NCBI RefSeq assembly: GCF_001704635.1
Contig: NZ_MAXF01000035.1
Span: 1 to 64,000, forward strand
DNA length: 64,000 nt
Reading direction: 5' to 3'
From: Streptomyces sparsogenes
GTDB lineage: Bacteria; Actinomycetota; Actinomycetes; Streptomycetales; Streptomycetaceae
The notes below the pieces were generated by a model. That model was not told the DNA's origin. It saw only the letters and a list, made by a program, of their open reading frames with translations, and did not search any database. How positions within the stretch are numbered: the stretch's first letter is position 1; every line of letters begins with the position of its first letter. The position numbers and the translations under genes are program-made. Shown here in pieces: positions 1 to 64,000 of this stretch.

Positions 1-212
1 TCGGCGGCGGCGGCCAGGACCTTGGCCTGGTCGAGGTAGCTGGCCGCTGGTGTGTCACCGCCCAGCGCGTAGGCTTCGTCGGCCGCGCGCACATGCACCG
101 CGTCCCGGTCCGGATCGGCATAGACCGCAACACTCGCGATCCCGGCATCCCGACAGGCACGGGCAACGCGGACCGCGATTTCGCCACGATTGGCGATGAG
201 CACCTTTTTCAT
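1..212 (-). CDS. Biotin carboxylase (acyl-CoA carboxylase alpha subunit), N-terminal part only
   Basis: These are the first 70 residues of a biotin carboxylase, the ATP-dependent subunit of an acyl-CoA carboxylase that makes malonyl- or methylmalonyl-CoA. The ATG is preceded by a purine-rich AGGGAAGAGAG. The protein opens with the family motif [15 protein letters not shown] (ANRGEIA at residues 7-13), followed by a typical AVYADPDRD stretch. The gene runs off the left edge, so a fused biotin-carrier domain, common in actinobacteria, cannot be checked. It lies on the same strand as the polyketide genes, about 50 bp after the last hydrolase and behind a small hairpin. Supplying malonyl extender units to the pathway is an inference; a housekeeping role is also possible. 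Confidence 0.85.
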
Positions 213-237
213 GCTCTCTCTTCCCTCTGTCAGAAGA

Positions 238-256
238 ACCGTCCGTCCCGGACGGT
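238..256 (-). terminator. Small hairpin between hydrolase and biotin carboxylase genes
   Basis: ACCGTCC and GGACGGT form a perfect 7-bp stem around a 5-nt loop, just after the hydrolase stop codon and 26 nt before the biotin carboxylase start. No U-tract follows. It may attenuate or only partly end transcription, so the two genes could still be co-transcribed. Confidence 0.35.
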
Positions 257-262
257 CGGTGG

Positions 263-1192
263 CTACCCCAGGGCCCGCTTGAGGAAATCCAGTACGACAT
301 TCGCGTATGCCTCGGGATCGGTCTCGAGGCCGAGCAGGTGTCCGGCGTTCGGCAGGACATGCGTCTCGGCCTGGTCATAGCGCTCCGCGAGCGCGTCCAC
401 CGAGGAGGGCGGCACGATGTCGTCCCGCTCCCCCGACATGAACAGCAGCGGTATCTCGGCGAACTTCCCCGTCGTGGGCGGCGGCCACTGCGCGCGGACC
501 ATGGCGGGCCCCAGCGCACACATGACCCCGGTGACCACCGACCGGGACGGCTCCCCGCCGAGCAGCCCCGGCAGCGGGAACATCCCGGCCTCCAGGGACT
601 TGCGCAGCAGCGGGGGCACGTCGTGGCCGGGGCCGCTGTCGCAGACCAGCGCGTCCACGGAGAAGCCCTCGTGCGTCAGCGCCCACATGGACGAGAAGCA
701 GGAGAAGGTGAAGCCGTAGACGGCGATCCGGGCCGGGCCGTAGCCCAGGCCGCCCCGCAGATGGGAGACGACGGCGGTGATGTCGCTGGCGAACCGGTCG
801 CCGAGGCCGAGCACCGCCCGGTCGACGCTGCTGGCCCCGTGGTTGCGGTGGTCGAACAGGCAGACGGTGTAGCCCGCGTCGTGCAGGAACTTGGCGTGGC
901 CGAGGCTGCGCGTCTTGTCCGTCCCCATGCTGTGCCCGAGGACCACCACCTTCCGCTCCGACCCGGGGCACAGCCAGGCGTGGATGTACTTCCGGGCGGC
1001 GAAGGGGATCCTCAGCTCCGTGCCGGGCAACCCGTGGTCCCGCGGGGACTCGTGCGGCGCCCGGCGGCGCGGATGGAAGGCCCGGTACGCCAGCCAGGCC
1101 CCGTACAAGGGGGCCAGCGGCAGCGCCGCGACCGACAGGGCGCGGGATCTCAGCGCGGAGTTCCGTACCGGCTTCTGCCGTGGCTCGGGCAT
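263..1192 (-). CDS. Alpha/beta hydrolase with Thr at the nucleophile position
   Basis: The 309-residue protein has an alpha/beta-hydrolase fold. Residues about 17-38 are hydrophobic and could be a membrane anchor. LGHSMG (85-90) forms the oxyanion region, Asp257/Asp258 (GERDD) is the acid and His285 (NAGH) the base. The nucleophile elbow reads G160-F-T-F-S164, so the usual Ser is Thr162. The paralogue at 7455-8474 has G-F-S-F-S at the same place. The ATG is chosen because GGAGG lies 8 nt upstream; longer in-frame starts would overlap the upstream gene. It is the last gene before the biotin carboxylase in the polyketide operon. Chain release or an acyl hydrolase role is inferred. If Thr cannot act as nucleophile it may be catalytically dead. 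Confidence 0.85.
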
Positions 1193-1278
1193 CTGCGTCC
1201 TCCGGGGAGGGGTGGGGTGTCCGTCGGGAGTCAGAGCTGTCTCGTCTCGGTTTCGTGTGCGATCCGGGTCGTGCGGGG

Positions 1279-1995
1279 TCAGCCGCAGCCCCCGGCGTGG
1301 CCGTGGTCCGCGGAGCGGGCGGCGGCGAGGTCCGGGCCGGGCGGCGGCGGGGCCGGCGCGCCCCCGCGCGGCCCGGCGCGGACGGACTCGACGAACGCGG
1401 GCAGCCGGTCCACCCCCCAGAACCGGTCGTAGCCGTGGCGGAAGAACGGGACGCCGAACGCCCCGTCCCGGCCCAGGGCGAGCAGCGCCGCCAGCCCCCG
1501 CCCCTCGCGCAACTCCCGGTCCCCGGCCGCCCCCGCCAGCCGGTCGGCCGGCAGCCCCAGCTCCTCCGCGACGCCGGCGATCACCGCCGGGTCGCAGATG
1601 TCGCGGCCCTCCTGCCAGCGGGCCCGGTAGACGCGCTCGATGTACCGCGGGCCGAGCCCGGCGTCCAGCGCCGGGAAGTACGCCAGGTGGGGCACCTCCC
1701 ACACCGGGTCCTGGTCCACCGGCCAGCGGATGTCCAGCCCGCGGGCGCGGGCGAGGCGCCGTACGTCCTGGAGGATGTAGAGGTGCTTCTCCCGGGACAT
1801 GGGGGTGTACGGGAAGGTCTCGCCGTGCTCGTTCATCAGGCGCTCGCCGTCCGCGTCCGGTTCCCACCACGGGCGCCATTCCACCGCCTGTGCGACATCC
1901 GGATAGCGGTCCATCAGGTCACGGTAGGCGATCCAGCTGTACGGACTGCGGAAATTGAAATAGAAGCGTGCCACCCTGCCGCGCTCCCGGGCCAT
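1279..1995 (-). CDS. DsbA-family / 2-hydroxychromene-2-carboxylate isomerase-like protein
   Basis: The 238-residue protein belongs to the thioredoxin-fold DsbA family, HCCA-isomerase/kappa-GST branch. Its N-terminus FYFNFRSPYSWIAY (11-24) carries the S-P-Y element that replaces the Cys-x-x-Cys of true DsbA, so it should not be a disulfide oxidase. The FGVPFF segment near residue 180 is the conserved cis-Pro region. Members isomerise double bonds or bind glutathione-like thiols. Beside dehydratase and reductase genes, a role in double-bond E/Z isomerisation of a polyene chain is a reasonable inference. An AGGGGGA ribosome binding site supports the start. The Pro/Ala-rich last 30 residues look dispensable. 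Confidence 0.8.
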   Translation of the reverse strand: MARERGRVARFYFNFRSPYSWIAYRDLMDRYPDVAQAVEWRPWWEPDADGERLMNEHGETFPYTPMSREKHLYILQDVRRLARARGLDIRWPVDQDPVWEVPHLAYFPALDAGLGPRYIERVYRARWQEGRDICDPAVIAGVAEELGLPADRLAGAAGDRELREGRGLAALLALGRDGAFGVPFFRHGYDRFWGVDRLPAFVESVRAGPRGGAPAPPPPGPDLAAARSADHGHAGGCG

Positions 1996-2041
1996 CGCCG
2001 GTCCCCCTTTCCGTTCCCGTCCGGTTTTTCCTCCGGCCGGC

Positions 2042-2785
2042 TCAGATCACGATGCCGCCGTCGATCTCGAACACCGCTCCCGTCACATACTCCGCTCCGA
2101 CCAGGAAGGCCACCATGTCGGCGACCTCCTCCGGGCGGCCGAAGCGGCCGAGCGGAATGCTTCCCGACATCTGCTTCCGCACGCTCTCCGACAGCGTGGC
2201 GGTCATGTCGGTGTCGATGAATCCGGGCGCCACCGCATTGGCCCGGATGCCGTAGCGGCCGACCTCCTTGGCGAGCGACTTGGTGAATCCGATGATCCCC
2301 GCCTTGGACGCCGCGTAATTGCTCTGCGTGGCGTGTCCGTGGACTCCGGCCACCGACGAGATGTTCACGATGCAGCCGGTTTTGCGCTTCATCATCCCGA
2401 AGACCACCGAGCGGCACAGGTGGAACGTGCCGTCCAGGTTGACGTCCATCACCTGCCGCCACTCCTCGTCCTTCATCAGCAGCAGCGGATTGTCCCGGGT
2501 GATGCCCGCCGAGGTGACCGCGACGTCGATGGGGCCCAGCCGCTCCTCGGTGAAGGCGACCAGCTCACGCACCGAGTCGGCGTCCGAGACGTCCGCCCGC
2601 CTGCCGACGACCCGCCCGCCGCCGAGCTGCTCCGCCTCCTTCTCCAGGGCGTGCGCGGCGTCGGGGCAGGACCGGTAGCAGAACGCGACGTCGAAGCCGT
2701 CCCGGGCCAGCCGCAGCACGGTGGCGCGGCCGATGCCGCGCGAGCCGCCGGAGACCAGGGCGACGCGGTTCACGGGGTCGGTCAT
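2042..2785 (-). CDS. FabG-like 3-ketoacyl-ACP reductase (polyketide ketoreductase)
   Basis: This 247-residue short-chain dehydrogenase should reduce the beta-keto group of an ACP-bound chain with NADPH. It has the cofactor loop GGSRGIG (13-19), Asn116, the catalytic Ser143 in NISS, Tyr157 and Lys161 in YAASK, and the FabG-type PGFIDTDMT loop. The ATG is preferred over an upstream GTG at 2797 because GGAGGTGA lies at ideal distance before it, inside the end of the dehydratase gene. It is the only ketoreductase in the locus, so it probably serves every extension cycle. Assignment to the family is firm; its substrate is inferred from context. Confidence 0.93.
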   Translation of the reverse strand: MTDPVNRVALVSGGSRGIGRATVLRLARDGFDVAFCYRSCPDAAHALEKEAEQLGGGRVVGRRADVSDADSVRELVAFTEERLGPIDVAVTSAGITRDNPLLLMKDEEWRQVMDVNLDGTFHLCRSVVFGMMKRKTGCIVNISSVAGVHGHATQSNYAASKAGIIGFTKSLAKEVGRYGIRANAVAPGFIDTDMTATLSESVRKQMSGSIPLGRFGRPEEVADMVAFLVGAEYVTGAVFEIDGGIVI

Positions 2786-2789
2786 CCGG

Positions 2790-3758
2790 TCACTCACCTC
2801 CGGCAGGCGCCGCGGCCGTCAGGTCGGCGGCCGGACGCGTCGTCATCACCATGCGGCCGACCGTCAGGACGGCCTCGCCCCCGGCCCGGCTCTCGCCCTC
2901 GAAGACGAAGGTGTCGCCCACCCGGCGGGTCAGCCGTGCGCGGTGTTCGACCAGGTCGCCGGGGGCGACCGGGCGGGCCGGCCGGGCGTCGGTGATGCCG
3001 CCCAGGAGCATCACCTGGCCGCTGAGCACATCCGGATTCGGCCGGTCGCGGGTCGCCAGCACCGCGGCGACCTGGCACCAGGACTCGACCAGGACCGTCC
3101 ACGGGTAGTGGTGGTCCTGGTCGGTGGCCTTGTCCGGCAGCCCCTCGTACCAGGGCTCATTGCCGCTGACCGCCTTCCAGCCGGTCGCCCGCTCGCCCGG
3201 CACCAGCTCGGTGACCCGGTCGACCAGCAGCATCGGATAGCGGTGCGGCAGCAGCCGCTTGAGCGCGCTCGCCGTGATCGCCACCCGGTGTGCCGGATTC
3301 CCGGGCGGGGCCGAAGGCGCACCGGGGGTCTGGAAGCCTCTGGGGGCCTCGGGGGCCGGCCGCGGCCCGCCGTCGCGGGCGTAGCGCAGCCGTACGAGCG
3401 CGGCGGGCCCGCGCGGGGTGGCCGCGGCCACCCGGCAGCGCCAGGCCCCGTCCTCGCGCGACCAGGTGATCTCGCAGGTCAGCAGGTCGCCGGGGAGGAC
3501 CGGGCCGGTGAACCGGGAGGACTCGACGGCCATCAGCGCCCAGGCCTCGCCCGGTTCGGGGAGGGTGGCCAGGGCGCCGCGGTGGGCGCACTCCACGACA
3601 CACATGCCGGGGAGGACGGGGAAGCCGGGGAAGTGCCCGGCGAACACCCGTTCCGTGGCGTCGATGCGGACCGCGGTCCGGGCCGGGCGCTTGCCCGGGG
3701 ATCCGGGGTCGACGACCTCGACCGCGCCGTCGACCGGGCCGCACGCCGTCGCCGTCAC
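2790..3758 (-). CDS. Double-hotdog FabZ/FabA-like dehydratase
   Basis: This 322-residue protein fuses two hotdog domains, expected to dehydrate beta-hydroxyacyl-ACP. Domain 1 keeps the FabZ signature AGHFPGFPVLPGMCVVE with His42 and Glu56. Domain 2 (from about 168) starts with LLPHRYPMLLVDRVTE, also FabZ-like, but its active-site segment is changed to DQDHHYPWTVLVES, keeping a His and Glu225. About 25 low-complexity residues link them. Highly reducing type II PKSs usually use two separate FabZ-like partners, and here they appear joined. The GTG start lies 1 nt after the ACP stop, with GGGGAAATGAG upstream; an earlier ATG at 3791 would overlap the ACP gene by 32 nt. Confidence 0.88.
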   Translation of the reverse strand: MTATACGPVDGAVEVVDPGSPGKRPARTAVRIDATERVFAGHFPGFPVLPGMCVVECAHRGALATLPEPGEAWALMAVESSRFTGPVLPGDLLTCEITWSREDGAWRCRVAAATPRGPAALVRLRYARDGGPRPAPEAPRGFQTPGAPSAPPGNPAHRVAITASALKRLLPHRYPMLLVDRVTELVPGERATGWKAVSGNEPWYEGLPDKATDQDHHYPWTVLVESWCQVAAVLATRDRPNPDVLSGQVMLLGGITDARPARPVAPGDLVEHRARLTRRVGDTFVFEGESRAGGEAVLTVGRMVMTTRPAADLTAAAPAGGE

Positions 3759-3759
3759 C

Positions 3760-4014
3760 TCATTTCCCCAGCTTCGAGGCCAGCAGGTCATGGACGTTCC
3801 GCAGGCAGGTGATCTCCTTCATCTCCTGCTCCCGCAGCTTCACGGAGTACTTCTTCTCCAGGACGACCATGACCTCCAGGGCCATGAGCGAGTCGACGCC
3901 CAGCTCCTTGACGAAGTCGGCGTCGTCGGTGACGTCCTCCTCCTCGACGTCGAGGACGTCGGCGACGAAGGCGCGCAGCTCCTCCAGGTCCAGGGCGGCG
4001 GCGGTGTCGGCCAT
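3760..4014 (-). CDS. Acyl carrier protein 2
   Basis: This 84-residue acyl carrier protein carries the growing chain on a 4'-phosphopantetheine arm. The attachment site is Ser42 in the motif LGVDSLMALEV, and the surrounding acidic helices (VLDVEEEDVTDDADF) are typical. The start is supported by GAGGAG 8 nt upstream. It lies between the transacylase and the dehydratase, next to the enzymes that load and process the chain. A second, distinct ACP is at the head of the operon, so the two may serve different ketosynthase pairs. Identification is secure; division of labour is unknown. Confidence 0.95.
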   Translation of the reverse strand: MADTAAALDLEELRAFVADVLDVEEEDVTDDADFVKELGVDSLMALEVMVVLEKKYSVKLREQEMKEITCLRNVHDLLASKLGK

Positions 4015-4033
4015 GCGGGTTCTCCTCGCGGTT

Positions 4034-4106
4034 CTGAGCGTTCTGGCGTTCTCGGGGTTTTCGGGGTTTTCGGCGTTCTGAAGCTTCTCGGCGTTCTCGG
4101 CGTTGT
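4034..4106. repeat. Degenerate 9-bp repeats between transacylase and ACP genes
   Basis: The short spacer is made of imperfect GTTCTCGGC / GGTTTTCGG units (on the minus strand AACGCCGAG / AACCCCGAA), about eight in a row. They fill the space between the transacylase stop and the ACP ribosome binding site. Similar short-unit repeats occur inside many genes of this operon. Confidence 0.7.
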
Positions 4107-5090
4107 TCAGGGGGTTTCGGCGGTCAGCTTGGTGAGGGTGGCGGAGGAGTCGACCGGGACGGTCACCGCGCCCGTGGCGATGCGGCGGATCATCCCCGTC
4201 AGCTGGCGGCCGGGGCCGAGTTCCACGAACCGGGCGCAGCCCAGCTCCTCGGCCAGGGTGCGCACGCAAGCGTCCCAGCGGATCGGGCTGGTGAGCTGGC
4301 GCAGTTCCAGGTCCCGCCATCCGTCGCCGCCGGTGTGGGGGCGGGCGTCCACGTTGGCGACGACGGGCATGTGCTCGGCGGCGAACTCCACGGCGGCCAG
4401 CGCCGCCTTCAGCTCGGCCGCCGCGTCCGCCATGCGCGGGCTGTGGAAGGCGCCGCCGACCGCGAGCGGAATCACCTTGCCGCCGCTCTCCACGGCCGAC
4501 TCGCCGAGCCGGGCCACGCCGTCGGCGGTGCCCGAGACCACGATGGCGCCGGGCGCGTTGATGTTCGCGACCCACAGCTCCTCGCCCGCCTCGCGGGTCC
4601 GCGCGGCCAGCTCCTCCACGGTCTCCTCGTCGAGGCGGACCACCGCGGCCATGGTGCCGGGCGACTTCTCGGCGCACGCGCGCATGGCCCGGCCACGGGC
4701 GGCGACCAGGCGGGCAGTGTCGGCGAGCGAGAGCGCCCCCGAGGCGTACAGCGCCGTGTACTCGCCCAGGCTGTGCCCCGCGCAGGCGGCCACCTCGCCC
4801 AGCACACCGGCGGCGGCCGCCTCGCGGTGGGCGAGCACCTCGGTGGTGAACACGGCGATCTGGGCCAGGTCGGTGCGGCGCATTGTCTCGTCGTCGGCCT
4901 TCAGCAGCAGGTCCTCGACGTCGACGCCGGTGTACTCGGAGATCCCGGCGACCAGCGGCCAGGACTCGGTCTCGCGCCAGGCCTCGCCCATGCCCTGCTT
5001 CTGGGCTCCCTGCCCGGGGAACACCAGCGCGGTGCGCGGCTCCGCCGGGTCGCCGTCCCGCTCCGGTTTCTCCGTGGTCTCGTTCGTCAT
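4107..5090 (-). CDS. Malonyl-CoA:ACP transacylase (FabD family)
   Basis: This 327-residue acyltransferase should load malonyl units onto the carrier proteins. It has the N-terminal FPGQGAQ oxyanion motif (24-30), the nucleophile Ser107 in GHSLGEY, Arg132 in the carboxylate-binding helix and His216 in GGAFHSP. The AFHS form is the one normally seen in malonyl-specific enzymes, whereas methylmalonyl enzymes carry YASH. GAGGAG precedes the ATG at 9 nt. As the only acyltransferase in the locus it probably acts in trans for all ketosynthases. Type II systems often borrow the primary-metabolism enzyme, so a dedicated copy is notable. Confidence 0.93.
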   Translation of the reverse strand: MTNETTEKPERDGDPAEPRTALVFPGQGAQKQGMGEAWRETESWPLVAGISEYTGVDVEDLLLKADDETMRRTDLAQIAVFTTEVLAHREAAAAGVLGEVAACAGHSLGEYTALYASGALSLADTARLVAARGRAMRACAEKSPGTMAAVVRLDEETVEELAARTREAGEELWVANINAPGAIVVSGTADGVARLGESAVESGGKVIPLAVGGAFHSPRMADAAAELKAALAAVEFAAEHMPVVANVDARPHTGGDGWRDLELRQLTSPIRWDACVRTLAEELGCARFVELGPGRQLTGMIRRIATGAVTVPVDSSATLTKLTAETP

Positions 5091-5115
5091 CTCAGCCAGC
5101 TCCTCACGGTGGTCC

Positions 5116-6249
5116 TCACGGTTGCGTCGTCGCGTGCGGCCGGGTCCGCAGGAGGGCCGCGCCGACCACGCCGTCCCGGTCGACCGAGGTGACCAGGGCC
5201 GGGCTGCCGGGGGCCGCCTCCCGCCGCTCGGCGAGCGCCAGTACGGCGGCGATCTGGAAGGCCGCCGAGGCGGCGTACGTGTCCCCGATGGAGTCGGCGG
5301 CGGAGACCCGCAGCGGCTCATGGCCGCCGAGGACCTCGGCGAGGGCGGCGCGCTCCGCCTCCCCCTCCGCGCCGGGCGCCTGCGAGTCGGCCACCGCCCA
5401 CAGCCGCCCGGCCTCCGTGCCCGTACGGTCCAGCAGCCGCCGGACCACCTCGGCCAGCACCGTGCGGGCCCGCTCCGGGTCGGCGGCGAAGCCGAACTCG
5501 ACACCCGCGACATCGACCAGGCCGCCCCGGCCGTGCTCGCGCGCGGACTCCTCCGGCTCCAGCAGCCACACCGCCGCGCCCTCGCCGAGCACGGCCGCGG
5601 TGTCGCCGTCGGCGCGGGCGTGCCACTCCAGCCAGGCGCGGGCGGAGGAGAACTCCTCGACGGCCCCGCACAGCACGGTGCCGGCCCGCCCGGCGCGTTG
5701 CAGGCGCAGCGCGTACTGGAGGGTGAGCAGCCCGGTGGCGCGGCCGCCGGCGACGGTGGTGTTGGGGCCCTTGAGCCCGTGCCAGATGGCGGACTGCCCG
5801 GCCGCGCGGTTCATGACGGTGTTGGGGAAGCGGGCCGGGTCCACGAAGAAGGGGCGCTCGCTGACCAGGGAGTCGCGGGTGAAGTCCATGATGGACTGGG
5901 CACTTCCGGTGCTGGTGCCCAGCGCCACGCCGGTGTCCTCGCCGACGCCGGGGAGGCGTTCGCCGGCCGCGTCCCCGTCGGTGAGCAGCCGGCCGAGGGC
6001 GGTGACCGCCAGCCCGGTGGCCCGGTCCATGGAGCGGGTGCCCTTGCGGCCGAGGATCTGCTTGATGTGGAAGTCGGGCACCAGGCAGGCCTCCTGGAAG
6101 GGCACGGACCACTCCTCGGGGTCCAGTGGCCCAGCGGCCCTGCGTCCCGAGCGCAGCCCGGTGGAGAAGTCCGCCCCGTGCAGGCCCAGCGGAGATACGG
6201 CGGCCCAGGCGGAGATGACCGGGCCGCCGGTGGCGGTGGCGTAGACCAT
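5116..6249 (-). CDS. Ketosynthase-like protein without catalytic residues (KS6, chain-length-factor-like)
   Basis: The 377-residue protein has the thiolase fold of a beta-ketoacyl synthase (early VISAWAAVSPLG, central LKGPNTTVAGGRATGLL). Counting seven residues after GPN, the nucleophile Cys is replaced by Arg170. The PHGTGT histidine segment is AVADSQAPG and the GH(S/T) histidine segment is DSIGDTYAAS, so all three catalytic residues are lost. It is therefore probably a non-condensing partner or chain-length-factor-like subunit for one of the active ketosynthases. AAGGAG stands 11 nt before the chosen ATG. It lies directly downstream of the DsrE-family trio and upstream of the transacylase, all on one strand. 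Its partner is unknown. Confidence 0.85.
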   Translation of the reverse strand: MVYATATGGPVISAWAAVSPLGLHGADFSTGLRSGRRAAGPLDPEEWSVPFQEACLVPDFHIKQILGRKGTRSMDRATGLAVTALGRLLTDGDAAGERLPGVGEDTGVALGTSTGSAQSIMDFTRDSLVSERPFFVDPARFPNTVMNRAAGQSAIWHGLKGPNTTVAGGRATGLLTLQYALRLQRAGRAGTVLCGAVEEFSSARAWLEWHARADGDTAAVLGEGAAVWLLEPEESAREHGRGGLVDVAGVEFGFAADPERARTVLAEVVRRLLDRTGTEAGRLWAVADSQAPGAEGEAERAALAEVLGGHEPLRVSAADSIGDTYAASAAFQIAAVLALAERREAAPGSPALVTSVDRDGVVGAALLRTRPHATTQP

Positions 6250-6323
6250 GGATCCGTGTACTCCTTCGGTAGGGGTGGAGGCTGGGGTGTGCGCGGCGGG
6301 CGCGCCGGCGCGCCGGGGGCCGG

Positions 6324-6722
6324 TCACAGGAACCACACCTGTTCGTACGAGGGCCAGCGGGCGGCCAGTCCGCCCCCCTCGATGACGCGTACGCCGGGCA
6401 GCAGCCGGTCCGCGGCGGTGCGGCCGAGCGCGGTCAGGTCGGGCTCCTCGACCAGCACGGCCACGCCCGCGGCGAGGGTCTCGCGCAGCGTGGCGCGCGG
6501 GTCGGTGAGGGTGTCCAGGGTGCGCCGGCCGATGCGCAGGGCCGGTTCGTAGTCGGTGTCCAGGGCGTAGCTGGCGGCGAGGCCGCGCAGGGCGAGATCG
6601 GTGCCGCCGCTCTGCCGGTGCAGCTCGACGACCAGGGGCAGCACATCGGCGAACTGCCGCTCGACCGCGCCCCGGTAGGCGCGTTCGATCATCACCAGCC
6701 AGCGGGCCGTCGCCTCGGACAC
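6324..6722 (-). CDS. DsrE/DsrF-family-like protein C (third of trio)
   Basis: The 132-residue protein looks like a divergent DsrE-fold subunit. An opening strand ARWLVMIERAYRG and a helix ADVLPLVVELHRQSGG are followed by a C-terminal half, ETLAAGVAVLVEEPDL and LLPGVRVIEGG, that matches the late beta-alpha-beta part of DsrE/TusB-type proteins. It ends in VWFL, as TusB-like proteins often end in a Trp-containing strand. It contains no cysteine, so it could only be structural in a sulfur relay. The reading frame overlaps the preceding gene. GTG at 6722 is preferred because GGGGG lies 10 nt upstream, but GTG at 6731 is possible. Family assignment is by pattern only and moderately sure. Confidence 0.6.
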   Translation of the reverse strand: MSEATARWLVMIERAYRGAVERQFADVLPLVVELHRQSGGTDLALRGLAASYALDTDYEPALRIGRRTLDTLTDPRATLRETLAAGVAVLVEEPDLTALGRTAADRLLPGVRVIEGGGLAARWPSYEQVWFL

Positions 6723-6724
6723 GG

Positions 6725-7132
6725 TCAGCACACCCCCAGCGTCAGACACTTGTCGGCGGCCGCCACGTGCTCGGCGAACTTGAACAGGGGCCGCCTGCGG
6801 ACCTGCGGGATCTGGTCGGCGGTGCCCCGCTCCTCGGAGCAGAAGGCGCACACGTACCAGTGGAGGCGGTCCGGGTGGTCGGTCAGCAGCTCGCGCACGA
6901 TCCGGGGGGCGGAGGGGTACTCCCGGTCCCAGTCGGCGTAGTTGCGCGGCTTGGTGTCGCCCAGGCCCGCCCAGGTCAGGCGGGTGGCGTCGCCGCAGGC
7001 CCACACCTGCACCCGCGCGCCCCTGTCCAGCAGCGAGGTGGTCAGCCGCAGGGCCGAGCCGACCAGTTCGGTCTGGTGCGGGGCCCCGGAGAGCTGTAAC
7101 AGGACCTCGGTGCGCGGCGGTGTCCAGGCCAT
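6725..7132 (-). CDS. DsrE/TusD-family sulfur-relay-like protein B (Cys-bearing)
   Basis: This 135-residue protein is close to TusD/DsrE in size (about 130 residues) and layout: a first strand EVLLQLSGAP, a long helix, VQVWACGDAT, then WYVCAFCSEERG (92-103) and a last strand KCLTLGVC. In TusD and DsrE the sulfur-accepting Cys lies in a V-C-x5-R-G segment just before a helix; Cys95 here fits that spot, and Cys98, Cys129 and Cys135 are close. It would therefore be the persulfide carrier of the trio. TGATG couples its start to the stop of protein A, and its own stop overlaps protein C. Membership in the DsrE family is likely; a sulfur-transfer role is inferred and untested. Confidence 0.72.
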   Translation of the reverse strand: MAWTPPRTEVLLQLSGAPHQTELVGSALRLTTSLLDRGARVQVWACGDATRLTWAGLGDTKPRNYADWDREYPSAPRIVRELLTDHPDRLHWYVCAFCSEERGTADQIPQVRRRPLFKFAEHVAAADKCLTLGVC

Positions 7133-7458
7133 CAGTGCCACACCGCCCGCGAGCCGGGGGCGAGCAGCCGGTCCGCCACCTCGTCCATGTCCGCCATGCG
7201 GGAGCCGGGCAGCAGATCGCCGGCCACCAGGGCGCGCTGGGCGGCCGAGAAGGTGTCCACCCACAGCTCGCCGCCGCTCCGGAGGAAGGCCGCGACGCCC
7301 TGGGAGGCGCCGGGCAGCGCGGCGGTCACCCCGTTCTCGACGAGGAACAGCACCACGTGGTGGCCGTCCTGGAGCAGCCGCAGCGCGTCGCCGGCGAACC
7401 GCTCGCAGGCGGCCCCGGACTCGGGCCCGCCGCTCTCGACGAGCAGGTGGTCGGTCAT
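7132..7458 (-). CDS. DsrE-family-like protein A
   Basis: This 108-residue protein has a DsrE-type pattern: strand MTDHLLVES, helix with ALRLLQDGHHV, strand VVLFLVENGV, helix, strand GELWVD, and a closing Trp (RAVWH). The L-Q-D-G-H-H-V-V-L-F-L-V-E-N-G-V stretch is very like the second helix-strand unit of DsrE, DsrF and DsrH proteins. It has one Cys (residue 18), not at the DsrE position, so it is more like the TusB/TusC-type partner subunits. ATGA overlaps the end of the preceding hydrolase gene and TGATG joins it to protein B, so these genes are made in step. Function in the pathway is unknown. Confidence 0.65.
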   Translation of the reverse strand: MTDHLLVESGGPESGAACERFAGDALRLLQDGHHVVLFLVENGVTAALPGASQGVAAFLRSGGELWVDTFSAAQRALVAGDLLPGSRMADMDEVADRLLAPGSRAVWH

Positions 7459-8474
7459 ACGGCCCCCGCCCCGCCGGACGCCCCGGACGCGTCGGACACT
7501 ACGGAAGCGTCCGGCACCCCGGACACCTCGGACGCCTCGAACGCCTCGAACGCCTCGGCCAGGAAGCCGAGGACCCGTTTCTCGTACTCCGCCGCGTCGA
7601 ACCGCAGCCCCCTCATGTGCGGGGCGCCGGCCGCCGTCCAGTACTGGGCGCCCGGGTAGTGGCGGGCGGTCCGCTCGACGGTGGCGGGGTCCACGAACGA
7701 GTCGAGGGCGCTGCCGATGAACATCAGCCGGGTGTCGCACCCCGACAGGTCCGGTGGCCAGTCGGTGAGGCTCAGCATCCGCAGCGCGAAGAACGCGAAG
7801 GCGCGCCGGTGGGCGGCGAGGGTGCGCGGCCCGCGCAGCCACCGGGGCAGGGCCTGCCCGCGCAGCGCGGCGAAGTGGCGCAGCCCCGCCGGGACGTCGT
7901 ACGCCGGGCCGCTGTCCGCGATCACCGCGGCCACCGGCACCCGGGAGCGCGGCACCACCTGGAGGGCGGGCCAGGTCGAGAAGGAGAAGCCGAACAGGGC
8001 GAGGGCACCGCCGCGCAGCTCGGGGTCGGCGGCGGTCGCGTACACCACGTCCCGCAGGTCGCTGGTGTAGCGCTCGCCCATGCGGGTGAGCGCCCGGTCG
8101 GCGCCGCTGTCGCCGTGGTTGCGCAGGTCGTACGCGACGACGTGGTGGCCCGCCCGGTGGAGCAGCCGGATGTGGCCGAGCGTCATGGACCTGGTGCGGC
8201 CCATGCCGTGGCAGACGACGACGGTGTGCGGCCCGGCGCCCGGCACCACCCACGCGCGCAGCGGCACGCCGTCGTACGAGGCCACCACGGTCTTGTGGCG
8301 CGTCGGCAGGCCCCGGTCGGCGGGTGTGCGGGCGCGCCCGGTGGGCAGCGGGGGGTGGTAGAGCTGGTACGCGTGCTTGGCCGCACCGGCGATGCCCAGC
8401 AGCGGCGCGGCGGGGGCGGCCAGGGCGCCGGCCGGGCGCCGCGGCGGTGCGTCGCCGGTGTCTGGAGTGGTCAT
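7455..8474 (-). CDS. Alpha/beta hydrolase (paralogue of the hydrolase at 263-1192)
   Basis: The 339-residue alpha/beta hydrolase shares the motif order of the left-end hydrolase, including VVVCHGMGRTRSMTLGH against [18 protein letters not shown] and DLRNHGDSGADRAL against [14 protein letters not shown]. This copy has a regular nucleophile Ser164 in GFSFS, with Asp258 (SALDS) and His286 (GAPH), so it should be active. Residues 20-36 are hydrophobic. The last 35 residues are an acidic Ala/Ser/Glu tail (EAFEAFEAS) encoded by short DNA repeats. It overlaps the DsrE-like protein A gene by ATGA. Release, editing or transfer of an acyl thioester is inferred. Confidence 0.85.
   Translation of the reverse strand: MTTPDTGDAPPRRPAGALAAPAAPLLGIAGAAKHAYQLYHPPLPTGRARTPADRGLPTRHKTVVASYDGVPLRAWVVPGAGPHTVVVCHGMGRTRSMTLGHIRLLHRAGHHVVAYDLRNHGDSGADRALTRMGERYTSDLRDVVYATAADPELRGGALALFGFSFSTWPALQVVPRSRVPVAAVIADSGPAYDVPAGLRHFAALRGQALPRWLRGPRTLAAHRRAFAFFALRMLSLTDWPPDLSGCDTRLMFIGSALDSFVDPATVERTARHYPGAQYWTAAGAPHMRGLRFDAAEYEKRVLGFLAEAFEAFEASEVSGVPDASVVSDASGASGGAGAV
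7481..7560. repeat. Short repeats in the 3' end of the hydrolase gene
   Basis: Imperfect copies of CGGAC(G/A)C and of CGAACGCCT (three in a row near 7535-7556) encode the acidic C-terminal tail of the hydrolase. The units are multiples of three or keep the frame. Confidence 0.6.
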
Positions 8475-8566
8475 CGTCGGTCCTCGGCGTGCGGTCGGGT
8501 CACATCGGGCGGACAGGCCGGGTCGGGCCGGGTCGGATCAGGCAGGTCGGATCAGGCAGGGGCAGG

Positions 8567-9379
8567 TCAGGTCGGGTCGTTGGGGGTGAAGGTCAGGTTC
8601 TCGCCGCCGTCGACCCCGATCACATTGCCGGTGATCCAGGACGAGTCGGTGCGCGAGAGCAGCGAGATGGCCTCCGCCACGTCCTCCGGCCGGGTCAGCC
8701 TGCGGTGCGGGTTGAGCCCGCGCGCGTGCCTGGCGAGCCGGTCGCTGTCGGGGATGCGCTCCATGGACGGGGTCGGCGTCACCCCGGCGCGCAGCGCGTT
8801 GACGGCGATGCCGGAGGGGGCGAGCTCCAGGGCGAGCTGGCGCACATGGGACTCCAGGGCGGCCTTGGCGGCGGAGACGGCGCCGTAGCTGGGCATGACC
8901 CGGGCGCCGCCCCCGCTGGTCATCGCGTACACCTTCGCGCCCTCGCGCAGCAGCCCGGCGGTGAACAGGTCCTGCGTCCAGTAGACGAGGGAGTGCGCCA
9001 TGACGTCGAGCGTCATGTTCATCTGGCGGGAGGTCACGCCCTGCTCGGTCTCGGGTGCCACGAAGGGCAGCAGGGTGCCGAAGGCGAGCGAGTGGACCAG
9101 GATCCTCACGCCCGCCCCGCCGGTCAGCTCGGCGAACCGCGGCAGCAGCTCCTCCCGGGTTCTGCCGGAGGCGGCGTTGGCGTTGAAGAAGTGCGCCTGG
9201 ACGCCGTGGGTGCGCATCTCCTCGCGCGCGACGGCGGCCTTCTCCTGCCCGTCGGTGGTGTCGAAGTGGACGCCCAGGATGTTGACGCCCTCGCGCGCCA
9301 GCTCGTGGGCGGTGGCCAGGCCCATGCCGCTGGAGGCGCCCAGGATCAGGCACCAGGAACCCTCGAGTGAAGTGATCAT
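8567..9379 (-). CDS. FabI/FabL-like enoyl-ACP reductase
   Basis: The 270-residue short-chain dehydrogenase has the cofactor loop GASSGMG (14-20) and Tyr165 with Lys172. The Tyr-x6-Lys spacing is the mark of FabI/FabL enoyl reductases rather than Tyr-x3-Lys ketoreductases. The end GNVIGVDGGENL fits the same group. It should reduce trans-2-enoyl-ACP to the saturated acyl chain with NAD(P)H. Its presence means that at least some double bonds made by the dehydratase are removed, or that a saturated starter is built. GGAGGG lies upstream of the ATG. The 92-bp gap on its 3' side holds a 14-bp direct repeat (AGGTCGGATCAGGC, twice). Confidence 0.85.
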   Translation of the reverse strand: MITSLEGSWCLILGASSGMGLATAHELAREGVNILGVHFDTTDGQEKAAVAREEMRTHGVQAHFFNANAASGRTREELLPRFAELTGGAGVRILVHSLAFGTLLPFVAPETEQGVTSRQMNMTLDVMAHSLVYWTQDLFTAGLLREGAKVYAMTSGGGARVMPSYGAVSAAKAALESHVRQLALELAPSGIAVNALRAGVTPTPSMERIPDSDRLARHARGLNPHRRLTRPEDVAEAISLLSRTDSSWITGNVIGVDGGENLTFTPNDPT

Positions 9380-9386
9380 CAGCCGT

Positions 9387-10475
9387 TCACCCTCCGCCTT
9401 CTTCCGCTCGTGCTGCGGCTTGTCGCTCGGCTCGTGCTGCGGCTCGCGTTCCGGCTCGCGTCTCGGACTGTGCTGCGGCTTCTCGCTCGGCTCGCGTCTC
9501 GGACCGTGCCGCGGCTTGTGCCGCGGCCTGTGTCCCTGCTCGGCCGGCCGGGGTGACCAGGCACACCGCGGCGTTCCCCTCCGCCGCCGCGGTGACCACC
9601 ACCCGGGCCGGGCCCGCCCCGCCCGCCAGGGCGGCGGCGACCCGCGCCACCGGCTCCAGGCAGCCGGCGCCCGCGGGCACGTGCTCGGTCCGCTCCCCCA
9701 GCGCCGCCGCCACCGCCCGGCCCACCGGGGAGCCGTCCAGCACGGCCGTGACCGGCGGCGGGCCGTCCGGCGCGGGCGACCCGGCCGGGTGGCCGAGGGC
9801 GTCGAGCGCATCCTCGATCAGCGCCCGGGCGCGCTCCGCGCCGCCCTCGGAGGCGGCCAGGGCGGGCGGCAGGAAGAACGAGCGGACCGCCACCGTGCCG
9901 TACGCCCGCCCGCCCCGGGCCGCGACGGCCGCCGCCGGCTCCAGCACCAGGGCGACCGCCCCGGCCTCGGAGGTGTCCGCCCCCGGCTCTCCCTCGGCCA
10001 GCGCCTGCTCGGTGGCCCCGGCCAGCAGCCGGCGGGCCCGGCCGGCGGCGAGGGCGCGCCCGCCGTTCTGGAGCGCTTCGAGACCGGCGACCCGGGGGCT
10101 GGTGAAGGTGAGGTTGAAGCCCTTGAGATGGTGCTCGGTGGCCAGCCGGCTGCCGAAGAGGTTGATCGAGAAGTACGGCGCGGTGGCCGGGCTCAGCTCG
10201 GCGGCGCCGGTCTCGATGACCGTACGGTCCATCGCGTCGTGCAGCGAGGCGGCCGCGCTGTTGGTGCCGACCGCGGCGGCGCGGCGCTCCGGGTCGACCG
10301 CCTCCAGGCTCCGCGGACCAGCGTCGGCCAGGGCCCGTTTGGCGGCGGCGAGGAAGAACTGGGAGGCGGGGGGCAGGTACTTGTAGCCGCGCGGGCCGAG
10401 CGCGGTCCTGAAGTCGAAGCCCTCGGCGCGCACCGTCCCGACGCCCGACACCACCAGATTCACGCCTGGGTTCAC
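9387..10475 (-). CDS. Ketosynthase-like protein without catalytic residues (KS5, chain-length-factor-like)
   Basis: The 362-residue protein has a thiolase fold of the ketosynthase family, but the nucleophile segment is KGFNLTFTSPRVAGLEAL, placing Arg128 where Cys is expected. The HGTGT and GH(T/S)G histidines are also absent (DGSPVGRA and GAGCLEPV). It starts with GTG inside the stop codon of KS4 (GTGA overlap), so KS4 and KS5 are made together and probably form one KS-CLF heterodimer. The last 50 residues are Ala/Arg/Glu/Thr repeats (SETRAEREAAAQSETRAG) encoded by tandem DNA repeats, and look like a recent extension. A non-condensing, chain-length-setting role is inferred from known KS-CLF pairs. 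Confidence 0.85.
   Translation of the reverse strand: MNPGVNLVVSGVGTVRAEGFDFRTALGPRGYKYLPPASQFFLAAAKRALADAGPRSLEAVDPERRAAAVGTNSAAASLHDAMDRTVIETGAAELSPATAPYFSINLFGSRLATEHHLKGFNLTFTSPRVAGLEALQNGGRALAAGRARRLLAGATEQALAEGEPGADTSEAGAVALVLEPAAAVAARGGRAYGTVAVRSFFLPPALAASEGGAERARALIEDALDALGHPAGSPAPDGPPPVTAVLDGSPVGRAVAAALGERTEHVPAGAGCLEPVARVAAALAGGAGPARVVVTAAAEGNAAVCLVTPAGRAGTQAAAQAAARSETRAEREAAAQSETRAGTRAAARAERQAAARAEEGGG
9405..9535. repeat. Tandem repeats at the 3' end of the KS5 gene
   Basis: Imperfect units built on CTCGGCTCG and TGCTGCGGCT follow each other for about 130 bp and encode the Ala/Arg/Glu/Ser-rich tail of KS5. The frame stays open. Confidence 0.75.
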
Positions 10476-11777
10476 GCCGCCGCCCCCTGGAGCACCAGCG
10501 AGACGTTGTTGCCCCCGAACGCGTAGGCGTTGACCAGGCCGTAGGGGGCGGTCACGGGGGTGGGCGCGGTGGGCAGCGGCGCCTCGCACTCCGGGTCCAG
10601 GGCGCCCACCGGCACGTTCGGCGGGAGCGTCCCGTGGTGCAGCACCAGCGCGGCGGCCAGCGCCGCGAACGCGCCCGCCGCGCCGCCGGTGTGGCCGAGG
10701 AGCGCCTTGAGGCTGTAGAGCGGGGTGAGCGGGGCCGCCGCGCCGAGCACCGCGGCCAGCGTCCTGACCTCCACCACGTCGTTCAGCTCGGTCCCGGTGC
10801 CGTGCGGCACGACGAACCCGAGCCGCCCCGCCTCGGCGCCGCCCGGGACCGCCCCGGGCCCCGTAGCCGCCCCCGCCGTCCCCGGGTCCGGGAGCGCCCC
10901 CGCCTCCCGCAGGGCCTCGCGCATCGCGCGCTCGATCTGCGCGCCGCCGGGCTCGGGCGCGGTCGCGTGGTGGGCGTCGCAGCTCCAACCGGTGCCCGCC
11001 AGGCGCGCGTACACCGTCTTCACGCCCCGCCGGCGCGCGTGCTCCGCCGATTCGAGGACGAGGACGGCGGCGCCCTCCCCGAAGACCGTCCCGCGCCGGT
11101 CGGCGGCGAACGGGCGGCACCGCTCGGGGTCGATCGCGCCCAGCCGGTTGAAGCAGGCCAGCCCCACCCGCGAGTACGCCTCGCTGCCGCCGGCCACCAC
11201 CACGTCCGCCTCCCCCGAGCGGATCAGGTCGGCGGCGAGGGACAGCGCGTAGCCGCTGGCCGCGCAGGCGTTGCTGAGGCAGGTGTTGGCCCCCTGGGCG
11301 CCCAGCCAGGCGCCGACCGCCGAGGCGACCGGGAAGACGGGCGCCCACCGGTCGGGCCCCGCCGGCCCGCCCGCGCGCCGCCGCTCGTGCAGGTCGGAGT
11401 CGCCCATGCCGCTGCTGACCGCGACGGCCACCCGGCGCGGGTCTACCCCGGCCAGGCCGGTGAGCCCCGCGTCCGCCACCGCCTCCCGCGCCGCCCCGAC
11501 GGCCAGCCGGGACGCGCGGCCCAGCGGCAGCCCGCCCGGCTCCTCGGGCCCGGCCGGCACCTCGGGCCCGGCCGTCGGGCCCGGCCGGCACCTCGGGCCC
11601 GCCCGGCACCTCGGCCTCGGGCACCAGATACATGTGCGGGTGGTCCATGCGCGCCAGCGGGTCGGGCACCCGCACCGGCGCGCTGCGCGCGGCGCGCATG
11701 CCCCGCCACAGGGCGTCCACGCCCGAGCCCACGCAGCTCACCGCGCCCAGGCCGGTGACCAGTACGCCCCCGTCCAT
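10472..11777 (-). pseudogene. Active-type ketosynthase (KS4) interrupted by a frameshift in a tandem repeat
   Basis: The start (ATG at 11777, TGATG overlap with the previous gene) and the first 65 codons, MDGGVLVTGLGAVSCVGSG onward, are in one frame. The rest of the ketosynthase, with Cys in SNACAASG, His in VPHGTGT and His in LLGHTGG, is in another. The switch falls in a tandem repeat where 18-bp units coding E-V-P-A-G-P are broken by one 13-bp unit at 11564-11576. Adding the missing GGTGC would restore one frame of 437 codons. The catalytic triad is complete, so the ancestral protein was a working condensing enzyme, paired by GTGA overlap with KS5. The cause could be a real mutation, slippage variation or a sequence error. 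A GTG at 11560 could start a shortened protein. Confidence 0.8.
11531..11612. repeat. 18-bp tandem repeat with one 13-bp unit, causing the KS4 frameshift
   Basis: Reading the minus strand, units run GAGGTGCCGGGCGGGCCC, GAGGTGCCGGCCGGGCCC, then GACGGCCGGGCCC, then GAGGTGCCGGCCGGGCCC and a partial GAGGAGCCGGGCGGG. The third unit is 5 bp short, which changes the frame. Confidence 0.9.
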
Positions 11778-13756
11778 CAGCTGCCGTCCGGCTTCCCGCC
11801 GAGCGCGTCCAGCACCCGCCGGTCGAAGGGGACCAGGTGCCAGTCGCGGCGGTTCTCGATCAGCGCGTAGCCGTGCACGATCCGGCCGGTCGCGGTGAGG
11901 GCGAGCCTGCCGTCGCGGACCACGTAACAGTCCATGCGGGAGGTGTAGGTGAAGTTCTTGTAGATCTCCTCCACGGTGTAGACCGTGTAGAGGTCCTCCT
12001 CCATCAGCGCCTCGTCGACGATGTCGATCACCGAGTGCGGCACGACGGGGATCCACTGGCGCTCGTCGAGCAGCGTCTTGATGGAGATGCCCCGGTCCCG
12101 CACGAAGCGGTCCTTGGCCTCCTCCATGAGCCGCAGATAGCCGTCCATCTGGAGGCGCTCGGTGAAGTGGCAGGAGGGGTAGGAGATGTTCCACTTCCAG
12201 GCGTGGGCGTTGCGGCCCTCGGTCAGGGCGGCCAGCACCGCCGCCTCGTCCCCGCCCGCCGCCGGTGCGGCGTCCGCAGTCGGTGCCGCGTCCGCCGCCG
12301 CCCGGGCCGCCCCCGCCGCTCCTTCCCCGTGGGCGCCGAGCCGGCCGACGGTGAAGCGGGTCAGCTCCCCGGGGATCTCGGTGGGCAGCCCCAGATAGGT
12401 GTCCGTACGCAGCGACACCCGCACCTTGGAGGTGACGGCCTTGAGGGTGGAGCCGCCGCGGTCGACCCGGAGGGTCACCTTGAAGCCGAGGGTGTCGTCG
12501 TCGGGCGAGGTGTCCGGCACCACCTCCGCCTCGGCCTCGTCGTCCAGGTGGAACGCGTGCAGGATGCGGCTGTCCAGGCCGACGACGTCCAGGCCCAGGC
12601 CGTACTCCTCGTACAGCAGCCGGGCCGGCATGCCGCAGTGCGCGAAGTGGATCAGCACGGCCTCTTCCACGAGGTAGTTGACGTGCTTGAAGCCGATCCA
12701 GGTGCAGATGTTGGAGCCCTCGTAGCGGGGGCGCAGCCGCACCGTGGTGGTGTCGGCGAGCAGGGCCTTGGTCAACGTCGGCTCGACCGCAGCTGTCATC
12801 AGATGTACTCCATCGAGGGAAGGGGGGTCGCCCGGCCGGGGGCACCGGGCGGCGGTGGTGCGGGGGCCGGGCGCGCGGGGTCCCGCCGGGCGCGCGGCGT
12901 CGCGGACACGCCCCAGGAAGCCGCCCACCGCGTCCGAGAACTCCGCCGCGCGCTCGACCATCGGGAAGTGGCCGGCGCCGGTGAGGACGCGCAGGTCGGC
13001 GTGGGGCAGCGCCCGTGCGAGCCGCTCGGCCTCGGCCGCCGGGGCGGCCTCGTCCCGCTCCCCGGCGACGATCAGGAACGGGGTCCGCAGATCCTCGACG
13101 GGCAGCCGCGGGGTGTCCAGATACATCGTGAAGAAGCTCAGCCAGCCGTACGGGCCGACGCAGTCGCGGACCTTCAGCGCCATCTGGTGGCGCAGTTCGG
13201 GCGGCAGCCGGTCGCCGGCACCGACCCGCAGGCCCTCTTCCAGCATCCGGTCGAACTGGTTGACGTAGTACGAGAGCGTGGCCCAGTCGAAGTCGTCCTC
13301 GCGCGGCCGGTAGAAGGGGGAGACGAGGACGGCCCCGAGGGGGCGACGCGCGGCCTCCCCCGCCCCCGCCCCTGCCTCCGCCTCCGTTTCCGCCTCCGTC
13401 TCCGTCTCCGTCTCCGCCAGCCAGGCGAGCAGCGCGTTCGCGCCGAAGGAGTGGCCGACGACCACATCGGGTCCCCCGGGCACGGCGGCCACGGCCCGCT
13501 CCACCCAGTGGGCGGGCGGCCGGCCCCACCACCTGGGCAGCGCGAAGCCGTTCCAGGGCAGGTCGGCGGCCCACAGCTCGCACGCCGGGTCGGCGAGCGC
13601 GCCCAGGCCCTCCCACACGGAGGCGCCACCGGCCAGCCCGTGCAGCAGCAGCATCCGCGCGGGAGCGCCGTCGGCGGAGGCCGAGGCCGCGGAGGCGACG
13701 GCCGGGCGGATCCGCCGTACGGCTATGGGCGGCTCCTCGGCGTACGGGGGGTTCAC
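11777..13756 (-). CDS. Alpha/beta hydrolase fused in frame to a double-hotdog thioesterase/dehydratase-like protein
   Basis: No stop codon separates two proteins here. Residues 1-285 are an alpha/beta hydrolase with LLLHGLAGG, Ser103 in GHSFG, Asp235 (GERD) and His263 (GAGH). A Pro/Arg-rich linker (286-319) follows. Residues 320-659 hold two hotdog-like halves, one with ICTWIGFKHVNYLVEEAVL and one with SYPSCHFTERLQMDGYLRLMEEAKDRF, as in 4HBT-type acyl thioesterases. Translation may start at GTG 13756 (GTGA overlap with KS3) and give one fusion. It may also restart at ATG 12799, which has its own GGAG, giving a separate 340-residue hotdog protein. The hydrolase carries an acidic Thr/Glu/Ala insert (114-135) encoded by hexanucleotide repeats. 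Thioester hydrolysis or dehydration is inferred. Confidence 0.75.
   Translation of the reverse strand: MNPPYAEEPPIAVRRIRPAVASAASASADGAPARMLLLHGLAGGASVWEGLGALADPACELWAADLPWNGFALPRWWGRPPAHWVERAVAAVPGGPDVVVGHSFGANALLAWLAETETETEAETEAEAGAGAGEAARRPLGAVLVSPFYRPREDDFDWATLSYYVNQFDRMLEEGLRVGAGDRLPPELRHQMALKVRDCVGPYGWLSFFTMYLDTPRLPVEDLRTPFLIVAGERDEAAPAAEAERLARALPHADLRVLTGAGHFPMVERAAEFSDAVGGFLGRVRDAARPAGPRAPGPRTTAARCPRPGDPPSLDGVHLMTAAVEPTLTKALLADTTTVRLRPRYEGSNICTWIGFKHVNYLVEEAVLIHFAHCGMPARLLYEEYGLGLDVVGLDSRILHAFHLDDEAEAEVVPDTSPDDDTLGFKVTLRVDRGGSTLKAVTSKVRVSLRTDTYLGLPTEIPGELTRFTVGRLGAHGEGAAGAARAAADAAPTADAAPAAGGDEAAVLAALTEGRNAHAWKWNISYPSCHFTERLQMDGYLRLMEEAKDRFVRDRGISIKTLLDERQWIPVVPHSVIDIVDEALMEEDLYTVYTVEEIYKNFTYTSRMDCYVVRDGRLALTATGRIVHGYALIENRRDWHLVPFDRRVLDALGGKPDGS
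12797..12812 (-). promoter_or_regulatory. Internal ribosome binding site and ATG for the hotdog part
   Basis: GGAGTACATCTGATG lies inside the long open frame. GGAG is 8 nt before ATG 12799, whose product MTAAVEPTLTKALL begins exactly where the hotdog protein should. This suggests two genes in one frame, or a fusion with internal restart. Confidence 0.6.
13363..13417. repeat. Hexanucleotide repeats in the hydrolase gene
   Basis: A run of (G)TCTCC / CGCCTC units encodes an alternating Glu-Thr and Glu-Ala stretch in a surface loop of the hydrolase, about ten residues after the nucleophile. The length is a multiple of three and the frame is kept. Confidence 0.75.
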
Positions 13757-14898
13757 GCGGCGGCTCCGCCCGGTTGCCGGGGGCTGGCCGCGGGCCGCCC
13801 GGGGGGACGGAGCAGCAGGGCGGCCACGGCGTCCGCGGGGTCGTCGCCGCTGGTGACCAGCGCGTCCCCCGCGCCGGCCCCGGCCTCGCCCAGCCAGCCG
13901 ACCGCGGCGGCGCACTGGAGCACGCCCAGCGCGCCGGAGGCGCGGCCGAAGGCGGCGGTCAGGTCGTACCGCGGGACGGTGCCGGGGAGCATCCCCGCCC
14001 CGGCGGCCCGGGGCCCGGGGGAGGTCCCGGGGGTGAACCAGACGCCGGGCGCGCGGTCCTCGGGCAGCAGCGCCCGGACGCACTCGGCGAGCCCGGCCCG
14101 GCGTTCGTAGCGGCCCAGAGCGGCCACGGGCTCGGCGCCGCGGTCGCGCGCCCAGGCGGCGCCCTCGACGACGAGCGCGGCGGCGCCGTCCAACAGCGGC
14201 TCCCCTCCCGGGCCCCCGGCCGTCCCCCCGGCCGGGCCCCCAGGCGTCTCCCCGGCCGGGTCCCCATGCGTCTCCCCGGCCGGGTCCTGAGCCGGGTCCC
14301 CCGCCGGGCTGTTCAGCAGCCCCTCGACCACCGGGTTGCACGTCTCGACGCCGATCACCAGCGCGCGGCGCACCCGCCCGGCGGTCACCAGCGTGGCGGC
14401 CCAGTGCACGGCGTCCAGGCCTGAGGTGGCGCCGTTGCACAGCATCAGGTTCGGCCCGCGCAGGCCGAAGCGGATGGCCGCCCAGGAGGCGATCACATTG
14501 CTGGAGGCGTTCGGCAGGCCCATGGGGCTGAGGGCGGCGGTCGACTCCTTGGCGATGGCGGCGGCGGTGAGACAGGCCGTGTCGAGGTTGCCCAGGTTGG
14601 AGCTGGCGACGACGCCCACCGTCCCGCCCGGCACGGTCAGCTCCTCGCTGTCGCCGGGGATCAGGGCGGCGTCCCGCAGCGCGTCGAGCGCGGCGCACAG
14701 CGCCAGCCGGGTCGCGCGGTCCTTGTAGCGGTGGCCGCGGCGGCCGATGCGGGCGCCGGTGTCGAACGGCTCGAACGGCTCGTACGGCCGGCTGGGCGCG
14801 GCGCGCAGCAGCTCCCGGGGCGTGTCGGCGCCCGGCAGGGCCAGCCCGACGCCGGTGACGACCACCGTCGGAAGGGTCGCGGATATCCGGGGGGTCAT
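13753..14898 (-). CDS. Ketosynthase-like protein with Cys-to-Ala change (KS3, chain-length-factor-like)
   Basis: The 381-residue ketosynthase-fold protein starts TVVVTGVGLALPG. In the active-site segment RGPNLMLCNGATSGLDAV, the seventh residue after GPN, normally the nucleophile Cys, is Ala157. The other two histidine segments are WFTPGTSPG and AFGRASGALG, so it cannot condense. ATGA joins its start to the stop of KS2, so KS2 and KS3 probably form a KS-CLF pair. A Gly/Pro/Asp/Glu insert of about 38 residues (repeats of DPAGE and GGPAG, residues about 197-234) comes from DNA repeats and looks recent. Its job is inferred from the KS-CLF model. Confidence 0.87.
   Translation of the reverse strand: MTPRISATLPTVVVTGVGLALPGADTPRELLRAAPSRPYEPFEPFDTGARIGRRGHRYKDRATRLALCAALDALRDAALIPGDSEELTVPGGTVGVVASSNLGNLDTACLTAAAIAKESTAALSPMGLPNASSNVIASWAAIRFGLRGPNLMLCNGATSGLDAVHWAATLVTAGRVRRALVIGVETCNPVVEGLLNSPAGDPAQDPAGETHGDPAGETPGGPAGGTAGGPGGEPLLDGAAALVVEGAAWARDRGAEPVAALGRYERRAGLAECVRALLPEDRAPGVWFTPGTSPGPRAAGAGMLPGTVPRYDLTAAFGRASGALGVLQCAAAVGWLGEAGAGAGDALVTSGDDPADAVAALLLRPPGRPAASPRQPGGAAA
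14205..14310. repeat. Tandem repeats inside the KS3 gene
   Basis: About five imperfect units around CGTCTCCCCGGCCGGGTCCCC encode the Gly/Pro/Glu insert of KS3. The reading frame is preserved. Confidence 0.75.
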
Positions 14899-16139
14899 GT
14901 TCCGGCCCTCCCGTCCGCCCCGGCCGCCACGCCTGTCGCACCCGCCCCGGCCGCCCCGGCCGCCGCGCCCGCCCGCTCCACGATCGCCACCGCGTTGACG
15001 CCCCCGAACCCGAAGGCGTCTATCTGCGCGAGGCGCAGCTCGGCGCCCTCCACCCGCTCCCGTACGAACCGGAAGTCGGCCGCCTCCGCCACCGGGTCGG
15101 TCAGCCCCAGGGTCGGGGGGACCTGCCCCGAGGACAGCGCCCGGAGCGCCACGATCAGGCTGAGCAGCCCGGAGCCGCCCGAGGTGTGGCCGGTCATGGA
15201 CTTGATGGCGGTCATCAGGGGCGCCCCGGCGTCGCGGCCGAAGACCTCGGCGATGGCCGCCGCCTCCGCCTCGTCGTTGAGCAGCGTGCCGGTGCCGTGC
15301 AGCAGCACCAGGTCGATGTCGCCCGGCGCGACGCCCGCCCGCCACTGTGCCTCGCGCACCGCCTCGGCGATCCCGTCGGGGTCGGGGGCGGTGACATGGC
15401 GCGCGTCGCAGTTCATGCTGACGGCCCGCAGCCGCCCCAGGACCGCACCGCTGACAGCGCTCTCTTCCCGACTCGCTTCCCGGCTCTCTTCCTGACTCTC
15501 TTCCCGTCGCAGCACCACCGCCGCCGCGCCCTCGCCCATCAGCACCCCGCGGCGCGCGCGGTCGAAGGGCCGGACGCATTCGGGCGGCTCGGCGTGCACC
15601 CGGTCCAGGAGCCCGTACATGCTCTCGGTGAGGGTGTCGACCCCGGCCACCACGACAGTGTCCTCGGCGCCGGTGGCCAGCAGGTCGGCGGCGAGGGCGA
15701 GCGCGTAGAGGGAGGCCGAACAGGCGCCGGAGAAGGTGTAGCTGCGCTCGGCGCCGAAGCGGGCCCGCAGCGCGGGGCCGAAGTGCAGCCGGCCCGGGTC
15801 GAGGGGCACGCCGTCGCACCACGCCAGTTCGGCCGAGCGCAGCTCCCGCAGGCCGGTGCCGACCAGGACCGGCACCCGGCTCAGGTCGTCGCCCAGCCCG
15901 GCCTGGGCGGCGGCTTCGGCGACGGCCCGCAGCAGCCACGCGGTGGCGCGGCCGGGGATGTCGCCGCCCTCGGCGGGGCGGTCGTCGATCTCGTACGCGT
16001 GGCGCGCCCGGTACCGGTCCCGGTCGAAGCCGCGCAGTTCGCTGAGTCCGCTGGTGCCCGCGCACAGCGCCCGGAAGACCTCGTCGACGCCCTCGCCCAC
16101 GCTCGCCACGGCACCGGCGCCGGTCACCAGCTGACTCAT
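14895..16139 (-). CDS. Beta-ketoacyl synthase KS2 (complete catalytic triad)
   Basis: This 414-residue condensing enzyme has Cys140 in TFSGACSAS, His281 in LLHGTGT, Lys313 and His318 in SMTGHTSGG, so it should catalyse decarboxylative Claisen condensation on ACP-bound substrates. It overlaps KS1 upstream (ATGA) and KS3 downstream (ATGA), forming a coupled KS1-KS2-KS3 group. A 15-residue Glu/Ser/Arg insert at 212-227 (EESQEESREASREES) comes from CTCTTCCCG-type repeats. The sequence is diverged from KS1, suggesting different substrates or chain lengths. Pairing with the Cys-lacking KS3 is the simplest reading. Confidence 0.92.
   Translation of the reverse strand: MSQLVTGAGAVASVGEGVDEVFRALCAGTSGLSELRGFDRDRYRARHAYEIDDRPAEGGDIPGRATAWLLRAVAEAAAQAGLGDDLSRVPVLVGTGLRELRSAELAWCDGVPLDPGRLHFGPALRARFGAERSYTFSGACSASLYALALAADLLATGAEDTVVVAGVDTLTESMYGLLDRVHAEPPECVRPFDRARRGVLMGEGAAAVVLRREESQEESREASREESAVSGAVLGRLRAVSMNCDARHVTAPDPDGIAEAVREAQWRAGVAPGDIDLVLLHGTGTLLNDEAEAAAIAEVFGRDAGAPLMTAIKSMTGHTSGGSGLLSLIVALRALSSGQVPPTLGLTDPVAEAADFRFVRERVEGAELRLAQIDAFGFGGVNAVAIVERAGAAAGAAGAGATGVAAGADGRAGT
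15461..15510. repeat. Short repeats inside the KS2 gene
   Basis: Five imperfect units of CTCTTCCCG / CTCGCTTCC encode the Glu/Ser/Arg insert of KS2. Confidence 0.65.
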
Positions 16140-17371
16140 GACCAGTCCGCGTCGCGCTTGCCGAAGATCACGACGGCGTTGTTGCCGCCGAAGGCCAGCC
16201 CGTTGTTCTGCACGACCTTCACATCGGCGGCGATGGCCTCGTTGGGCACGACGTCGAGGCCGCACTCGGGGTCGGTCCTGACGTGGTTGATGGTCGGCGG
16301 GATGAAGCCCTCGGTGAGCGCGAGGGAGCAGGCGATCGCGGCGAGCGCGCTGGCGGCTCCCATGGTGTGGCCGATCATCGACTTGACGGACACGGTGCGG
16401 GGCGGGTTGTCGTCGCCGAAGACCTGGCGGATGGCGCGCGCCTCGGTCACGTCGTTGGCCTTGGTGCCGGTGCCGTGCGCGGAGATGAAGTCGACTTCCT
16501 CCGGCTTGACTTCGGCATTGTCGAGGGCGATACGCATGCATTGGGCGACGCTGTCCTGATGCGGGGCCACGGGGTGGTGCGCATCGCAGTTGAGGCCGTA
16601 TCCGAGGACTTCCGCGTAGATACGGGCACCGCGGGCGAGCGCCGATTCCAGGCTCTCCATCAGCAAAATGCCCGCGCCCTCGCCGGTGAGGATTCCCCTG
16701 CGGTCGATGTCGAAAGGCTGGCAGCGCTCGGGGGCGATGGTGCCCAGCCGATAGAAACCGGTGAAGGTCTTGCGGCACAGGGCGTCGGCGCCGCCGCACA
16801 GGGCGAAGTCCACATCTCCGCCGCGTATCGCGTCGAAGCCGTAGCCGATCGCGTAGTTGCCCGCCGCGCAGGCGGTGGGGAGGGTGACCGCCTCCACCCG
16901 GGTGAGGCCGAGTTCCTGGGCGATGGCGGCCGAGAGCCGGCCCGCCGGGACGCGTCGGGCGACGACGGGGTCCATCTGCTCGGGGCCCTGGTCGACCTCC
17001 ACCTCGACCAGGTGGTCGAGGTCCCTGGACTCCCCGTCGGTGGTGCCGACGGAGATCAGGGTCGCGACGTCCCGCAGGTCGTGGTCGGTCAGTCCGGCGT
17101 CGGCCAGCGCCATCCGGGCCGCCGATACGGAGAACTGGGCGGCCCGCCCGAGAGTGCGCGGATCGAGGTGGTGGATCCACTGGCCGGGGTCGAAGTCGGT
17201 GATCTCGCACGCCGTGGTGTGGTCGAACCCCTCGGTGTCGAAAGCGGTGATCGGCTTCGCGGCGCTCTTGCCGGACCGCAGCCCGGCGAGGAACTCGGCG
17301 GTGCCGACGCCGATGGCGGACACCGTGCCGAGGCCCGTTATCACGACCCTGCGGGCCGCCTCACCCTGCAT
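16136..17371 (-). CDS. Beta-ketoacyl synthase KS1 (FabF-like, complete catalytic triad)
   Basis: The 411-residue FabF-type ketosynthase has Cys168 in LPTACAAGN, His299 in SAHGTGTKAND, Lys330 and His335 in SMIGHTMGAAS, and the late GGNNAVVIF loop. It is the most canonical of the six ketosynthase-like proteins in the locus and has none of the low-complexity inserts of the others. It follows the first ACP gene by 36 bp and overlaps KS2 by ATGA. It should condense malonyl-ACP with an acyl chain. Which catalytically dead homologue is its partner, or whether it works as a homodimer, cannot be told from the order. Confidence 0.94.
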   Translation of the reverse strand: MQGEAARRVVITGLGTVSAIGVGTAEFLAGLRSGKSAAKPITAFDTEGFDHTTACEITDFDPGQWIHHLDPRTLGRAAQFSVSAARMALADAGLTDHDLRDVATLISVGTTDGESRDLDHLVEVEVDQGPEQMDPVVARRVPAGRLSAAIAQELGLTRVEAVTLPTACAAGNYAIGYGFDAIRGGDVDFALCGGADALCRKTFTGFYRLGTIAPERCQPFDIDRRGILTGEGAGILLMESLESALARGARIYAEVLGYGLNCDAHHPVAPHQDSVAQCMRIALDNAEVKPEEVDFISAHGTGTKANDVTEARAIRQVFGDDNPPRTVSVKSMIGHTMGAASALAAIACSLALTEGFIPPTINHVRTDPECGLDVVPNEAIAADVKVVQNNGLAFGGNNAVVIFGKRDADWS

Positions 17372-17407
17372 ATCGCCCTGCCTTCGCTTGAGTCCGCCAC
17401 GGATTCG

Positions 17408-17659
17408 TTACCAGCCGGCCGCTTCGGAGACGACCGTGTAGACGCCCTCGAGGTTGACCATGCGACTGAGTTCCGACTGCGCGATGACGACGTTGAACTC
17501 CTTTTCCAGGGCCGCCAGAATCTCGATGGCGCGCAGTGAATCCGCGTCGTGTTCTTCCTTGAAGAGGCTGGTCTCGGTGACCTCGTCCGGATCTATCTCA
17601 AGGATATCCGTCACGATTTCCTTGATTGTTTCCTGGCGCTCTTCGACGATGGCGGCCAT
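17408..17659 (-). CDS. Acyl carrier protein 1
   Basis: This 83-residue acyl carrier protein has Ser41 in HDADSLRAIEIL as the phosphopantetheine site and the usual early helix ETIKEIVTDILEI. TGGAGGTG lies before the ATG. It is the first gene of the leftward operon, and the 278 bp upstream hold no other gene, so the main promoter of the polyketide operon is probably there, although I could not pick a convincing -10/-35 pair. Together with the second ACP it carries the growing chain between ketosynthases, reductases and dehydratase. Confidence 0.95.
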   Translation of the reverse strand: MAAIVEERQETIKEIVTDILEIDPDEVTETSLFKEEHDADSLRAIEILAALEKEFNVVIAQSELSRMVNLEGVYTVVSEAAGW

Positions 17660-17937
17660 TACCGCACACCTCCATTTTTGGGCATGGGCAAAGCGAGGAA
17701 CGTTCCCATGACGCTAATCGCCGGTTCCAGAGCGCGACAACCCCCGAGTCCACTACCTGTCATGGGCCCGGCCCAGGCGACCCGTTGGTAACCCCGGCTG
17801 TCATATAGCTGCCGCACCCGGCCCGGCCCCAGGTGTTGCGCCCGGTTAATCGGCAGCAAGTTGCCAGCGCTCGTACCGGGCCTGGGCAATGCGCTTCTGG
17901 CCGTGCGATTCAGGCCATAAAGCCGGGCCGGCGCCCG

Positions 17938-18816
17938 TCAGTCGGGATAGCCCTCCATGAGCCCCGCGCGCGCGGCCCGCACCCCGGCCTGGAACCGGGA
18001 CTCCACCCTCAGGTCCCGCATGATGTCGGCCACATAGCGCCGGTACGTACGCACCGAAAGGCCGAGCTTCCTGGCCGCCGCGTCGTCCTTGTAGCCCTCG
18101 GCCATCAGGATCAGGACCTCGCGCAGCACCCGCCCCCGCGCCCCGCCCTCGAAGGACAGCGGCCGCATGGGGCGCTGCGCCGCGTCCCACATGCCGCTCA
18201 GCAGCCGGTGCAGCATGTCGGCCACGGTCGAGTTCTGGATCATCGAGGCGCGGGACCCGCCCGGCTCCCCGGGCGCCGCGTCGGGGGCGATGACCGCCGC
18301 GCCGTCCACCACGACCAGCTCCTGGGACACCGCGCCGGACATCCGGACCTCCAGGCCCGCCCCCAGCTCGCCCATGCTCCGCTGCCAGCGCGCGCCCCGG
18401 ATCACCGGGTGCGGGCACAACAGCCGCACCCTGACGCCCTTATCGAGGAGCTGGGCGAGGGTCTGGGCGGTCAGCTTGGCGTGGTCGTCGGAGGCCAGCT
18501 CCGGGAGCGCCCAGATCACGTCTTCCTCGGCCCGCAGCACCAGCCGGGCCACCCATCCGGCCACCGCCTCGCCGTCCACGGGCAGGTCGGCCGTCACACA
18601 GGCGAGCGTGGCGCGCCGGTGGTGGTGCACGGCGGACTCGAGCAGGCGTAACGCCTCCCCGAGGGTCTCTTCCAAGTGGTCCGGCCCGGTCTGCGGCTCC
18701 GCCCGAATCGCCCCCCTCACGCCCAGTTCCCCCGCTATTCCATCAATGGGCGCCACGTCATCTGGTTGAATTCGAAAATGGCTCAAAGGACACCCCCCGG
18801 ATCCCCTTTTCGGCAC
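17938..18816 (-). CDS. LuxR-type HTH regulator, likely pathway-specific
   Basis: The protein of about 292 residues has a C-terminal GerE/LuxR-like helix-turn-helix (REVLILMAEGYKDDAAARKL, then SVRTYRRYVADIM, residues about 230-275). Its N-terminal domain resembles the PLD-like sensor part of actinobacterial LuxR/TrmB regulators (WALPELASDDH, LLDKGVRVRLLCPH). Two close relatives occur at 31831-32787 and 32845-33645, sharing the RTYRRYV and SRFQAG motifs. Standing alone between the operon head and the exporter, it is a likely cluster regulator. The GTG start has no clear ribosome binding site; a TTG 11 codons later, behind GGGGGGTGT, is an alternative. Confidence 0.8.
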   Translation of the reverse strand: MPKRGSGGCPLSHFRIQPDDVAPIDGIAGELGVRGAIRAEPQTGPDHLEETLGEALRLLESAVHHHRRATLACVTADLPVDGEAVAGWVARLVLRAEEDVIWALPELASDDHAKLTAQTLAQLLDKGVRVRLLCPHPVIRGARWQRSMGELGAGLEVRMSGAVSQELVVVDGAAVIAPDAAPGEPGGSRASMIQNSTVADMLHRLLSGMWDAAQRPMRPLSFEGGARGRVLREVLILMAEGYKDDAAARKLGLSVRTYRRYVADIMRDLRVESRFQAGVRAARAGLMEGYPD

Positions 18817-18846
18817 AGTAACGAGGGCGCGCCCTTACCGCAAGGG

Positions 18847-18862
18847 ATACCCCAGGGGGTAT
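18847..18862. promoter_or_regulatory. Perfect inverted repeat ATACCCC-AG-GGGGTAT in the regulator/exporter promoter region
   Basis: Seven-base arms are separated by 2 nt. The site lies about 30 bp upstream of the LuxR-type gene start and 235 bp upstream of the exporter start, with AT-rich sequence (ATATATGC) beside it. It resembles the G-tract operators of the CsoR/RcnR/CstR repressor family. No such repressor gene is in the window, so the binding protein is unknown. Confidence 0.5.
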
Positions 18863-19097
18863 ATATGCTCAATCTTCGGCAGGAAAATGCCACCCACCAG
18901 GACCGAGTCCGGCTCGAGCCGGGCTTCAAGCATGGCTTAAGTCAGGCTTCGGTCAGGCCGAGATAAGCCTTGCCCATGTGCCCAAGAGGCTGCGGCTTCC
19001 GCCCCCCATTGATAACTTCGCCTGAAGCCAGCACGAGTCCCTTGCCGTACGACGGCGGACCCTCTCTCACCCTCGGGTCCCGAAAGGCGCCGCACAC

Positions 19098-20669
19098 ATG
19101 GCTGCACAGAACACCGCGACGACCGCCGCCGCGGCGGCCGACCCGCCCGGGTCGCCCACCGGCCGCCAGTGGCTGGCCCTGTCGGTGCTCGTCCTGTCCC
19201 AACTGGCGGTGTGGCTGGACAACACCGTGCTCAACGTCGCGCTGAAGACCCTGGCCGACCCGGACGAGGGCCTCGGCGCCAGCCCCAACCAGCTCCAGTG
19301 GAGCATCAGTTCCTACACGCTGGTCTTCGCGGTGCTGCTGTTCACCGGCGGGGTGCTCGCCGACCGCTACGGCCACCGCCGGCTGCTGCTCACCGGCATG
19401 CTCGTCTTCGGCGCCGCCTCGGTCTGGGCCGCCTACGCCGGCTCCGCCGACGAACTCATCGTCGCCCGGGGCGTGATGGGCCTGGGCAGCGCGCTGATCA
19501 TGCCCGCGACGCTCGCGCTCATCGCCCAGGTCTTCGACGAGCGGCACCGCGCCACGGCCATCGCCATCTGGTCCGGCTCCAGCGGCATCGCCATCGCCAC
19601 CGGCCCGATGCTCAGCGGCGCGCTCCTCGACCACTTCTGGTGGGGGTCGGTCTTCCTGGTCAACGTGCCGATCGTGGTGCTGTGCGCGGTGGGCTCGTTC
19701 CTCTACCTCCCCGGCGTGGTCACCAAGGTCCGCAAGAAGTTCGACCCGCTCGGCGTGCTGTTCTCCACCGCCGGCCTGTTCGCCGTCGTCTGGGGCGTCA
19801 TCGAGGGCGGCCACCGGGGCGACTGGAGCGGCCCCGCCGTGCTCGGCTCGCTCGCCGGCGGCGCGGTCCTGGTCATCGTCTTCGTCGTGATCGAACTACG
19901 CGTGTCGAGTCCCGGATTCGACGTACGGCTCTTCCGCGACGTCCGGTTCACCGGCGCCAGTGTCGCCATCATGCTCACGTTCTTCGGCGTCAACGGCTCG
20001 ATGTACTACACCAGCTTCTATCTCCAGGGCGTGCACCGTCAGACCCCGCTCGAGTGCGGCCTGTCCATCGCCCCCGTGGCCCTCGGCGTGCTGCTCGGCG
20101 CCCCGCTGTCGGCCCGGCTGGTCCGGCGCCACGGCGTCCGGTCCGTGGTGACCTGCGCCATGCTGATCGCCACGGCGGGCTTCTTCGGCTACGTCTTCCT
20201 CGACGAGCACACCGGGCTCGGCCTGTTCTGGGTCTTCCTCGTCCTCCAGGGCCTGGGCATGGGCGCCGCGATCGCCCCCACCACCGAGGCCATCATGTCC
20301 GTCCTCCCCCCCGACCGCACCGGCGCCGGCTCCGCCGTCAACAACTCGATGCGGCAGATCGGCGGCGTCCTGGGGGTCGCGGTCCTCGGCTCCGTCCTGG
20401 CCGGGGTCTACCGGGACGAGATCACCCCCAGGCTGAGCGACCTGCCCGCCGACTCGGCCGCCGCCGCCGAGGAGTCCCCCGAGGCCACCCGCCTCCTCGC
20501 CCAGCGGCTCTCCCTCCCCCGGCTGGCCGACTTCGCCGACCAGGGCTTCGTCCACGCCATGCATGTCGCGGCCGTGGTCGGCGCCGCGGTGGCCCTCGTC
20601 GGCGCCGCGGTCATCTGGTGGACCTTCCGCCGCCCCACCGCCCCGGGGCAACCCGCCGAACAGGGCTGA
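19098..20669 (+). CDS. DHA2-family MFS exporter (14 TM)
   Basis: This 523-residue drug:proton antiporter of the DHA2/EmrB-QacA type has WLDNTVLNVAL (early DHA2 motif in TM1), the loop 2-3 motif GGVLADRYGHRRLL, and about 14 hydrophobic segments. It points away from the biosynthetic operon and shares a 281-bp promoter gap with the regulator. Export of or self-resistance to the polyketide product is the usual role of such genes at cluster edges and is inferred. GAAAGG precedes the ATG. It ends only 19 bp before an oppositely transcribed gene, with no clear hairpin between. Confidence 0.92.
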   Translation: MAAQNTATTAAAAADPPGSPTGRQWLALSVLVLSQLAVWLDNTVLNVALKTLADPDEGLGASPNQLQWSISSYTLVFAVLLFTGGVLADRYGHRRLLLTGMLVFGAASVWAAYAGSADELIVARGVMGLGSALIMPATLALIAQVFDERHRATAIAIWSGSSGIAIATGPMLSGALLDHFWWGSVFLVNVPIVVLCAVGSFLYLPGVVTKVRKKFDPLGVLFSTAGLFAVVWGVIEGGHRGDWSGPAVLGSLAGGAVLVIVFVVIELRVSSPGFDVRLFRDVRFTGASVAIMLTFFGVNGSMYYTSFYLQGVHRQTPLECGLSIAPVALGVLLGAPLSARLVRRHGVRSVVTCAMLIATAGFFGYVFLDEHTGLGLFWVFLVLQGLGMGAAIAPTTEAIMSVLPPDRTGAGSAVNNSMRQIGGVLGVAVLGSVLAGVYRDEITPRLSDLPADSAAAAEESPEATRLLAQRLSLPRLADFADQGFVHAMHVAAVVGAAVALVGAAVIWWTFRRPTAPGQPAEQG

Positions 20670-20688
20670 CACCAGGACTCGTTGGCGG

Positions 20689-20979
20689 CTACGGCCTGAA
20701 CCGGATGGTCACGCGCGCCCAGCCGTCCGGGCTCACGTACCGCCATGTGCCGACTTCGTCGGCACACAGCATGGCCTCCGAGTACAGGACCCCGACCAGG
20801 AGCTTCCAGGGCTCGCCCCGCGCGGCGGCCCCTTCGTGGCCCGGATCCCGCAACGACTTGTCGGCGGCTTTGAACACGGCTGTGCGGAGGTCGGCGTACC
20901 GGGGCGTGCGCGCGGTCCCGGTGGTGACGCCCGCCTCGCTGATGAACGTCCATTCGGCGTGCCAGGGGCCGTGGGGCAT
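20689..20979 (-). CDS. Small conserved-looking hypothetical protein
   Basis: The 96-residue protein contains a central TPRYADLRTAVFKAADKSL and ends in PDGWARVTIRFRP. There is no signal peptide, membrane segment or motif I recognise. It is the last of a leftward set of four small genes facing an XRE regulator. Such small proteins often accompany XRE/DUF397 loci in Streptomyces. Function unknown. Confidence 0.65.
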   Translation of the reverse strand: MPHGPWHAEWTFISEAGVTTGTARTPRYADLRTAVFKAADKSLRDPGHEGAAARGEPWKLLVGVLYSEAMLCADEVGTWRYVSPDGWARVTIRFRP

Positions 20980-21013
20980 GGGTGACCGTCCAGTCCGACG
21001 AGTATTCGCGTGT

Positions 21014-21259
21014 CTACGCGGGGCCGGTGCCCCTCTGGCGCTCGGCGTGAAGCCGCGCGATGGCCCGCAGCTGCCGCCGCTCGTACGCGGTGGCCGGGCG
21101 CACGGATGCCTGGGGCGAGCGCCAGGTGAGGCCGGTGGGGCGGGTGAGGCAGACGAACGGCCCCACGAAGTCGGTGATCGTGGCGGGCATGTCGTAATGC
21201 CGGTCGTAGACCACCATGCCGATCGCGAGGATATGCGGGGTGCGGGCCGCCCTGCTCAT
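21014..21259 (-). CDS. Small hypothetical protein (81 aa)
   Basis: The ATG has a strong GGAGG 5 nt upstream and overlaps the stop of the preceding 50-residue gene (ATGA). The sequence has a hydrophobic core (MPATITDFVGPFVCLTRPTGL) and a basic C-terminal helix rich in Arg. No family is recognised. It is part of the four-gene leftward operon opposite the XRE regulator. Confidence 0.7.
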   Translation of the reverse strand: MSRAARTPHILAIGMVVYDRHYDMPATITDFVGPFVCLTRPTGLTWRSPQASVRPATAYERRQLRAIARLHAERQRGTGPA

Positions 21260-21408
21260 TTCGGCCTCCGTGCCAGATGCCGGGCGATCAGTTCGCTCAG
21301 GGCGGCGGAGCGTTGCCGGAGTTCTTCGAGGGTGGGGCGATCGTCGCCGTCCTCCTGCGGTCCGTCGTCCTGGCCCTGGGGCGGCGGGGGCGTTGCCGGA
21401 GTGGCCAC
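21256..21408 (-). CDS. Very small hypothetical protein (50 aa)
   Basis: The GTG follows the stop of the upstream gene directly, and the TGA is inside the next ATG (ATGA), so the frame fills the space between two genes exactly. The product begins with a Pro/Gln/Asp-rich segment and ends in one predicted amphipathic helix (LEELRQRSAALSELIARHLA). The tight fit and coupled stops make it credible despite its size. Function unknown. Confidence 0.6.
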   Translation of the reverse strand: MATPATPPPPQGQDDGPQEDGDDRPTLEELRQRSAALSELIARHLARRPK

Positions 21409-21762
21409 CTACGCCACCACCCTCACGCCGTGGATGACACGCGGGCCGATGTCGATGCCGTGCACGGCCAGCCACAACGTCCGCCGCCGCTGCCGCCGCA
21501 GCCGCCGCAGCCGCCGCTCGGCGCGCTCGTGCGCGACGACGTACGGGCGGACCATGGCCACTCCGTGGCCGTGGTCCGGTAGCCCGGCGGCTGCCATGGG
21601 ACGTGCGGGTGCGTGGGGTGTGGGTGCGAGGCGCGGCGGCGTCGGGAGGTGCGGGAGCGGGGTGGCGGCGGCCGAGTCGGCCGCGCGGTGGCGGCCTGAC
21701 GGCGGCAGCAGCAGACGTAGCAGCGCTTCCAAGATCCACGCGATAACGTGGGCCATGCTCAT
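21409..21762 (-). CDS. Small hypothetical protein with N-terminal hydrophobic helix
   Basis: The 117-residue product starts with a membrane-like helix (MAHVIAWILEALLRLLLPP), continues with a Pro/Ala/His linker and ends in a very basic helix (ERRLRRLRRQRRRTLW). AGGAGGTTG stands just before the ATG, an excellent ribosome binding site. It heads the leftward four-gene operon and is divergent from the XRE regulator, whose promoter region of 232 bp it shares. No known family. Confidence 0.7.
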   Translation of the reverse strand: MSMAHVIAWILEALLRLLLPPSGRHRAADSAAATPLPHLPTPPRLAPTPHAPARPMAAAGLPDHGHGVAMVRPYVVAHERAERRLRRLRRQRRRTLWLAVHGIDIGPRVIHGVRVVA

Positions 21763-21994
21763 CAACCTCCTGGGGTTGAGGGCCACGCCCCCGGACCGCG
21801 GTGCATGCGGTCGCGGGGGTCTTGCGTGTGGCCGTTGGTGGGGCAGTTGACCGTCTCGGATGCACACCAGGCGTAGTCAACCGATCACTAGGACAACACA
21901 ACTTCCGGTATGCTGGGCCGACTTAAGCGGACAAATTTAGATCCGCTCCCCCTTGCGGGGCTGCGCCAGATCACCAAAGTCGGAGGTCACAGCG

Positions 21995-22819
21995 TTGGAT
22001 GAGACCAGCCCCCCAGAGAACTTGAATCCCCTCCAGCGCTTCGGGTCAGATGTGAAGCGCGTCCGCCTCGGACGCAAGCTCACGCAGAAACACCTGGGCA
22101 AGGTCACGGGCTACTCCGATGCGTATGTCAGCCTGGTGGAAGCCGGGAAGCAGATGCCCAGCATGAGGTTCGCCAAGGGGTGCGACCTGGCCTTCGGGAC
22201 GAATGGCCTCTTCGAGGGCATGTTGAAGCGGATCGACGAGGGCGACCATCCGAGCCGGTTCGTCCCCTACCTCGAACAGGAGAAGAAGGCCGCCCACATC
22301 TACGACTACTCGGTTCACAGCATTATGGGCATCTTGCAGACGGAGGCATACGCCCACGCGATCTTCCGTGCCGGGTACCCGCATGCACGCGCCGACGTCA
22401 TCAAGGGCAAGGTCGATGCCCGCATCAGGCGTCGCGAAGTGATGGAACGAGAGAATCCGCCCACCCTGTGGGTGGTCCTTCACGAGGCGTGTCTCCGAAC
22501 CGTCGTAGGCGGGCCCGCCGTCATGGCGGCCCAGCTACAGCACTTGATCGCCTCGGCTGACAGCCCTGACATCGACCTCCAGGTGATCACCTACGCGGCT
22601 GGGGCGGCAGCCGCGCACGTGTCGCCGTTCACGCTACTCGTGTTCGACTCCGGCTCTGAAGTGCTTTACTCGGACGGGCCTCAAGGGGGCAAGCTGTACG
22701 ACAAGGGGGCGACCGTGGCGGACGCGATGCATCACTATGAACGGCTGCGGGCGCACGCTCTACCCCCGGATGATTCGCTTGCTCTAGTCAAGGATCTGTA
22801 CAAGGAGTACGCCTTATGA
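21995..22819 (+). CDS. XRE-family regulator with DUF5753
   Basis: The 274-residue protein has an N-terminal helix-turn-helix (VKRVRLGRKLTQKHLGKVTG, then YVSLVEAGKQMPS) and a C-terminal DUF5753 domain (FVPYLEQEKKA, SIMGILQTEAYA, LWVVLHEACLR). Such regulators nearly always sit before a DUF397 gene and help control development or antibiotic production in Streptomyces. The TTG start is chosen because GGAGGT lies 7 nt upstream; a farther TTG at 21953 has none. The stop overlaps the DUF397 start (ATGA). Confidence 0.92.
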   Translation: MDETSPPENLNPLQRFGSDVKRVRLGRKLTQKHLGKVTGYSDAYVSLVEAGKQMPSMRFAKGCDLAFGTNGLFEGMLKRIDEGDHPSRFVPYLEQEKKAAHIYDYSVHSIMGILQTEAYAHAIFRAGYPHARADVIKGKVDARIRRREVMERENPPTLWVVLHEACLRTVVGGPAVMAAQLQHLIASADSPDIDLQVITYAAGAAAAHVSPFTLLVFDSGSEVLYSDGPQGGKLYDKGATVADAMHHYERLRAHALPPDDSLALVKDLYKEYAL

Positions 22820-23037
22820 GCGCAGACATCGATCCCACCGCCGCCGAGTGGGTCAAGTCGTCGTACAGCGGGTCCAACGGGGGGCAGTGCCTGGAGTTCT
22901 CCCCCACCTTCGTCCTCTCCGGTGTGATCCCCGTCCGGGACTCCAAGACCCCCCAGGGCCCGGCGGTCGTCTTCCCCACCACCGCCTGGTCCTCCTTCGT
23001 CACCGCCGTCAGGCGCGGGGAGTTCCCCGCCACCTGA
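22816..23037 (+). CDS. DUF397 protein
   Basis: The 73-residue DUF397 protein has the family core VKSSYSGSNGGQCLEF, then VRDSK and a closing W-x-x-F segment (AWSSFVTAVRRGEF). It partners the upstream XRE regulator through a 4-bp overlap, probably forming a small regulator/antagonist pair. Its last six codons and the following hairpin are partly duplicated at 26326-26391. A strong terminator follows 25 bp after the stop. Confidence 0.93.
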   Translation: MSADIDPTAAEWVKSSYSGSNGGQCLEFSPTFVLSGVIPVRDSKTPQGPAVVFPTTAWSSFVTAVRRGEFPAT

Positions 23038-23061
23038 CCCGCACCACCACCCGCAAGCGCG

Positions 23062-23093
23062 CGGCCCCTCGCATCCGCCTCGCCGAGGGGCCG
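23062..23093. terminator. Bidirectional terminator between DUF397 and SRPBCC genes
   Basis: CGGCCCCTCG and CGAGGGGCCG form a perfect 10-bp stem with a 12-nt loop, followed by TTGT. It lies between two converging genes and can serve both. Confidence 0.8.
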
Positions 23094-23096
23094 TTG

Positions 23097-23528
23097 TCAT
23101 CCGTCCTCCGCGTACCTGGCGAGCCCTTCCACCATGCGCCGCATGAAACGGGTCAGGTACCACCGCCAAAGGGGCCCGGACAGGGGAAGCTTGGGCGCGA
23201 ACCGTGCCGACCAGACGATGTCCGTGCCGCCTTCGCGTGGCTGGGCCAGTTCGACGGAACCCCGATAGAAACGGAACGGCCCGTTCACGTTCTCGTAGAC
23301 GAACCGCCTGTCGGTGACCAGCTCGACGATCCTCTCGTGCGAGACGGCCCGCCCGGTACGGAAGATCCTGGTGTCTCCGGCCTGCTGTGGATCGCCCGGA
23401 TCGCCGACCTCGACCTCAGCGGCGTCGATCGGCGACCACAGGGGCCACGTGCCCGCGCGAACCAGCGCTGAGTACACGACTTCGGGGTTCGCTCCCGAGT
23501 GCGCCGTCACGGAATAGGTGAACGTCAT
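23097..23528 (-). CDS. SRPBCC (START-like) family protein
   Basis: The 143-residue protein has the Bet v1/START-like pattern: opening strand FTYSVTAHSGANPEVVYSAL, TWPLWSPI, a string of beta strands, and a long C-terminal helix (LTRFMRRMVEGLARYAED). Members bind hydrophobic ligands in a cavity; some are polyketide cyclases, most have unknown roles. It lies 60 bp after the AraC regulator gene on the same strand. The ligand cannot be guessed. Confidence 0.82.
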   Translation of the reverse strand: MTFTYSVTAHSGANPEVVYSALVRAGTWPLWSPIDAAEVEVGDPGDPQQAGDTRIFRTGRAVSHERIVELVTDRRFVYENVNGPFRFYRGSVELAQPREGGTDIVWSARFAPKLPLSGPLWRWYLTRFMRRMVEGLARYAEDG

Positions 23529-23588
23529 CCCCCGAACGTAGGACGGCGAGGCCGTACGAGGACATGCGCCGGATTGCCCACCTGGCGA

Positions 23589-24467
23589 TCAGATCTTGCG
23601 GTAGACCGACGGCCGGACACCGACATGACGCAGGAACGCCGCCGACAAGGGGCCGGGACCGCTGAAGCCGCACCGCTGGGCGATCTGCTCGACCGTGAGG
23701 GTGGTCTCCGACAGCAGTCGTTGTGCCCGTTCGATGCGGAGACGGGTGAGAAACCGATGGGGCGTCTCGCCGGTGGCGTTTCGGAAGACGCGGACGAAGT
23801 GGTAGACGCTCAGGTGCACTTCGGACGCGATGTCGGCGAGGGTGAGCGGCTCGGCCAGGCGCTCCCGCATGATGGCCGCGCCTTTGCGGACGGCGGCGTG
23901 CTCCCTGCCCGGTACGCGTGGTTCCGCGCCCCGGGACAACAGGTGGATCGCGAGGAACGCCGCGGCGGACTCGGCATACAGGTCACCCGCCTCCCGCTGG
24001 GCCGGCAGCGACCGTACGAGGTGTTCGACCAACGGGTCGCCCGTGCCCAGTCCGGCGGACACCGCCTCGAAGTCGGGCTCCCGGCCGCCGAGCTGAGCCG
24101 CGGTCCGTTCGATGACAGCCCGCGGGAGGTGCACCTGGACCGTGGACAGGGGCGATGTCGCCGCGTAGCTGCGTACGGTCGACCGGCCCGGCACCATGAG
24201 TTCCAGCCGCCCGGCCGTCCAGCGGCGCTTGACCGACGACCCTCCGGAGCCGATCCGCATGACCGCTTGTCCGGCCGTGCACAGCACGAGATGCAGGTCG
24301 CGGGTTCCGGGTAACACCAGGTGCTCGACCGCCGGTGCGTGCACGAAACACTGCACGAGCAGCGATCGCCAGCGGGCGTCGTCCCAACTGCAGTAGTCAC
24401 GCCGTACGTACATCGCCATGTCAACGCCGGCGTACGGCGCCACATCGAAGTCGGGCGAGTCGAACAC
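23589..24467 (-). CDS. AraC-family transcriptional regulator
   Basis: The protein of about 292 residues has a C-terminal double helix-turn-helix of the AraC type: PLTLADIASEVHLSVYHFVR and TVEQIAQRCGFSGPGPLSAAF followed by RPSVYRK. The N-terminal cupin-like half (VLPGTRDLHLVLCTAGQAVM) probably senses a ligand. The start is uncertain: GTG 24467 is 10 nt from the SGNH hydrolase stop, and ATG 24419 is an alternative; neither has a good ribosome binding site. It is probably co-transcribed with the upstream hydrolase. Confidence 0.85.
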   Translation of the reverse strand: MFDSPDFDVAPYAGVDMAMYVRRDYCSWDDARWRSLLVQCFVHAPAVEHLVLPGTRDLHLVLCTAGQAVMRIGSGGSSVKRRWTAGRLELMVPGRSTVRSYAATSPLSTVQVHLPRAVIERTAAQLGGREPDFEAVSAGLGTGDPLVEHLVRSLPAQREAGDLYAESAAAFLAIHLLSRGAEPRVPGREHAAVRKGAAIMRERLAEPLTLADIASEVHLSVYHFVRVFRNATGETPHRFLTRLRIERAQRLLSETTLTVEQIAQRCGFSGPGPLSAAFLRHVGVRPSVYRKI

Positions 24468-24477
24468 GGCGGTCCGG

Positions 24478-25656
24478 TCAGCCGCTCGCGGTGGCGAAGG
24501 GGCCGCCGTCGCCGAACGCGAGCCGCCCGAAGTTCTCGCCGATGCGGCGGTGTCCCGCCTGATCGGGGTGGAGCCCGTCGGGCAGCGGGAATTCCGCGTG
24601 GTCCCCCTCGCCGTACAGCTCACGGCCGTCGAGGTAGTACAGGTTCGGGTCGTCGGCCGCCCGCTGCCCGACGATCCGGGCCAGCTCGTCACGGATGACA
24701 TTGAGGGTCAGGCGCCCGGCCGCCCGCTCGGCCGGATCGCCCGTCGCCTTGAACCGCAGGGTGCCACCGTCGAAGTCGGGTGCGAGCGGGCCCGGCGTGT
24801 CCTCCTGCACGGGGCACAGGATGGGCGACACGACCAGCAGCGGTGTCGTCGGATGCCCCTCGCGGATGGTGTCGAGGAAGCCGTGGACCGCCGGTCCGAA
24901 GGCGCGCAGCCGCATCACGTCGGCGTTGACGACATTGATGCCGACCTTGACGCTGATCAGGTCCGCGGGCGTGTCACGCATCGCGCGGGCGGTGAACGGG
25001 TCGAGCAGCGCGCTGCCGCCGAACCCCATGTTGACCAGCTCCACTCCGCCCTCGGCGGCTGCCAGGGCCGGCCAGATGGCCGTCGGGTGGGCGGCGTTCG
25101 AGCCGTGGCTGATGGAGCTCCCGTGGTGCAGCCACACCCTGCGGCCGCTGTCCGGCGCGGGCTCGACGGGGGCATCGGTGCGCAGGGCGATCAACTCGGT
25201 GATCTCCGTGTGCGGGAGCCAGATCTCGACGTCCTTGTCGCCTGCCGGGAGATCGGCGAACCGGGCGGTGCCGGCGGGCCCCTCCGACAGCTCGGAGGTC
25301 TGGGTGAACATGTCGGTGATCGTGCGCACATTGCCGCCGGCCACCGTGGCCTGGGCCGTGAGACGGCCGTCGACCAACAGGTCGTACACACCGTCCGGCG
25401 GGGCCGGGAAACCCCGGTAGACCCGCTTGGTGGGCAGCGTGTCCAGTTCGATCGCGGTGGCCCGGGTACGGAAGGCCAACCGCACCCCGGAGGGCTGGGC
25501 CTCGGCCACGGCCAGTTGGTCGTCGGGGATCTGCCGGCGCGCCCGGGCGGGCAGCCGATGCGGCAGCAGACCGTGCGCGGTCGCCTCCACATCGAGGAAA
25601 CCGCGCAGGAGACGCACGGTGACGGGTGTGGTGATCCAGTCGTGTTCGGTGCTCAT
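24478..25656 (-). CDS. SGNH/GDSL-family hydrolase
   Basis: The 392-residue protein has a beta-rich N-terminal domain (about 1-170) and a C-terminal SGNH hydrolase domain: block I GSSISHGSN with the nucleophile Ser, block II Gly in NMGFGGSAL, block III Asn in VGINVVN, and block V D-G-L-H with the catalytic Asp and His. It should be an esterase acting on acyl or acetyl esters, perhaps sugar-linked. No signal peptide is seen, so it is probably cytoplasmic. It lies between a TetR and an AraC gene on the same strand. Confidence 0.86.
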   Translation of the reverse strand: MSTEHDWITTPVTVRLLRGFLDVEATAHGLLPHRLPARARRQIPDDQLAVAEAQPSGVRLAFRTRATAIELDTLPTKRVYRGFPAPPDGVYDLLVDGRLTAQATVAGGNVRTITDMFTQTSELSEGPAGTARFADLPAGDKDVEIWLPHTEITELIALRTDAPVEPAPDSGRRVWLHHGSSISHGSNAAHPTAIWPALAAAEGGVELVNMGFGGSALLDPFTARAMRDTPADLISVKVGINVVNADVMRLRAFGPAVHGFLDTIREGHPTTPLLVVSPILCPVQEDTPGPLAPDFDGGTLRFKATGDPAERAAGRLTLNVIRDELARIVGQRAADDPNLYYLDGRELYGEGDHAEFPLPDGLHPDQAGHRRIGENFGRLAFGDGGPFATASG

Positions 25657-25690
25657 TGCCTCAACCTGTTGATCGGTGGTCCCGGATTGT

Positions 25691-26269
25691 TCATGTGTGC
25701 GAGGGGGTGGCCCGGTTCCGCAGCAGAGCGTCGAGCGAATCCACGATCCAGGCCCAGGATTCCCGCGCGTCGGGGGCGCTGTGCTCGAACCCTCCCGCCA
25801 GCTCCAGGCTCACGTAGCCGTGGAAGACGCTGCCCAGCATCCGCACCGCGTGCGTCTGGTCCGGCTCCGTCAGGTCGTAGCCGCGCAGGATCGCCCGCGT
25901 CATCTGGGCGTGCCGCACCCCCGCGCTGGCGGCCGCCGTCTCGGGGTCGAGCCGGAGCCGCGCGGCGGCGTAGCGACCGGGGTGCTCCCGGGCGTAGTCC
26001 CGGTAGGCGTCCGCGAAGGCGGCCAGGGCGTCCTTGCCCGCGCGCCCGGCCAGGCTGTCGGCGACCCGGTCGGCGAGCTCCTCCAGGGCGAACAGGGCGA
26101 TCCTGGTCTTGAGTTCCTGGGAGTTCTTCAGGTGCGAGTACAGGCTCGCGACCTTGACGTCGAACCGCCGGGCGAGCGCCGAGACGGTCACCTGGTCGAA
26201 ACCGACCTCGTCGGCCAGTTCCGCTCCCGCCAGGGTCAGCCGCTCCGGAGTCAGCCCTGCTCTCACCAT
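25691..26269 (-). CDS. TetR-family regulator
   Basis: This 192-residue repressor has the N-terminal TetR helix-turn-helix (VTVSALARRFDVKVASLYSHL) and a C-terminal domain like TetR_C_33/WHG types (HGYVSLELAGGFEH). AAGGAG 7 nt upstream fixes the ATG. A 15-bp palindrome 38 bp upstream is probably its own operator. It precedes the SGNH hydrolase gene by 34 bp and likely controls it as well. Confidence 0.9.
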   Translation of the reverse strand: MVRAGLTPERLTLAGAELADEVGFDQVTVSALARRFDVKVASLYSHLKNSQELKTRIALFALEELADRVADSLAGRAGKDALAAFADAYRDYAREHPGRYAAARLRLDPETAAASAGVRHAQMTRAILRGYDLTEPDQTHAVRMLGSVFHGYVSLELAGGFEHSAPDARESWAWIVDSLDALLRNRATPSHT

Positions 26270-26307
26270 AACCACTCTCCTTCTTGCCTACAACCATACA
26301 GTATCTG

Positions 26308-26322
26308 CCTAAAGCCTTTAGG
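26308..26322. promoter_or_regulatory. 15-bp palindrome, likely TetR operator
   Basis: CCTAAAG-C-CTTTAGG has perfect 7-bp arms and lies just upstream of the TetR gene in locally AT-rich DNA. The position and symmetry are typical of an autoregulatory TetR site. Confidence 0.6.
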
Positions 26323-26325
26323 TAT

Positions 26326-26346
26326 CGGAGGTTCCCCGCCACCTGA
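26326..26346 (+). pseudogene. Relic of a DUF397 gene 3' end
   Basis: Sequence ending GTTCCCCGCCACCTGA is identical over 16 nt to the end of the DUF397 gene at 22816-23037 (codons F-P-A-T-stop). The next 30 nt, up to the start of a terminator-like hairpin, are also close to the DNA after that gene. No other part of the gene is present, so this is a leftover. Confidence 0.6.
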
Positions 26347-26370
26347 TCCGCACCCCAACCGGCAAGCGAA

Positions 26371-26391
26371 CGGCCCCCTCACCGGGGGCCG
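26371..26391 (+). terminator. Orphan terminator hairpin after the DUF397 relic
   Basis: CGGCCCCC and GGGGGCCG form an 8-bp stem with a 5-nt loop, then ATTCTGTGATCTTTT with a T-run. No intact gene ends here on either strand, which fits its being the terminator of the lost DUF397 copy. Confidence 0.7.
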
Positions 26392-26474
26392 ATTCTGTGA
26401 TCTTTTCCTTGCCTCCGTCCGTGCCCCAGGCATAGCCTCCGGGCACAACAACCGTAATTCGGAAGGCAGTTCCC

Positions 26475-27488
26475 ATGCGTACAGCAGTCATCACCGCGGC
26501 AGGCGAGGTGGACGTCAGAGAGATACCTGTGCCGGACGTGGGCGACTCGGAGGTGCTGGTACGCATCGCCGCGTGCGGGGTGTGCACCATGGAGGCCAAC
26601 CTGTACGCCGGGCGCATGCCCGTCTACCCCTCCGCCGCCGGTCATGAGATCGCCGGGTGGGTGGAGCGGGTGGGCGAGAAGGCCGCCGGGCTTGAGGACA
26701 TGCCGGAGGTCGGGTCGCTGGTGACCATCGACGGGCTGCCCCGCTGCGGCACCTGCCGCAGTTGCCGGGCCGGGCAGTCGGCGATCTGCGTGGCGCTCCA
26801 GGGGAACGTGCGCGAGGACGGCGCGATCACCATGGGCGAGGGGCTGGCCGACTACATCAAGGTGCACGCCTCGCGCGTGTGGTCGGTGGGCGACACCGAC
26901 CCGGCGGTGGCCGCGATGGGCGAGCCGCTGGCCTGCGTGGTGCACTCGCTGCGGCGGGGTGGCTTCCGGGCCGGGGACCGGGTCACGGTGATCGGCGCCG
27001 GGTACATGGGCCATCTGCACCTGGCCGTGACCAAGCAGCTCCAGGCGCGCAGCGTGGCCGTGGTGGAGCAGGACGAGCAGCGGCTCGCCGCCATCGCGGC
27101 GGCGGGGGCGGACACGGCCGTCGCGCCCGGGGACATCGGGCAACTCCCCCAGGCGGACGTGGTGTTCGTGACCATCGCGTCCCGGGAGTCCATCGCCCTG
27201 GCGCTGGCCGCGGTGGCGGACGGCGGCCGGATCGTGCTGTACGGCGGCTCCGACGGGCCGCCGGCCGAGCTGCCCGGCTACGAGGTGCACCGCCGCCAGC
27301 TGACGGTCACCGGCTCCTTCAGCCATGAGCCGGAGGACTGGCGGGCGGCGGCGGAGCTGCTGCGCGGGGGCGCGCTGAACGGGCGGCTGGAGACGCTGGT
27401 CACCGCGCGGTACGCGCTGGACGAGGTCGAGAAGGCGCTGAAGCAGGCCGCGGAGACGCCCGTGTACCGGGTCGTCGTGACGCCGTAG
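26475..27488 (+). CDS. Zinc-dependent medium-chain alcohol dehydrogenase
   Basis: The 337-residue MDR-family oxidoreductase has catalytic zinc ligands in ACGVC and GHE, structural zinc cysteines in RCGTCRSCRAGQSAIC, and the NAD(P) loop GAGYMG. It should oxidise or reduce a polyol, sugar or alcohol. CGGAAGG precedes the ATG. It heads a rightward run with a luciferase-like oxidoreductase and an MFS transporter, which suggests a small catabolic or detoxifying pathway. The substrate is unknown. Confidence 0.9.
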   Translation: MRTAVITAAGEVDVREIPVPDVGDSEVLVRIAACGVCTMEANLYAGRMPVYPSAAGHEIAGWVERVGEKAAGLEDMPEVGSLVTIDGLPRCGTCRSCRAGQSAICVALQGNVREDGAITMGEGLADYIKVHASRVWSVGDTDPAVAAMGEPLACVVHSLRRGGFRAGDRVTVIGAGYMGHLHLAVTKQLQARSVAVVEQDEQRLAAIAAAGADTAVAPGDIGQLPQADVVFVTIASRESIALALAAVADGGRIVLYGGSDGPPAELPGYEVHRRQLTVTGSFSHEPEDWRAAAELLRGGALNGRLETLVTARYALDEVEKALKQAAETPVYRVVVTP

Positions 27489-27550
27489 CCGCGCGGGCGG
27501 CATTTCCCACCGCGTTTCCACCACTCCCGAGAGACGGAAAGAGGACCACC

Positions 27551-28360
27551 GTGTCCCCGCACGACACCACCCTGCACGTCGGTGTGCAGCTGCACCCCCA
27601 GCACACCGACCTCAACCAACTGCGCACCGCCTGGCGCGAGGCCGACGACATGGGCGTCGACTCGATCTGGACCTGGGACCACTTCCTGCCGCACCACGGC
27701 GACCCGGCGGGCCGCCACTACGAGTGCTGGTCGCTGCTGTCCGCGATGGCGGTGGAGACCAGCCGGGCCACCATCGGCCCGCTGGTGAGCTGCACCGCGT
27801 TCCGCAATCCGCATGTGCTCGCCGACATGGCCCGCACCGTCGACCAGCTCAGCGGGGGGCGGCTGGTCCTGGGGCTCGGCGCCGGGTGGTTCGAGGCGGA
27901 GCACCTGGAGTACGGCATCCCGTTCCCGGGCCCGGCCGCGCGCCTGGACGCGTTCGAAGCGGCGATCACGGCGGTCAAGGAGCGGCTGGGCAAGCTCAAC
28001 CCGGGGCCCGCGGGACCGCTCCCCCTGCTGATCGGCGGGGCCGGGCGGCGGCGCACCCTGGAGCTGGTGGCCCGCGAGGCCGACTGGTGGAACTGGTACG
28101 GCTGGGCATCCGAGGACCCGGTCGCCGACTTCCGCGAGCTGAACGGCGTGCTGGACCAGTGGTGCGAGCGCGTGGGCCGCGACCCGGGCGAGGTGGCCCG
28201 TACGGTCATGGTCAACCCGGACCAGCTGCCGCTCGTGGAGGGCTTCGCCGAGGCCGGCGCGGTCCACGTGGTGCTGTCCCTGGCCGCGCCGTACGACCTG
28301 CGGCAGGTGGAGGAGCTGCTCAAGGTGCGCGAGGCGCTGGGCGCCGGGCGGGCTTCTTGA
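27551..28360 (+). CDS. LLM-class F420-dependent oxidoreductase
   Basis: The 269-residue luciferase-like TIM barrel has typical segments DSIWTWDHFLPH, RATIGPLVSCTAFRNPHVLADMARTVDQLSGGRL and LGAGW. This type usually binds F420H2 rather than FMN in actinobacteria. GAGGA stands before the GTG start. Its stop overlaps the TTG start of the MFS gene (TTGA), so the two are coupled. It reduces or oxidises an unknown small molecule, possibly the one handled by the alcohol dehydrogenase upstream. Confidence 0.88.
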   Translation: MSPHDTTLHVGVQLHPQHTDLNQLRTAWREADDMGVDSIWTWDHFLPHHGDPAGRHYECWSLLSAMAVETSRATIGPLVSCTAFRNPHVLADMARTVDQLSGGRLVLGLGAGWFEAEHLEYGIPFPGPAARLDAFEAAITAVKERLGKLNPGPAGPLPLLIGGAGRRRTLELVAREADWWNWYGWASEDPVADFRELNGVLDQWCERVGRDPGEVARTVMVNPDQLPLVEGFAEAGAVHVVLSLAAPYDLRQVEELLKVREALGAGRAS

Positions 28361-29604
28361 CGGCTGACGCCGCGCCGCCCCGGGAGGCGCTGGGGCGGCG
28401 CTTCCGCCTGCTCATGGGCTGTCTGCTGCTGTCCACCCTCGGCAACGGCCTGTGCTTCCCGTTCACCGCCATCTACGTCAGCGAGCTGCTCGGGCTCGGC
28501 TCCCGGGCCGCGGGCGGCTACTTCATCGCGATGGCGGCGGCCAGCTTCGCGGCCGCGCTGTTCGGCGGGCCGCTGGCGGACCGGGCGGGGCCGCACCGGG
28601 TGGGCGCGCTGGGGGCCGCGGCGCTGGCGGTGGGGTACGGGATGCTGGCCCCGGCCGGCCAGGTGGCCCTGGTGCTGCTGTCGGGCGCGTGCGTCGGGGT
28701 GGGCTTCGGCCTGTTCTACGCGTCGATCGTGGGCGTCGTGGACGCCGCGGTCCCGGAGAGCGGGCGGCGTACGGCCTTCTCCGTCCGGCACATCGTGAAC
28801 AACGTGGGCATCGGGGCCGGCTCGGTCGTCGCCGGGCTGGCGCTGACCGGGGCACAGGCCCCGGTCGGGACGCTGCGCTGGCTGTATGTGGCCAACGCGG
28901 CGGCCGCGGTCCCGCTGATGGCGGTGATCTGGGCCCTGCGGCCCAGGGGCGAGGCCGCGCGGGGCGGCGAGAAGAGCGAGGAGGCCGGCGGGCCGACGTA
29001 CCGGACGCTGCTGCGCGGCCGCCCGATGGCGCTGCTCGTACTGGCCCAGGCGCTGTTCGCGATCGTCGGCTTCACCCAGATCGAGGCCACCGTGCCGCTG
29101 CTGCTGCACGACCACATGGGCGTCACGCTGGGATGGGTGTCCGCGGTGGTGGCGGCCAACTCGTTCGCGCTGGTGGCGTTGCAGCCGCTACTGCGGCGGC
29201 GGCTGGAGCGGCTGCCGGAGACGGTGGCGCTGGCCGCCGGCCCGGTGCTGTGGGTGGCGGCGTTCGGCTGCGGTCTCGGCGCCGTACTGGCCGGGGACAC
29301 GCTCTCGTCCGTGGTCCGGTACGGGCTGCTGCTGGCCTTCGCGGTGGTGTTCGCGGCGGGCGAGCTGATGTACTCCTCGGCCTTCTACCCGCTGCTGCTG
29401 CGCTGGTCGGGCGAGGCGGCCGTGGGCCGGGCGAGCGCCCTGGCGTCGCTGGCGTGGAACCTGGGCACGGCCTCCGGGCCGCCGCTCGGGCTGCTGGTGC
29501 TCGCGCACGCCTCGGCCACGGGCAGCTGGGTCGCGCTCGCGGTGGGCGCGGCGGCGGCGTTCGCGGTGGCGGGCGCGCTGCACCGCCGGGCGGCGGGCGG
29601 ATGA
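28357..29604 (+). CDS. MFS transporter (12 TM)
   Basis: The 415-residue major facilitator protein has about twelve hydrophobic segments, the loop 2-3 motif FGGPLADRAGPHRVG and FSVRHIVNNVGIGAGSV in the middle. The TTG start overlaps the preceding stop (TTGA). The next possible starts are inside TM1, so TTG is preferred although no clear ribosome binding site is seen. Coupling to the F420-type oxidoreductase suggests transport of that enzyme's substrate or product. Confidence 0.85.
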   Translation: MTADAAPPREALGRRFRLLMGCLLLSTLGNGLCFPFTAIYVSELLGLGSRAAGGYFIAMAAASFAAALFGGPLADRAGPHRVGALGAAALAVGYGMLAPAGQVALVLLSGACVGVGFGLFYASIVGVVDAAVPESGRRTAFSVRHIVNNVGIGAGSVVAGLALTGAQAPVGTLRWLYVANAAAAVPLMAVIWALRPRGEAARGGEKSEEAGGPTYRTLLRGRPMALLVLAQALFAIVGFTQIEATVPLLLHDHMGVTLGWVSAVVAANSFALVALQPLLRRRLERLPETVALAAGPVLWVAAFGCGLGAVLAGDTLSSVVRYGLLLAFAVVFAAGELMYSSAFYPLLLRWSGEAAVGRASALASLAWNLGTASGPPLGLLVLAHASATGSWVALAVGAAAAFAVAGALHRRAAGG

Positions 29605-29661
29605 GCCCCGCCGCCCGGGCGCGCGTGAGGCCGGGTTGAGGTCGGCTACGGCCGAAGCCCG

Positions 29662-30711
29662 CTACGACTTGGGCAGGTAGTCGTTGGAGTACGCCTCTTC
29701 CGGGGTGACCGTCTTCTCCAGCAGGCCCTGGTCGTACATGAAGTCGGCCATGCGGCTCCAGCTCTGCGCGTCATTGGTGCCCAGCTCGCCCGCGTCGTTC
29801 TGCATCATGGGCGTGGTGGCCTTGAGCACCGCGAGCGCGTTCTTCTGCCGCTTGGCGTCCTTCAGCCCGGGGACGTATTTCTCACTCAGCTTGACGGTGT
29901 CCTCGGGGTGGTCGATGGCGTACTGAAGTCCGCGCAGAGAGGCGTCGACGAACTTCTTCATGTCGTCGCCGCGCTTTTTCAGCGTCTTCTCCTGGACGCC
30001 GATTCCGACGCCGACCAGCGGGTCTCCCTTGTCGCCTCCGTCGAGGGTAAGGGCGCGGACCTCCTGGCCGGCTTCTTCGAAGGCGACGGCGTCATTGTTC
30101 AGGTAACCCATCACGCCTTCGACCTTTTTGCCGGTCAGCGCCGCCTGCTGGGTGAAGCCGATGTTCTTCACGTTGGCGTCCTTGACGGACAGGCCGCCTT
30201 CTTTCAGCAGCGCCAGCAGGCCGAAATAGGTCTCCCCATACGGGCCCGGGGTACCGATCGTGCGGCCCTTCAGGTCCGTGGGCTTCTTGATGTCGGATTC
30301 CTTGGGGACGATGAGACCCACCGGGTATTTCTGATAAAAGGTGGCGATGTCCACGAGGGGGACATTCTTGGCGCGGGCCTGGAGCATCTCGTCCCCGCCC
30401 GCGTAGACCACGTCTTCCTTGCCCGACTTCAGGGCGCCGAAGAGGTCCTCGGCGGCGCCGTGGTGGCGCAGGTCGACGTTCAGCCCGGCGTCCTCGTAGT
30501 AGCCCTTCTCGGCCGCCACGTAGAACGGGGCGAACTGGATGTTGGGCGTGTAGGTCAGCCCGACCGTGATCTTGTCTCCGCCCTTGCCCCCCGCGTCCTC
30601 CGGCTTCTCGGCGCACGAGGTCAGGGTGGCCACGGCCACCACCGACGCGAGAGCCGCCCCCGTGACCTGGTGTCTCCGGGTGTGCCTCGTGGACGTCCTT
30701 ACCAAACGCAC
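29662..30711 (-). CDS. ABC transporter substrate-binding lipoprotein (ThiY/NMT1-like)
   Basis: The 349-residue protein has a lipoprotein signal peptide with lipobox L-T-S-C and a NMT1/THI5-type periplasmic-binding fold (VGLTYTPNIQFAPFYVAAEKGYY, VPLVDIATFYQKYPVGL, GRTIGTPGPYGETYFGLLALL). This family binds pyrimidine thiamine precursors or sulfonates. GAGGAG lies before the GTG start. The permease gene lies just upstream, but no ATPase gene is near. It probably imports hydroxymethylpyrimidine-like compounds. Confidence 0.88.
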   Translation of the reverse strand: MRLVRTSTRHTRRHQVTGAALASVVAVATLTSCAEKPEDAGGKGGDKITVGLTYTPNIQFAPFYVAAEKGYYEDAGLNVDLRHHGAAEDLFGALKSGKEDVVYAGGDEMLQARAKNVPLVDIATFYQKYPVGLIVPKESDIKKPTDLKGRTIGTPGPYGETYFGLLALLKEGGLSVKDANVKNIGFTQQAALTGKKVEGVMGYLNNDAVAFEEAGQEVRALTLDGGDKGDPLVGVGIGVQEKTLKKRGDDMKKFVDASLRGLQYAIDHPEDTVKLSEKYVPGLKDAKRQKNALAVLKATTPMMQNDAGELGTNDAQSWSRMADFMYDQGLLEKTVTPEEAYSNDYLPKS

Positions 30712-30742
30712 GTACTTCTCCTCAGTGAGTGGAAGGTGTCGG

Positions 30743-31681
30743 TCAGCGCTGTACGAGCCGCTCCACCAGGCGGATCACGCCATAGAAGCAAGCGGCGAGA
30801 AGTGCGAGCATGACGAGCGTCGAGAAGAGCCCGATGGTGTCGGCCTCCTGCCGCTGGACCGACAGGAGCTGTCCGAGCCCCTCGCCGCCCATGACGAACT
30901 CGCCGACCACCGCGCCGGTGATGGACAGGGTGAAGCCGTTGCGCACCCCCGTGAGGATGCTGGGCAGCGCGAGCGGCAGCTCGATGTACCACAGCATCCC
31001 CCACCACCCCACGCCGTCCACGCGCGCCGCCCCCATCACATCGGGGTCCAGCGAGCGCAGGCCCAGCACGGTGTTCACCAGGATGGGGAAGAAGACCAGC
31101 AGCGCGCACAGCATGGCGAAGGGCAGCAGCCCGTAGCCGAACCAGAGCGCGAACAGCGGGGCCAGCGCCACCGCGGGCACCGCCTGCGACGCGGCCAGGT
31201 ACGGCTGGAGCGCCGAGGCCGCGAGGTCGCTGCGGGCGATCAGATAGCCCAGCGGCAGGGCCACCCCGAGCCCCATGCCGCTGCCCGCGAGCGCCTCCCA
31301 CACCGTCTGCTTGGTGTACCGGAGCAGATCGCCGTGCAGCAGCTCGTCGACGAAATGTCTCGCGATGTCGAACGGCGCCGGGAGATAGAACGTGTCCACC
31401 GCGCCGGTCCGGACGGCGAGGTCCCACACGATGAGCAGGGCCAGCCCGAATACGAGCGGCGGGAGCACCCCGCGGTACACCGATCCGGCCGCGTTCCTCC
31501 GAACTCGGCGCCCTTGCGCCCCCTTGGGGCTTTGACTTCCGCGGCCCGTGTGCGCTGTCTTTCCACCGTTCTCCCCGGACTTTCGTACCTGTCCGGGCCG
31601 GGGTGAATGCGGCGGGGCCGTCCCCGGTCCGCCACTGGCGCCCGCCGTGGCGGTCGCACCCCTTCCGCGCCCCTGCGTCAT
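30743..31681 (-). CDS. ABC transporter permease (ThiX/SsuC-like)
   Basis: The 312-residue protein has a disordered, basic N-terminal part (about 70 residues) followed by six hydrophobic helices and the permease EAA loop (AARVDGVGWWGMLWYIELPLALPSILTGVR). It belongs with the binding protein 31 bp downstream. AAGGGG is 8 nt before the chosen ATG; an in-frame upstream ATG at 31738 has none. The ATPase subunit is missing from the neighbourhood and may be shared with another system. Confidence 0.88.
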   Translation of the reverse strand: MTQGRGRGATATAGASGGPGTAPPHSPRPGQVRKSGENGGKTAHTGRGSQSPKGAQGRRVRRNAAGSVYRGVLPPLVFGLALLIVWDLAVRTGAVDTFYLPAPFDIARHFVDELLHGDLLRYTKQTVWEALAGSGMGLGVALPLGYLIARSDLAASALQPYLAASQAVPAVALAPLFALWFGYGLLPFAMLCALLVFFPILVNTVLGLRSLDPDVMGAARVDGVGWWGMLWYIELPLALPSILTGVRNGFTLSITGAVVGEFVMGGEGLGQLLSVQRQEADTIGLFSTLVMLALLAACFYGVIRLVERLVQR

Positions 31682-31830
31682 CCCCAAATCCCCTTGTATT
31701 ACCGGCTGTTGCCGGATCTCCGGCACGCCCGCGTGCAACCTATCGCCAGGCCGCTCAGGATCACAATGCGATCGGGAAAAAGGAAATCACGCCGTCATCC
31801 GGAGGATCTTGGCGCCCCTCGGGTCCGACT

Positions 31831-32787
31831 TCACGAGCCGGTGGAGAAACGGTCGAGGATGCCTAGCTCACACGCGCGCACCCCGGCCTGAAAACGCGAG
31901 TTCACCTCGAGGAGCTCCAGGATTCCGGTCACGTATCGGCGGTAGGTGCGCACCGAGATCGCCAGCTCACGGGCGGCGGCCTCGTCCGTGACCCCGTCCC
32001 CCAGCCGCCGCAGCACCCGCCGCACCATCTCGGTGCGGGCGCGGTTGCCGAAGTCCAGCGGGCGGGCGGCGGGCGCGGCGGTGCGCCAGATGTTGCCGAA
32101 CAGGCCGTGCAGGGTGGCCACGACGGCCGGGTCGCGCACCAGGGAGGCCTGCCGCCCCTCGGCCGTGTCCGTGCACACCAGGGCGGTCCGGCCGTCGGCG
32201 ATCACCGCCGTGGGCAGCGGCACCGCCGCGATCCGGATCTCCGGGGGGCGCGCCCCGAGGCCGCCGCCCGGCCCGAGCGCGGGGCCGGCCTCGGCCAGGG
32301 GCCGGGTGCGCAGCACCCGCACCTCGACGGGGTCGGCTCCGCCGGTGTCACCGACGCCCGAGACCAGGGCGTGGAGGGCCGCGTGGTCGGCCGCCAGCCG
32401 GGGCGTGGGCTCCGGGAAGGCGGCGTCGACGCTGCGCACGGCCCGGCCGACGACCTGTTCGGCGGCGGCGAGGAAGGCGGCGTCCGCCACCCCCACCTCG
32501 GTGAACAGCGCGTCCCGGGACCGCCGGGCCCGGTGTTCGTGGACGGTGGACTCCAGGAGGGTGCGCACCTCCCGCAGGGTGCGGTCCAGGGCGTCCCCGG
32601 CCGCACCGGCCGGCTCCTGGCCGCCGGACCGGGGGGCGGCGGGGCGGTCGGGCGGGGTTTCCGGGCGTCTGCGCTCGGTGAGCCGCGCCGCGGTCCGGCC
32701 GGGGGCCCGCGCCGCCGCCCGCTCCCCCACCCACCCCGTGGCCCTCCCGGTGGTTCTCCCCGTGGCCCGCGCCGTCCGATCCGTCAT
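31831..32787 (-). CDS. LuxR-type HTH regulator, paralogue of the PKS-locus regulator
   Basis: The 318-residue protein ends in a helix-turn-helix very like that of the regulator at 17938-18816 (GDGVTDEAAARELAISVRTY, then RYVTGIL, SRFQAGVRACELG). The middle part (about 65-240) corresponds to the same sensor-like domain but is diverged, and the first 65 residues are Arg/Ala/Pro-rich and probably disordered. The ATG has only a weak GACGAAG upstream, so the true start may be later. It lies directly after a third paralogue. Confidence 0.75.
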   Translation of the reverse strand: MTDRTARATGRTTGRATGWVGERAAARAPGRTAARLTERRRPETPPDRPAAPRSGGQEPAGAAGDALDRTLREVRTLLESTVHEHRARRSRDALFTEVGVADAAFLAAAEQVVGRAVRSVDAAFPEPTPRLAADHAALHALVSGVGDTGGADPVEVRVLRTRPLAEAGPALGPGGGLGARPPEIRIAAVPLPTAVIADGRTALVCTDTAEGRQASLVRDPAVVATLHGLFGNIWRTAAPAARPLDFGNRARTEMVRRVLRRLGDGVTDEAAARELAISVRTYRRYVTGILELLEVNSRFQAGVRACELGILDRFSTGS

Positions 32788-32844
32788 GGCTTCGTCATCG
32801 CTTCGTCGTCCCGCCTCGCGACATGGTCAGGGTCTCGAGTGCCG

Positions 32845-33645
32845 TCAGGGGCCGCCCGGCAGCAGCCCCGCCTCCACCGCCCGCGCCCCCGCCTGGAAGC
32901 GGGAGTGCGCGCCCAGCTCGCGCATGATCTCCGCGACATAGCGGCGGTAGGTGCGCAGCGACACCTTGAGGTCGCGCGCCGCCACCTCGTCGGTGACCCC
33001 GGCCCGCAGACACTCCAGGATCCGCCGCGCGGAGTCGGTGCACAGCCGCCCGGCCGGGCGCGGTGGCTCGGCGAGCGCCGCGGCGTTCCCCCACGCCCCG
33101 GCGAACATCAGGTCCAGCGCCTGCACCGTGGCCGCGTCCGCCACCAGGGAGGCCGGCGGTCCGGCCCGGCCCGCCTCCGGCCGTACGTACGCGAGCCGGC
33201 CGTCGACGAGCAGCACCTCGGGCAGCCCGCCCTCGGCCGCCCGCGCCTCGCAGCGCGGGTCGGTACGGGCCAGCGCGCGCACCCGCGGGCCGGCCAGGGC
33301 CCGGGGCAGGCACAGCAGCCGGACGGCGACGCCCGCGCGGCCGGGGCCGGGCGGGCGGGCGAGCGCCGAGCAGACGGCGTCCTCCTGCTCGGGGTCTCCG
33401 GACAGCACGACGGCCACGGTCCGCTCGGCGCCGGCGATGAGCCGGTCGGCGGCCTCGGCGGCCGACGGACGGCCGGGCCCGGTCCGCGTCCACCACTGCC
33501 GGGCCCGGTCCTGGCGGTGCCGGGTCACCACGGACTCGATCAGGTCGTGCGCCGCGACCAGCGCCCGCTCCACATGGTCGAAGCCCGCGGCCCCGGCCGT
33601 CCCGTGCTCGGGTGACGGCTCGGACGTCCTCGCAAGACCAACCAT
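32845..33645 (-). CDS. LuxR-type HTH regulator, third paralogue
   Basis: This 266-residue regulator of the same family carries ECLRAGVTDEVAARDLKVSL, RTYRRYVAEIMREL and SRFQAGARAVEAG at its C-terminus. AGGGGAAGTC precedes the ATG. It is upstream of the paralogue at 31831-32787 on the same strand, 57 bp apart, which looks like a tandem duplication followed by divergence. No nearby biosynthetic genes give its target, although it may act on the polyketide locus. Confidence 0.8.
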   Translation of the reverse strand: MVGLARTSEPSPEHGTAGAAGFDHVERALVAAHDLIESVVTRHRQDRARQWWTRTGPGRPSAAEAADRLIAGAERTVAVVLSGDPEQEDAVCSALARPPGPGRAGVAVRLLCLPRALAGPRVRALARTDPRCEARAAEGGLPEVLLVDGRLAYVRPEAGRAGPPASLVADAATVQALDLMFAGAWGNAAALAEPPRPAGRLCTDSARRILECLRAGVTDEVAARDLKVSLRTYRRYVAEIMRELGAHSRFQAGARAVEAGLLPGGP

Positions 33646-34034
33646 GACTTCCCCTGGAGGGCGAAGGTGACCAGTTTTCGAAATACCCGCCTGGTTCGAG
33701 AATTCCTTGTCGCGCGACGAGATCAGGTGTAAATGCTATGTAATTCCGCCGACGACAGTAATTCGCACACAGCGACGACGTCAACGCGGGGCGTGAGGTA
33801 AAGAGTTGGCAAACGGCGGCGTGTCAGAGCGTACCCCGGCGCCGTACGCGCGGAGCGACACGCCGTCTGTCAGCAAGTTGCACGTGTCCGCGCCGACCGG
33901 TCGGCAACCCGGCACCCAGCGCAGCCGCCACGCCACCGTGGGCAACCTCCGGCGCGTACCCCTGTCCGGTTGCTGCCACCGGGCAACCGGACGCACGCTC
34001 ACCCCCGTCCGGGGGGTGCACGGGGAACACGGGA
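33646..34034. other. Intergenic region without a supportable gene (389 bp)
   Basis: The part next to the regulator gene is AT-rich for this genome (TAAATGCTATGTAATTCC) and probably holds its promoter. A perfect 14-bp palindrome GCCGACCGGTCGGC lies at 33892-33905. Open frames crossing the region lack coding signs. Nothing else is recognised. Confidence 0.5.
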
Positions 34035-34490
34035 TCACTGGGGGCCGAAGCTGATCGGGCCGTGGAAATCCCGGCCCTGAATCACCGGGCCGGTGATCCG
34101 CGCGCCGTCCGAGACGGAATTGTGGACGGTGCCGTGCTCTTCGGCCGGTGCTCCGTACCGGTTGAGCCAGGCCGCGAGATCGCGTCCCAACTCCGGGTCC
34201 TGGCGGGCCCGTTCGACCAGCAGCTCGGCCAGCCGGCGCAGCCGCTCGGGGTCGTCGTACGGAATCGTCACAGGCTCGGCATCGGCCGTCGGGTCGGCAG
34301 CCGGGTCCACGCCCGGATCCGCCCCCGGATCGCCGGCCGGGTCCGCGCCCGGGTCGGACGCACCCCGCCGCAGCACCCTGCGGGTCAGCGCGCTCAGCCC
34401 GTCCAGCGCCCGCCGGCCCGCCTCTCCCCCCGCCCCCGACACCGCCGCGTTGACCGCCGCGATCAGCGCACCCGCCGTCAGCGGATCCAT
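34035..34490 (-). CDS. Small protein with helical N-terminus and possible amyloid-type C-terminal motif
   Basis: The 151-residue product starts with a small Ala/Gly-rich helix pair (MDPLTAGALIAAVNAAVSGA), has Asp/Pro/Gly repeats (DPGADPAGDPGADPGVDPAADP), a second helical part (DPERLRRLAELLVERARQDP) and the end SVSDGARITGPVIQGRDFHG. This G-P-V-x-Q-G-R-D-x-H-G type ending recalls bacterial amyloid-signalling motifs found with NLR-type immune proteins and on small helical effectors in Streptomyces. GGGGAGGGG precedes the ATG. It lies downstream of a serine-kinase-like ATPase gene. The amyloid interpretation is inference. Confidence 0.65.
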   Translation of the reverse strand: MDPLTAGALIAAVNAAVSGAGGEAGRRALDGLSALTRRVLRRGASDPGADPAGDPGADPGVDPAADPTADAEPVTIPYDDPERLRRLAELLVERARQDPELGRDLAAWLNRYGAPAEEHGTVHNSVSDGARITGPVIQGRDFHGPISFGPQ

Positions 34491-34545
34491 CGGCCCCTCC
34501 CCGGTTCGCAGACCATCGCCGCATCGCACGCTACCGGGCGACGGC

Positions 34546-34974
34546 TCACGGACCGACTGATTCCGCGCGAAGGGTGAACCAGACCGTCTTCCCGGTGGGG
34601 TTGAGGTCGGTCCCCCACTCGTCGGCCGTCTTGCTGAGCAGGAACATCCCGCGCCCGCTCTCGGAGAGGAAGTCGGGCTCCTTGACCACCGGCAGCGAGG
34701 GCTCGGTGTCGCTGACGGCGGCGCGTATCCCGTACGGACGGTTCTCGAGGACGAGTACGCAGTCGGGCGAGGCGGCGTGCTTGTGGACGTTGGACAGCAG
34801 CTCGGTGACGCACATGGCCGCTGCGGTGATCAACTCCTCGCGGCCCCACTGGCGCAGCCGCGCGCCCACCACGCGCCGTACGTCCGCGAGCGTCTGCGGA
34901 TGGACGCGCAGGCGCAGCTCGTATCTCCCCCAGCTACTGCTGGGAGGCGCCCCCTGCGGAAAGTTCTCTGCCAT
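34546..34974 (-). CDS. RsbW-like ATP-binding protein (HATPase_c)
   Basis: The 142-residue protein has the GHKL ATPase fold used by anti-sigma factors and similar regulators: N-box CVTELLSNVHKHA, a diverged G1 box (DTEPSLP instead of D-x-G-x-G) and the G2 box ESGRGMFLL. Streptomyces have dozens of these, often next to XRE/DUF397 genes as here. The start at MAENFPQG follows GAGGG by about 11 nt; a longer start at 35082 is less likely. It may phosphorylate an anti-sigma antagonist. Confidence 0.85.
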   Translation of the reverse strand: MAENFPQGAPPSSSWGRYELRLRVHPQTLADVRRVVGARLRQWGREELITAAAMCVTELLSNVHKHAASPDCVLVLENRPYGIRAAVSDTEPSLPVVKEPDFLSESGRGMFLLSKTADEWGTDLNPTGKTVWFTLRAESVGP

Positions 34975-35126
34975 GTCGTCCAGGGCCCTCCAAGGCACGG
35001 CGCGCTGCCGTGTCGCACAGGCGATCCTGTCCCATTGGCGTGCCACTCGCAATGTTTCGACCCGGTCGCCCAAGACTGGCATATGCCGCCTGGTCGTCGT
35101 AGTTGGCGATACGTCAGACTGGCGAC

Positions 35127-36062
35127 ATGACCTACCACCCGGTGCCCACCGTGCGGCGCAGGCGGCTGGGGTCCACTCTGCGGAAGCTGCGTACCGAAGC
35201 GGGGATGACGTTGGACGCGGCGGCCGAGGCGCTGAACGCGGCCCAGCGGGGGCGTGCCGGCGCCCGGCACTGGAGCGCGCCGAAGCTGTCCCGGATAGAG
35301 AACGCGAACGCGACGATCCGCGCCACGGAGGTCGCCGCCCTGCTCGAGGCCTACGCGATCAGCGACGCGGAGGTGCGCGCCGCGCTGGAGGGGCTGGCCA
35401 AGGACGCCGGGAAGCGGGGCTGGTGGCAGACCTACCGCGGCGTGGTCGCCCCCGCGTACGCGGACTACATCTCGCTGGAGAGCGACGCCGAGTCCGTCCG
35501 CGACTACGCCCCGCTGGTCGTCCCCGGCCTGCTCCAGACGCCCGACTACGCGCGGGAGACGATCGCGGCCAACGCGGTCGCCCGCAGCCCGGCCGAGGTC
35601 GCCGCGCTCGCCGAGGTGCGGCTGGCCCGCCAGGCGGTGCTGACCCGCCCGCGCGCCCCGCTGCGGCTGTGGGCCGTGATCCACGAGGCGGCCCTGCACC
35701 GGCGCTTCTCCGGCCGTCCGGCCATCATGACCGAGCAGTTGCTGCGGCTGCTGGACGTCGCGGACTGGCCCACGGTCACGCTTCAGGTGATGCCGATCGA
35801 CGCCGCGCCCAACCCGGGGGACGCGGGGGCCTTCACGCTCGTGGGGTTCCCCGGCCCGATGCCGGACGTGGTCACCCAGGAGAACCTGCGCGGCCCGGTT
35901 TACGTCGAAGGAGCCGACGACGTCAACGTCTTCGCCGACGCCTTCGGCCACATCGTCGACAGCGCGCTGTCGCCGGATGAGACGAAGGCCCTCATCGCCG
36001 GTCTCGTAGGAAAGAGGGCCCCACACCGTGAACACCTCCCAAGCGCCCGAGAACCCGCATGA
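35127..36062 (+). CDS. XRE-family regulator with DUF5753
   Basis: The 311-residue regulator has an N-terminal helix-turn-helix (LRTEAGMTLDAAAEALN, SAPKLSRIENANATI) and DUF5753 (YAPLVVPGLLQTPDYARETI, LWAVIHEAALHRRFSG). It is divergent from the RsbW-like gene and overlaps the DUF397 gene by 35 bp. It is a paralogue of the regulator at 21995-22819. The ATG has little ribosome binding sequence before it, suggesting a nearly leaderless transcript. Confidence 0.92.
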   Translation: MTYHPVPTVRRRRLGSTLRKLRTEAGMTLDAAAEALNAAQRGRAGARHWSAPKLSRIENANATIRATEVAALLEAYAISDAEVRAALEGLAKDAGKRGWWQTYRGVVAPAYADYISLESDAESVRDYAPLVVPGLLQTPDYARETIAANAVARSPAEVAALAEVRLARQAVLTRPRAPLRLWAVIHEAALHRRFSGRPAIMTEQLLRLLDVADWPTVTLQVMPIDAAPNPGDAGAFTLVGFPGPMPDVVTQENLRGPVYVEGADDVNVFADAFGHIVDSALSPDETKALIAGLVGKRAPHREHLPSAREPA

Positions 36063-36264
36063 CCCGTCCCCGAACCCGAACCCGTACCCGCGCTGGCGCA
36101 AGTCCTCGTACTCCGTGGGCGAGGGCCAGTGCGTCGAGGTCGCCTCGTGGGGCGGCCTGGTCCGGCTGCGCGAGAGCGACGACCCGAGCGCGGTCATCGG
36201 CGCCGCCCCGGCCGTCTGGGCCGCCTTCGTCCGTGGTGTGAAGGCGGGCTCGTCAGACGGGTGA
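36028..36264 (+). CDS. DUF397 protein
   Basis: The 78-residue protein has a Pro/Asn-rich start and the DUF397 core WRKSSYSVGEGQCVEVASW with VRLRESDDPSAV and the closing W-x-x-F (VWAAFVRGV). The GTG start lies inside the end of the XRE gene, with AAAGAGGG upstream. It forms a regulator pair with that gene. A very strong hairpin follows. Confidence 0.9.
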   Translation: MNTSQAPENPHDPSPNPNPYPRWRKSSYSVGEGQCVEVASWGGLVRLRESDDPSAVIGAAPAVWAAFVRGVKAGSSDG

Positions 36265-36296
36265 GCCCGCGCGGAGCACGCCCCGGAAGAGGTCGC

Positions 36297-36323
36297 GGGG
36301 CCCGGTCCGACGGACCGGGCCCC
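36297..36323. terminator. Strong bidirectional terminator hairpin
   Basis: GGGGCCCGGTCC and GGACCGGGCCCC form a perfect 12-bp stem with a 3-nt loop between the converging DUF397 and AA10 oxygenase genes. Confidence 0.85.
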
Positions 36324-36354
36324 GCCCTTCAGACCGCTCAGACCGTTCGGCGCT

Positions 36355-36948
36355 TCAGAACTGCACGTCCGAGCACGCGTAGAAGGCATTGGGGGTGTCG
36401 GCGACCGTCCACACGGCGAGGATCAGGTGGCGGCCGGTCTTCCCGCTGGGCATCTTGCCGGTGTGCGAGAAGGTGCTCGGCGGCCGCTGGCCGTTGTACG
36501 GGACGGTGAGGAACGGCGTGGTCTCCAGGCTCGCGCGGGTCAGCTTCTGGCTGGGGTTCCAGCCGTTCTTGGTGATGTAGTACCTGAAGTCCGTGGTGGC
36601 GTGCGCGGCGGTGAAGCGCCAGTTGAACGTGTAGCTCTGCCCGGCGCTGACCTTGGTGGCCGGCCACTGCCCGCCGCGCGGGTCGTCCAGCTGGGCGAAC
36701 CGGCTGTTGCCGCCGGCGCAGAGGGTTCCGTCGGCCGGGCCGCCGGAGGGGAAGCCCTTGGGGCCCTCGACGCTCTGCGGCTCCCACTGGATCTCGCCGC
36801 AGTTGGCCACGGTGCCGTTGGCACACAGCTTCTGGCGGCTGATGGGCGAGTCGGTGTAGCCGTGGCTCGAGGCGCTGCCGCTGGTGGTGAGGACGGAAAC
36901 CGCCGCGAGCCCGATGCCGATGAGGGCGGCGCTGATCTTCTTGCGCAT
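36355..36948 (-). CDS. Secreted AA10 lytic polysaccharide monooxygenase (chitin-type)
   Basis: The 197-residue copper enzyme oxidatively cleaves chitin or cellulose chains. A signal peptide (1-28) ends right before His29, which becomes the N-terminal residue and, with His116 (FTAAHATTD), forms the copper histidine brace. The body has the AA10 features SHGYTDSPISRQKLC and W-x-x-A-D-T-P-N-A-F near the end. There is no extra carbohydrate-binding module. CAGGAG precedes the ATG. Upstream DNA has a DasR-type operator, so chitin or N-acetylglucosamine status should control it. Confidence 0.95.
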   Translation of the reverse strand: MRKKISAALIGIGLAAVSVLTTSGSASSHGYTDSPISRQKLCANGTVANCGEIQWEPQSVEGPKGFPSGGPADGTLCAGGNSRFAQLDDPRGGQWPATKVSAGQSYTFNWRFTAAHATTDFRYYITKNGWNPSQKLTRASLETTPFLTVPYNGQRPPSTFSHTGKMPSGKTGRHLILAVWTVADTPNAFYACSDVQF

Positions 36949-36996
36949 GCTTCGCTCCTGAAGACGTGGGGGAGTGCTTCGGTGAGCCGAGTGCAG

Positions 36997-37012
36997 TGCG
37001 GTCTAGACCAAG
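36997..37012. promoter_or_regulatory. DasR-responsive element (dre) upstream of the AA10 oxygenase gene
   Basis: TGCGGTCTAGACCAAG contains the perfect palindrome GGTCTAGACC and on the minus strand reads CTTGGTCTAGACCGCA, close to the known DasR consensus ACTGGTCTAGACCACT. It lies about 50 bp upstream of the start codon, as in known DasR targets of chitin metabolism. Confidence 0.85.
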
Positions 37013-37040
37013 CCGCAGACTAGCCGGACTTTCATGGTCA

Positions 37041-37075
37041 TGTCCATACCAATCCCTTGAGTTGTCCATACCAAT
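37041..37075. repeat. Direct repeat of TGTCCATACCAAT in the AA10 promoter region
   Basis: Two identical 13-bp copies are spaced by 22 bp start to start, about two helix turns (minus strand ATTGGTATGGACA). They lie upstream of the DasR box and may bind an activator. Streptomyces chitinase promoters are known to carry 12-bp direct repeats of similar kind. Confidence 0.55.
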
Positions 37076-37171
37076 GAAGCGCCCCCGGGAGCCGCGAACC
37101 GCCCCGGGACCCGGCCGGGCCGCCTGGTCAGGAGCACCCCTGAAGGTCGGGTAGGATTCATCCGTCAGCAG

Positions 37172-37245
37172 GCGCCGCTAGCTCAGTTGGTTAGAGCAGC
37201 TGACTCTTAATCAGCGGGTCCGGGGTTCGAGTCCCTGGCGGCGCA
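37172..37245 (+). tRNA. tRNA-Lys (anticodon CTT)
   Basis: The 74-nt cloverleaf has acceptor arm GCGCCGC/GCGGCGC, D-arm GCTCAGTTGGTTAGAGC, anticodon loop CTCTTAA with CTT, T-arm with GGTTCGAGTCC and discriminator A. The CCA end is not encoded. Confidence 0.97.
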
Positions 37246-37264
37246 CTTGGCTTACGCCACTGAC

Positions 37265-37296
37265 CAGGGGTTTCTCGGTTCGCCGAGAAACCCCTG
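37265..37296 (+). terminator. Terminator after tRNA-Lys
   Basis: CAGGGGTTTCTCGG and CCGAGAAACCCCTG make a perfect 14-bp stem closed by a TTCG tetraloop, 20 nt after the tRNA, followed by GTTTT. Confidence 0.9.
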
Positions 37297-37335
37297 TCGC
37301 GTTTTGGCGCTAAGCTGGCCCGATCGGAGGTGGCT

Positions 37336-38037
37336 GTGGCGGCGCGCACTCGCGGCATGGCGAGCGACATTCAGGAGCGCATCAAGCGCCTGATCATCGA
37401 CCAGCGGCTGCCGTCCGGCGCCCCGCTGCCGACCGAGACCGAGCTGATGGAGCTGCTCGGCGTCAGCCGCAACTCCGTACGCGAGGCCCTCAAGGGGCTC
37501 CAGGCCATGGGCATCGTGGAGATCCGGCACGGCTTCGGCACCTACGTCGGGCCCATGTCGATGGCGCCGATGATCGAGGGGCTGCTCTTCCGCACCGTCG
37601 CCGGCCACTACCGCGGCGAGGACAGCCTGCTGCAACTGCTGGAGCTGCGCGAGGCGGTGGAGACCGGGCTGATCGCGCGGCTGGCCGGGCGCATACCCCC
37701 GGCCGACCTGGCCGAGCTGGACGCCCTGGTCGAGCGGATGGAGGCGGAGGCCGCCGAGGGCGCGGTGCGCGCCGAGACGGACCGGGCCTTCCACGCCGCC
37801 CTCCACCGCGGCCTGGACAATCTGCTGCTCAGCGAGGTGCTGGAGGCGTTCTGGGACGCCTTCCACCGGGTGCGCACCGATCTGGTGGATCTGCACGCCG
37901 ACCCCAAGGTCACCTGCCGCCAGCACCGGGAGATCCTGGAGGCGGTCCGCACCGGCGATGTCGTACGGGCCGAGGCCGCCGTCCGCGATCACTTCGGCGA
38001 CATCCGGGAGCGGCTGCGCTCCCCCCACCACGACTGA
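37336..38037 (+). CDS. FadR-subfamily GntR regulator
   Basis: This 233-residue repressor has an N-terminal winged helix (LPSGAPLPTETELMELLGVS, RNSVREALKGLQAMGIVEIR) and a C-terminal FCD ligand domain (LLELREAVETGLIARLAGR, DRAFHAALHRG, CRQHREILEAV) with the metal-binding His residues. GGAGG is 5 nt before the chosen GTG; a GTG 6 nt earlier and an ATG at 37357 are alternatives. It lies between the tRNA and glxA. Its ligand is probably an organic acid; its targets are unknown. Confidence 0.9.
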   Translation: MAARTRGMASDIQERIKRLIIDQRLPSGAPLPTETELMELLGVSRNSVREALKGLQAMGIVEIRHGFGTYVGPMSMAPMIEGLLFRTVAGHYRGEDSLLQLLELREAVETGLIARLAGRIPPADLAELDALVERMEAEAAEGAVRAETDRAFHAALHRGLDNLLLSEVLEAFWDAFHRVRTDLVDLHADPKVTCRQHREILEAVRTGDVVRAEAAVRDHFGDIRERLRSPHHD

Positions 38038-38208
38038 CCCGGCGCCCGGCCCCCTTCTCCCCGGCCCTCTTGGGCTTCTTCCCGGCCGTCTTCGGCTTCT
38101 TCCCGGCCGCCTTCGGCGGGTCGCTCGCCTCTTCCTCCCACTTGAGCCACAGTCGTCCAGCGATGACCGTTTGGACATCACTTGCCCTACCTTGGGGGAC
38201 GATAAGAC

Positions 38209-40167
38209 GTGAAGTACCGACCGAGTCGCCGCACCCGCCGCTTCGGGATCGGTGCGGCGGCCGTGCTCGTGCTGGCCGGAATGAACGGACCGGCCCTCTA
38301 CCGCTTCAGCTCGGACAAGTACCACCACTACGAGATCAACCAGCCGGAGTACAAGGCCAGGAACGGCCACTGGGACGTGGTGAACGTCCCCGAGGAGTAC
38401 CGGATCAACACGATCCACGCCGCCCTGCTGCACACCGGCAAGGTGCTCCTGGTCGCGGGCTCCGGGAACAACGCCAGGAACTTCGCCGCCAAGTCCTTCC
38501 GGAGCGTCCTGTGGGACCCCGAGAAGAACACGTACCGGAACATCCCGACGCCCGAGGACCTCTTCTGCGCCGGACACACCCAGCTGCCGGACGGAAAGCT
38601 GCTGGTGGCGGGCGGCACCCAGCGCTACGAGAAGCTCAAGGGCGATGTGGAGAAGGCCGGCGGCCTGATGTTCGTCCACAACGAGAACCCGGACAAGCCC
38701 AAGACGTTCCCGGCGGGCACCCGCTTCACCGGCAGGAAGAACGGCAAGACCTTCGAGTCCAAGGACCCGGTCCTGGTCCCGCGCGCTAAGAAGACCAAGA
38801 ACCGCAAGACCGGCAAGGTCACCGTGACCGCCAGCACCGTCCGGGTCTATGTCGAGGCGCTGCGCAAGGGGAAGCGGTACCAGACCGGCACCGAGGACAA
38901 CTACCGGATCCACGGGCTGCGGGGGAAGGACCGGCGGAACTTCTACGGCATCGCGCAGAAGCTGTCCTTCGACAAGAAGGACTTCCAGGGCATCAAGGAC
39001 GCCTATGAGTTCGACCCCGTCGCCGAGCGGTACATCCCGGTCGACCCGATGCACGAGGCCCGCTGGTACCCGACCCTGACCACCCTCCAGGACGGCCGGG
39101 TGCTCTCGGTCTCCGGCCTGGACGAGATCGGCCAGGTCGTACCGGGGAAGAACGAGATCTACAACCCCCGGACCAACACCTGGAAGTACCTGCGCAAGCA
39201 GCGGTTCTTCCCCACCTACCCGGCGCTCTTCCTCACCGACGGCGGCCGGATCTTCTACACCGGCTCCAACGCCGGATACGGCCCCGACGACAAGGGCCGC
39301 ACCCCCGGCGTCTGGGACCTGAAGACCAACGTGTTCAAGACCGTGCCCGGCATCAGCGACCCGGACGTCCTGGAGACCTCGATGTCCGTGCTGCTGCCCC
39401 CGGCCCAGGAGCAGCGCTACATGGTGCTCGGCGGCGGGGGCGTCGGCGAGGACCCCGAGTCCACCGCGAAGACCCGCATCGTGGACCTGCACGAGGACCG
39501 GCCGCGCTTCCGCGACGGGCCGAAGCTGTACGCGAAGGTCCGCTACCCCAGCAGCGTCATCCTCCCCGACGACACCGTCCTGACCACCAACGGCTCGGGC
39601 GACTACCGGGGGCGCGGCGGCAGCAATGTGCTGCGGGCGGAGATCTACGACGCCAGGACCGGCACCTCGCGCGGCGTGGCCGACCCGCTGGTGGGCCGCA
39701 ACTACCACTCCGGGGCACTGCTGCTGCCCGACGGCCGGGTGATGACCTTCGGCTCCGACTCGCTGTTCAGCGACGACGCCAACACCAAGCCGGGCAGGTT
39801 CCAGCAGCAGATCGACCTGTACACCCCGCCGTACCTGTTCCGCGGCGCACGGCCCGCGCTGGCCGACGGCGCTCCCCGGACCCTCAGGCGCGGGGCGACG
39901 GCCACCTACCGGGCCCGGAACGCCTCGGCGATCCAGCGGGTGCGGCTGATCCGCCCCGGCTCCTTCACGCATGTGACCAATGTCGAGCAGCGGTCCATCG
40001 CGGTGGACTTCATCACCAGCGGGGACAGCGTCGGCGTCAGGATCCCGGAGGACCCGTCGCTGGTCCCGCCGGGGTGGTACATGCTCACGGTGGTGGACGA
40101 TCGGGGGATCCCCTCCAAGGCGGTCTGGGTGAAGGTGCCCGCCTCCCGGGGCGCCGCCAAGCACTGA
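38209..40167 (+). CDS. glxA: GlxA radical copper oxidase (galactose-oxidase-like)
   Basis: The 652-residue protein matches Streptomyces GlxA, a cell-envelope mononuclear copper radical oxidase needed for deposition of a beta-glucan at hyphal tips and for normal development. It has an N-terminal membrane anchor (residues 12-30), Kelch-like repeats, Cys120 (LFCAGHTQL) expected to crosslink to the active Tyr, FPTYPALFL, the RNYHSG copper-ligand segment, and a C-terminal DUF1929 domain. In S. coelicolor and S. lividans glxA follows the synthase gene cslA and overlaps it; here a GntR gene and a 171-bp gap precede it instead. Confidence 0.95.
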   Translation: MKYRPSRRTRRFGIGAAAVLVLAGMNGPALYRFSSDKYHHYEINQPEYKARNGHWDVVNVPEEYRINTIHAALLHTGKVLLVAGSGNNARNFAAKSFRSVLWDPEKNTYRNIPTPEDLFCAGHTQLPDGKLLVAGGTQRYEKLKGDVEKAGGLMFVHNENPDKPKTFPAGTRFTGRKNGKTFESKDPVLVPRAKKTKNRKTGKVTVTASTVRVYVEALRKGKRYQTGTEDNYRIHGLRGKDRRNFYGIAQKLSFDKKDFQGIKDAYEFDPVAERYIPVDPMHEARWYPTLTTLQDGRVLSVSGLDEIGQVVPGKNEIYNPRTNTWKYLRKQRFFPTYPALFLTDGGRIFYTGSNAGYGPDDKGRTPGVWDLKTNVFKTVPGISDPDVLETSMSVLLPPAQEQRYMVLGGGGVGEDPESTAKTRIVDLHEDRPRFRDGPKLYAKVRYPSSVILPDDTVLTTNGSGDYRGRGGSNVLRAEIYDARTGTSRGVADPLVGRNYHSGALLLPDGRVMTFGSDSLFSDDANTKPGRFQQQIDLYTPPYLFRGARPALADGAPRTLRRGATATYRARNASAIQRVRLIRPGSFTHVTNVEQRSIAVDFITSGDSVGVRIPEDPSLVPPGWYMLTVVDDRGIPSKAVWVKVPASRGAAKH

Positions 40168-40183
40168 CGGCGGCAGCCGTCCG

Positions 40184-40214
40184 GACACCCCGACAGCCCG
40201 GCTGTCGGGGTGTC
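40184..40214. terminator. Terminator between glxA and GH6 genes
   Basis: GACACCCCGACAGCC and GGCTGTCGGGGTGTC are 15-bp perfect arms with almost no spacer, so the effective loop opens a few pairs. A further GGCTGTCGGGGT copy follows. It lies between two converging genes. Confidence 0.75.
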
Positions 40215-40236
40215 GGGCTGTCGGGGTCCTGCGGCG

Positions 40237-41316
40237 CTATGTGGCGTTACGGGCGAGGTCGAGCGCGTACCGCGGCCACCACCGGCCGGCCTGGGGGCCG
40301 CCCTTGCAGGTGCCGTCCGACTCGCCCGGACGCTTGATCCACAGATAGGCCGCGACCGCCGGATCGCCCGTGCGGACCGTCGGCGTCTCGCCCAGCGCCC
40401 GCCCCTTGGGGTTGCACCAGGCCTCCGGGTCCTCCTTGCCGGGCACCGGGCCCTTGCCGTTGCGGCTGGTGTCGATCACGAAGGGCTTGCCGCCGACCAG
40501 GGCGGAGAGCTTCTTGCCGTAGACCTTGTTGTCCCCGGTGGTCTGGTAGTTGGCGATGTTGAGCGCGAAGCCGTCGGCTTTCCTCAGCCCCGCGCGCCTG
40601 AGCGGCTCGGCCATCCGGCGCGGGTCCTTGATCCAGTGCGGATTCCCCGCGTCCAGGTAGACCTTGGTGCGGGGCAGGCCCTTGAGCTTGTCCACGGCCC
40701 CGGTCAGCAGGTCGTACCGCTCCTCGAGGAACCGCTTGGGCGTGCAGCCGTCCACCGCGTGCGGCAGCGCGTCGGGCTCCAGGATCACCGTGGTGGCCCG
40801 GTCGCCGATGCCCCTGACCGCCTTGTCCAGCCAGGCGCGGTACGCGTCGCCGTCGGCGGCGCCGCCCTTGGAGTACTGCCCGCAGTCGCGGTGCGGGATG
40901 TTGTAGAAGACCAGCAGCGCGTCCCGCTCCTCCGCGGCGGCGGCCTGGGTGAACCCGCGCGCCTGGCCCTCCGGGTCGTCCACTCCCAGCCACTCGGCGA
41001 CCGGCTGCTCGGCGATCCGCTGTATCAGCCGCGCCTCCTCGTCCTTCCCCTTCCTGCGGTACGCGGCGACCTGCCGGGCGGCGCTGCCGTCCGGGTTGAC
41101 CCAGTACGGCATGACATTCCGGGGGCGCTGAGCGGGCTTGGCGGCGGCGATCGCCTCCTCCTCGCGGTCGGAGGACGACGAGCCGAAGCAGCCGGAGAGC
41201 GCCAGGAGTGACAGCAGCGCCCCCACCACGGCCCCGCCCCGGGCCGCCCCGCCGCGCGCCCGGACTGTCCCGCCGCGCACGGCCCCACGCCGGCGGCCGG
41301 TGTGACTCCCGTACAT
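40237..41316 (-). CDS. GH6-family glycoside hydrolase lipoprotein (cellulase-like)
   Basis: The 359-residue protein has a lipoprotein signal (LLALSGC) and a GH6 catalytic domain: YWVNPDGSA, NIPHRDCGQYS with the proposed catalytic Asp, VILEPDALPH, and LDAGNPHWIKDP. GH6 enzymes cut beta-1,4-glucan. A GH6 gene next to glxA is the known arrangement in Streptomyces, where it is thought to trim the tip glucan. AGGGGGAG precedes the ATG. It faces glxA and is divergent from the cobalt-transport genes. Confidence 0.92.
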   Translation of the reverse strand: MYGSHTGRRRGAVRGGTVRARGGAARGGAVVGALLSLLALSGCFGSSSSDREEEAIAAAKPAQRPRNVMPYWVNPDGSAARQVAAYRRKGKDEEARLIQRIAEQPVAEWLGVDDPEGQARGFTQAAAAEERDALLVFYNIPHRDCGQYSKGGAADGDAYRAWLDKAVRGIGDRATTVILEPDALPHAVDGCTPKRFLEERYDLLTGAVDKLKGLPRTKVYLDAGNPHWIKDPRRMAEPLRRAGLRKADGFALNIANYQTTGDNKVYGKKLSALVGGKPFVIDTSRNGKGPVPGKEDPEAWCNPKGRALGETPTVRTGDPAVAAYLWIKRPGESDGTCKGGPQAGRWWPRYALDLARNAT

Positions 41317-41499
41317 CCACTCCCCCTTGGGTGCACGCTCCGGGGCTCACCCCTCAAGCCCCGGGTAGGACAAGACCGGCCGAAACCCTCAAGACCGGCG
41401 GAAACCATGCTTGCACACCAGACCGACCCCGGTGCGGTTGTCCACAGCCCTTCGCGCGATTTCGCCCGGTTGACAGGCACTCATCCGACTGGGACTCTC

Positions 41500-41674
41500 C
41501 GATGCGACAAGTCCATATATCGAGGCGACGGCACACAGGAACCCGGTGCGAATCCGGGACGGTCCCGCCACTGTGACCGGAAGTCAGCGCGCGCGGGCGC
41601 GCCGCGCTTCCGGGAGTCAGGAACTGGCCCGTCGTCCTCCTTCCTGCGAGGGGCGTGGAAACCCCACAAGGAGG
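41500..41674 (+). promoter_or_regulatory. Cobalamin riboswitch upstream of cbtBA
   Basis: The segment has the conserved B12-box order: ACAGGAACCCGGTGCGAATC, then GGTCCCGCCACTGTGACCGG and GGAGTCAGGAACTGGCCC. Further on, CCTCCTT (41636-41642) can pair with the ribosome binding site AAGGAGG (41668-41674), which lies 9 nt before the cbtB ATG. This gives a simple expression platform: bound adenosylcobalamin should favour the closed site and stop translation. Confidence 0.93.
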
Positions 41675-41683
41675 CAAGAGCGG

Positions 41684-41902
41684 ATGTCCCTGCACACTGC
41701 GCGGCACACCGACCCCGCGGCCGTCTCGGCCGCCACCGTCCGCACCCGCGACTGGCTGATCGCGGCGGGCGCGGTCGTCCTGGCGCTCATCGCGCTGTAC
41801 GCGGTCTTCATCGACAACGGCTCGCTGATCTCGGCGACCGGCGACTACCTGCACGAGTTCTCGCACGACGGCCGGCACCTCTTCGGTGCCCCCTGCCACT
41901 GA
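41684..41902 (+). CDS. cbtB: CbtB, small subunit of predicted cobalt transporter
   Basis: The 72-residue protein has one transmembrane helix (WLIAAGAVVLALIALYAVF) and the His-rich C-terminus HEFSHDGRHLFGAPCH that defines CbtB and probably binds cobalt. AAGGAGG stands 9 nt before the ATG, within reach of the riboswitch. It is followed 15 bp later by cbtA. The pair is predicted to import cobalt for B12 synthesis. Confidence 0.93.
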   Translation: MSLHTARHTDPAAVSAATVRTRDWLIAAGAVVLALIALYAVFIDNGSLISATGDYLHEFSHDGRHLFGAPCH

Positions 41903-41917
41903 CCGGGTCCGGCACCC

Positions 41918-42709
41918 ATGGCAGACGGCCACGTCCCCGTACTTCCCCTGCTCCGGCGCGGACTGGCGGCGGGCGGCCTCGCGGGCCTCGCCGCCGGGCT
42001 GTTCTCCCTGCTGCTGGCCGAGCCCCTGATGGACCGTGCCATCCGGCTGGAGGAGAGACGCCAGGAGGGCGAGCACTCGCACGCCGCCGCGGCCGCGGCG
42101 GTCAAGCACCACGAGGAGCTGTTCTCCCGCGGCACCCAGCACTTCGGCCTCGTCGTCACCGCGGTGGTCGTCGGGCTGGCGCTCGGCGTCTTCTTCGCGG
42201 TCGCGCACGCGCTCGTCCACCGCCGGTCCGACGCCTCCGCCCGGCCCTGGCCCCGCGCGATCGCGCTCGCCGCGGCGGGCTTCGCCGGGCTCTCGCTGCT
42301 GCCGGGCCTGCGCTATCCGGCCAACCCCCCGGGGGTCGGCGACGCGGGCACGGTCGGCGACCGCCAGCTGATGTGGGTCGCCGCGGTGGTGATCGGCGCC
42401 CTCGGCATGGTGCTCGCCTGGCAGGTGCACACCCGGCTGACGGCGGCGGGCCGCGCCCCCGCCGTCTGCCAGACGGCGGTCGCCGGGACCCTCGTCGCGG
42501 TGCTCCTCGCCCTGTTCGCCCTTCCCGACAACCCCGACCCGGTGCCCGTCGAGGGCACGCTGCTGTGGGACTTCCGGATGCTCTCGCTCGCCTCCCACGC
42601 CGTGCTGTGGGCGGTCCTGGGCGCCACGTTCGGCGCGCTCGGCCTGCGCGCGCTGCGCGAGCGCCGGGCGGCGGGGCACCGGCCCGACCCGGTCCCCAGC
42701 GCCGTGTGA
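41918..42709 (+). CDS. cbtA: CbtA, membrane subunit of predicted cobalt transporter
   Basis: The 263-residue protein has about six hydrophobic helices and the CbtA landmarks: an early helix ending in AEPLMDRAIRLEE, a His-rich loop (GEHSHAAAA, KHHEELFSRGTQHFGL), and LPGLRYPANPPGVGD. It works with CbtB in cobalt uptake under cobalamin control. A hairpin follows the stop. Confidence 0.93.
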   Translation: MADGHVPVLPLLRRGLAAGGLAGLAAGLFSLLLAEPLMDRAIRLEERRQEGEHSHAAAAAAVKHHEELFSRGTQHFGLVVTAVVVGLALGVFFAVAHALVHRRSDASARPWPRAIALAAAGFAGLSLLPGLRYPANPPGVGDAGTVGDRQLMWVAAVVIGALGMVLAWQVHTRLTAAGRAPAVCQTAVAGTLVAVLLALFALPDNPDPVPVEGTLLWDFRMLSLASHAVLWAVLGATFGALGLRALRERRAAGHRPDPVPSAV

Positions 42710-42721
42710 TCCCCCGGCCCC

Positions 42722-42752
42722 GAGGCGGGGTGGGCACGGCTCACCCCGCCTC
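42722..42752. terminator. Terminator after cbtA
   Basis: GAGGCGGGGTG and CACCCCGCCTC form an 11-bp stem with a 9-nt loop, 13 nt after the cbtA stop, between converging genes. Confidence 0.8.
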
Positions 42753-42804
42753 AGGGCCCGGCCCGGTCGGATGCGCGGGGGGATGCGCGGGGAAAGCGCG
42801 GGGG

Positions 42805-43413
42805 TCAGACGCGCCGGCTCCCGGTCAGATACGCCGACACGACCACCCGCGCGCCGCCCGGCCCGCCGCCCGCGACCAGCCGCAGCTCCGCCCGTCCCCG
42901 GGCCCGCGCCCCGTACACCCGCCGGGCGTCGAGACGCTCGGCGGTCACCAGCGCGACGTCCTCGACGGTGAACTCGGCGACCGTCCCGTCCGCCCGGAAC
43001 ACCCGCACCGCGTCCCCCCGCCTGACCCCGCCGAGGCGGCGAAGGACCCCGCCGTCGGCCGGCCCGACCAGCACCGACGCCCCGGAGGCACCCGGCCGCG
43101 CCCCGGCGCAGTGCCAGCCCCCGGCCCCGTAGCGGCCCCTCTCCGCACCCGCGACCACCGGGGCCGCGAGCCCCACCGACTCGACGACCACGCCCCGCGG
43201 CCGCGCGGAGGGCACGGCGGGCAGGGGGCGGTGGGCGCGCGGCAGCGGATGCGTCGGGGGGCGCCCCACCGCCGCCACGTCCCCCGTCATCGGCACCGCG
43301 CCGCCCAGTCCCTCCACGGCGTCGTGGCCCCACACCCACAGCCCGAGCAGCAGCGCCGCCCAGATCACCCCGGCGATCGGCCGGCCCACCCGGCCGGAGC
43401 CCTTCCCGGACAC
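42805..43413 (-). CDS. Class F sortase homologue lacking catalytic Cys and His
   Basis: The 202-residue protein has an N-terminal membrane helix (IAGVIWAALLLGLWVWG) and the class F sortase body (GASVLVG, LGGVRRGDAVRVFRADGTVAEFTV, VYGARARGRAELRL). Active enzymes have VGHVDS and ITCGG at the two catalytic places; here these are VGPADG (Pro118 for His) and LVAGGG (Ala181 for Cys). Arg189 may remain. It should be unable to transpeptidate and may be a binding or scaffold protein. It follows a His-rich secreted protein gene by 5 bp. Confidence 0.85.
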   Translation of the reverse strand: MSGKGSGRVGRPIAGVIWAALLLGLWVWGHDAVEGLGGAVPMTGDVAAVGRPPTHPLPRAHRPLPAVPSARPRGVVVESVGLAAPVVAGAERGRYGAGGWHCAGARPGASGASVLVGPADGGVLRRLGGVRRGDAVRVFRADGTVAEFTVEDVALVTAERLDARRVYGARARGRAELRLVAGGGPGGARVVVSAYLTGSRRV

Positions 43414-43418
43414 CGCCG

Positions 43419-43721
43419 TCAGCCCGCCGCCGGTCCGGCCGGGCGACGGCGGCGGCGCACCGCGAGCCCGGCGACGGCCATCGCCGTGCCCCCGGAGAGC
43501 GCCAGTCCGTACGCCTCGGCCCCGCCGAAGTCGTCGCGCGTCGCGGCGTCGGCCGGCGCGGTGCCCGAGTGGGCGCGGTGCACGGGGGCGTGGTGTGCGT
43601 GCGCCGGGGCGTGGCGTGCGGGGGCGGCGTCCTCCTGGTCCGCGCCGGCGGGGCCGGCGGCGGCCAGGACCACCGCCGCCGCGCAGGCGGCCGTACGGAG
43701 CGTGAGGGCGAGCGGGCGCAT
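43419..43721 (-). CDS. Small secreted His-rich protein with C-terminal membrane helix
   Basis: The 100-residue protein has a signal peptide (ACAAAVVLAAAGPAGA), a His/Ala/Pro-rich middle (HAPAHAHHAPVHRAHSG) and a C-terminal hydrophobic stretch (GLALSGGTAMAVAGLAV) followed by RRRRR, like a sortase substrate but without LPxTG. AGGAGG precedes the ATG. It forms a two-gene unit with the sortase-like protein, a common pairing in Streptomyces. The His cluster could bind metal, and cobalt-uptake genes are adjacent. Confidence 0.75.
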   Translation of the reverse strand: MRPLALTLRTAACAAAVVLAAAGPAGADQEDAAPARHAPAHAHHAPVHRAHSGTAPADAATRDDFGGAEAYGLALSGGTAMAVAGLAVRRRRRPAGPAAG

Positions 43722-43758
43722 GGTGAACCTCCTGACACCACCGAGGCTCACGCGCGCC

Positions 43759-43789
43759 GCCGGGAGCCGCATCCGCTGCGGCTCCCGGC
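43759..43789 (-). terminator. Terminator after the NagD-like gene
   Basis: GCCGGGAGCCGCA and TGCGGCTCCCGGC form a perfect 13-bp stem with a 5-nt loop, about 40 nt past the stop of the leftward HAD gene. Confidence 0.8.
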
Positions 43790-43828
43790 TGCTCCGTACG
43801 GGTCAGACGCCGCCGGCCGGTGCCGGAG

Positions 43829-44608
43829 TCAGACCCGCTCCACCAGGTCCGCGATGGAGTTCACGACCGTGGAGGGCCGGAAGGGGTGCCGGTCGACCTC
43901 CTCGGGCCGGGTGACCCCGGTGAGCACCAGGAAGGTCTCCATGCCCGCCTCGAGACCCGCCAGCACATCGGTGTCCATGCGGTCGCCGATCATCGCGCTG
44001 GTCTCGGAGTGCGCGCCGATGGCGTTCAGCCCGGCGCGCATCATCAGGGGGTTCGGCTTGCCGACGAAGTACGGCTCGGCCCCCGTCGCCTTGGTGATCA
44101 GCGCGGCCACCGAGCCGGTGGCGGGCAGCGCGCCCTCCGCCGAGGGCCCGGTCTCGTCGGGGTTGGTCGCGATGAAGCGCGCGCCGTTGTTGATCAGACG
44201 GATGGCCTTGGTAAGCGCCTCGAAGCTGTACGTACGGGTCTCGCCGAGGACCACGTAGTCCGGCTCCACGTCGGTGAGGACGTAGCCGATGTCGTGCAGG
44301 GCCGTGGTGAGGCCCGCCTCGCCGATGACATACGCCGTGCCGCCCGGCCGCTGGTCGTCCAGGAACTGCGCGGTGGCCAGCGCGGACGTCCAGATGTTGG
44401 CGACCGGCACGTCCAGGCCTATCCGGGACAGCCGGGCGTGGAGGTCGCGCGGGGTGTAGATGGAGTTGTTGGTGAGGACGAGGAAGGGCTTGCCGGACTC
44501 GCGCAGCCGCTTGATGAAGGCGTCGGCCCCGGGCACCGGGATGCCCTCGTGCATCAGCACCCCGTCCATATCGGTGAGCCAGGACTCGATCGGCTTGCGC
44601 TCTGCCAT
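43829..44608 (-). CDS. HAD-IIA family hydrolase (NagD-like phosphatase)
   Basis: The 259-residue phosphatase has motif I in LTDMDGVLM (nucleophile Asp), LTNNS (motif II), the NagD cap region, and the late motifs VGKPNP (Lys) and MIGDRMDTD (motif IV). It removes phosphate from nucleotides or sugar phosphates. AGGAG precedes the ATG. The 247-bp upstream gap contains a 10-bp hairpin (44653-44677) of unknown role. Confidence 0.93.
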   Translation of the reverse strand: MAERKPIESWLTDMDGVLMHEGIPVPGADAFIKRLRESGKPFLVLTNNSIYTPRDLHARLSRIGLDVPVANIWTSALATAQFLDDQRPGGTAYVIGEAGLTTALHDIGYVLTDVEPDYVVLGETRTYSFEALTKAIRLINNGARFIATNPDETGPSAEGALPATGSVAALITKATGAEPYFVGKPNPLMMRAGLNAIGAHSETSAMIGDRMDTDVLAGLEAGMETFLVLTGVTRPEEVDRHPFRPSTVVNSIADLVERV

Positions 44609-44855
44609 TGCGGACTCTCCTGCCGTGCACCAATAACGCCTGAGGGGGACACCGGCCGCGCCTCACGGGCGCGGCCGACGCACCAAGCGTAGTCAGCCGC
44701 TCCGGGCCCGAACCGCGGCGGTCCCGCGCCGGGTGCTCCAGCGCGACAGACCAGGACGGGCGTCCGATCCTGGTCATGGAAGGTCGCTTCCGCATCGAGA
44801 GCGAAGCCTCCGCGTCCCCCGGGTCCCCCGGGACTTCCCCGCGAAGGAGATTCAG

Positions 44856-45026
44856 ATGAGCCTCAAGGACAAGCTCAAGGAAGCGCTCGGCAAGCGCCAG
44901 AGCCGCGCGCGGCACGCCGCGCCCAAGGGCGGCAAGGGCGCCACCGACCAGCCCCGGCGCGAGGCGGAGAAGCTGGACGAAGAGCTGCGCCGGCGGGGCG
45001 AGCAGCCCCCCGGGCCCGGACAGTAA
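44856..45026 (+). CDS. Small hydrophilic Lys/Arg-rich protein (56 aa)
   Basis: The short product MSLKDKLKEALGKRQSRARH onward is very charged and ends in PPGPGQ. AAGGAG is 8 nt before the ATG, giving strong translation support. The N-terminal helix MSLKDKLKEALGK is amphipathic. Similar tiny basic proteins are common in Streptomyces with unknown function, perhaps CsbD-like or nucleic-acid-binding. Confidence 0.7.
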   Translation: MSLKDKLKEALGKRQSRARHAAPKGGKGATDQPRREAEKLDEELRRRGEQPPGPGQ

Positions 45027-45058
45027 CGGCTCCTTCCTCGCCCCCGCCTCCCCTCCCC

Positions 45059-46036
45059 TCACCGCCGCAGGCGCCGGGACATGGCCACCAGGGCGGCCCC
45101 GGTGAGGACGAGCGCGCCGCTGACGGCGGCGAGCCCGAGGAGCACCGCGTCCCGGCCGGTCGCGGCGAGTTCCGGCGGCCTGGCCTCCTGGTCGCCGTCC
45201 TCGCCGCGGGCGGCCGCCTCCTTGCCGGAGCCGCCGGGGCTCTCGGGACGGGCCGCGCGACCGGTCCCGTCGGGGCTGGGCGCGCTGGTGGGGGGCTCGC
45301 CGGTGGAGGTCCCCTCCGTACGAGGCGTCCCCGTCTCCCCCGTCTCCCCCGTCACCCTGCCGTCCCCCGCCGCCGCGTTCTCGTCCGCGCGCTCGTCCGG
45401 GTCCGTCCCCGCCTCCCCGGCGCGCTCGACGCGGAAGTCGTAGTCGTCGGACTGGCCGACCCAGTCCCCGTCGTCCGCGCGGCGCTGCATCGTGATGACG
45501 TTCGCGGTCACGGGCCCGGTGGGCGCGGAGTCGGTGAAGCGGGTCCGCACCGCGACCTCCACGCGCCCGCGCGCGGGCACCGTGAAGCCCGGGAAGGGGT
45601 CGCCGAAGACCCCGATGTTCTCGTGCTCGTCGGTGGTCTCGAAGGACACGGGCCGCCAGGTGCCGCCGTCGGGGTTCTCGCCGTACGGGTCGAGGAACTC
45701 CATCCGGATGTGGCTCGGCCGCAGGGCGCGCCCGCGGTCGACGAGGATCGCGATGGGGTGGATGGCGCGGCACTCGGCGCGCGTGGTGTTGCGCAGCTCC
45801 AGGTGCCAGGCGCGCCAGCCGCCGCCGGGCGCGTACCGCTTCGGCCCGCCGTACAGCCGGGCGTCGATCGGGAACTCCGAGCTGCCGCGCCGCCCGCAGG
45901 AGGGCACCGACCCGGGCTCGGCCGCGGGGGCGTGCGGGAGGGCGTGCGCGGCGGGGCCGCACCACAGGACCGGCGCGAGCGCGAGGACGGCGGTGGACTT
46001 GGCGGCTCGGACGACGAGGGTGGAGGGCGAGCGCAT
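45059..46036 (-). CDS. Cell-wall-anchored surface protein with LAATG sorting signal
   Basis: The 325-residue protein has a signal peptide (1-31), a beta-rich domain with Cys pair (residues about 45-215, WRAWHLELRNTTRAECRAI, GRVEVAVRTRF), a Thr/Gly/Glu/Pro-rich stalk, and the C-terminal sorting signal LAATG followed by a hydrophobic helix and RRLRR. LAxTG is the motif recognised by class E sortases in actinobacteria; a class E sortase gene is at 50774-51595. AGAGG precedes the ATG. Confidence 0.85.
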   Translation of the reverse strand: MRSPSTLVVRAAKSTAVLALAPVLWCGPAAHALPHAPAAEPGSVPSCGRRGSSEFPIDARLYGGPKRYAPGGGWRAWHLELRNTTRAECRAIHPIAILVDRGRALRPSHIRMEFLDPYGENPDGGTWRPVSFETTDEHENIGVFGDPFPGFTVPARGRVEVAVRTRFTDSAPTGPVTANVITMQRRADDGDWVGQSDDYDFRVERAGEAGTDPDERADENAAAGDGRVTGETGETGTPRTEGTSTGEPPTSAPSPDGTGRAARPESPGGSGKEAAARGEDGDQEARPPELAATGRDAVLLGLAAVSGALVLTGAALVAMSRRLRR

Positions 46037-46216
46037 GGGCGACCTCTGCTGCCGTGTTTTCCCGGGTGCCCTGTTGCCTTCCACGCCCGGGCGGCCGACA
46101 CGCGGCCGGGTGTGCCGAAGGCCCACAACCGGCGGTCGGAATTCACCCGATCGGCCCATCGGATCCTCACCCGATCGGCTCTTCGGCTCGTCGTGTCGTC
46201 AGCCCGTCGGCGGCCC

Positions 46217-47326
46217 TCACCCCACCGCGAACAGCGGTGCCAGCACCAGCTGCGCCGCGCCCTCCGCCACCGCCTGGCCGCCCCGCCCGACCACGTCCAC
46301 CGGGACCGCGCGCCCGCCGGCCCGCGCCGCGTCCGCGGCCAGCGTGGCGGCCACGCCGCGGGCGTACGGCTCGGGGTCGGCCAGCACGACCCGGCCGCCG
46401 AGCAGCACCCGGTCGATGTCCAGCAGCCGTACGAGGTTGGCGGCGCCGACGCCGAGCAGGCGCGCCGCCCGGGCCGGATCGCCGTCCGCGACGGCGGCCA
46501 GGCACAGCGCTTCCAGGCAGCCCCGGTTGCCGCAGCCGCAGGGCGGCCCGTCCAGCTGGATCACCTGGTGCCCGAACTCCCCCGCGTCGGTGCGGGCTCC
46601 CCGGTGGACGGCCCCGCCCAGGACGAGCCCGGCGCCCAGGCCGGTGCCGAGGTGGAGATAGGCGAACGACCCGGCGGGCCGCCGGGCGCGGCCGACGGTG
46701 AGCCCCAGGGCGGCGGCGTTGGTGTCCTTGTCGAGGACGACGGGCAGGCCGAGCCGCTCGCCGAGCGCGTCCCGCAGCGGAAAGCCGTCCCAGCGGGGGA
46801 GGCCGGTGACCCGGCGCAGCACCCCGGACCCGTGGTCGAGCGGCCCGGGCGCGGCCACCCCGGCCCCCAGCAGCCCGTCGCGGCCGCCGCCCGCCTCGGC
46901 GAGCAGCGCCTCGACCTCGCGCCCGGCCACGGCGAGCGCCTTCGCCGCCCCGGCGCCGAAGTCGAAGGGGACCGTGCGCCGGCCGAGGGTGGTGCCTGCG
47001 AGGTCGACGAGGACGGCGGTCAGCTCGTCGCGGTCCAGGTGCAGCCCGACCGCCCGGCGCGCGCCGGGGACCAGCCGCAGGACCGTGCGCGGCTTGCCTC
47101 CGGTGGACGCCCGGTGGCCCGCCTCGGCGGCCAGCCCGTCCGCCCGCAGCCGGGCCGTGATCTTGCTGACGGCCTGCGGGGTCAGCCCGGTCTGGGCGGC
47201 CAGTTCCAGGCGGCTGACCCCGCCCTCGCCCGCGTCCCGCAGCAGGCCGAGGACGAGCGCCGCGTTGTGGCCGCGCAGGGCGGACAGGTTGGCTCCGGGC
47301 ACGCCGCTGTTCAGGCCACTGTTCAC
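46217..47326 (-). CDS. ROK-family transcriptional repressor (NagC/XylR-like)
   Basis: The 369-residue protein has an N-terminal winged helix-turn-helix (VSRLELAAQTGLTPQAVSKI) and a ROK sugar-kinase-like domain with HLGTGLGAG (ATP/sugar region) and the zinc motif CGCGNRGCLE. It should sense a sugar and repress its neighbours. It is divergent from a Gfo/Idh/MocA oxidoreductase, with only 55 bp between them and a palindrome in that gap. Confidence 0.93.
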   Translation of the reverse strand: MNSGLNSGVPGANLSALRGHNAALVLGLLRDAGEGGVSRLELAAQTGLTPQAVSKITARLRADGLAAEAGHRASTGGKPRTVLRLVPGARRAVGLHLDRDELTAVLVDLAGTTLGRRTVPFDFGAGAAKALAVAGREVEALLAEAGGGRDGLLGAGVAAPGPLDHGSGVLRRVTGLPRWDGFPLRDALGERLGLPVVLDKDTNAAALGLTVGRARRPAGSFAYLHLGTGLGAGLVLGGAVHRGARTDAGEFGHQVIQLDGPPCGCGNRGCLEALCLAAVADGDPARAARLLGVGAANLVRLLDIDRVLLGGRVVLADPEPYARGVAATLAADAARAGGRAVPVDVVGRGGQAVAEGAAQLVLAPLFAVG

Positions 47327-47357
47327 GCCACCATTGTGGCCGCCGCTTGCGCTTCCG

Positions 47358-47368
47358 CAACACTGTTG
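47358..47368. promoter_or_regulatory. Palindrome CAACACTGTTG in the ROK/oxidoreductase promoter gap
   Basis: The arms CAACA and TGTTG flank a central C in a 55-bp divergent promoter region, directly upstream of both genes. It is a likely operator for the ROK repressor. Confidence 0.5.
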
Positions 47369-47381
47369 TCAAAGTGGCCCC

Positions 47382-48491
47382 ATGGCTTCCCTGGCTGACA
47401 CCGGCACCCCTGGTTCCACCCCCGCACGCGTCGCCCTGATCGGCTTCGGCCTGGCGGGCTCGGTCTTCCACGCCCCCCTGGTCGCCGCCACGGACGGCCT
47501 CGTCCTGGACACCGTGGTCACCTCCAGCCCCGAGCGGCAGCGGCAGGCCGCCGAGGAGTACCCCGGGGTGCGCCTCGCCGCCTCCGCGGACGAGCTGTGG
47601 GCGCGCGCCGACGAGCTGGACCTGGTCGTCGTCGCCTCCCCCAACCGCACCCACGTGCCCCTCGCGCACGCCGCCCTGGAGGCCGGGCTGCCGGTCGTCG
47701 TCGACAAGCCGCTCGCCGCGACCGCCGCCGAGGCCGAGGACCTGGCCGCGCTGGCCGAGCGCCGCGGGCTGCTGCTGAGCGTCTTCCAGAACCGCCGCTG
47801 GGACAACGACTTCCGCACGCTCCGCCGGCTGATCGCCGAGGGCGCGCTCGGCGACGTGCGGCGCTTCGAGTCCCGCTTCGAGCGGTGGCGCCCCCAGCTC
47901 AAGGGCGGCTGGCGCGAGTCCGGCGACCCGGCCGAGATCGGCGGGCTGCTGTACGACCTGGGCAGCCACCTCGTCGACCAGGCCCTCACCCTCTTCGGCC
48001 CGGTCACCTCCGTCTACGCCGAGGTCGACGTCCGCCGCCCCGGCGCCCGCACCGACGACGACACCTTCGTCGCCCTCACCCACGCCGGCGGCGTCCGCTC
48101 CCACCTGTGGATGAGCGCGACCGCCGCCCAGCTCGGCCCGCGCTTCCGGGTCCTGGGCAGCCAGGCGGGCTATGTGAAGTACGGCCTCGACCCCCAGGAG
48201 TCCGCCCTCCGCGAGGGCCTGCGCCCCGGCACCGACGGCGGCGCCCCCTGGGGCACCGAGCCCGAGGCCGCCTGGGGCCGGCTGGGCGCCGGGGAGTCCC
48301 CCCTGACCGGCGGCGGCGAGCCCGTGCCCACCCTCCCGGGCGACTACCCCGCGTACTACCGGGCCGTCGCCACCGCCCTGCGGACCGGCGGCGCCCCGCC
48401 GGTCACCGCCGCCGAGGCCGCGGCCGCCCTCCGCGTCCTGGAGGCGGCCCGCACCTCGGCCGCGGAGGGCCGCACGGTCACGCTCCCTTGA
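47382..48491 (+). CDS. Gfo/Idh/MocA-family oxidoreductase
   Basis: The 369-residue NAD(P)-dependent sugar or inositol dehydrogenase-like protein has the Rossmann start VALIGFGLAGSVFH, then VVVASPNRTH and the family motif VVDKPLAA (EKP-type Lys), followed by QNRRWDNDF and DLGSHLVDQAL with His. It is divergent from the ROK regulator, so it is probably induced by a sugar. Its stop overlaps the converging FAH gene by 14 bp. Confidence 0.92.
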   Translation: MASLADTGTPGSTPARVALIGFGLAGSVFHAPLVAATDGLVLDTVVTSSPERQRQAAEEYPGVRLAASADELWARADELDLVVVASPNRTHVPLAHAALEAGLPVVVDKPLAATAAEAEDLAALAERRGLLLSVFQNRRWDNDFRTLRRLIAEGALGDVRRFESRFERWRPQLKGGWRESGDPAEIGGLLYDLGSHLVDQALTLFGPVTSVYAEVDVRRPGARTDDDTFVALTHAGGVRSHLWMSATAAQLGPRFRVLGSQAGYVKYGLDPQESALREGLRPGTDGGAPWGTEPEAAWGRLGAGESPLTGGGEPVPTLPGDYPAYYRAVATALRTGGAPPVTAAEAAAALRVLEAARTSAAEGRTVTLP

Positions 48492-49332
48492 GCTCCTGCC
48501 GCTGCCGCCCCAGCCCGTCGATCTCCAGCTCGACGACGTCCCCGGCCCGCAGATACGGCTTGGGTTCGGGCCGTCCCAAGGCCACGCCCGCCGGGGTGCC
48601 GGTGTTGATGACGTCACCCGGGTAGAGGGTCATGAACTGGCTGAGGTAGCGGACCACCTGGGCCACCGGGAAGATCTGGTCCGCCGTGGTGCCGTCCTGC
48701 TTCAGCTCGCCGTTGACCCACAGCCTCAGGGCCAGCGCCTGGGGGTCGGGGACCTCGTCGGCGGTCACCAGCCAGGGGCCGAGGGGGTTGAACGTCTCGC
48801 AGTTCTTGCCCTTGTCCCACTGGCCGCCGCGCTCGATCTGGAACGCCCGCTCCGAGACGTCGTGGGCGACGGCGTAGCCCGCGACCGCGGCGAGGGCCTC
48901 CTCGTCGGACTCCAGGTAGCGGGCCGTCCGCCCGATGACGACGGCCAGCTCCACCTCCCAGTCGGTCTTCACGCTGCCGCGCGGCACCAGGACCGTGTCA
49001 TCGGGGCCGACGACCGTGTCCGGGGCCTTCATGAAGAGGATCGGCTCCTCGGGGATCGCCGCGCCGGTCTCCGTGGCGTGGTCGTGGTAGTTCAGCCCGA
49101 TGCACACGATCTTGCCGATACGGCCCAGGGGCGGGCCGATACGGGAGCCGGCGTCCAGCGCGGGCAGCTCCCCGGAGGCGGCCGCCTCGCGGATCCGGGC
49201 GAGCGCCGCCTCATCGGCGAGCAGGGTCCCGTCGATGTCCTCGACCAGGCCCGACAGATCGCGCGGGGTGCCCGTCTCGTCGAGCACCGCCGGGCGCTCG
49301 GCCCCCGCCGGTCCGACACGCAGCAGCTTCAT
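48478..49332 (-). CDS. Fumarylacetoacetate hydrolase family protein
   Basis: The 284-residue FAH-fold protein has GLNYHDHATETG, PILFMKAPDTVVGP, DWEVELAVVIG with the metal-binding Glu residues, and INTGTPAGVALG. Such proteins hydrolyse C-C bonds of beta-keto acids or isomerise/decarboxylate them, for example in fucose or aromatic degradation. GGGAG lies before the ATG; a longer start at 49392 lacks support. Beside a sugar oxidoreductase and ROK gene, a sugar-acid pathway is plausible. Confidence 0.92.
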   Translation of the reverse strand: MKLLRVGPAGAERPAVLDETGTPRDLSGLVEDIDGTLLADEAALARIREAAASGELPALDAGSRIGPPLGRIGKIVCIGLNYHDHATETGAAIPEEPILFMKAPDTVVGPDDTVLVPRGSVKTDWEVELAVVIGRTARYLESDEEALAAVAGYAVAHDVSERAFQIERGGQWDKGKNCETFNPLGPWLVTADEVPDPQALALRLWVNGELKQDGTTADQIFPVAQVVRYLSQFMTLYPGDVINTGTPAGVALGRPEPKPYLRAGDVVELEIDGLGRQRQELKGA

Positions 49333-49420
49333 CCTGATGACTCCCGTAGATCGAAGGGTCGAAGGGGCGCTCCCTGGCTGGCGATCCTCCAAGAGCCACG
49401 TCCACTCCGCAAGACTCCGT

Positions 49421-50188
49421 TCACCTACTGGACCGGCCGGCCCCTTGGGCTCCCTTCTTGGCCTTCACGTCTCGCTCCTCGCCCTTCGCGGCCGCCTTCT
49501 CGTCGGGGCCCTGACGGTGCAGCAGCGCCCGCTCGACCGCGGTCCAGGTCGTGCTGGTCGCCAGGTACAGCCCGGCCGCGAGCGGCACCACGGCCGCGGT
49601 GACGAGCGTGCCGAACGACAGCAGGGGCAGCAGCCTGGCCGCGCCGGCCGGGACCCCGGGGGCGGCCGGCCGGTCCCCGGCCGCCTTGACGGCGCGGCGG
49701 TACGTCCAGGCGGCGACCGCCGCGATCAGCGCGAACAGGGCCAGGTAGACCGGGCCGTGGGGCGGGGTCGGGTCGCCGCCCCACCGGCCGCCCAGCGGGG
49801 CGCCCGCCAGGGTGTGCTCCAGCAGGTCACCGGCTCCGCTGCCGGTGGAGAACAGGTGGTACATCACGAAGAAGACGGGGAGCTGGAGGAGCGTCGGCAG
49901 ACAGCCCGCCAGCGGCGAGGCCGACTCCTTCTCGTACAGCTCGGCCACGGCGCGCCGCAGCCGCTCCGGATCGCCCTTGTGACGGCGGCTCAGCTCCGCC
50001 ATCTTGGGCGCGAGCGCGGCCCGCGCCTTCTCGCCGCGCACGGCCGCGCGGGCGAGCGGATGGAGCGCGGCGCGCACGCACAGCGTGAACAGGACGATCG
50101 CGGCGGCCGTCGCGGACGCCCCGAACAGCGGGGCGAGACGGTCGGCGAGCCAGGCCAGCAGGGTGCCCAGCGAGGCGAAAACGGACAT
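49421..50188 (-). CDS. yidC: YidC/Oxa1-family membrane insertase (paralogue)
   Basis: The 255-residue insertase has the conserved YidC core: RAALHPLARAAVRGEKARAAL in the first helical loop with the groove Arg, PEIxxL-like MAELSRRHKGDPERLRRAVAELYEKE, and LPTLLQLPVFFVMYHLF. It has five hydrophobic segments and a basic C-terminal tail. It is shorter than the housekeeping YidC next to rpmH in Streptomyces, so it is a second copy. It is followed upstream by a DUF6412 membrane protein gene, a pairing seen in other Streptomyces. Confidence 0.9.
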   Translation of the reverse strand: MSVFASLGTLLAWLADRLAPLFGASATAAAIVLFTLCVRAALHPLARAAVRGEKARAALAPKMAELSRRHKGDPERLRRAVAELYEKESASPLAGCLPTLLQLPVFFVMYHLFSTGSGAGDLLEHTLAGAPLGGRWGGDPTPPHGPVYLALFALIAAVAAWTYRRAVKAAGDRPAAPGVPAGAARLLPLLSFGTLVTAAVVPLAAGLYLATSTTWTAVERALLHRQGPDEKAAAKGEERDVKAKKGAQGAGRSSR

Positions 50189-50297
50189 GGGAAAGCCCTC
50201 CACGGGGTCTCGTCGTGGTGCCGGAACGCGTGCCGGAACGCGGTGCCGGAATCGGTGGGATCCGGTGAGTCGGCGTGACGAGCCGCGCGGGCTTCAG

Positions 50298-50396
50298 GGC
50301 CCGGATGCGGGTTGCGCCCGGATACGGGACGCGCCCCGACTCGGGACGCGCCCGGATACGGGTTTCGCCCGAATGCGGGTCGCGGGATGCGGGAGA
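50298..50396. repeat. Imperfect tandem repeats of about 20 bp upstream of the yidC-type gene
   Basis: Units around CGCCCGGATACGGG(ACG/TTT) recur about five times between the insertase and DUF6412 genes. No gene is seen in this 215-bp gap. Confidence 0.7.
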
Positions 50397-50403
50397 AGAG
50401 CCC

Positions 50404-50712
50404 CTACGCGGCCGTCGGCAGGCGACGGCCCGGCGCTCGCGGCCGCGGCCGGCCGGAGGCGTCGGGATCCCGCTGGGCCAGGAACGCCGTGCGGCGCTCC
50501 CTGTCCCGTATCGCGGTGCGTATTCGCCCCGGCGGAAGCGGGGCGAGACAGCGGGCGGCCAGCAGCGCGCAGGTCAGCAGCGCGGCCGCGAGCGCGGCGG
50601 TCGCGGCGAGGGCGACGGCGCTGATCAGGCCGGTGTGGGTGAGGAGCGATCCCGTCAGCAGGAACAGGAGCACGCCGAGGTGCGCCCGCAGCACTTCCAC
50701 GCGATGGACCAT
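50404..50712 (-). CDS. DUF6412-type small membrane protein
   Basis: The 102-residue protein has two hydrophobic helices (LGVLLFLLTGSLL and ISAVALAATAALAAALLTCALLAARCL) and a basic C-terminus (RTAIRDRERRTAFLAQRDPD). This pattern, next to a YidC paralogue, matches DUF6412 proteins of Streptomyces. Function unknown; it may assist the insertase. Confidence 0.75.
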   Translation of the reverse strand: MVHRVEVLRAHLGVLLFLLTGSLLTHTGLISAVALAATAALAAALLTCALLAARCLAPLPPGRIRTAIRDRERRTAFLAQRDPDASGRPRPRAPGRRLPTAA

Positions 50713-50773
50713 CGGACTCCCCCTCCCCCCGCGATTCCCCTGCTCCGCCCGCTACTTGAGTTCGAAAAAGAGT

Positions 50774-51595
50774 CTAGCCGCCGCCACCGACAGCGCGCGG
50801 CTCGGCCGCCTTCAGCCTGCCCCACACCACCAGCCGGTACCGGGAGGTGTACTCCGGGGTGCAGGTCGTCAGCGTGATGTAGTAGCCCGGCTCGGTGTAG
50901 CGGTAGCGCGGATGCCGGGAACTGTGCGGCACCGCCGCGACGACCGTGCCGTCGGAGGGCGAGGTGCGCGCCAGGGTCCGCTCGACGACATACGTGTAGC
51001 GGGCGTCGGCCACCTCGACCCGGATCGTGTCGCCGGGGCGCACCTCGTCGAGGTGGCGGAACGGCTCGCCGTGCGTGTTGCGGTGGCCCGCGAGCGCGAA
51101 GTTGCCCGCCTGGCCGGGCTGCGCGGTCTTCGGGTAGTGGCCCACGTAGCCCTTGTTGAGCACCCCCGCCCTGCTGATGCCCTCGGCCACGGGGGCGGTC
51201 AGCCCGATGCGGGGGATGCGCAGCACGGCGTAGGTCTGGTCCCGGCTCGGGCTCCGGGGTCCGGCGGCCGCGGGGGAGGTACGGGTCCCGGCGCGGCCGG
51301 AGTCCGGAGCGGAGGCGCCGGGCGAGGCCCCCGACGAGTCACCGCCGGGCCGTTCCCCCGCCGAGCCGTCCCCGTCCCCGCCCCCGGCGCGCCACTCCCG
51401 CTCCAGGGCGGCCACTTCCCGCTCGGCGCCCTCCCGCGCCTGCCGGTTGGTCCACCACAGCTGGTGGACGACGAAGAGCAGCATGACCAGACCGAGGGTG
51501 ACGACGAGCTCCGCGCCGGTCCACAGGACCCGCGCCAGGACCGCCCGCCGCGCGCGCCGCCCCCGTACGACCACCGGTAACCGCTGCCGCCGCAC
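50774..51595 (-). CDS. Class E sortase
   Basis: The 273-residue enzyme anchors LAxTG proteins to the cell wall. It has a cytoplasmic basic start, one membrane helix (TGAELVVTLGLVMLLFVVHQL), a disordered Gly/Ser/Pro linker, and the sortase core with catalytic His in ALAGHRNTHG, Cys in ITLTTCTPEY and Arg in SRYRLVVWG. GGGAGG precedes the GTG start. Its likely substrate is the LAATG protein at 45059-46036. All three catalytic residues are present, unlike in the class F homologue at 42805-43413. Confidence 0.92.
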   Translation of the reverse strand: MRRQRLPVVVRGRRARRAVLARVLWTGAELVVTLGLVMLLFVVHQLWWTNRQAREGAEREVAALEREWRAGGGDGDGSAGERPGGDSSGASPGASAPDSGRAGTRTSPAAAGPRSPSRDQTYAVLRIPRIGLTAPVAEGISRAGVLNKGYVGHYPKTAQPGQAGNFALAGHRNTHGEPFRHLDEVRPGDTIRVEVADARYTYVVERTLARTSPSDGTVVAAVPHSSRHPRYRYTEPGYYITLTTCTPEYTSRYRLVVWGRLKAAEPRAVGGGG

Positions 51596-51689
51596 GCCGA
51601 CCTCCCTCCGGTCGGGGCACCATAGGCCCTGCGGCCCGCACTCTCCAGAGCCACGCGCTCGCCAGAGCAACGCCGGGCCGGCACACCCC

Positions 51690-53018
51690 CTACGCCCCCA
51701 GCAGCCGCGAGACCGTGTAGATCACCAGCCCGGCCAGCGCGCCGACGACCGTGCCGTTGATCCGGATGAACTGGAGGTCCCGCCCGATGTGCGCCTCGAT
51801 CTTCCGCGAGGTGTGCTCCGCGTCCCAGCCCGCCACGGTCTCGGTGATCAGCGAAGTGATCTCGTCCCGGTAGGTGGTGACCACGTACACCGCCGCGTCC
51901 TCCAGCCATCCGTCGACCTTCGCCCGCAGCCGCTCCTCCGTGGCCAGCCGTGCGCCGAGGGAGAGGATCGCCGCCCGCGCCCGCAGCCGCAGCTCGCTGC
52001 GCTCGTCCTCCGCCGCCGCGACGATCATCGCCCGTACGGAGGCCCACGCCGAGGCGATCAGGTCCTGCACCTCGCCCCGCCCCAGCACCTCGGTCTTCAG
52101 GCGCTCCACGCGCGTGCGGGTGTCGGTATCGGACTGAAGGTCGCCCGCGAAGTCGGTGAGGAAGCGGTCCAGGGCCCCGCGCGCCGGGTGGGCCGGCATG
52201 TCGCGCATCTCGCTGACGAACCGGAGCAGTTCCTTGTAGACCCGCTCGCCGACCTTCTTGTCGACGAACCGCGGCGTCCAGCCGGGCGCGCCGCCCGCCA
52301 CCGCCTCCATCACCGACTCGTTGTGCTCGACGAGCCAGTCGTGGGCGCGCAGGCACACCAGGTCCACGACCCGGCGGTGTCCGCCGTCCGCGACAATTCG
52401 CTCCAGCATCTTGCCCAGGCCCGGTGCGATCTCCTGCGCGTCGGCGCGCCGGGTGATCGCCTCGCCCACCACGGCCTGTACGTCGGAGTCGCGCAGCACC
52501 CTCAACGCGCCGCGCAGCGCCGTCGCCAGTTCGGCCGTCACCCGGTCGGCGTGGGCGGGTTCGGCCAGCCAGGTGCCCAGCCGGCTGCCGATGCCGACGG
52601 TCCTCAGCCGCTGCCGCACCACGTCGCCGGACAGGAAGTTCTCGCCGACGAACTCGCCGAGGCTCACGCCCAGCTGGTCCTTCTTGGTGGGGATGATCGC
52701 GGTGTGCGGGATCGGCAGCCCCATGGGCCGCCGGAACAGCGCGGTCACCGCGAACCAGTCGGCCAGGGCGCCGACCATGCCGGCCTCGGCGGCCGCGGCC
52801 GCGTAACCGGCCCAGCCGCCCGCGCCGGCCGACCGCGCCCAGGTGGCCAGCGCGTACACCACGGCGACGGCCAGCAGCAGCGCCGTCGCGATGGTCTTCA
52901 TGCGGCGCACGCCGCGGCGCTTCTCCACGTCCAGGGGGCTGTCGAAGGAGAAGGCCGCGGACGGCGGCGCTCCCGACTCACCCGTCGTCATCCGGTCCAT
53001 CCGGTCCATTCGCTCCAC
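51690..53018 (-). CDS. DUF445 family membrane protein
   Basis: The protein of about 440 residues has N-terminal hydrophobic segments (TIATALLLAVAVVYALATW, AEAGMVGALADWFAVTALFRRPMG), the DUF445 hallmark IPHTAIIPTKKDQLGVSLGEFVGENFL, a long helical region, and a C-terminal helix. Function in bacteria is unknown. The start is uncertain: GTG 53018 or one of three in-frame ATGs (53009, 53000, 52991) in an M-D-R repeat. It is divergent from an SGNH hydrolase gene. Confidence 0.9.
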   Translation of the reverse strand: MERMDRMDRMTTGESGAPPSAAFSFDSPLDVEKRRGVRRMKTIATALLLAVAVVYALATWARSAGAGGWAGYAAAAAEAGMVGALADWFAVTALFRRPMGLPIPHTAIIPTKKDQLGVSLGEFVGENFLSGDVVRQRLRTVGIGSRLGTWLAEPAHADRVTAELATALRGALRVLRDSDVQAVVGEAITRRADAQEIAPGLGKMLERIVADGGHRRVVDLVCLRAHDWLVEHNESVMEAVAGGAPGWTPRFVDKKVGERVYKELLRFVSEMRDMPAHPARGALDRFLTDFAGDLQSDTDTRTRVERLKTEVLGRGEVQDLIASAWASVRAMIVAAAEDERSELRLRARAAILSLGARLATEERLRAKVDGWLEDAAVYVVTTYRDEITSLITETVAGWDAEHTSRKIEAHIGRDLQFIRINGTVVGALAGLVIYTVSRLLGA

Positions 53019-53283
53019 CCGGTCGAGCCGTCCCCTCGGTCATTGTCTCTTTCCTATGTCAGTCGCCCATGGAGTGGAACGTACGGGCGGTTCCCATCGT
53101 CTGAGTGGGCGAGCGGCCCCGTACGCCGGGGGCAGGCCGACGGGCGGACGCGGCCGGGGCCATGGGATCATGGTGAACCGACCGGACCGCATCGGCGCGG
53201 CTGATCTCTCGCAGTTATCGTCCACTTTCGGAAGCCCAGGGTTGGGAAACCCAGGCTCCGTCTGCCCGAGGAGACACCCGTCC

Positions 53284-54606
53284 ATGAGTGTGCCCCCCAT
53301 GCCCAGACGCACGGCTTATGCCGTGCTCGCTGCGCTGGCGGCGGTGGTGGTCCTCATCTCGACCGCGATATTCGTCGGAGTCGGCAACAGCGACGGCAGC
53401 CTCGACGCCGCCGCCCGCAAGCCCGGCGGCTCCGCCGCCCCGGCCTCGGCCGGCACCTGGGTGGGCACCTGGTCCACGTCCGCCGCCGCGGCCGAGCCCA
53501 ACACGCTGCGGGGCTACGCCGGTATGTCGATAAGGAACGTCGTCCACACCAGTGTCGGCGGCAGCCAGGCGCGCATCCAGCTCTCCAACCTCTACAGCGC
53601 CCGCCCGCTGACGATCACCCACGCCTCACTCGCCCTGGCGGCCGCGCCCAGCAACCCGACCGCCGCCGCGGGCACCATGCGCCGTCTCACCTTCGGCGAG
53701 CGCTCGTGGGTGACCATCCCGCCCGGCCAGGCCGCCACCAGCGACCCGGTGCGGCTGGACATCCCGGAGGCCGCCGACCTGCTGGTGACCACCTACACCC
53801 CGCGCGCCTCCGGCTCGGTGACCTACCACCCGCACGCCCGCCAGACCTCCTACCTGGCGCGCGGTGACCGTACGGAGGACACCGCGGGGGCGGCCTACAC
53901 CGAGCAGAGCCCGTACTGGCGCTATCTGACGGCCGTGGACGTGTGGAGCACGGAGGCCCACGGCGCCGTCGCCGTCATCGGCGACTCCATCACCGACGGC
54001 ATCACCTCCACCGCCGGGGCCAACCACCGCTGGACCGACTTCCTCGCCGAGCGGCTGCGCACCGAGCCCGGCGCCCCCCGCTACAGCGTGCTCAACTCGG
54101 GCATCAGCGGCAACCGCGTGCTGACCGACGGCACCCAGGTGCCGCCGAACAACCCCAGCGCCCTGTCCCGCTTCGAGCGCGACGTGCTCTCCCGTACGGG
54201 CGTCAAGGCCGTCGTCGTCGAGCTGGGCGTCAACGACATACTGCGCCCCCCGCACCAGACCGACGCGGACGCGATCGTCAGGGGGCTGCGGCGGCTGACC
54301 GAGCAGGCCCACGCGCGCGGGCTGCGCGTCGTCGGTGCCACCCTGGCGCCCTTCTACGGCCACCGCGGCTACACCCCGCGGCTGGAGGCCGTGCGCCAGC
54401 AGGTCAACACGCGGATCCGGGCGGGCGAGGTCTTCGACGCCGTGGTCGACTTCGACCAGGCGCTGCGCGACCCGGTCTCCCCGCTGCGGCTGCGCCCCTC
54501 GTACGACTCGGGCGACCACCTCCACCCCAGCGACGACGGCTACCGGGCGATGGCGCGGGCACTCGACCTGGACGACCTCAGGGGCGGCGCGGCGGCCGAG
54601 TTGTAG
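53284..54606 (+). CDS. Secreted SGNH/GDSL esterase
   Basis: The 440-residue protein has an N-terminal signal anchor (YAVLAALAAVVVLISTAIFVGV), a beta-sandwich-like domain (GTWVGTWSTSAAAAEPNTLRG), and an SGNH domain with the nucleophile Ser in VIGDSITDG, the block II Gly in NSGISGNRVL, Asn in ELGVNDIL, and D-H-L-H (GDHLHPSDDGYRAMA). It should be an extracellular esterase or deacetylase. GAGGAG is upstream of the ATG. A 16-bp tandem repeat follows the stop. Confidence 0.9.
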   Translation: MSVPPMPRRTAYAVLAALAAVVVLISTAIFVGVGNSDGSLDAAARKPGGSAAPASAGTWVGTWSTSAAAAEPNTLRGYAGMSIRNVVHTSVGGSQARIQLSNLYSARPLTITHASLALAAAPSNPTAAAGTMRRLTFGERSWVTIPPGQAATSDPVRLDIPEAADLLVTTYTPRASGSVTYHPHARQTSYLARGDRTEDTAGAAYTEQSPYWRYLTAVDVWSTEAHGAVAVIGDSITDGITSTAGANHRWTDFLAERLRTEPGAPRYSVLNSGISGNRVLTDGTQVPPNNPSALSRFERDVLSRTGVKAVVVELGVNDILRPPHQTDADAIVRGLRRLTEQAHARGLRVVGATLAPFYGHRGYTPRLEAVRQQVNTRIRAGEVFDAVVDFDQALRDPVSPLRLRPSYDSGDHLHPSDDGYRAMARALDLDDLRGGAAAEL

Positions 54607-54630
54607 CCGGCCGGGGCGGGATCCGCCCCC

Positions 54631-54692
54631 GTGCGATCCGAACCCCGTGCGATCCGAACCCCGTGCGATCCGAACCCCGTGCGATCCGCACC
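54631..54692. repeat. 16-bp tandem repeat, four copies
   Basis: GTGCGATCCGAACCCC is repeated exactly three times, with a fourth, shortened copy GTGCGATCCGCACC. It lies between converging genes, and no hairpin terminator is otherwise visible there. Confidence 0.9.
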
Positions 54693-54713
54693 GGCGGGAT
54701 CCGCTCCCGGCTT

Positions 54714-55475
54714 CTAGTCGTCCGACCAGCGCCTGTCCAGGGACCTCCGCCGCTCGCGCCGCTCGGCCCGCAGCTCCCGCCGCTCCTCGTGGCGCTCGGC
54801 CAGGAACCGCTTGCGGTCCTCCTTGATGCGCCGGCGCTCCTCCTTGCGCAGCTTGCGCTCCACGGCCACGCCCCCGAACAGGGCGAGGCCGGTGACGGTC
54901 ACCCGGGGGGAGCCCGGCGAGCCCTCGCCGGACCCGCTGTGGTCGAAGGCGCCCAGGATGCCGACGCCGCCGACGTGGACATCGAGGTCCGGCGGGGCGG
55001 TCACCTGGATACCGCCCATGATCGCGAAGCAGCGGATCACCGTGTCGCGGTCCTCGAAGCGGGCCTCGCGCAGATCGATCTCGCCGCCGCCCCAGAAGAC
55101 GAAGGAGGTGAAGCGGCGCGGGACGGTCCAGCGGCCCTTGCGCTGGAAGCCGCTCATGACCGCGATCCCGGTCCGGGAGGTCGGGGTGGAGCCGACCCGC
55201 CCCGTCCAGCCGTCCTCGGCCGCGGGCGCGGGATCGGCGGCGGACGGGCGGCCGGGCACCGGGAGGTCCCGTACGAGCGGTTCGAGTTCGGCGTGGGTCC
55301 GGGCCCGGTACGCCGCGTCCAGGCGCTCCTCGAACTCCTCCATGGTGAGACGTCCTTCGGCGACGCCCTCCCTGAGCGCCTCGGCGATCCGCTCGCGCTC
55401 GGCGTCCGAGGCCCGCATCTGCGACCCGGCCTGGGGTCGGGGCGCCATGTCCCCCGAGGATGCACCGCTCGTCAT
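54714..55475 (-). CDS. DUF1707 protein with LiaF-like C-terminal domain
   Basis: The 253-residue protein has DUF1707 at the N-terminus (MRASDAERERIAEALREG, LTMEEFEERLDAAYRARTHAEL), a linker, then a beta-helical LiaF/cell-wall-stress-like domain (FVFWGGGEIDLREARF, IMGGIQVTAPPDLDVHVGG) and a basic coiled tail. No transmembrane helix is present. Its ATG overlaps the stop of the ABC ATPase gene (ATGA), so it is coupled to the exporter operon. It probably senses envelope stress; this is inferred. Confidence 0.87.
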   Translation of the reverse strand: MTSGASSGDMAPRPQAGSQMRASDAERERIAEALREGVAEGRLTMEEFEERLDAAYRARTHAELEPLVRDLPVPGRPSAADPAPAAEDGWTGRVGSTPTSRTGIAVMSGFQRKGRWTVPRRFTSFVFWGGGEIDLREARFEDRDTVIRCFAIMGGIQVTAPPDLDVHVGGVGILGAFDHSGSGEGSPGSPRVTVTGLALFGGVAVERKLRKEERRRIKEDRKRFLAERHEERRELRAERRERRRSLDRRWSDD

Positions 55476-56488
55476 ACGGACAGACTAGTCGGGCCGGGCC
55501 CCGAGGCCACGTCAGTCTTCCCCGCCGGGTACAGCATCCGGGCGATGACGTCCTCGATATCGGGCTCCCGCACCGACAGGTCGACCAGCGGATATCCGTC
55601 GGCCACCGCCGCCACGAGCGGCGCGGCGCTGCTCCCGGCCGGGAACGCGAGCCACTGCCGCGGCCCTTCGACCCGCACCGTCCGGCAGCCCGGGATCTCG
55701 ATCGGCGGCAGCTCCCGCTCCAGGTCGACGACGAGCGTCCGCTCGCTCTCCCCCACCGCGTGCAGCCCCGCCAGCCCGCCGTCGTACACCAGCCGCCCAT
55801 GGTCGATGACCATCACCCGCTCGCACAGCTGCTCGATGTCGGTCAGGTCATGGGTGGTCAGCAGCACGGTCGTGCCCTGCTCGGCGTTCACCTCGCGCAG
55901 GAACTCCCGCACCTTCGCCTTGCTGACCACGTCGAGCCCGATCGTCGGCTCGTCGAGGTAGAGCACCTCGGGGTCGTGCAGCAGGGCGGCCGCGATGTCG
56001 CCGCGCATCCGCTGGCCAAGGGAGAGCTGACGGACCGGCACCTCGAGCAGCGCGCCGAGGTCCAGGAGTTCCACGCACCGGTCCAGGTTCTCGCGGTACC
56101 GGCCGTCGGGGATCCGGTACATCCGCCGCACCAGCGCGTACGAGTCGCGCAGCGGCAGGTCCCACCACAGGGTCGTGCGCTGCCCGAAGACCACGCCGAT
56201 GCGCCGCGCCAGCCGGGTGCGCTCGCGCGACGGGTCGATCCCGGCCACCCGCAGCCGGCCGCCGCTGGGCACCAGGATCCCGGTGAGCATCTTGATCGTG
56301 GTGGACTTCCCGGCGCCGTTGGGCCCGATGTAGCCGACCATCTCCCCGCGCGGCACCCGGAAGCTGATGCCGTCCACGGCGCGCACCTCGCGCCGCTCGC
56401 GGCGCAGCAGCCCGGCCCGGCGCCGCACCTGGAACACCTTCTCGACCCCGTCGAGCTCGATGAAGTCGTCGTCCGCGCACCCGTCCAT
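55472..56488 (-). CDS. ABC-2 type exporter ATP-binding protein
   Basis: The 338-residue ATPase has Walker A GPNGAGKS, the Q-loop FGQRTTLWWDLP, signature LSLGQRMRG, Walker B VLYLDEPTIGLD and a switch His in LLTTHDL. The LWWDLP and GQRMRGDIAAALLHDP forms are typical of the ATPase that partners DUF990/ABC-2 permeases, as the two next genes are. AGGGGAG precedes the ATG. Confidence 0.93.
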   Translation of the reverse strand: MDGCADDDFIELDGVEKVFQVRRRAGLLRRERREVRAVDGISFRVPRGEMVGYIGPNGAGKSTTIKMLTGILVPSGGRLRVAGIDPSRERTRLARRIGVVFGQRTTLWWDLPLRDSYALVRRMYRIPDGRYRENLDRCVELLDLGALLEVPVRQLSLGQRMRGDIAAALLHDPEVLYLDEPTIGLDVVSKAKVREFLREVNAEQGTTVLLTTHDLTDIEQLCERVMVIDHGRLVYDGGLAGLHAVGESERTLVVDLERELPPIEIPGCRTVRVEGPRQWLAFPAGSSAAPLVAAVADGYPLVDLSVREPDIEDVIARMLYPAGKTDVASGPGPTSLSV

Positions 56489-56521
56489 CCCGGCTCCCCT
56501 CAACCCCTCTCACAGCCTCTC

Positions 56522-57349
56522 TCAGCTCCCCGTGCTCCGATACGACCGCAGCCCCCGCCGCCAGAGCAGCCCGGCCAGCAGGCAGCAGCCGAGCGCGACC
56601 AGGGGGGCGGCGAAGCCCACCTGGCCCGGCAGGCCCAGCGGGTTGTCCCGGCGCAGGATGTGCAGCGCGGGCAGCCAGTTGACGAAGGCCAGCGGGATCA
56701 CGAAGGTGACACCGCGCAGCACCTCCCGCCCGAAGACCGTCGGCGGGTACTGCAACAGGGTGTTGCCGCCGTAGGTGAAGGAGTTCTGCACCTCGGAGGC
56801 GTCGTTGGCCCAGAACTGGAAGGCCCCGCCGGCCACGAAGACCGCCCCGAAGATCGCGCCCCCGCTCAGCAGCATCACCGGCACCAGCAGCACCCGGTCG
56901 ACCGTCCAGTCGATGTCCAGCCGGACCAGCGACCAGACGAGCAGCAGCAGCCCCTGGCTGATCCGGCCCAGCCTGCGCAGCGCGAAGCGGTCGGCGGCCA
57001 CCTGGGCGAGGATCGGGACGGGCCGCACCAGCAGCGTGTCCATCGTGCCGTCCCTGACCCGGCGGCCGACCCGGTCCATGCTGCCCAGGATCAGGTCCGC
57101 GAGACCGAAGGCGGTGCTGGTGGTGCCGTACAGGAAGGCCACCTCGGGCAGGGTGAAGCCGCCGAGCGTGCCGACGTGCGAGAACATCAGCGCGATCACG
57201 ACGAAGTCCAGCCCGGTCGCCGCGAAGTTCCCGACCGTCATGATCAGGAACGAGGTGCGGTACGCCATCGTGGAGCGCACCCACATCCCGACGATCAGCA
57301 GATAGGCGCGCACCCCGTGGTACGCGCGGGAGCGAAGCGATTCAGCCAC
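56522..57349 (-). CDS. ABC-2 type (DUF990-like) permease subunit 1
   Basis: The 275-residue membrane protein has about six hydrophobic segments, with YLLIVGMWVRSTMAYRTSFL at the start and LVRPVPILAQVAADRF, the loop common to DUF990-type permeases. The GTG start overlaps the stop of the second permease gene by 8 bp (GTGGCTGA). It forms a heteromeric exporter with the neighbouring permease and ATPase; cargo unknown. Confidence 0.88.
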   Translation of the reverse strand: MAESLRSRAYHGVRAYLLIVGMWVRSTMAYRTSFLIMTVGNFAATGLDFVVIALMFSHVGTLGGFTLPEVAFLYGTTSTAFGLADLILGSMDRVGRRVRDGTMDTLLVRPVPILAQVAADRFALRRLGRISQGLLLLVWSLVRLDIDWTVDRVLLVPVMLLSGGAIFGAVFVAGGAFQFWANDASEVQNSFTYGGNTLLQYPPTVFGREVLRGVTFVIPLAFVNWLPALHILRRDNPLGLPGQVGFAAPLVALGCCLLAGLLWRRGLRSYRSTGS

Positions 57350-58142
57350 CCTGCACGACCACCTTCCGTGTGGCGACCGACTGCAGCACCCGCCCCGCCG
57401 CGAGCAGCACGGCCGCCCACCCCGCCTGGAAGGCGAAGGCCCGCACCAGCCCGAGCCCGCGGTGCTCCCCGAGGAAGACATCGGCGGGCACCTGCAGCAT
57501 CGCCGCCCACGGCAGCGTCCGCGCCACCTCGCCCAGCTCCCCCGGGAAGACGTTCAGCGGAAGGATCATGCCGGAGAAGAAGAGACACAGCAGCCCACTC
57601 ATCATCGAGATCCCCGAGGCGTCGAGCAGCCAGAAGGCGCTGAGCGCGACCAGGTAGCGCACCGCGAAGCCCACGCACACCGCGAGGGCGACCGACAGCA
57701 GGAACCACACCCAGGTCAGCGCGGAGCGGGGCAGCGTCAGCTCGAAGACCAGCGAGCCCAGCACCATCGGCGCGATCCCGCGCCCCAGGAGCTGGAACAG
57801 GGCCCGGCCCAGGTCCCCGGCCAGCCACCACAGCTGAAGGTCCACCGGTCGGTAGAGGTCGACCGCGATGTCCCCCGAGCGGATCCGCTCCTGCAACTCC
57901 TCCTGGAAGCCCCCGCCCAGCAGCGCCACGGCCGCCAGCAGCGCCTGGCCGATCCACACGAAGGTCAGGGCCTGGGAGAGGTCGTAGCCGCCCAGGTGCG
58001 GCCGCTGGTCCCACAGGGCCATATAGGTGTAGGCGACGATGCAGCCGAAGACCGTGTTGGTGAAGATCCCGGCCGCGGTGGCGACCCGGTACGTCGCGTA
58101 GCGTCTGAAGCCGCTCATCGTGACGGCCGCGTACAGCCGCAT
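57342..58142 (-). CDS. ABC-2 type permease subunit 2
   Basis: The 266-residue membrane protein has about six hydrophobic segments. Early SGFRRYATYRVATAAGIFTN and the LYRPVDLQLWWLAGDLGRALF loop match the partner permease family. GAGAGGGG precedes the ATG. First gene of the four-gene exporter/DUF1707 operon. Confidence 0.88.
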   Translation of the reverse strand: MRLYAAVTMSGFRRYATYRVATAAGIFTNTVFGCIVAYTYMALWDQRPHLGGYDLSQALTFVWIGQALLAAVALLGGGFQEELQERIRSGDIAVDLYRPVDLQLWWLAGDLGRALFQLLGRGIAPMVLGSLVFELTLPRSALTWVWFLLSVALAVCVGFAVRYLVALSAFWLLDASGISMMSGLLCLFFSGMILPLNVFPGELGEVARTLPWAAMLQVPADVFLGEHRGLGLVRAFAFQAGWAAVLLAAGRVLQSVATRKVVVQGG

Positions 58143-58431
58143 GGGACAGCCCCTCTCCCCCCGCCCGGCGCCAAAGCCCTGGAGCTTAGCCGCGCCGTGG
58201 GAGGGAGAGCCAGGCATTATTCACCCGGCCGGGGCGTGGAAGACCACCCGGATGGCGGGTGCGGCATCGTCCATTCCGCCGGTCACAGAGCTGTCACAGG
58301 TGTGGGCCACGGCTTTGGTCCGGAACGGATGATGCGACAGTGTTTTATGGGGCGTACCAGGCCAACCGCCCGACCGTGCACGATTCCGCCGCGGCACAAC
58401 CCTCGACGGCGGTCTAGGAGTCTCAAAGGAC

Positions 58432-60768
58432 ATGAGCGACGAGCCCCAACTGATCGACGGCGGCATGGGCGGCGCAGACGTCACCGGCACCAACGACACC
58501 AGCGACCACGGCGATGCCGAGCCCGCCCGCCCCAAGGGCAGGAAGGGCCGTCCCAAGCGCACCGGCTGGCGCCGGCTGCTGCCCACCTGGCGGATGGTGC
58601 TCGGCGGCTTCCTGATGATCGTGCTGCTCGTCGCCGGCGGCCTGGTGACCGGCTACCTGCTCGTCGACATCCCCGCGGCCAAGGACATCGCCGTCGCCCA
58701 GAGCAATGTCTTCCTCTACTCCGACGGCACCCCGCTGGCCCGCGAGGGCAAGGTCAACCGGGAGTACGTGCCGCTCAGCCAGGTCCCCAAGACCACCCAG
58801 CACGCGGTGCTCGCGGCCGAGGACCGGGACTTCTACTCCGAGTCGGCCATCAACCCCGAGGCCATGGTCCGCGCCGCGTGGAACACCGCCACCGGCAAGG
58901 GCAAGCAGTCCGGCTCCACCATCACCCAGCAGTACGTGAAGAACTACTACCTGGACCAGGAGCAGACCGTCTCCCGCAAGGTGAAGGAGTTCTTCATCTC
59001 GATCAAGCTGGACCGGGAGGTGAGCAAGGACGACATCCTCGAGGGCTACCTGAACACCAGCTACTTCGGACGCAACGCGTACGGCATCCAGGCCGCCGCC
59101 CAGGCCTACTACGGCAAGAACGCCAAGGACCTCGACCTCGGCGAGGGCGCCTACCTCGCGACCCTGCTCAACGCCCCCAACGCCTACGACGTAGTCACCC
59201 ACCCGCAGAACAAGGACCGGGCGCTGGCCCGCTGGAACTACGTCCTGGACGGCATGGTCAAGAAGGACTGGCTGAGCAAGGCCGCCCGCGACCGGATGAC
59301 CTTCCCGATGCCCGGCAAGGTCACCGTCCAGTCGGGCATGTCCGGGCAGCGCGGCTACCTGGTCGAGGCCGTCGAGGCGTACCTCACCAAGAACGGCATC
59401 ATCGACGAGCAGACCCTGGCCCGCGGCGGCTACCGGATCACCACCACCATCGACCGGAAGAAGCAGGACGCCTTCGTCGCCGCCGTGCGCGAGAAGCTGA
59501 TGAGCAAGCTCAGCGACTCCCGCAAGGTCGACAAGTACGTCCGGGCGGGCGGCGCCTCCATCGACCCCAAGACCGGCGAGGTGGTCGCCCTCTACGGCGG
59601 CATCGACTACACCAAGCAGTTCGTCAACAACGCGACCCGCACCGACTACCAGGTCGGGTCCACCTTCAAGCCGATCGTGTTCACCTCCGCCGTGGAGAAC
59701 GGCTCCACCACCCAGGGCGGGGAGCCGATCACCCCGGACACGATCTACGACGGCACCAACAAGCGCGAGGTGGTCGGCCCCGAGGGGCCCACCGGCTACG
59801 CCCCGGCCAACGAGGACGACGTCGACTACGGCTCCATCGACGTCACCACGGCCACCGACAACTCGGTGAACTCCGTCTACGCCCAGATGGCCCAGGACGT
59901 CGGTCCGGCCAAGGTCAAGCAGACCGCCATCGCCCTCGGCATCCCCAAGGACACCCCCGACCTGACCGCCTCCCCCTCCATCGCGCTCGGCCCCGCCACG
60001 GCCAGCGTGCTGGACATGACCGAGGCGTACGCGACGCTCGCCAACCACGGCCGGCACACCCCGTACAGCCTGGTCTCGAAGATCACCGAGATCACCAAGG
60101 ACGGCCGGGAGATCGCGCTCCCCAAGAAGAAGACCGACCAGGCCGTCCCGCGCGCCGCCGCCGACACCACCACCACCGTCCTGCAGAGCGTCGTGGACGG
60201 CGGCACCGCCACCGCCGCCCAGGCCGCCGAGCGCCCCGCCGCGGGCAAGACCGGCACCGCCGAGGACGACAAGGCGGCCTGGTTCGCCGGCTACACCCCG
60301 GACCTGGCGACGGTCGTGGCCGTGATGGGACAGGACTCCGCCACCGGGGCCCAGAAGTCGCTGTACGGGGCGACCGGCCTGCCCCGCATCAACGGCGGCG
60401 GCTACCCCACGGAGATCTGGGCCGCGTACACCGCCGCCGCGCTCCAGGGACGCACCCCGGCCGAGTTCGACCTCAGCTCCGAGGACGGCGCCGACGCCCC
60501 CACGCTCCCGGCCGACACCACCACCCCGCCGGCCGTCACCACGCCGCCGGAGACCACCACCCCGCCGGCCGGCGAGGACCCCACGACCGACCCCGCCACC
60601 GACCCGACCCAGCCCACCTTCACCCCGACGACGGCCCCGACGACCCAGCCGACGTACACCCCGCCGACGGGCGTCCCGACCTCGCAGCCGACGACGGCCG
60701 ACCCGGGCGGCGGACCGGGCGGGCCGGGTGACCCGGGCGGCCCCGGCGGCCCCGAGTCGGGCGGCTGA
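58432..60768 (+). CDS. Bifunctional class A penicillin-binding protein
   Basis: This 778-residue peptidoglycan synthase has a cytoplasmic tail, one membrane helix (MVLGGFLMIVLLVAGGLVTG), a GT51 glycosyltransferase domain (AAEDRDFYSE with the catalytic Glu, GSTITQQYVKN) and a transpeptidase domain with S-x-x-K in GSTFKP, S-x-N in NSVNSVY and KTGTA. The C-terminal 100 residues are a Thr/Pro-rich then Gly/Pro-rich tail. A strong hairpin ends the transcript. Confidence 0.96.
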   Translation: MSDEPQLIDGGMGGADVTGTNDTSDHGDAEPARPKGRKGRPKRTGWRRLLPTWRMVLGGFLMIVLLVAGGLVTGYLLVDIPAAKDIAVAQSNVFLYSDGTPLAREGKVNREYVPLSQVPKTTQHAVLAAEDRDFYSESAINPEAMVRAAWNTATGKGKQSGSTITQQYVKNYYLDQEQTVSRKVKEFFISIKLDREVSKDDILEGYLNTSYFGRNAYGIQAAAQAYYGKNAKDLDLGEGAYLATLLNAPNAYDVVTHPQNKDRALARWNYVLDGMVKKDWLSKAARDRMTFPMPGKVTVQSGMSGQRGYLVEAVEAYLTKNGIIDEQTLARGGYRITTTIDRKKQDAFVAAVREKLMSKLSDSRKVDKYVRAGGASIDPKTGEVVALYGGIDYTKQFVNNATRTDYQVGSTFKPIVFTSAVENGSTTQGGEPITPDTIYDGTNKREVVGPEGPTGYAPANEDDVDYGSIDVTTATDNSVNSVYAQMAQDVGPAKVKQTAIALGIPKDTPDLTASPSIALGPATASVLDMTEAYATLANHGRHTPYSLVSKITEITKDGREIALPKKKTDQAVPRAAADTTTTVLQSVVDGGTATAAQAAERPAAGKTGTAEDDKAAWFAGYTPDLATVVAVMGQDSATGAQKSLYGATGLPRINGGGYPTEIWAAYTAAALQGRTPAEFDLSSEDGADAPTLPADTTTPPAVTTPPETTTPPAGEDPTTDPATDPTQPTFTPTTAPTTQPTYTPPTGVPTSQPTTADPGGGPGGPGDPGGPGGPESGG

Positions 60769-60788
60769 GCAGCACAGGCGACAGAAAA

Positions 60789-60824
60789 CGCGCAGGGTGG
60801 TGGCTCCGGCCACCACCCTGCGCG
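60789..60824. terminator. Strong terminator between the penicillin-binding protein and GroES-like genes
   Basis: CGCGCAGGGTGGTGG and CCACCACCCTGCGCG form a perfect 15-bp stem with a 6-nt loop, 20 nt after the stop, between converging genes. Confidence 0.9.
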
Positions 60825-60846
60825 CATGCGGACCGCCTACATCCGA

Positions 60847-60887
60847 CTACATGGACCGGCTACATGGGACCGGCTACATGGGACCGG
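60847..60887. repeat. 14-bp tandem repeat next to the GroES-like stop
   Basis: CTACATGGACCGG is followed by two exact copies of CTACATGGGACCGG, ending directly at the stop codon of the GroES-like gene. It lies in the 3' part of the leftward transcript. Confidence 0.85.
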
Positions 60888-61229
60888 CTAGAGATACAGC
60901 CCGGTGGAGTCCTCGGACCCCTCGAGCCGCTCGGCCGCGACCGCGTGCAGATCGCGCTCCCGCATCAGGACGTACGCGACGCCGCGGACCTCGACCTCGG
61001 CCCGGTCCTCGGGGTCGTAGAGCACCCGGTCGCCCGGCTCCACGGTCCGCACGTTCTGCCCGACCGCGACCACCTCGGCCCAGGCCAGCCGCCTGCCGAC
61101 CGCCGCGGTCGCCGGAATGACGATGCCGCCGGTCGAGCGCCGCTCGCCCTCCGGGATGTCGGTTCGTACCAGCACCCGGTCGTGCAGCATCCGGATGGGC
61201 AGCTTGTCATGGGAGGTGTTCGTACTCAC
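60888..61229 (-). CDS. GroES-family co-chaperone-like protein
   Basis: The 113-residue protein has the Cpn10 fold pattern: PIRMLHDRVLVRTDIPEGERRSTGGIVIP, VVAVGQNVRTVEPGDRVLYDPE and a C-terminal LMRERDLHAV. The mobile-loop region (GERRSTGGIVIPA) is close to GroES, but the protein is longer and no groEL is adjacent, so it is a paralogue. The GTG start has AAGGG very near. Role unknown. Confidence 0.85.
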   Translation of the reverse strand: MSTNTSHDKLPIRMLHDRVLVRTDIPEGERRSTGGIVIPATAAVGRRLAWAEVVAVGQNVRTVEPGDRVLYDPEDRAEVEVRGVAYVLMRERDLHAVAAERLEGSEDSTGLYL

Positions 61230-61327
61230 GCCCTTGACCGTACCTGGCCGGGCGGCGCGCCGGTGGCACAGCCCGGGCAGAGCCCGCCCGGGCACCCGTG
61301 CCGCCCCGCCCCGCTCCCGCCGCCCCG

Positions 61328-61648
61328 CTACGGACGGCGACGCCGCGAGGACACCGCGTACAGCCCGGCGAGCCCCACCACCAGGAGCGCCACCGGAATG
61401 ATGCGCTCCAGCCGGGGGGCGCCCTCCTCGGAGACGAACTGGGCGCGCACGCCGGTGACGGCGCGGTTCACCGACACATAGGCCCGCCCCGCCGTCCGGT
61501 CCACGGCCGCGGCCGCCTTCGCCTTCGCGTCCCCGACGATCGTCTTGGGATGCATCCGCACCCCGATCTCGTCGAGCGTCACGGCGAGCTGCTGCCGCCT
61601 GCGGGCGATGTCCGCCTCGATCTGCGCAGGGGTCCTGGCCTCCGACAC
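61328..61648 (-). CDS. DUF3618 protein
   Basis: The 106-residue protein has an N-terminal DUF3618 helix (RTPAQIEADIARRRQQLAVT, LDEIGVRMHPKTIVGDAKAK) and a single C-terminal membrane helix (IIPVALLVVGLAGLYAVS) with RRRRRP. GGAGG precedes the GTG start. Membrane-associated, function unknown. Divergent from bcp. Confidence 0.9.
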   Translation of the reverse strand: MSEARTPAQIEADIARRRQQLAVTLDEIGVRMHPKTIVGDAKAKAAAAVDRTAGRAYVSVNRAVTGVRAQFVSEEGAPRLERIIPVALLVVGLAGLYAVSSRRRRP

Positions 61649-61800
61649 CGCGCTGCCTCCGTCAATCTCGATGATCCGGTGATGGACAGTGTGTCAGTTC
61701 CCCCTGGCCCCCGCCCCACAGCACCCCCGATCGGGAACCTGGCTAATGTCGGGTACGTACACACCCGCGCCACGCACACGTGCCCCGAGGAGACCCCACC

Positions 61801-62268
61801 ATGAGCGAGCGCCTGCAGCCCGGCGACACCGCCCCCGCCTTCACCCTCCCCGACGCGGACGGCAAGCCTGTCTCGCTCGCCGACTACGCGGGCCGCAAGG
61901 TGATCGTCTACTTCTACCCGGCCGCCCTCACCCCCGGCTGCACCAAGCAGGCCTGCGACTTCACCGACAACCTCGACCTCCTCGCCCAGCACGGCTACGA
62001 CGTCGTCGGCATCTCCCCCGACAAGCCCGAGAAGCTGGCCAGGTTCCGCGACAAGGAGAGCCTCAAGGTCACCCTCCTCGGCGACCCCGACAAGGAGATC
62101 CTCCAGGCGTACGGCGCGTTCGGCGAGAAGAAGATGTACGGCAAGACGGTCACCGGCGTGATCCGCTCCACGGTCGTCGTCGACGAGCAGGGCAAGGTCG
62201 AGCGGGCCCTGTACAACGTCCGCGCCACGGGCCATGTCGCCAAGATCATCAAGGATCTGGGCCTCTGA
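61801..62268 (+). CDS. bcp: Bcp-type thioredoxin-dependent peroxiredoxin
   Basis: The 155-residue peroxiredoxin reduces hydroperoxides using thioredoxin. It has PGDTAPAFTLPDADGK, the peroxidatic Cys in TPGCTKQACDF and the resolving Cys five residues later, as in atypical Bcp enzymes. GAGGAG precedes the ATG by 8 nt. A strong hairpin follows the gene. Confidence 0.94.
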   Translation: MSERLQPGDTAPAFTLPDADGKPVSLADYAGRKVIVYFYPAALTPGCTKQACDFTDNLDLLAQHGYDVVGISPDKPEKLARFRDKESLKVTLLGDPDKEILQAYGAFGEKKMYGKTVTGVIRSTVVVDEQGKVERALYNVRATGHVAKIIKDLGL

Positions 62269-62293
62269 CCCGACCGCCCCCAGGGCGGCGCCC

Positions 62294-62328
62294 GGCGCCG
62301 CGGGGTGGTCAGGTCACCCCGCGGCGCC
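62294..62328 (+). terminator. Terminator after bcp
   Basis: GGCGCCGCGGGGTG and CACCCCGCGGCGCC make a perfect 14-bp stem with a 7-nt loop, 26 nt after the bcp stop. Confidence 0.88.
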
Positions 62329-62432
62329 GCTCCGGCATTACCTGGCGCGTAATCGACCGCTTCCGGCGGCTCGGACATCCTGATCACATCGCAGCGACGA
62401 ACCGCTGAACCAGGATGAACCAGGGAGCCGAG

Positions 62433-63248
62433 ATGTTCTTCGAGACCACTGACGGGACCCGCCTCGCGTACGAGGACTACGGGCAGGGCCGGCCGATCGT
62501 CTTCGTCACCAGCTCCATGCTCAACACCGAGATGTGGGAGTACCAGATCCCCTTCTTCGTCGAGCAGGGCTTCCGCTGCGTCTCCTTCGACCGGCGCGGC
62601 CACGGGCGCTCCGACCGCCCCTCCACCGGCTACGACATCGACACCCTGGCCGATGACCTCGCCGCCTTCCTCGACCACCTCGACCTGCACGACGTGATCT
62701 TCGTCGCCCACTCCCTGGGCGGCGCCGAGGTGGCCCGCTACCTCGGCCGCCACGGCGAGGACCGCGCCGACCGCGCCGTGTTCGTCTCCGCCATCCTGCC
62801 GTTCCTCAAGCAGACCGAGGACAACCCGGAGGGCGCCCCCGAGGCCGCCCTGGACGCCACGCTCGCCGCGATCCGCACCGACCGCCCCAAGTGGCTCACC
62901 CGGCAGTCACAGGCCTACTTCGCCACCCAGCTGGGCACCGAGGCCTCCCCCGCCATGATCGACTGGAAGATCCGGATGTGCCTGTCCGCATCCCCCTGGG
63001 CCACGCTCCAGGTCCAGCAGACCGTCTTCCACACCGACAACCGCGAGTACCTGCGCGGGCTCACCCTCCCGACCCTGGTCATCCACGGCGACGCGGACTT
63101 CTCCGCCCCGGCCGAACTGACCGGCCGCCGCACCGCGGCGCTGATCCCCGGCACCGTCTACAAGGAGTACCCGGCGGCCGGGCACGGCCTCTACGTCACC
63201 CACAAGGATCAGCTCAACGCCGACATCCTCGACTTCATCAAGTCGTGA
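62433..63248 (+). CDS. Alpha/beta hydrolase (non-heme chloroperoxidase-like)
   Basis: The 271-residue hydrolase has the catalytic Ser in AHSLGG, Asp in HGDADFSAP and His in AAGHGLYVT, and the start FFETTDGTRLAYEDYGQGRP typical of the non-heme haloperoxidase/esterase group. No signal peptide. GGGAG is close to ATG 62433; an ATG 18 nt earlier lacks spacing. Its substrate is unknown. Confidence 0.9.
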   Translation: MFFETTDGTRLAYEDYGQGRPIVFVTSSMLNTEMWEYQIPFFVEQGFRCVSFDRRGHGRSDRPSTGYDIDTLADDLAAFLDHLDLHDVIFVAHSLGGAEVARYLGRHGEDRADRAVFVSAILPFLKQTEDNPEGAPEAALDATLAAIRTDRPKWLTRQSQAYFATQLGTEASPAMIDWKIRMCLSASPWATLQVQQTVFHTDNREYLRGLTLPTLVIHGDADFSAPAELTGRRTAALIPGTVYKEYPAAGHGLYVTHKDQLNADILDFIKS

Positions 63249-63349
63249 CGTCCCTCGCCTCGGACACCGGGCGCTGTGCGTGACTTCTGGGCAGCGGGTT
63301 CGTTACTCAGTGCGATGGTGCTACGTGTGGTCGCACAGGGAGGGGAACC

Positions 63350-63976
63350 ATGCGCATCAGATATACGCCCGAGCTGCTCTCGGAAGTCGCGCGCACCTCG
63401 AAGACCATCGATGAAGCCATACGGCGATCCGGGGGCAAGCCGACTGTCGGCAGCAGAAGCTACCTCCGCCGCAAATTTGCCGAGGCGGGCATCGACGCCT
63501 CGCATCTCCGCACGCCGCCGGTGCGCCACAGCGAGTCGCGACTCCGCGAAGTCGTCGCGTGTTCCACCAGCGTGGCCGAGGTCGTCCGCCGTCTGGGGAT
63601 CAGGCCCGTGGGCGGCAATCAGGCGCACATCGGCCGCCGCATCGCCGCCCTCGACCTCGACATATCGCACTTTTCGGCGACATCCCCCAAACGTCCTAGG
63701 AGGCGCTTGAGGGATCGTCTGGTTCTGGGCTCACCGTCGGACGGAAGAATCCCCGGCGAACGGCTGCGTAAAGAACTCATCCATCGTGACGTTCCGGAAG
63801 TGTGTGCGTTGTGCGGCACGGGCCGGGAATGGAACGGCAAGCCGCTGCGCCACGAGGTCGACCACATCAACGGCAACTGGTGGGACAACCGCCCGGAGAA
63901 CTTGAGGCTCCTGTGCCCCAACTGCCATGCGGTGACAGACACGTACCGCGGTCGCAAGCGACGGGGCGCGGCATGA
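63350..63976 (+). CDS. HNH endonuclease with two N-terminal helical repeats
   Basis: The 208-residue protein ends in an HNH nuclease domain (CALCG, EVDHINGNWWDNRPENLRLLCPNCH) with both zinc Cys pairs and the catalytic His in VDHINGN. The first 115 residues contain two similar modules, each with YTPELLSEVARTSKTIDEAIRR-like helices ending in G-I-D-A-S-H-L or L-D-I-S-H-F, probably DNA-binding. GGGAGGGG precedes the ATG. It stands alone near the right edge; no phage or intron context is seen. Confidence 0.88.
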   Translation: MRIRYTPELLSEVARTSKTIDEAIRRSGGKPTVGSRSYLRRKFAEAGIDASHLRTPPVRHSESRLREVVACSTSVAEVVRRLGIRPVGGNQAHIGRRIAALDLDISHFSATSPKRPRRRLRDRLVLGSPSDGRIPGERLRKELIHRDVPEVCALCGTGREWNGKPLRHEVDHINGNWWDNRPENLRLLCPNCHAVTDTYRGRKRRGAA

Positions 63977-64000
63977 GTCGGCGTGGCACGAAGCGGCCAC

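Follow-up and report, generated by a model that had tools for sequence, protein, structure and literature searches.

What would three small genes that look like parts of a bacterial sulfur relay be doing in an operon for a polyketide? In the window (the whole stretch of 64,000 nucleotides that was analysed), a run of three consecutive small genes, T1, T2 and T3, is present on the minus strand (Table 1). T1 overlaps the upstream hydrolase gene hyd2 in ATGA, T1 and T2 have one base in common (TGATG), and a T3 start at the GTG at 6731 gives a 7-base overlap with T2, a start at the later GTG at 6722 none at all. A first-pass annotation had described three small genes with one- to few-base overlaps inside a type II polyketide operon, and both statements are borne out, by overlaps of 1–7 bases and by the content of the operon. 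It had gone on to propose that sulfur is built into the product or passed along as a persulfide or, alternatively, that the trio has been co-opted for some other reaction of the ACP-bound chain. The gene order of the kitacinnamycin (kcn) cluster and the reported activity of Kcn17-19 favour the last of these.

Table 1. Genes and selected cysteine codons of the polyketide operon, numbered from the first nucleotide of the window
Feature	Position	Strand	Remark
Alpha/beta hydrolase hyd1	263-1192	-	last gene before contig end
DsbA-like protein, probable E/Z isomerase	1279-1995	-	place of GlaV
FabG-like ketoreductase (KR)	2042-2797	-	
Two FabA/FabZ/ApeI-like dehydratase domains, one protein	2790-3758	-	
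Second ACP (ACP2)	3760-4014	-	
Acyltransferase (AT), FabD-like	4107-5090	-	
CLF-like ketosynthase homologue CLFx	5116-6249	-	next after trio in many relatives
T3	6324-6731	-	135 aa DsrF/DsrH/YchN-like subunit; later start possible at 6722
T2	6725-7132	-	135 aa DsrE/YchN-like subunit; invariant Cys pair
T2 Cys98 codon	6839-6841	-	YchN has same C-x2-C-x3-RG
T2 Cys95 codon	6848-6850	-	TusD/DsrE Cys78 spacing to RG
T2 Cys46 codon	6995-6997	-	part of W44-x-C46-G47-x2-T50
T1	7132-7458	-	108 aa DsrH/DsrE-like subunit
Alpha/beta hydrolase hyd2	7455-8288	-	
SDR reductase KR2	8567-9379	-	
Ketosynthase-like CLF2	9387-10370	-	start uncertain
Ketosynthase KS2	10472-11560	-	start uncertain
Alpha/beta hydrolase + thioesterase-like, single frame	11777-13654	-	two separate matches in many relatives
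Third ketosynthase homologue KSc	13753-14865	-	place of Kcn7
CLF	14895-16109	-	
KS	16136-17371	-	
ACP	17408-17659	-	
LuxR-type regulator	17938-18720	-	

The first step is to establish what family the three proteins belong to. Against the Pfam DsrE family (PF02635), T1 and T2 of the window score 17.2 and 15.8 bits, under the gathering score of 22.7, and T3 gives no match. The window proteins alone thus stay below the gathering score, and membership of the trio is settled because their orthologues match DsrE: at E<=0.05 it is matched by 27 of 37 T1, 21 of 51 T2 and 7 of 50 T3 orthologues, and DsrH is matched by 10 of the 37 T1 orthologues. In the trios of Paraburkholderia and Methylophaga, T1 and T2 (for DsrE) and T3 (for DsrH) are above the Pfam cut-off. 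By predicted fold, T2 and T3 resemble DsrEFH, TusBCD and YchN; the likeness of T1 is by sequence profile only. The best fold match of T2 is DsrE (Z 15.6); T3 comes closest to YchN (Z 14.1), with DsrF at Z 12.8, and the top Foldseek match for both predicted folds is YchN (E. coli, PDB 1jx7). Other searches were less telling. T1-T3 found no NCBIfam family, and nothing useful came back from the PDB for T2 or T1 as single sequences. Profiles were needed there; those of T1-T3 gave weak matches, with chance ones interspersed in the case of T3. The E. coli Tus proteins, compared by profile, aligned only weakly or over short stretches (TusB, 68% probability over 23 columns; TusD, 23% over 31; TusC, 1%), too poorly to pair the subunits of the two complexes one by one. 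Within the trio T3 was matched to T1 at 95% probability and T2 to T1 at 2%. Several residues are kept throughout: D24, R75 and H108 of T1 are invariant in 37 rows and W107 is present in 36 of the 37, and E24 and L48-R49-G50 of T3 are invariant in 50 rows. The trio occurs in order at 120 of 122 loci, a count from two collections that includes repeats of the same places; the remaining two (L012 and L083, apparently one place) end at a contig edge. Such a conserved order shows that the trio is no chance grouping. With the orthologue matches and the predicted folds, it can be called DsrE-like, as the first-pass annotation had it.

The second step is the company that the trio keeps. The order in the window is ACP, KS, CLF, KSc, ABH/TE, KS2, CLF2, KR2, hyd2, T1, T2, T3, CLFx, AT, ACP2, DH/DH, KR, DsbA, hyd1. 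With KS/CLF pairs, a FabG-like KR, FabZ-like dehydratases, ACPs and a DsbA-like isomerase, the host cluster is a highly reducing, cinnamoyl-type type II PKS. A search for the trio beside ketosynthases found the same setting elsewhere: the 73 loci of at least 16 kb that have the trio include KS-like genes in 71 cases, DH in 65, KR in 58 and DsbA in 56 (65, 60, 53 and 51 of 67 when counted by distinct T2 DNA). Trio loci L091 and L029 have no KS within reach. In a sample of the genus the trio was found in 22 of 295 genomes, all of them among the 58 with a DsbA homologue at E<=1e-30 (Fisher p 6.5e-18, with genomes treated as independent; the counts 22/295 and 23/297 take in the window's own genome). 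In the 50 loci holding all seven genes, to which the divergence correlations are confined, T2 divergence follows that of KS (r 0.77, Mantel p 0.001, 50 clusters) and of CLFx (r 0.82). A Paraburkholderia-type T2, sought in 396 genomes of the phylum, gave one weak match (L175).

The trio is not a fixed part of such clusters. Twenty trio-less regions with a DsbA homologue were compared. Nineteen of the 36 trio-less DsbA genomes supplied them (mostly ones whose DsbA match scored higher), and genome G096 contributed a second cluster. Ring-type clusters can be without the trio, because 10 of these 20 regions still carry the core set of KS, CLF, KSc, CLFx, KR and DsbA. PMC9321520 also reports the epoxinnamide cluster without a trio. 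No replacement gene (YssX) for the trio was found by eye in 7 of the 20 trio-less regions (L106-L125).

The third step is to ask whether such a set has been described before. The first-pass annotation knew of no polyketide system with it; by gene order the set corresponds to Kcn17-Kcn18-Kcn19 of kitacinnamycin. The published kcn cluster has Kcn4 as ACP, Kcn7 as KS and Kcn14 as KR, with a type II PKS set of kcn4-kcn15 plus kcn33, the NRPS Kcn21-23 (TE in Kcn23), the P450 Kcn27 and the glycosyltransferase Kcn28. In the relative genome G418, with the ACP counted as gene 4, KSc is gene 7, KR 14, DsbA 15 and T3-T2-T1 17-18-19, followed by the NRPS at 21-23 (terminal thioesterase in the third), a P450 at 27, a glycosyltransferase at 28 and a second DsbA at 33. 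This order agrees with the kcn anchors 4, 7, 14, 15, 21-23, 27, 28 and 33. Gene 24 of G418 (332 aa) was missed by the gene caller and taken from the plain ORF list, and the count to 33 needs one gene in the 1.2-kb gap before the LuxR gene, where no convincing one was seen. The kcn numbering could not be read from clusters with an internal trio: counting the ACP as 4 puts the KR at 17 (L088 type) or 11 (L102 type), and the fit is obtained only with G418. Both kcn and G418 have three adjacent small genes in a cluster of the same type, in the same position with respect to the kcn anchors, those of G418 being orthologous to the window's. G418 differs from the window in placement: its trio follows the isomerase and is on the other strand, whereas that of the window is placed inside the core, flanked by a hydrolase gene and the CLF-like gene. 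PMC9321520 states that the benzene ring arises by a 6-pi electrocyclisation catalysed by Kcn17-Kcn18-Kcn19. T1-T3 are probably a new member of this known ring-closing complex, identified by gene order and with a function known at second hand. The primary study of the Kcn17-Kcn18-Kcn19 6-pi electrocyclase complex is reportedly that of Shi et al. 2022 (JACS 144:7939).

We therefore consider it highly likely, by analogy with kcn, that the trio is the orthologous 6-pi electrocyclase (ring-closing) complex of a cinnamoyl-lipid highly reducing type II PKS. An ACP-bound polyene would be built by the KS/CLF pairs, the KR and the dehydratases, as is known for the family, and the DsbA-like isomerase would turn one double bond Z, as its homologue YsfG is reported to do. 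The trio of DsrE-fold subunits, probably assembled as a heterohexamer like DsrEFH/TusBCD, would then grip the folded Z-polyene and close it to a cyclohexadiene, the activity reported for Kcn17-19, and oxidation of this ring would give an ortho-disubstituted benzene; the trio would deliver no sulfur to the product. An FAD oxidoreductase that might carry out the aromatisation is found in 10 of the loci L026-L125 (E<=1e-60), nine of which also have the trio; the window, where the cluster runs into the contig start, yielded none.

The cysteines are what makes such a function surprising. T2 has five (46, 95, 98, 129 and 135), T1 has Cys18 and T3 has none, and neither T1 nor T3 has a Cys at the RG-like place. 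The first-pass annotation was right that only the middle protein has a Cys there, and wrong about the motif: it is not V-C-x5-R-G but C95-x6-R-G (and C98-x3-R-G), in which the offset from C95 to RG is that of Cys78 in E. coli TusD. Among 100 distinct T2 proteins, with those of the window and Paraburkholderia counted in, Cys95 and Cys98 are kept in all 100, so the earlier emphasis on Cys95 is upheld, and Cys46 is kept in 99. W44, C46 and G47 are absent from T2 of the Paraburkholderia and Methylophaga trios, where C95 and C98 are retained. These two non-PKS trios suggest that an ancestral complex probably trafficked sulfur, and that the Cys pair was retained and the W-x-C-G motif gained. It is not obvious what the invariant persulfide-type Cys95 and Cys98 would do in a reaction that is purely pericyclic. 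A tentative and rather unlikely refinement is that the trio is a pericyclic-type enzyme with covalent thiol catalysis, in which Cys95/Cys98 and the new Cys46 might add to the polyenyl-ACP or hold it, bringing it into a folded Z shape ahead of 6-pi closure. If so, a sulfur-trafficking machine would have been turned into a ring-forming catalyst by reuse of its own sulfur chemistry.

The same cysteines could be read differently. A suitable Z-polyene can undergo 6-pi closure spontaneously, and the trio might then be a thiol E/Z isomerase or its helper: Cys95 or Cys46 of T2 would add reversibly to the thioester of the polyenyl chain, and the resulting Z-polyene would close unaided. This would suit the invariance of C95/C98, the clade-specific C46 and the existence of complete ring-type clusters without the trio. 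It is nevertheless improbable, as a DsbA-like protein is already present in every trio genome of the genus sample and its homologue YsfG is described as a glutathione-dependent cis-trans isomerase. The statement in PMC9321520 also gives ring closure itself to Kcn17-19.

A sulfur relay, in which Cys95 of T2 takes up persulfide sulfur and hands it on to end up in the product or an intermediate, is very improbable. It has on its side the DsrE/DsrF/DsrH-type folds, the invariant Cys95 with the TusD Cys78 spacing, an orthologous trio in Methylophaga that sits after sulfite reductase genes, and a TusA homologue in the window's genome (other DsrE and TusA genes have one match each there). No acceptor was found, however: DsrC/TusE (PF04358) has 0 matches in the source genome (275 contigs, 100% complete), with a positive E. 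coli control, and no sulfur donor or carrier was found among 20 proteins scanned in the PKS region (0-19 kb, with some small ORFs outside the scan). In A. vinosum Cys20 of DsrH is essential; its place is Ala25 in T1 and Ala in 36 of 37 T1 rows (by a weak alignment, E 0.017). E. coli TusB is without Cys. The alkenoyl unit of kcn is a propenyl-cinnamoyl, and the gla cluster yields ortho-methylphenyl alkenoic acids; both are described without sulfur. As the pathway is of a known type and the probable counterparts of the trio are reported as ring-closing, the product is probably without sulfur. The relay of the first-pass annotation is thus not supported on the side of acceptor, of donor among the scanned genes or of the product chemistry of clusters with the same order. 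That the trio is a non-catalytic scaffold organising KS/CLF pairs and ACPs, with spontaneous ring closure, is hardly probable at all: a CLF-like gene often adjoins it and T2 divergence correlates with that of CLFx, but its strictly conserved polar and Cys residues exceed what a scaffold needs and PMC9321520 reports electrocyclase activity for Kcn17-19.

If the trio is a ring-closing complex, a sulfur-relay fold has very probably been reused for carbon-ring formation with its sulfur-handling Cys still invariant, and the role of such Cys in an electrocyclase is directly testable. A false lead towards a sulfur-containing polyketide is removed, and one sort of cinnamoyl-type cluster gains a sequence handle: three adjacent DsrE-fold genes, the middle one with W-x-C-G and C-x2-C-x3-R-G. 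No literature tie of DsrE-family proteins to cinnamoyl polyketides was seen among the matches listed; subscription papers were mostly outside this coverage, and no priority is claimed.

Among known systems, the gla cluster (Streptomyces globisporus C-1027, globisporamic acid) is close to the window, whose order fits the lettered roles GlaD-GlaV with T1-T3 at GlaN-O-P, for which the descriptions used here name no role; the related ysf cluster leads to the youssoufenes. Compared with gla and ysf as described, the window has the AT inside the operon, its dehydratases in one protein and its hydrolase/thioesterase in one frame. DsrEFH (Allochromatium vinosum) and TusBCD (E. coli) resemble the trio in the predicted folds of T2 and T3, the (weak) profile of T1, the three side-by-side subunits and the Cys at TusD Cys78 spacing. 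They differ from it in that the trio has a polyketide context, no DsrC/TusE match in its genome and no equivalent of DsrH Cys20, and in that its DsrH-like T1 comes first, whereas the E. coli order is D-C-B. YchN shares the C-x2-C-x3-RG motif with T2; it is a single gene, and we know of no role for it. The plasmid-borne trios of Methylophaga thalassica and Paraburkholderia fungorum have the same three genes in the same order as the window. The Paraburkholderia trio matches the window one to one, and that of Methylophaga matches it for T1 and T2, its T3 matching the Paraburkholderia T3. Unlike the window trio, these two have sulfite reductase genes or a heavy-metal ATPase for neighbours instead of a PKS.

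Three small adjacent genes of the DsrE family, T1, T2 and T3, lie in a type II polyketide operon of the window (GC 73%). The junction between T1 and the hydrolase gene before it is ATGA and that between T1 and T2 is TGATG. T2 and T3 overlap by 7 bases, provided that T3 starts with the GTG at 6731, and 74 bases separate T3 from a CLF-like gene (CLFx), provided that the latter starts with the ATG at 6249. From the ACP end to the trio, the operon encodes ACP, KS, CLF, a third KS homologue (KSc), a hydrolase/thioesterase, a second pair (KS2 and CLF2), an SDR and the hydrolase; beyond the trio come CLFx, AT, ACP2, two dehydratase domains, KR, a DsbA-like protein and a hydrolase. Highly reducing, cinnamoyl-type type II PKSs are described with this same complement of genes (PMC6510318, PMC9381841).

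Features of the window and of related loci, and gene places in the G418 cluster (ACP numbered 4)
Feature	Source	Position	Strand	Remarks
T1	window	7132-7458	minus	108 aa
T2	window	6725-7132	minus	135 aa
T3	window	6324-6731	minus	135 aa
Alpha/beta hydrolase and thioesterase-like parts	window	11777-13654		single reading frame; two separate matches in many relatives
Polyketide cyclase/lipid-transport family gene, AraC-type regulator, GDSL enzyme (SsfX3-like N-terminal domain)	window	23097-25656	minus	grouped, beyond the cluster
T1 region	L111 (G178)	9985-11545		cinnamoyl-type cluster; no T2 or T3 seen between T1 and the CLF-like gene
Trio	L174 (Methylophaga thalassica plasmid)	7656-8803		precedes a cbb3 oxidase subunit
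Second DsbA-like gene	L172 (G418)	14519-15172		at the place of kcn33, remote from the core PKS genes
KSc, KR, DsbA, ABC1-kinase-like membrane protein	G418	places 7, 14, 15, 16
T3-T2-T1	G418	places 17-18-19	opposite
Small protein	G418	place 20
Three NRPS	G418	places 21-23		each of the three tested pieces has condensation and adenylation domains; thioesterase ends the third
332-aa protein; two ABC genes	G418	places 24, 25-26
P450, glycosyltransferase, second DsbA	G418	places 27, 28, 33

The window's own T1 (E 0.0059) and T2 (E 0.017) match Pfam DsrE below its cut-off, and T3 gives no match to it. Among orthologues, at E<=0.05, DsrE is matched by 27/37 T1 (DsrH by 10/37), 21/51 T2 and 7/50 T3 sequences. 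AlphaFold2 models of T2 and T3 (mean pLDDT 92.8 and 86.4) are predicted to have the DsrE-like fold. The best Foldseek matches in the PDB are YchN (3.0e-7) and DsrE 2hy5_A (1.1e-6) for T2, and YchN (5.7e-5) together with ST0148, MTH1491 and the DsrEFH chains for T3. With VIA-align, T2 aligns to DsrE (Z 15.6, rmsd 2.0, 116 aligned), YchN (Z 14.8) and 2d1p_A of TusBCD, taken as TusD from its length (Z 14.7); T3 aligns to YchN (Z 14.1, rmsd 2.3, 113 aligned) and DsrF 2hy5_B (Z 12.8, rmsd 2.2, 115 aligned). Below the DsrE-like group the scores fall to Z 6.2 for T2, and for T3 to Z 7.7 (Tm0979) and then 4.7. For T1 the likeness is one of profile matches against the PDB, each weak singly (DsrH E 0.017, YchN 0.022, DsrF 0.18, TusB 0.34).

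The 122 loci yield 100 distinct T2 sequences. Of the places counted in them, P18, R29, W92, C95, C98 and R102 never vary, and W44, C46 and G47 are present in 99. C95 precedes the R of RG by 7 residues, a spacing identical to that of Cys78 in E. coli TusD, and YchN has the same C-x2-C-x3-RG motif as T2. In A. vinosum DsrEFH, sulfur is bound by DsrE-Cys78, and the second essential Cys is DsrH-Cys20 (PMC3397948). The place of the latter is Ala25 in T1 by a weak profile alignment (Ala in 36/37 rows), and Cys occupies at most 14/37 rows of any T1 column and 9/47 rows of any T3 column.

T2 homologues are found in 22/295 genomes of the genus and 23/297 of the family (5/17 sampled genera), the window's own genome included in both counts. 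One peptide pattern, which misses more distant homologues, finds 74 loci in named contigs, the genera represented including Streptomyces, Saccharothrix, Lentzea, Actinokineospora, Nocardia, Streptosporangium, Planosporangium and Actinoplanes. The order T1-T2-T3 is kept in 120/122 loci, the remaining two lying at contig ends. Loci of at least 16 kb (n=73) contain KS-like genes in 71 cases, ACP in 66, dehydratase in 65, KR in 58 and a DsbA homologue in 56; counted by distinct T2 DNA (n=67), the figures are 65, 61, 60, 53 and 51. The two without any of the KS genes are L091, with NRPS-like and ABC-transporter-like neighbours and one LuxR match, and L029, the Paraburkholderia plasmid described below. 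Across 50 clusters, T2 pairwise divergence correlates with that of KS (r 0.77, Mantel p 0.001), CLFx (0.82), DsbA (0.78) and T3 (0.85). In L101 and L117 the KS/CLF-like and ACP genes come in two sets; a trio accompanies them in L101 and is absent from L117.

The DsbA homologue (E<=1e-30) occurs in 58/295 genus genomes, including all 22 with the trio (p 6.5e-18), and 36 have it without T2. Twenty trio-less regions, which cover 19 of these 36 genomes and, for G096, a second cluster as well, contain neither T2 nor T3, and T1 is kept in one (L111). Since ten of the 20 have KS, CLF, KSc, CLFx, KR and DsbA together, the trio is not the sole way to finish these pathways. The DsbA match of L111 has one internal TGA, and this locus may be a decaying cluster or reflect an error of assembly. 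In eight others (L109, L112, L116, L119, L121-L123, L125) the window queries match only ACP, KS, CLFx, KR and DsbA; judged by these matches, they appear to be smaller or more divergent relatives of the window's PKS type.

The first-pass annotation had suggested that the trio may be a sulfur relay or may have been reused for another reaction on the ACP-bound chain. A relay is unlikely because DsrC/TusE has no match in the window's genome (a control search was positive), no sulfur donor or carrier is found among the operon genes scanned, the trio lacks an equivalent of DsrH Cys20, and related alkenoyl units are described without sulfur. Orthologous trios in the same order occur on plasmids of two other bacteria, with no PKS nearby in the stretch shown. 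That of Paraburkholderia fungorum is preceded by a heavy-metal P-type ATPase, and that of Methylophaga thalassica immediately follows genes for a flavodoxin-domain protein and the hemoprotein subunit of a sulfite reductase. In both, proteins 1 and 2 score above the Pfam DsrE cut-off and protein 3 above that of DsrH; C-x2-C-x3-RG is kept, and W44, C46 and G47 are absent. The Methylophaga set may be a little-known sulfur-trafficking trio. That a PKS recruited a sulfur-type trio, which retained the Cys pair and acquired the W-x-C-G motif, is, with two non-PKS trios, only a lead.

The preferred reading is ring closure. T1, T2 and T3 would assemble as a heterohexamer and bind a Z-polyenyl-ACP, which would close to a cyclohexadiene that would later be oxidised to the arene. 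YsfG, the isomerase of the youssoufene cluster, is described as catalysing glutathione-dependent cis-trans isomerisation (PMC9381841). In the kitacinnamycin (kcn) cluster, ring closure by Kcn17-Kcn18-Kcn19 is a 2022 finding cited in PMC9321520, a source that reports no Kcn17-19 homologue in the epoxinnamide cluster. The published anchors are the ACP Kcn4 (PMC9321520), the KS Kcn7, the KR Kcn14, a type II PKS set of kcn4-kcn15 plus kcn33, the NRPS Kcn21-23, of which Kcn23 ends in a thioesterase, the P450 Kcn27 and the glycosyltransferase Kcn28 (PMC6510318). All of them fit the cluster of G418, a genome of the same family and another genus, so that Kcn17-18-19 are very probably T3-T2-T1 by gene order. 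Independently, the order GlaD to GlaV of the S. globisporus C-1027 cluster (gla) agrees with that of the window. Its roles are described as ACP for D and R, KS/CLF for E-Q, F-G and J-K, DH for S and T, KR for U and isomerase for V, and its products as ortho-methylphenyl alkenoic acids (PMC9381841); the letters left over for the trio are N-O-P. The real and very conserved trio appears to be a further member of an already known kind of ring-closing complex, of which the remaining interest is its DsrE/TusBCD identity and invariant persulfide-type Cys.
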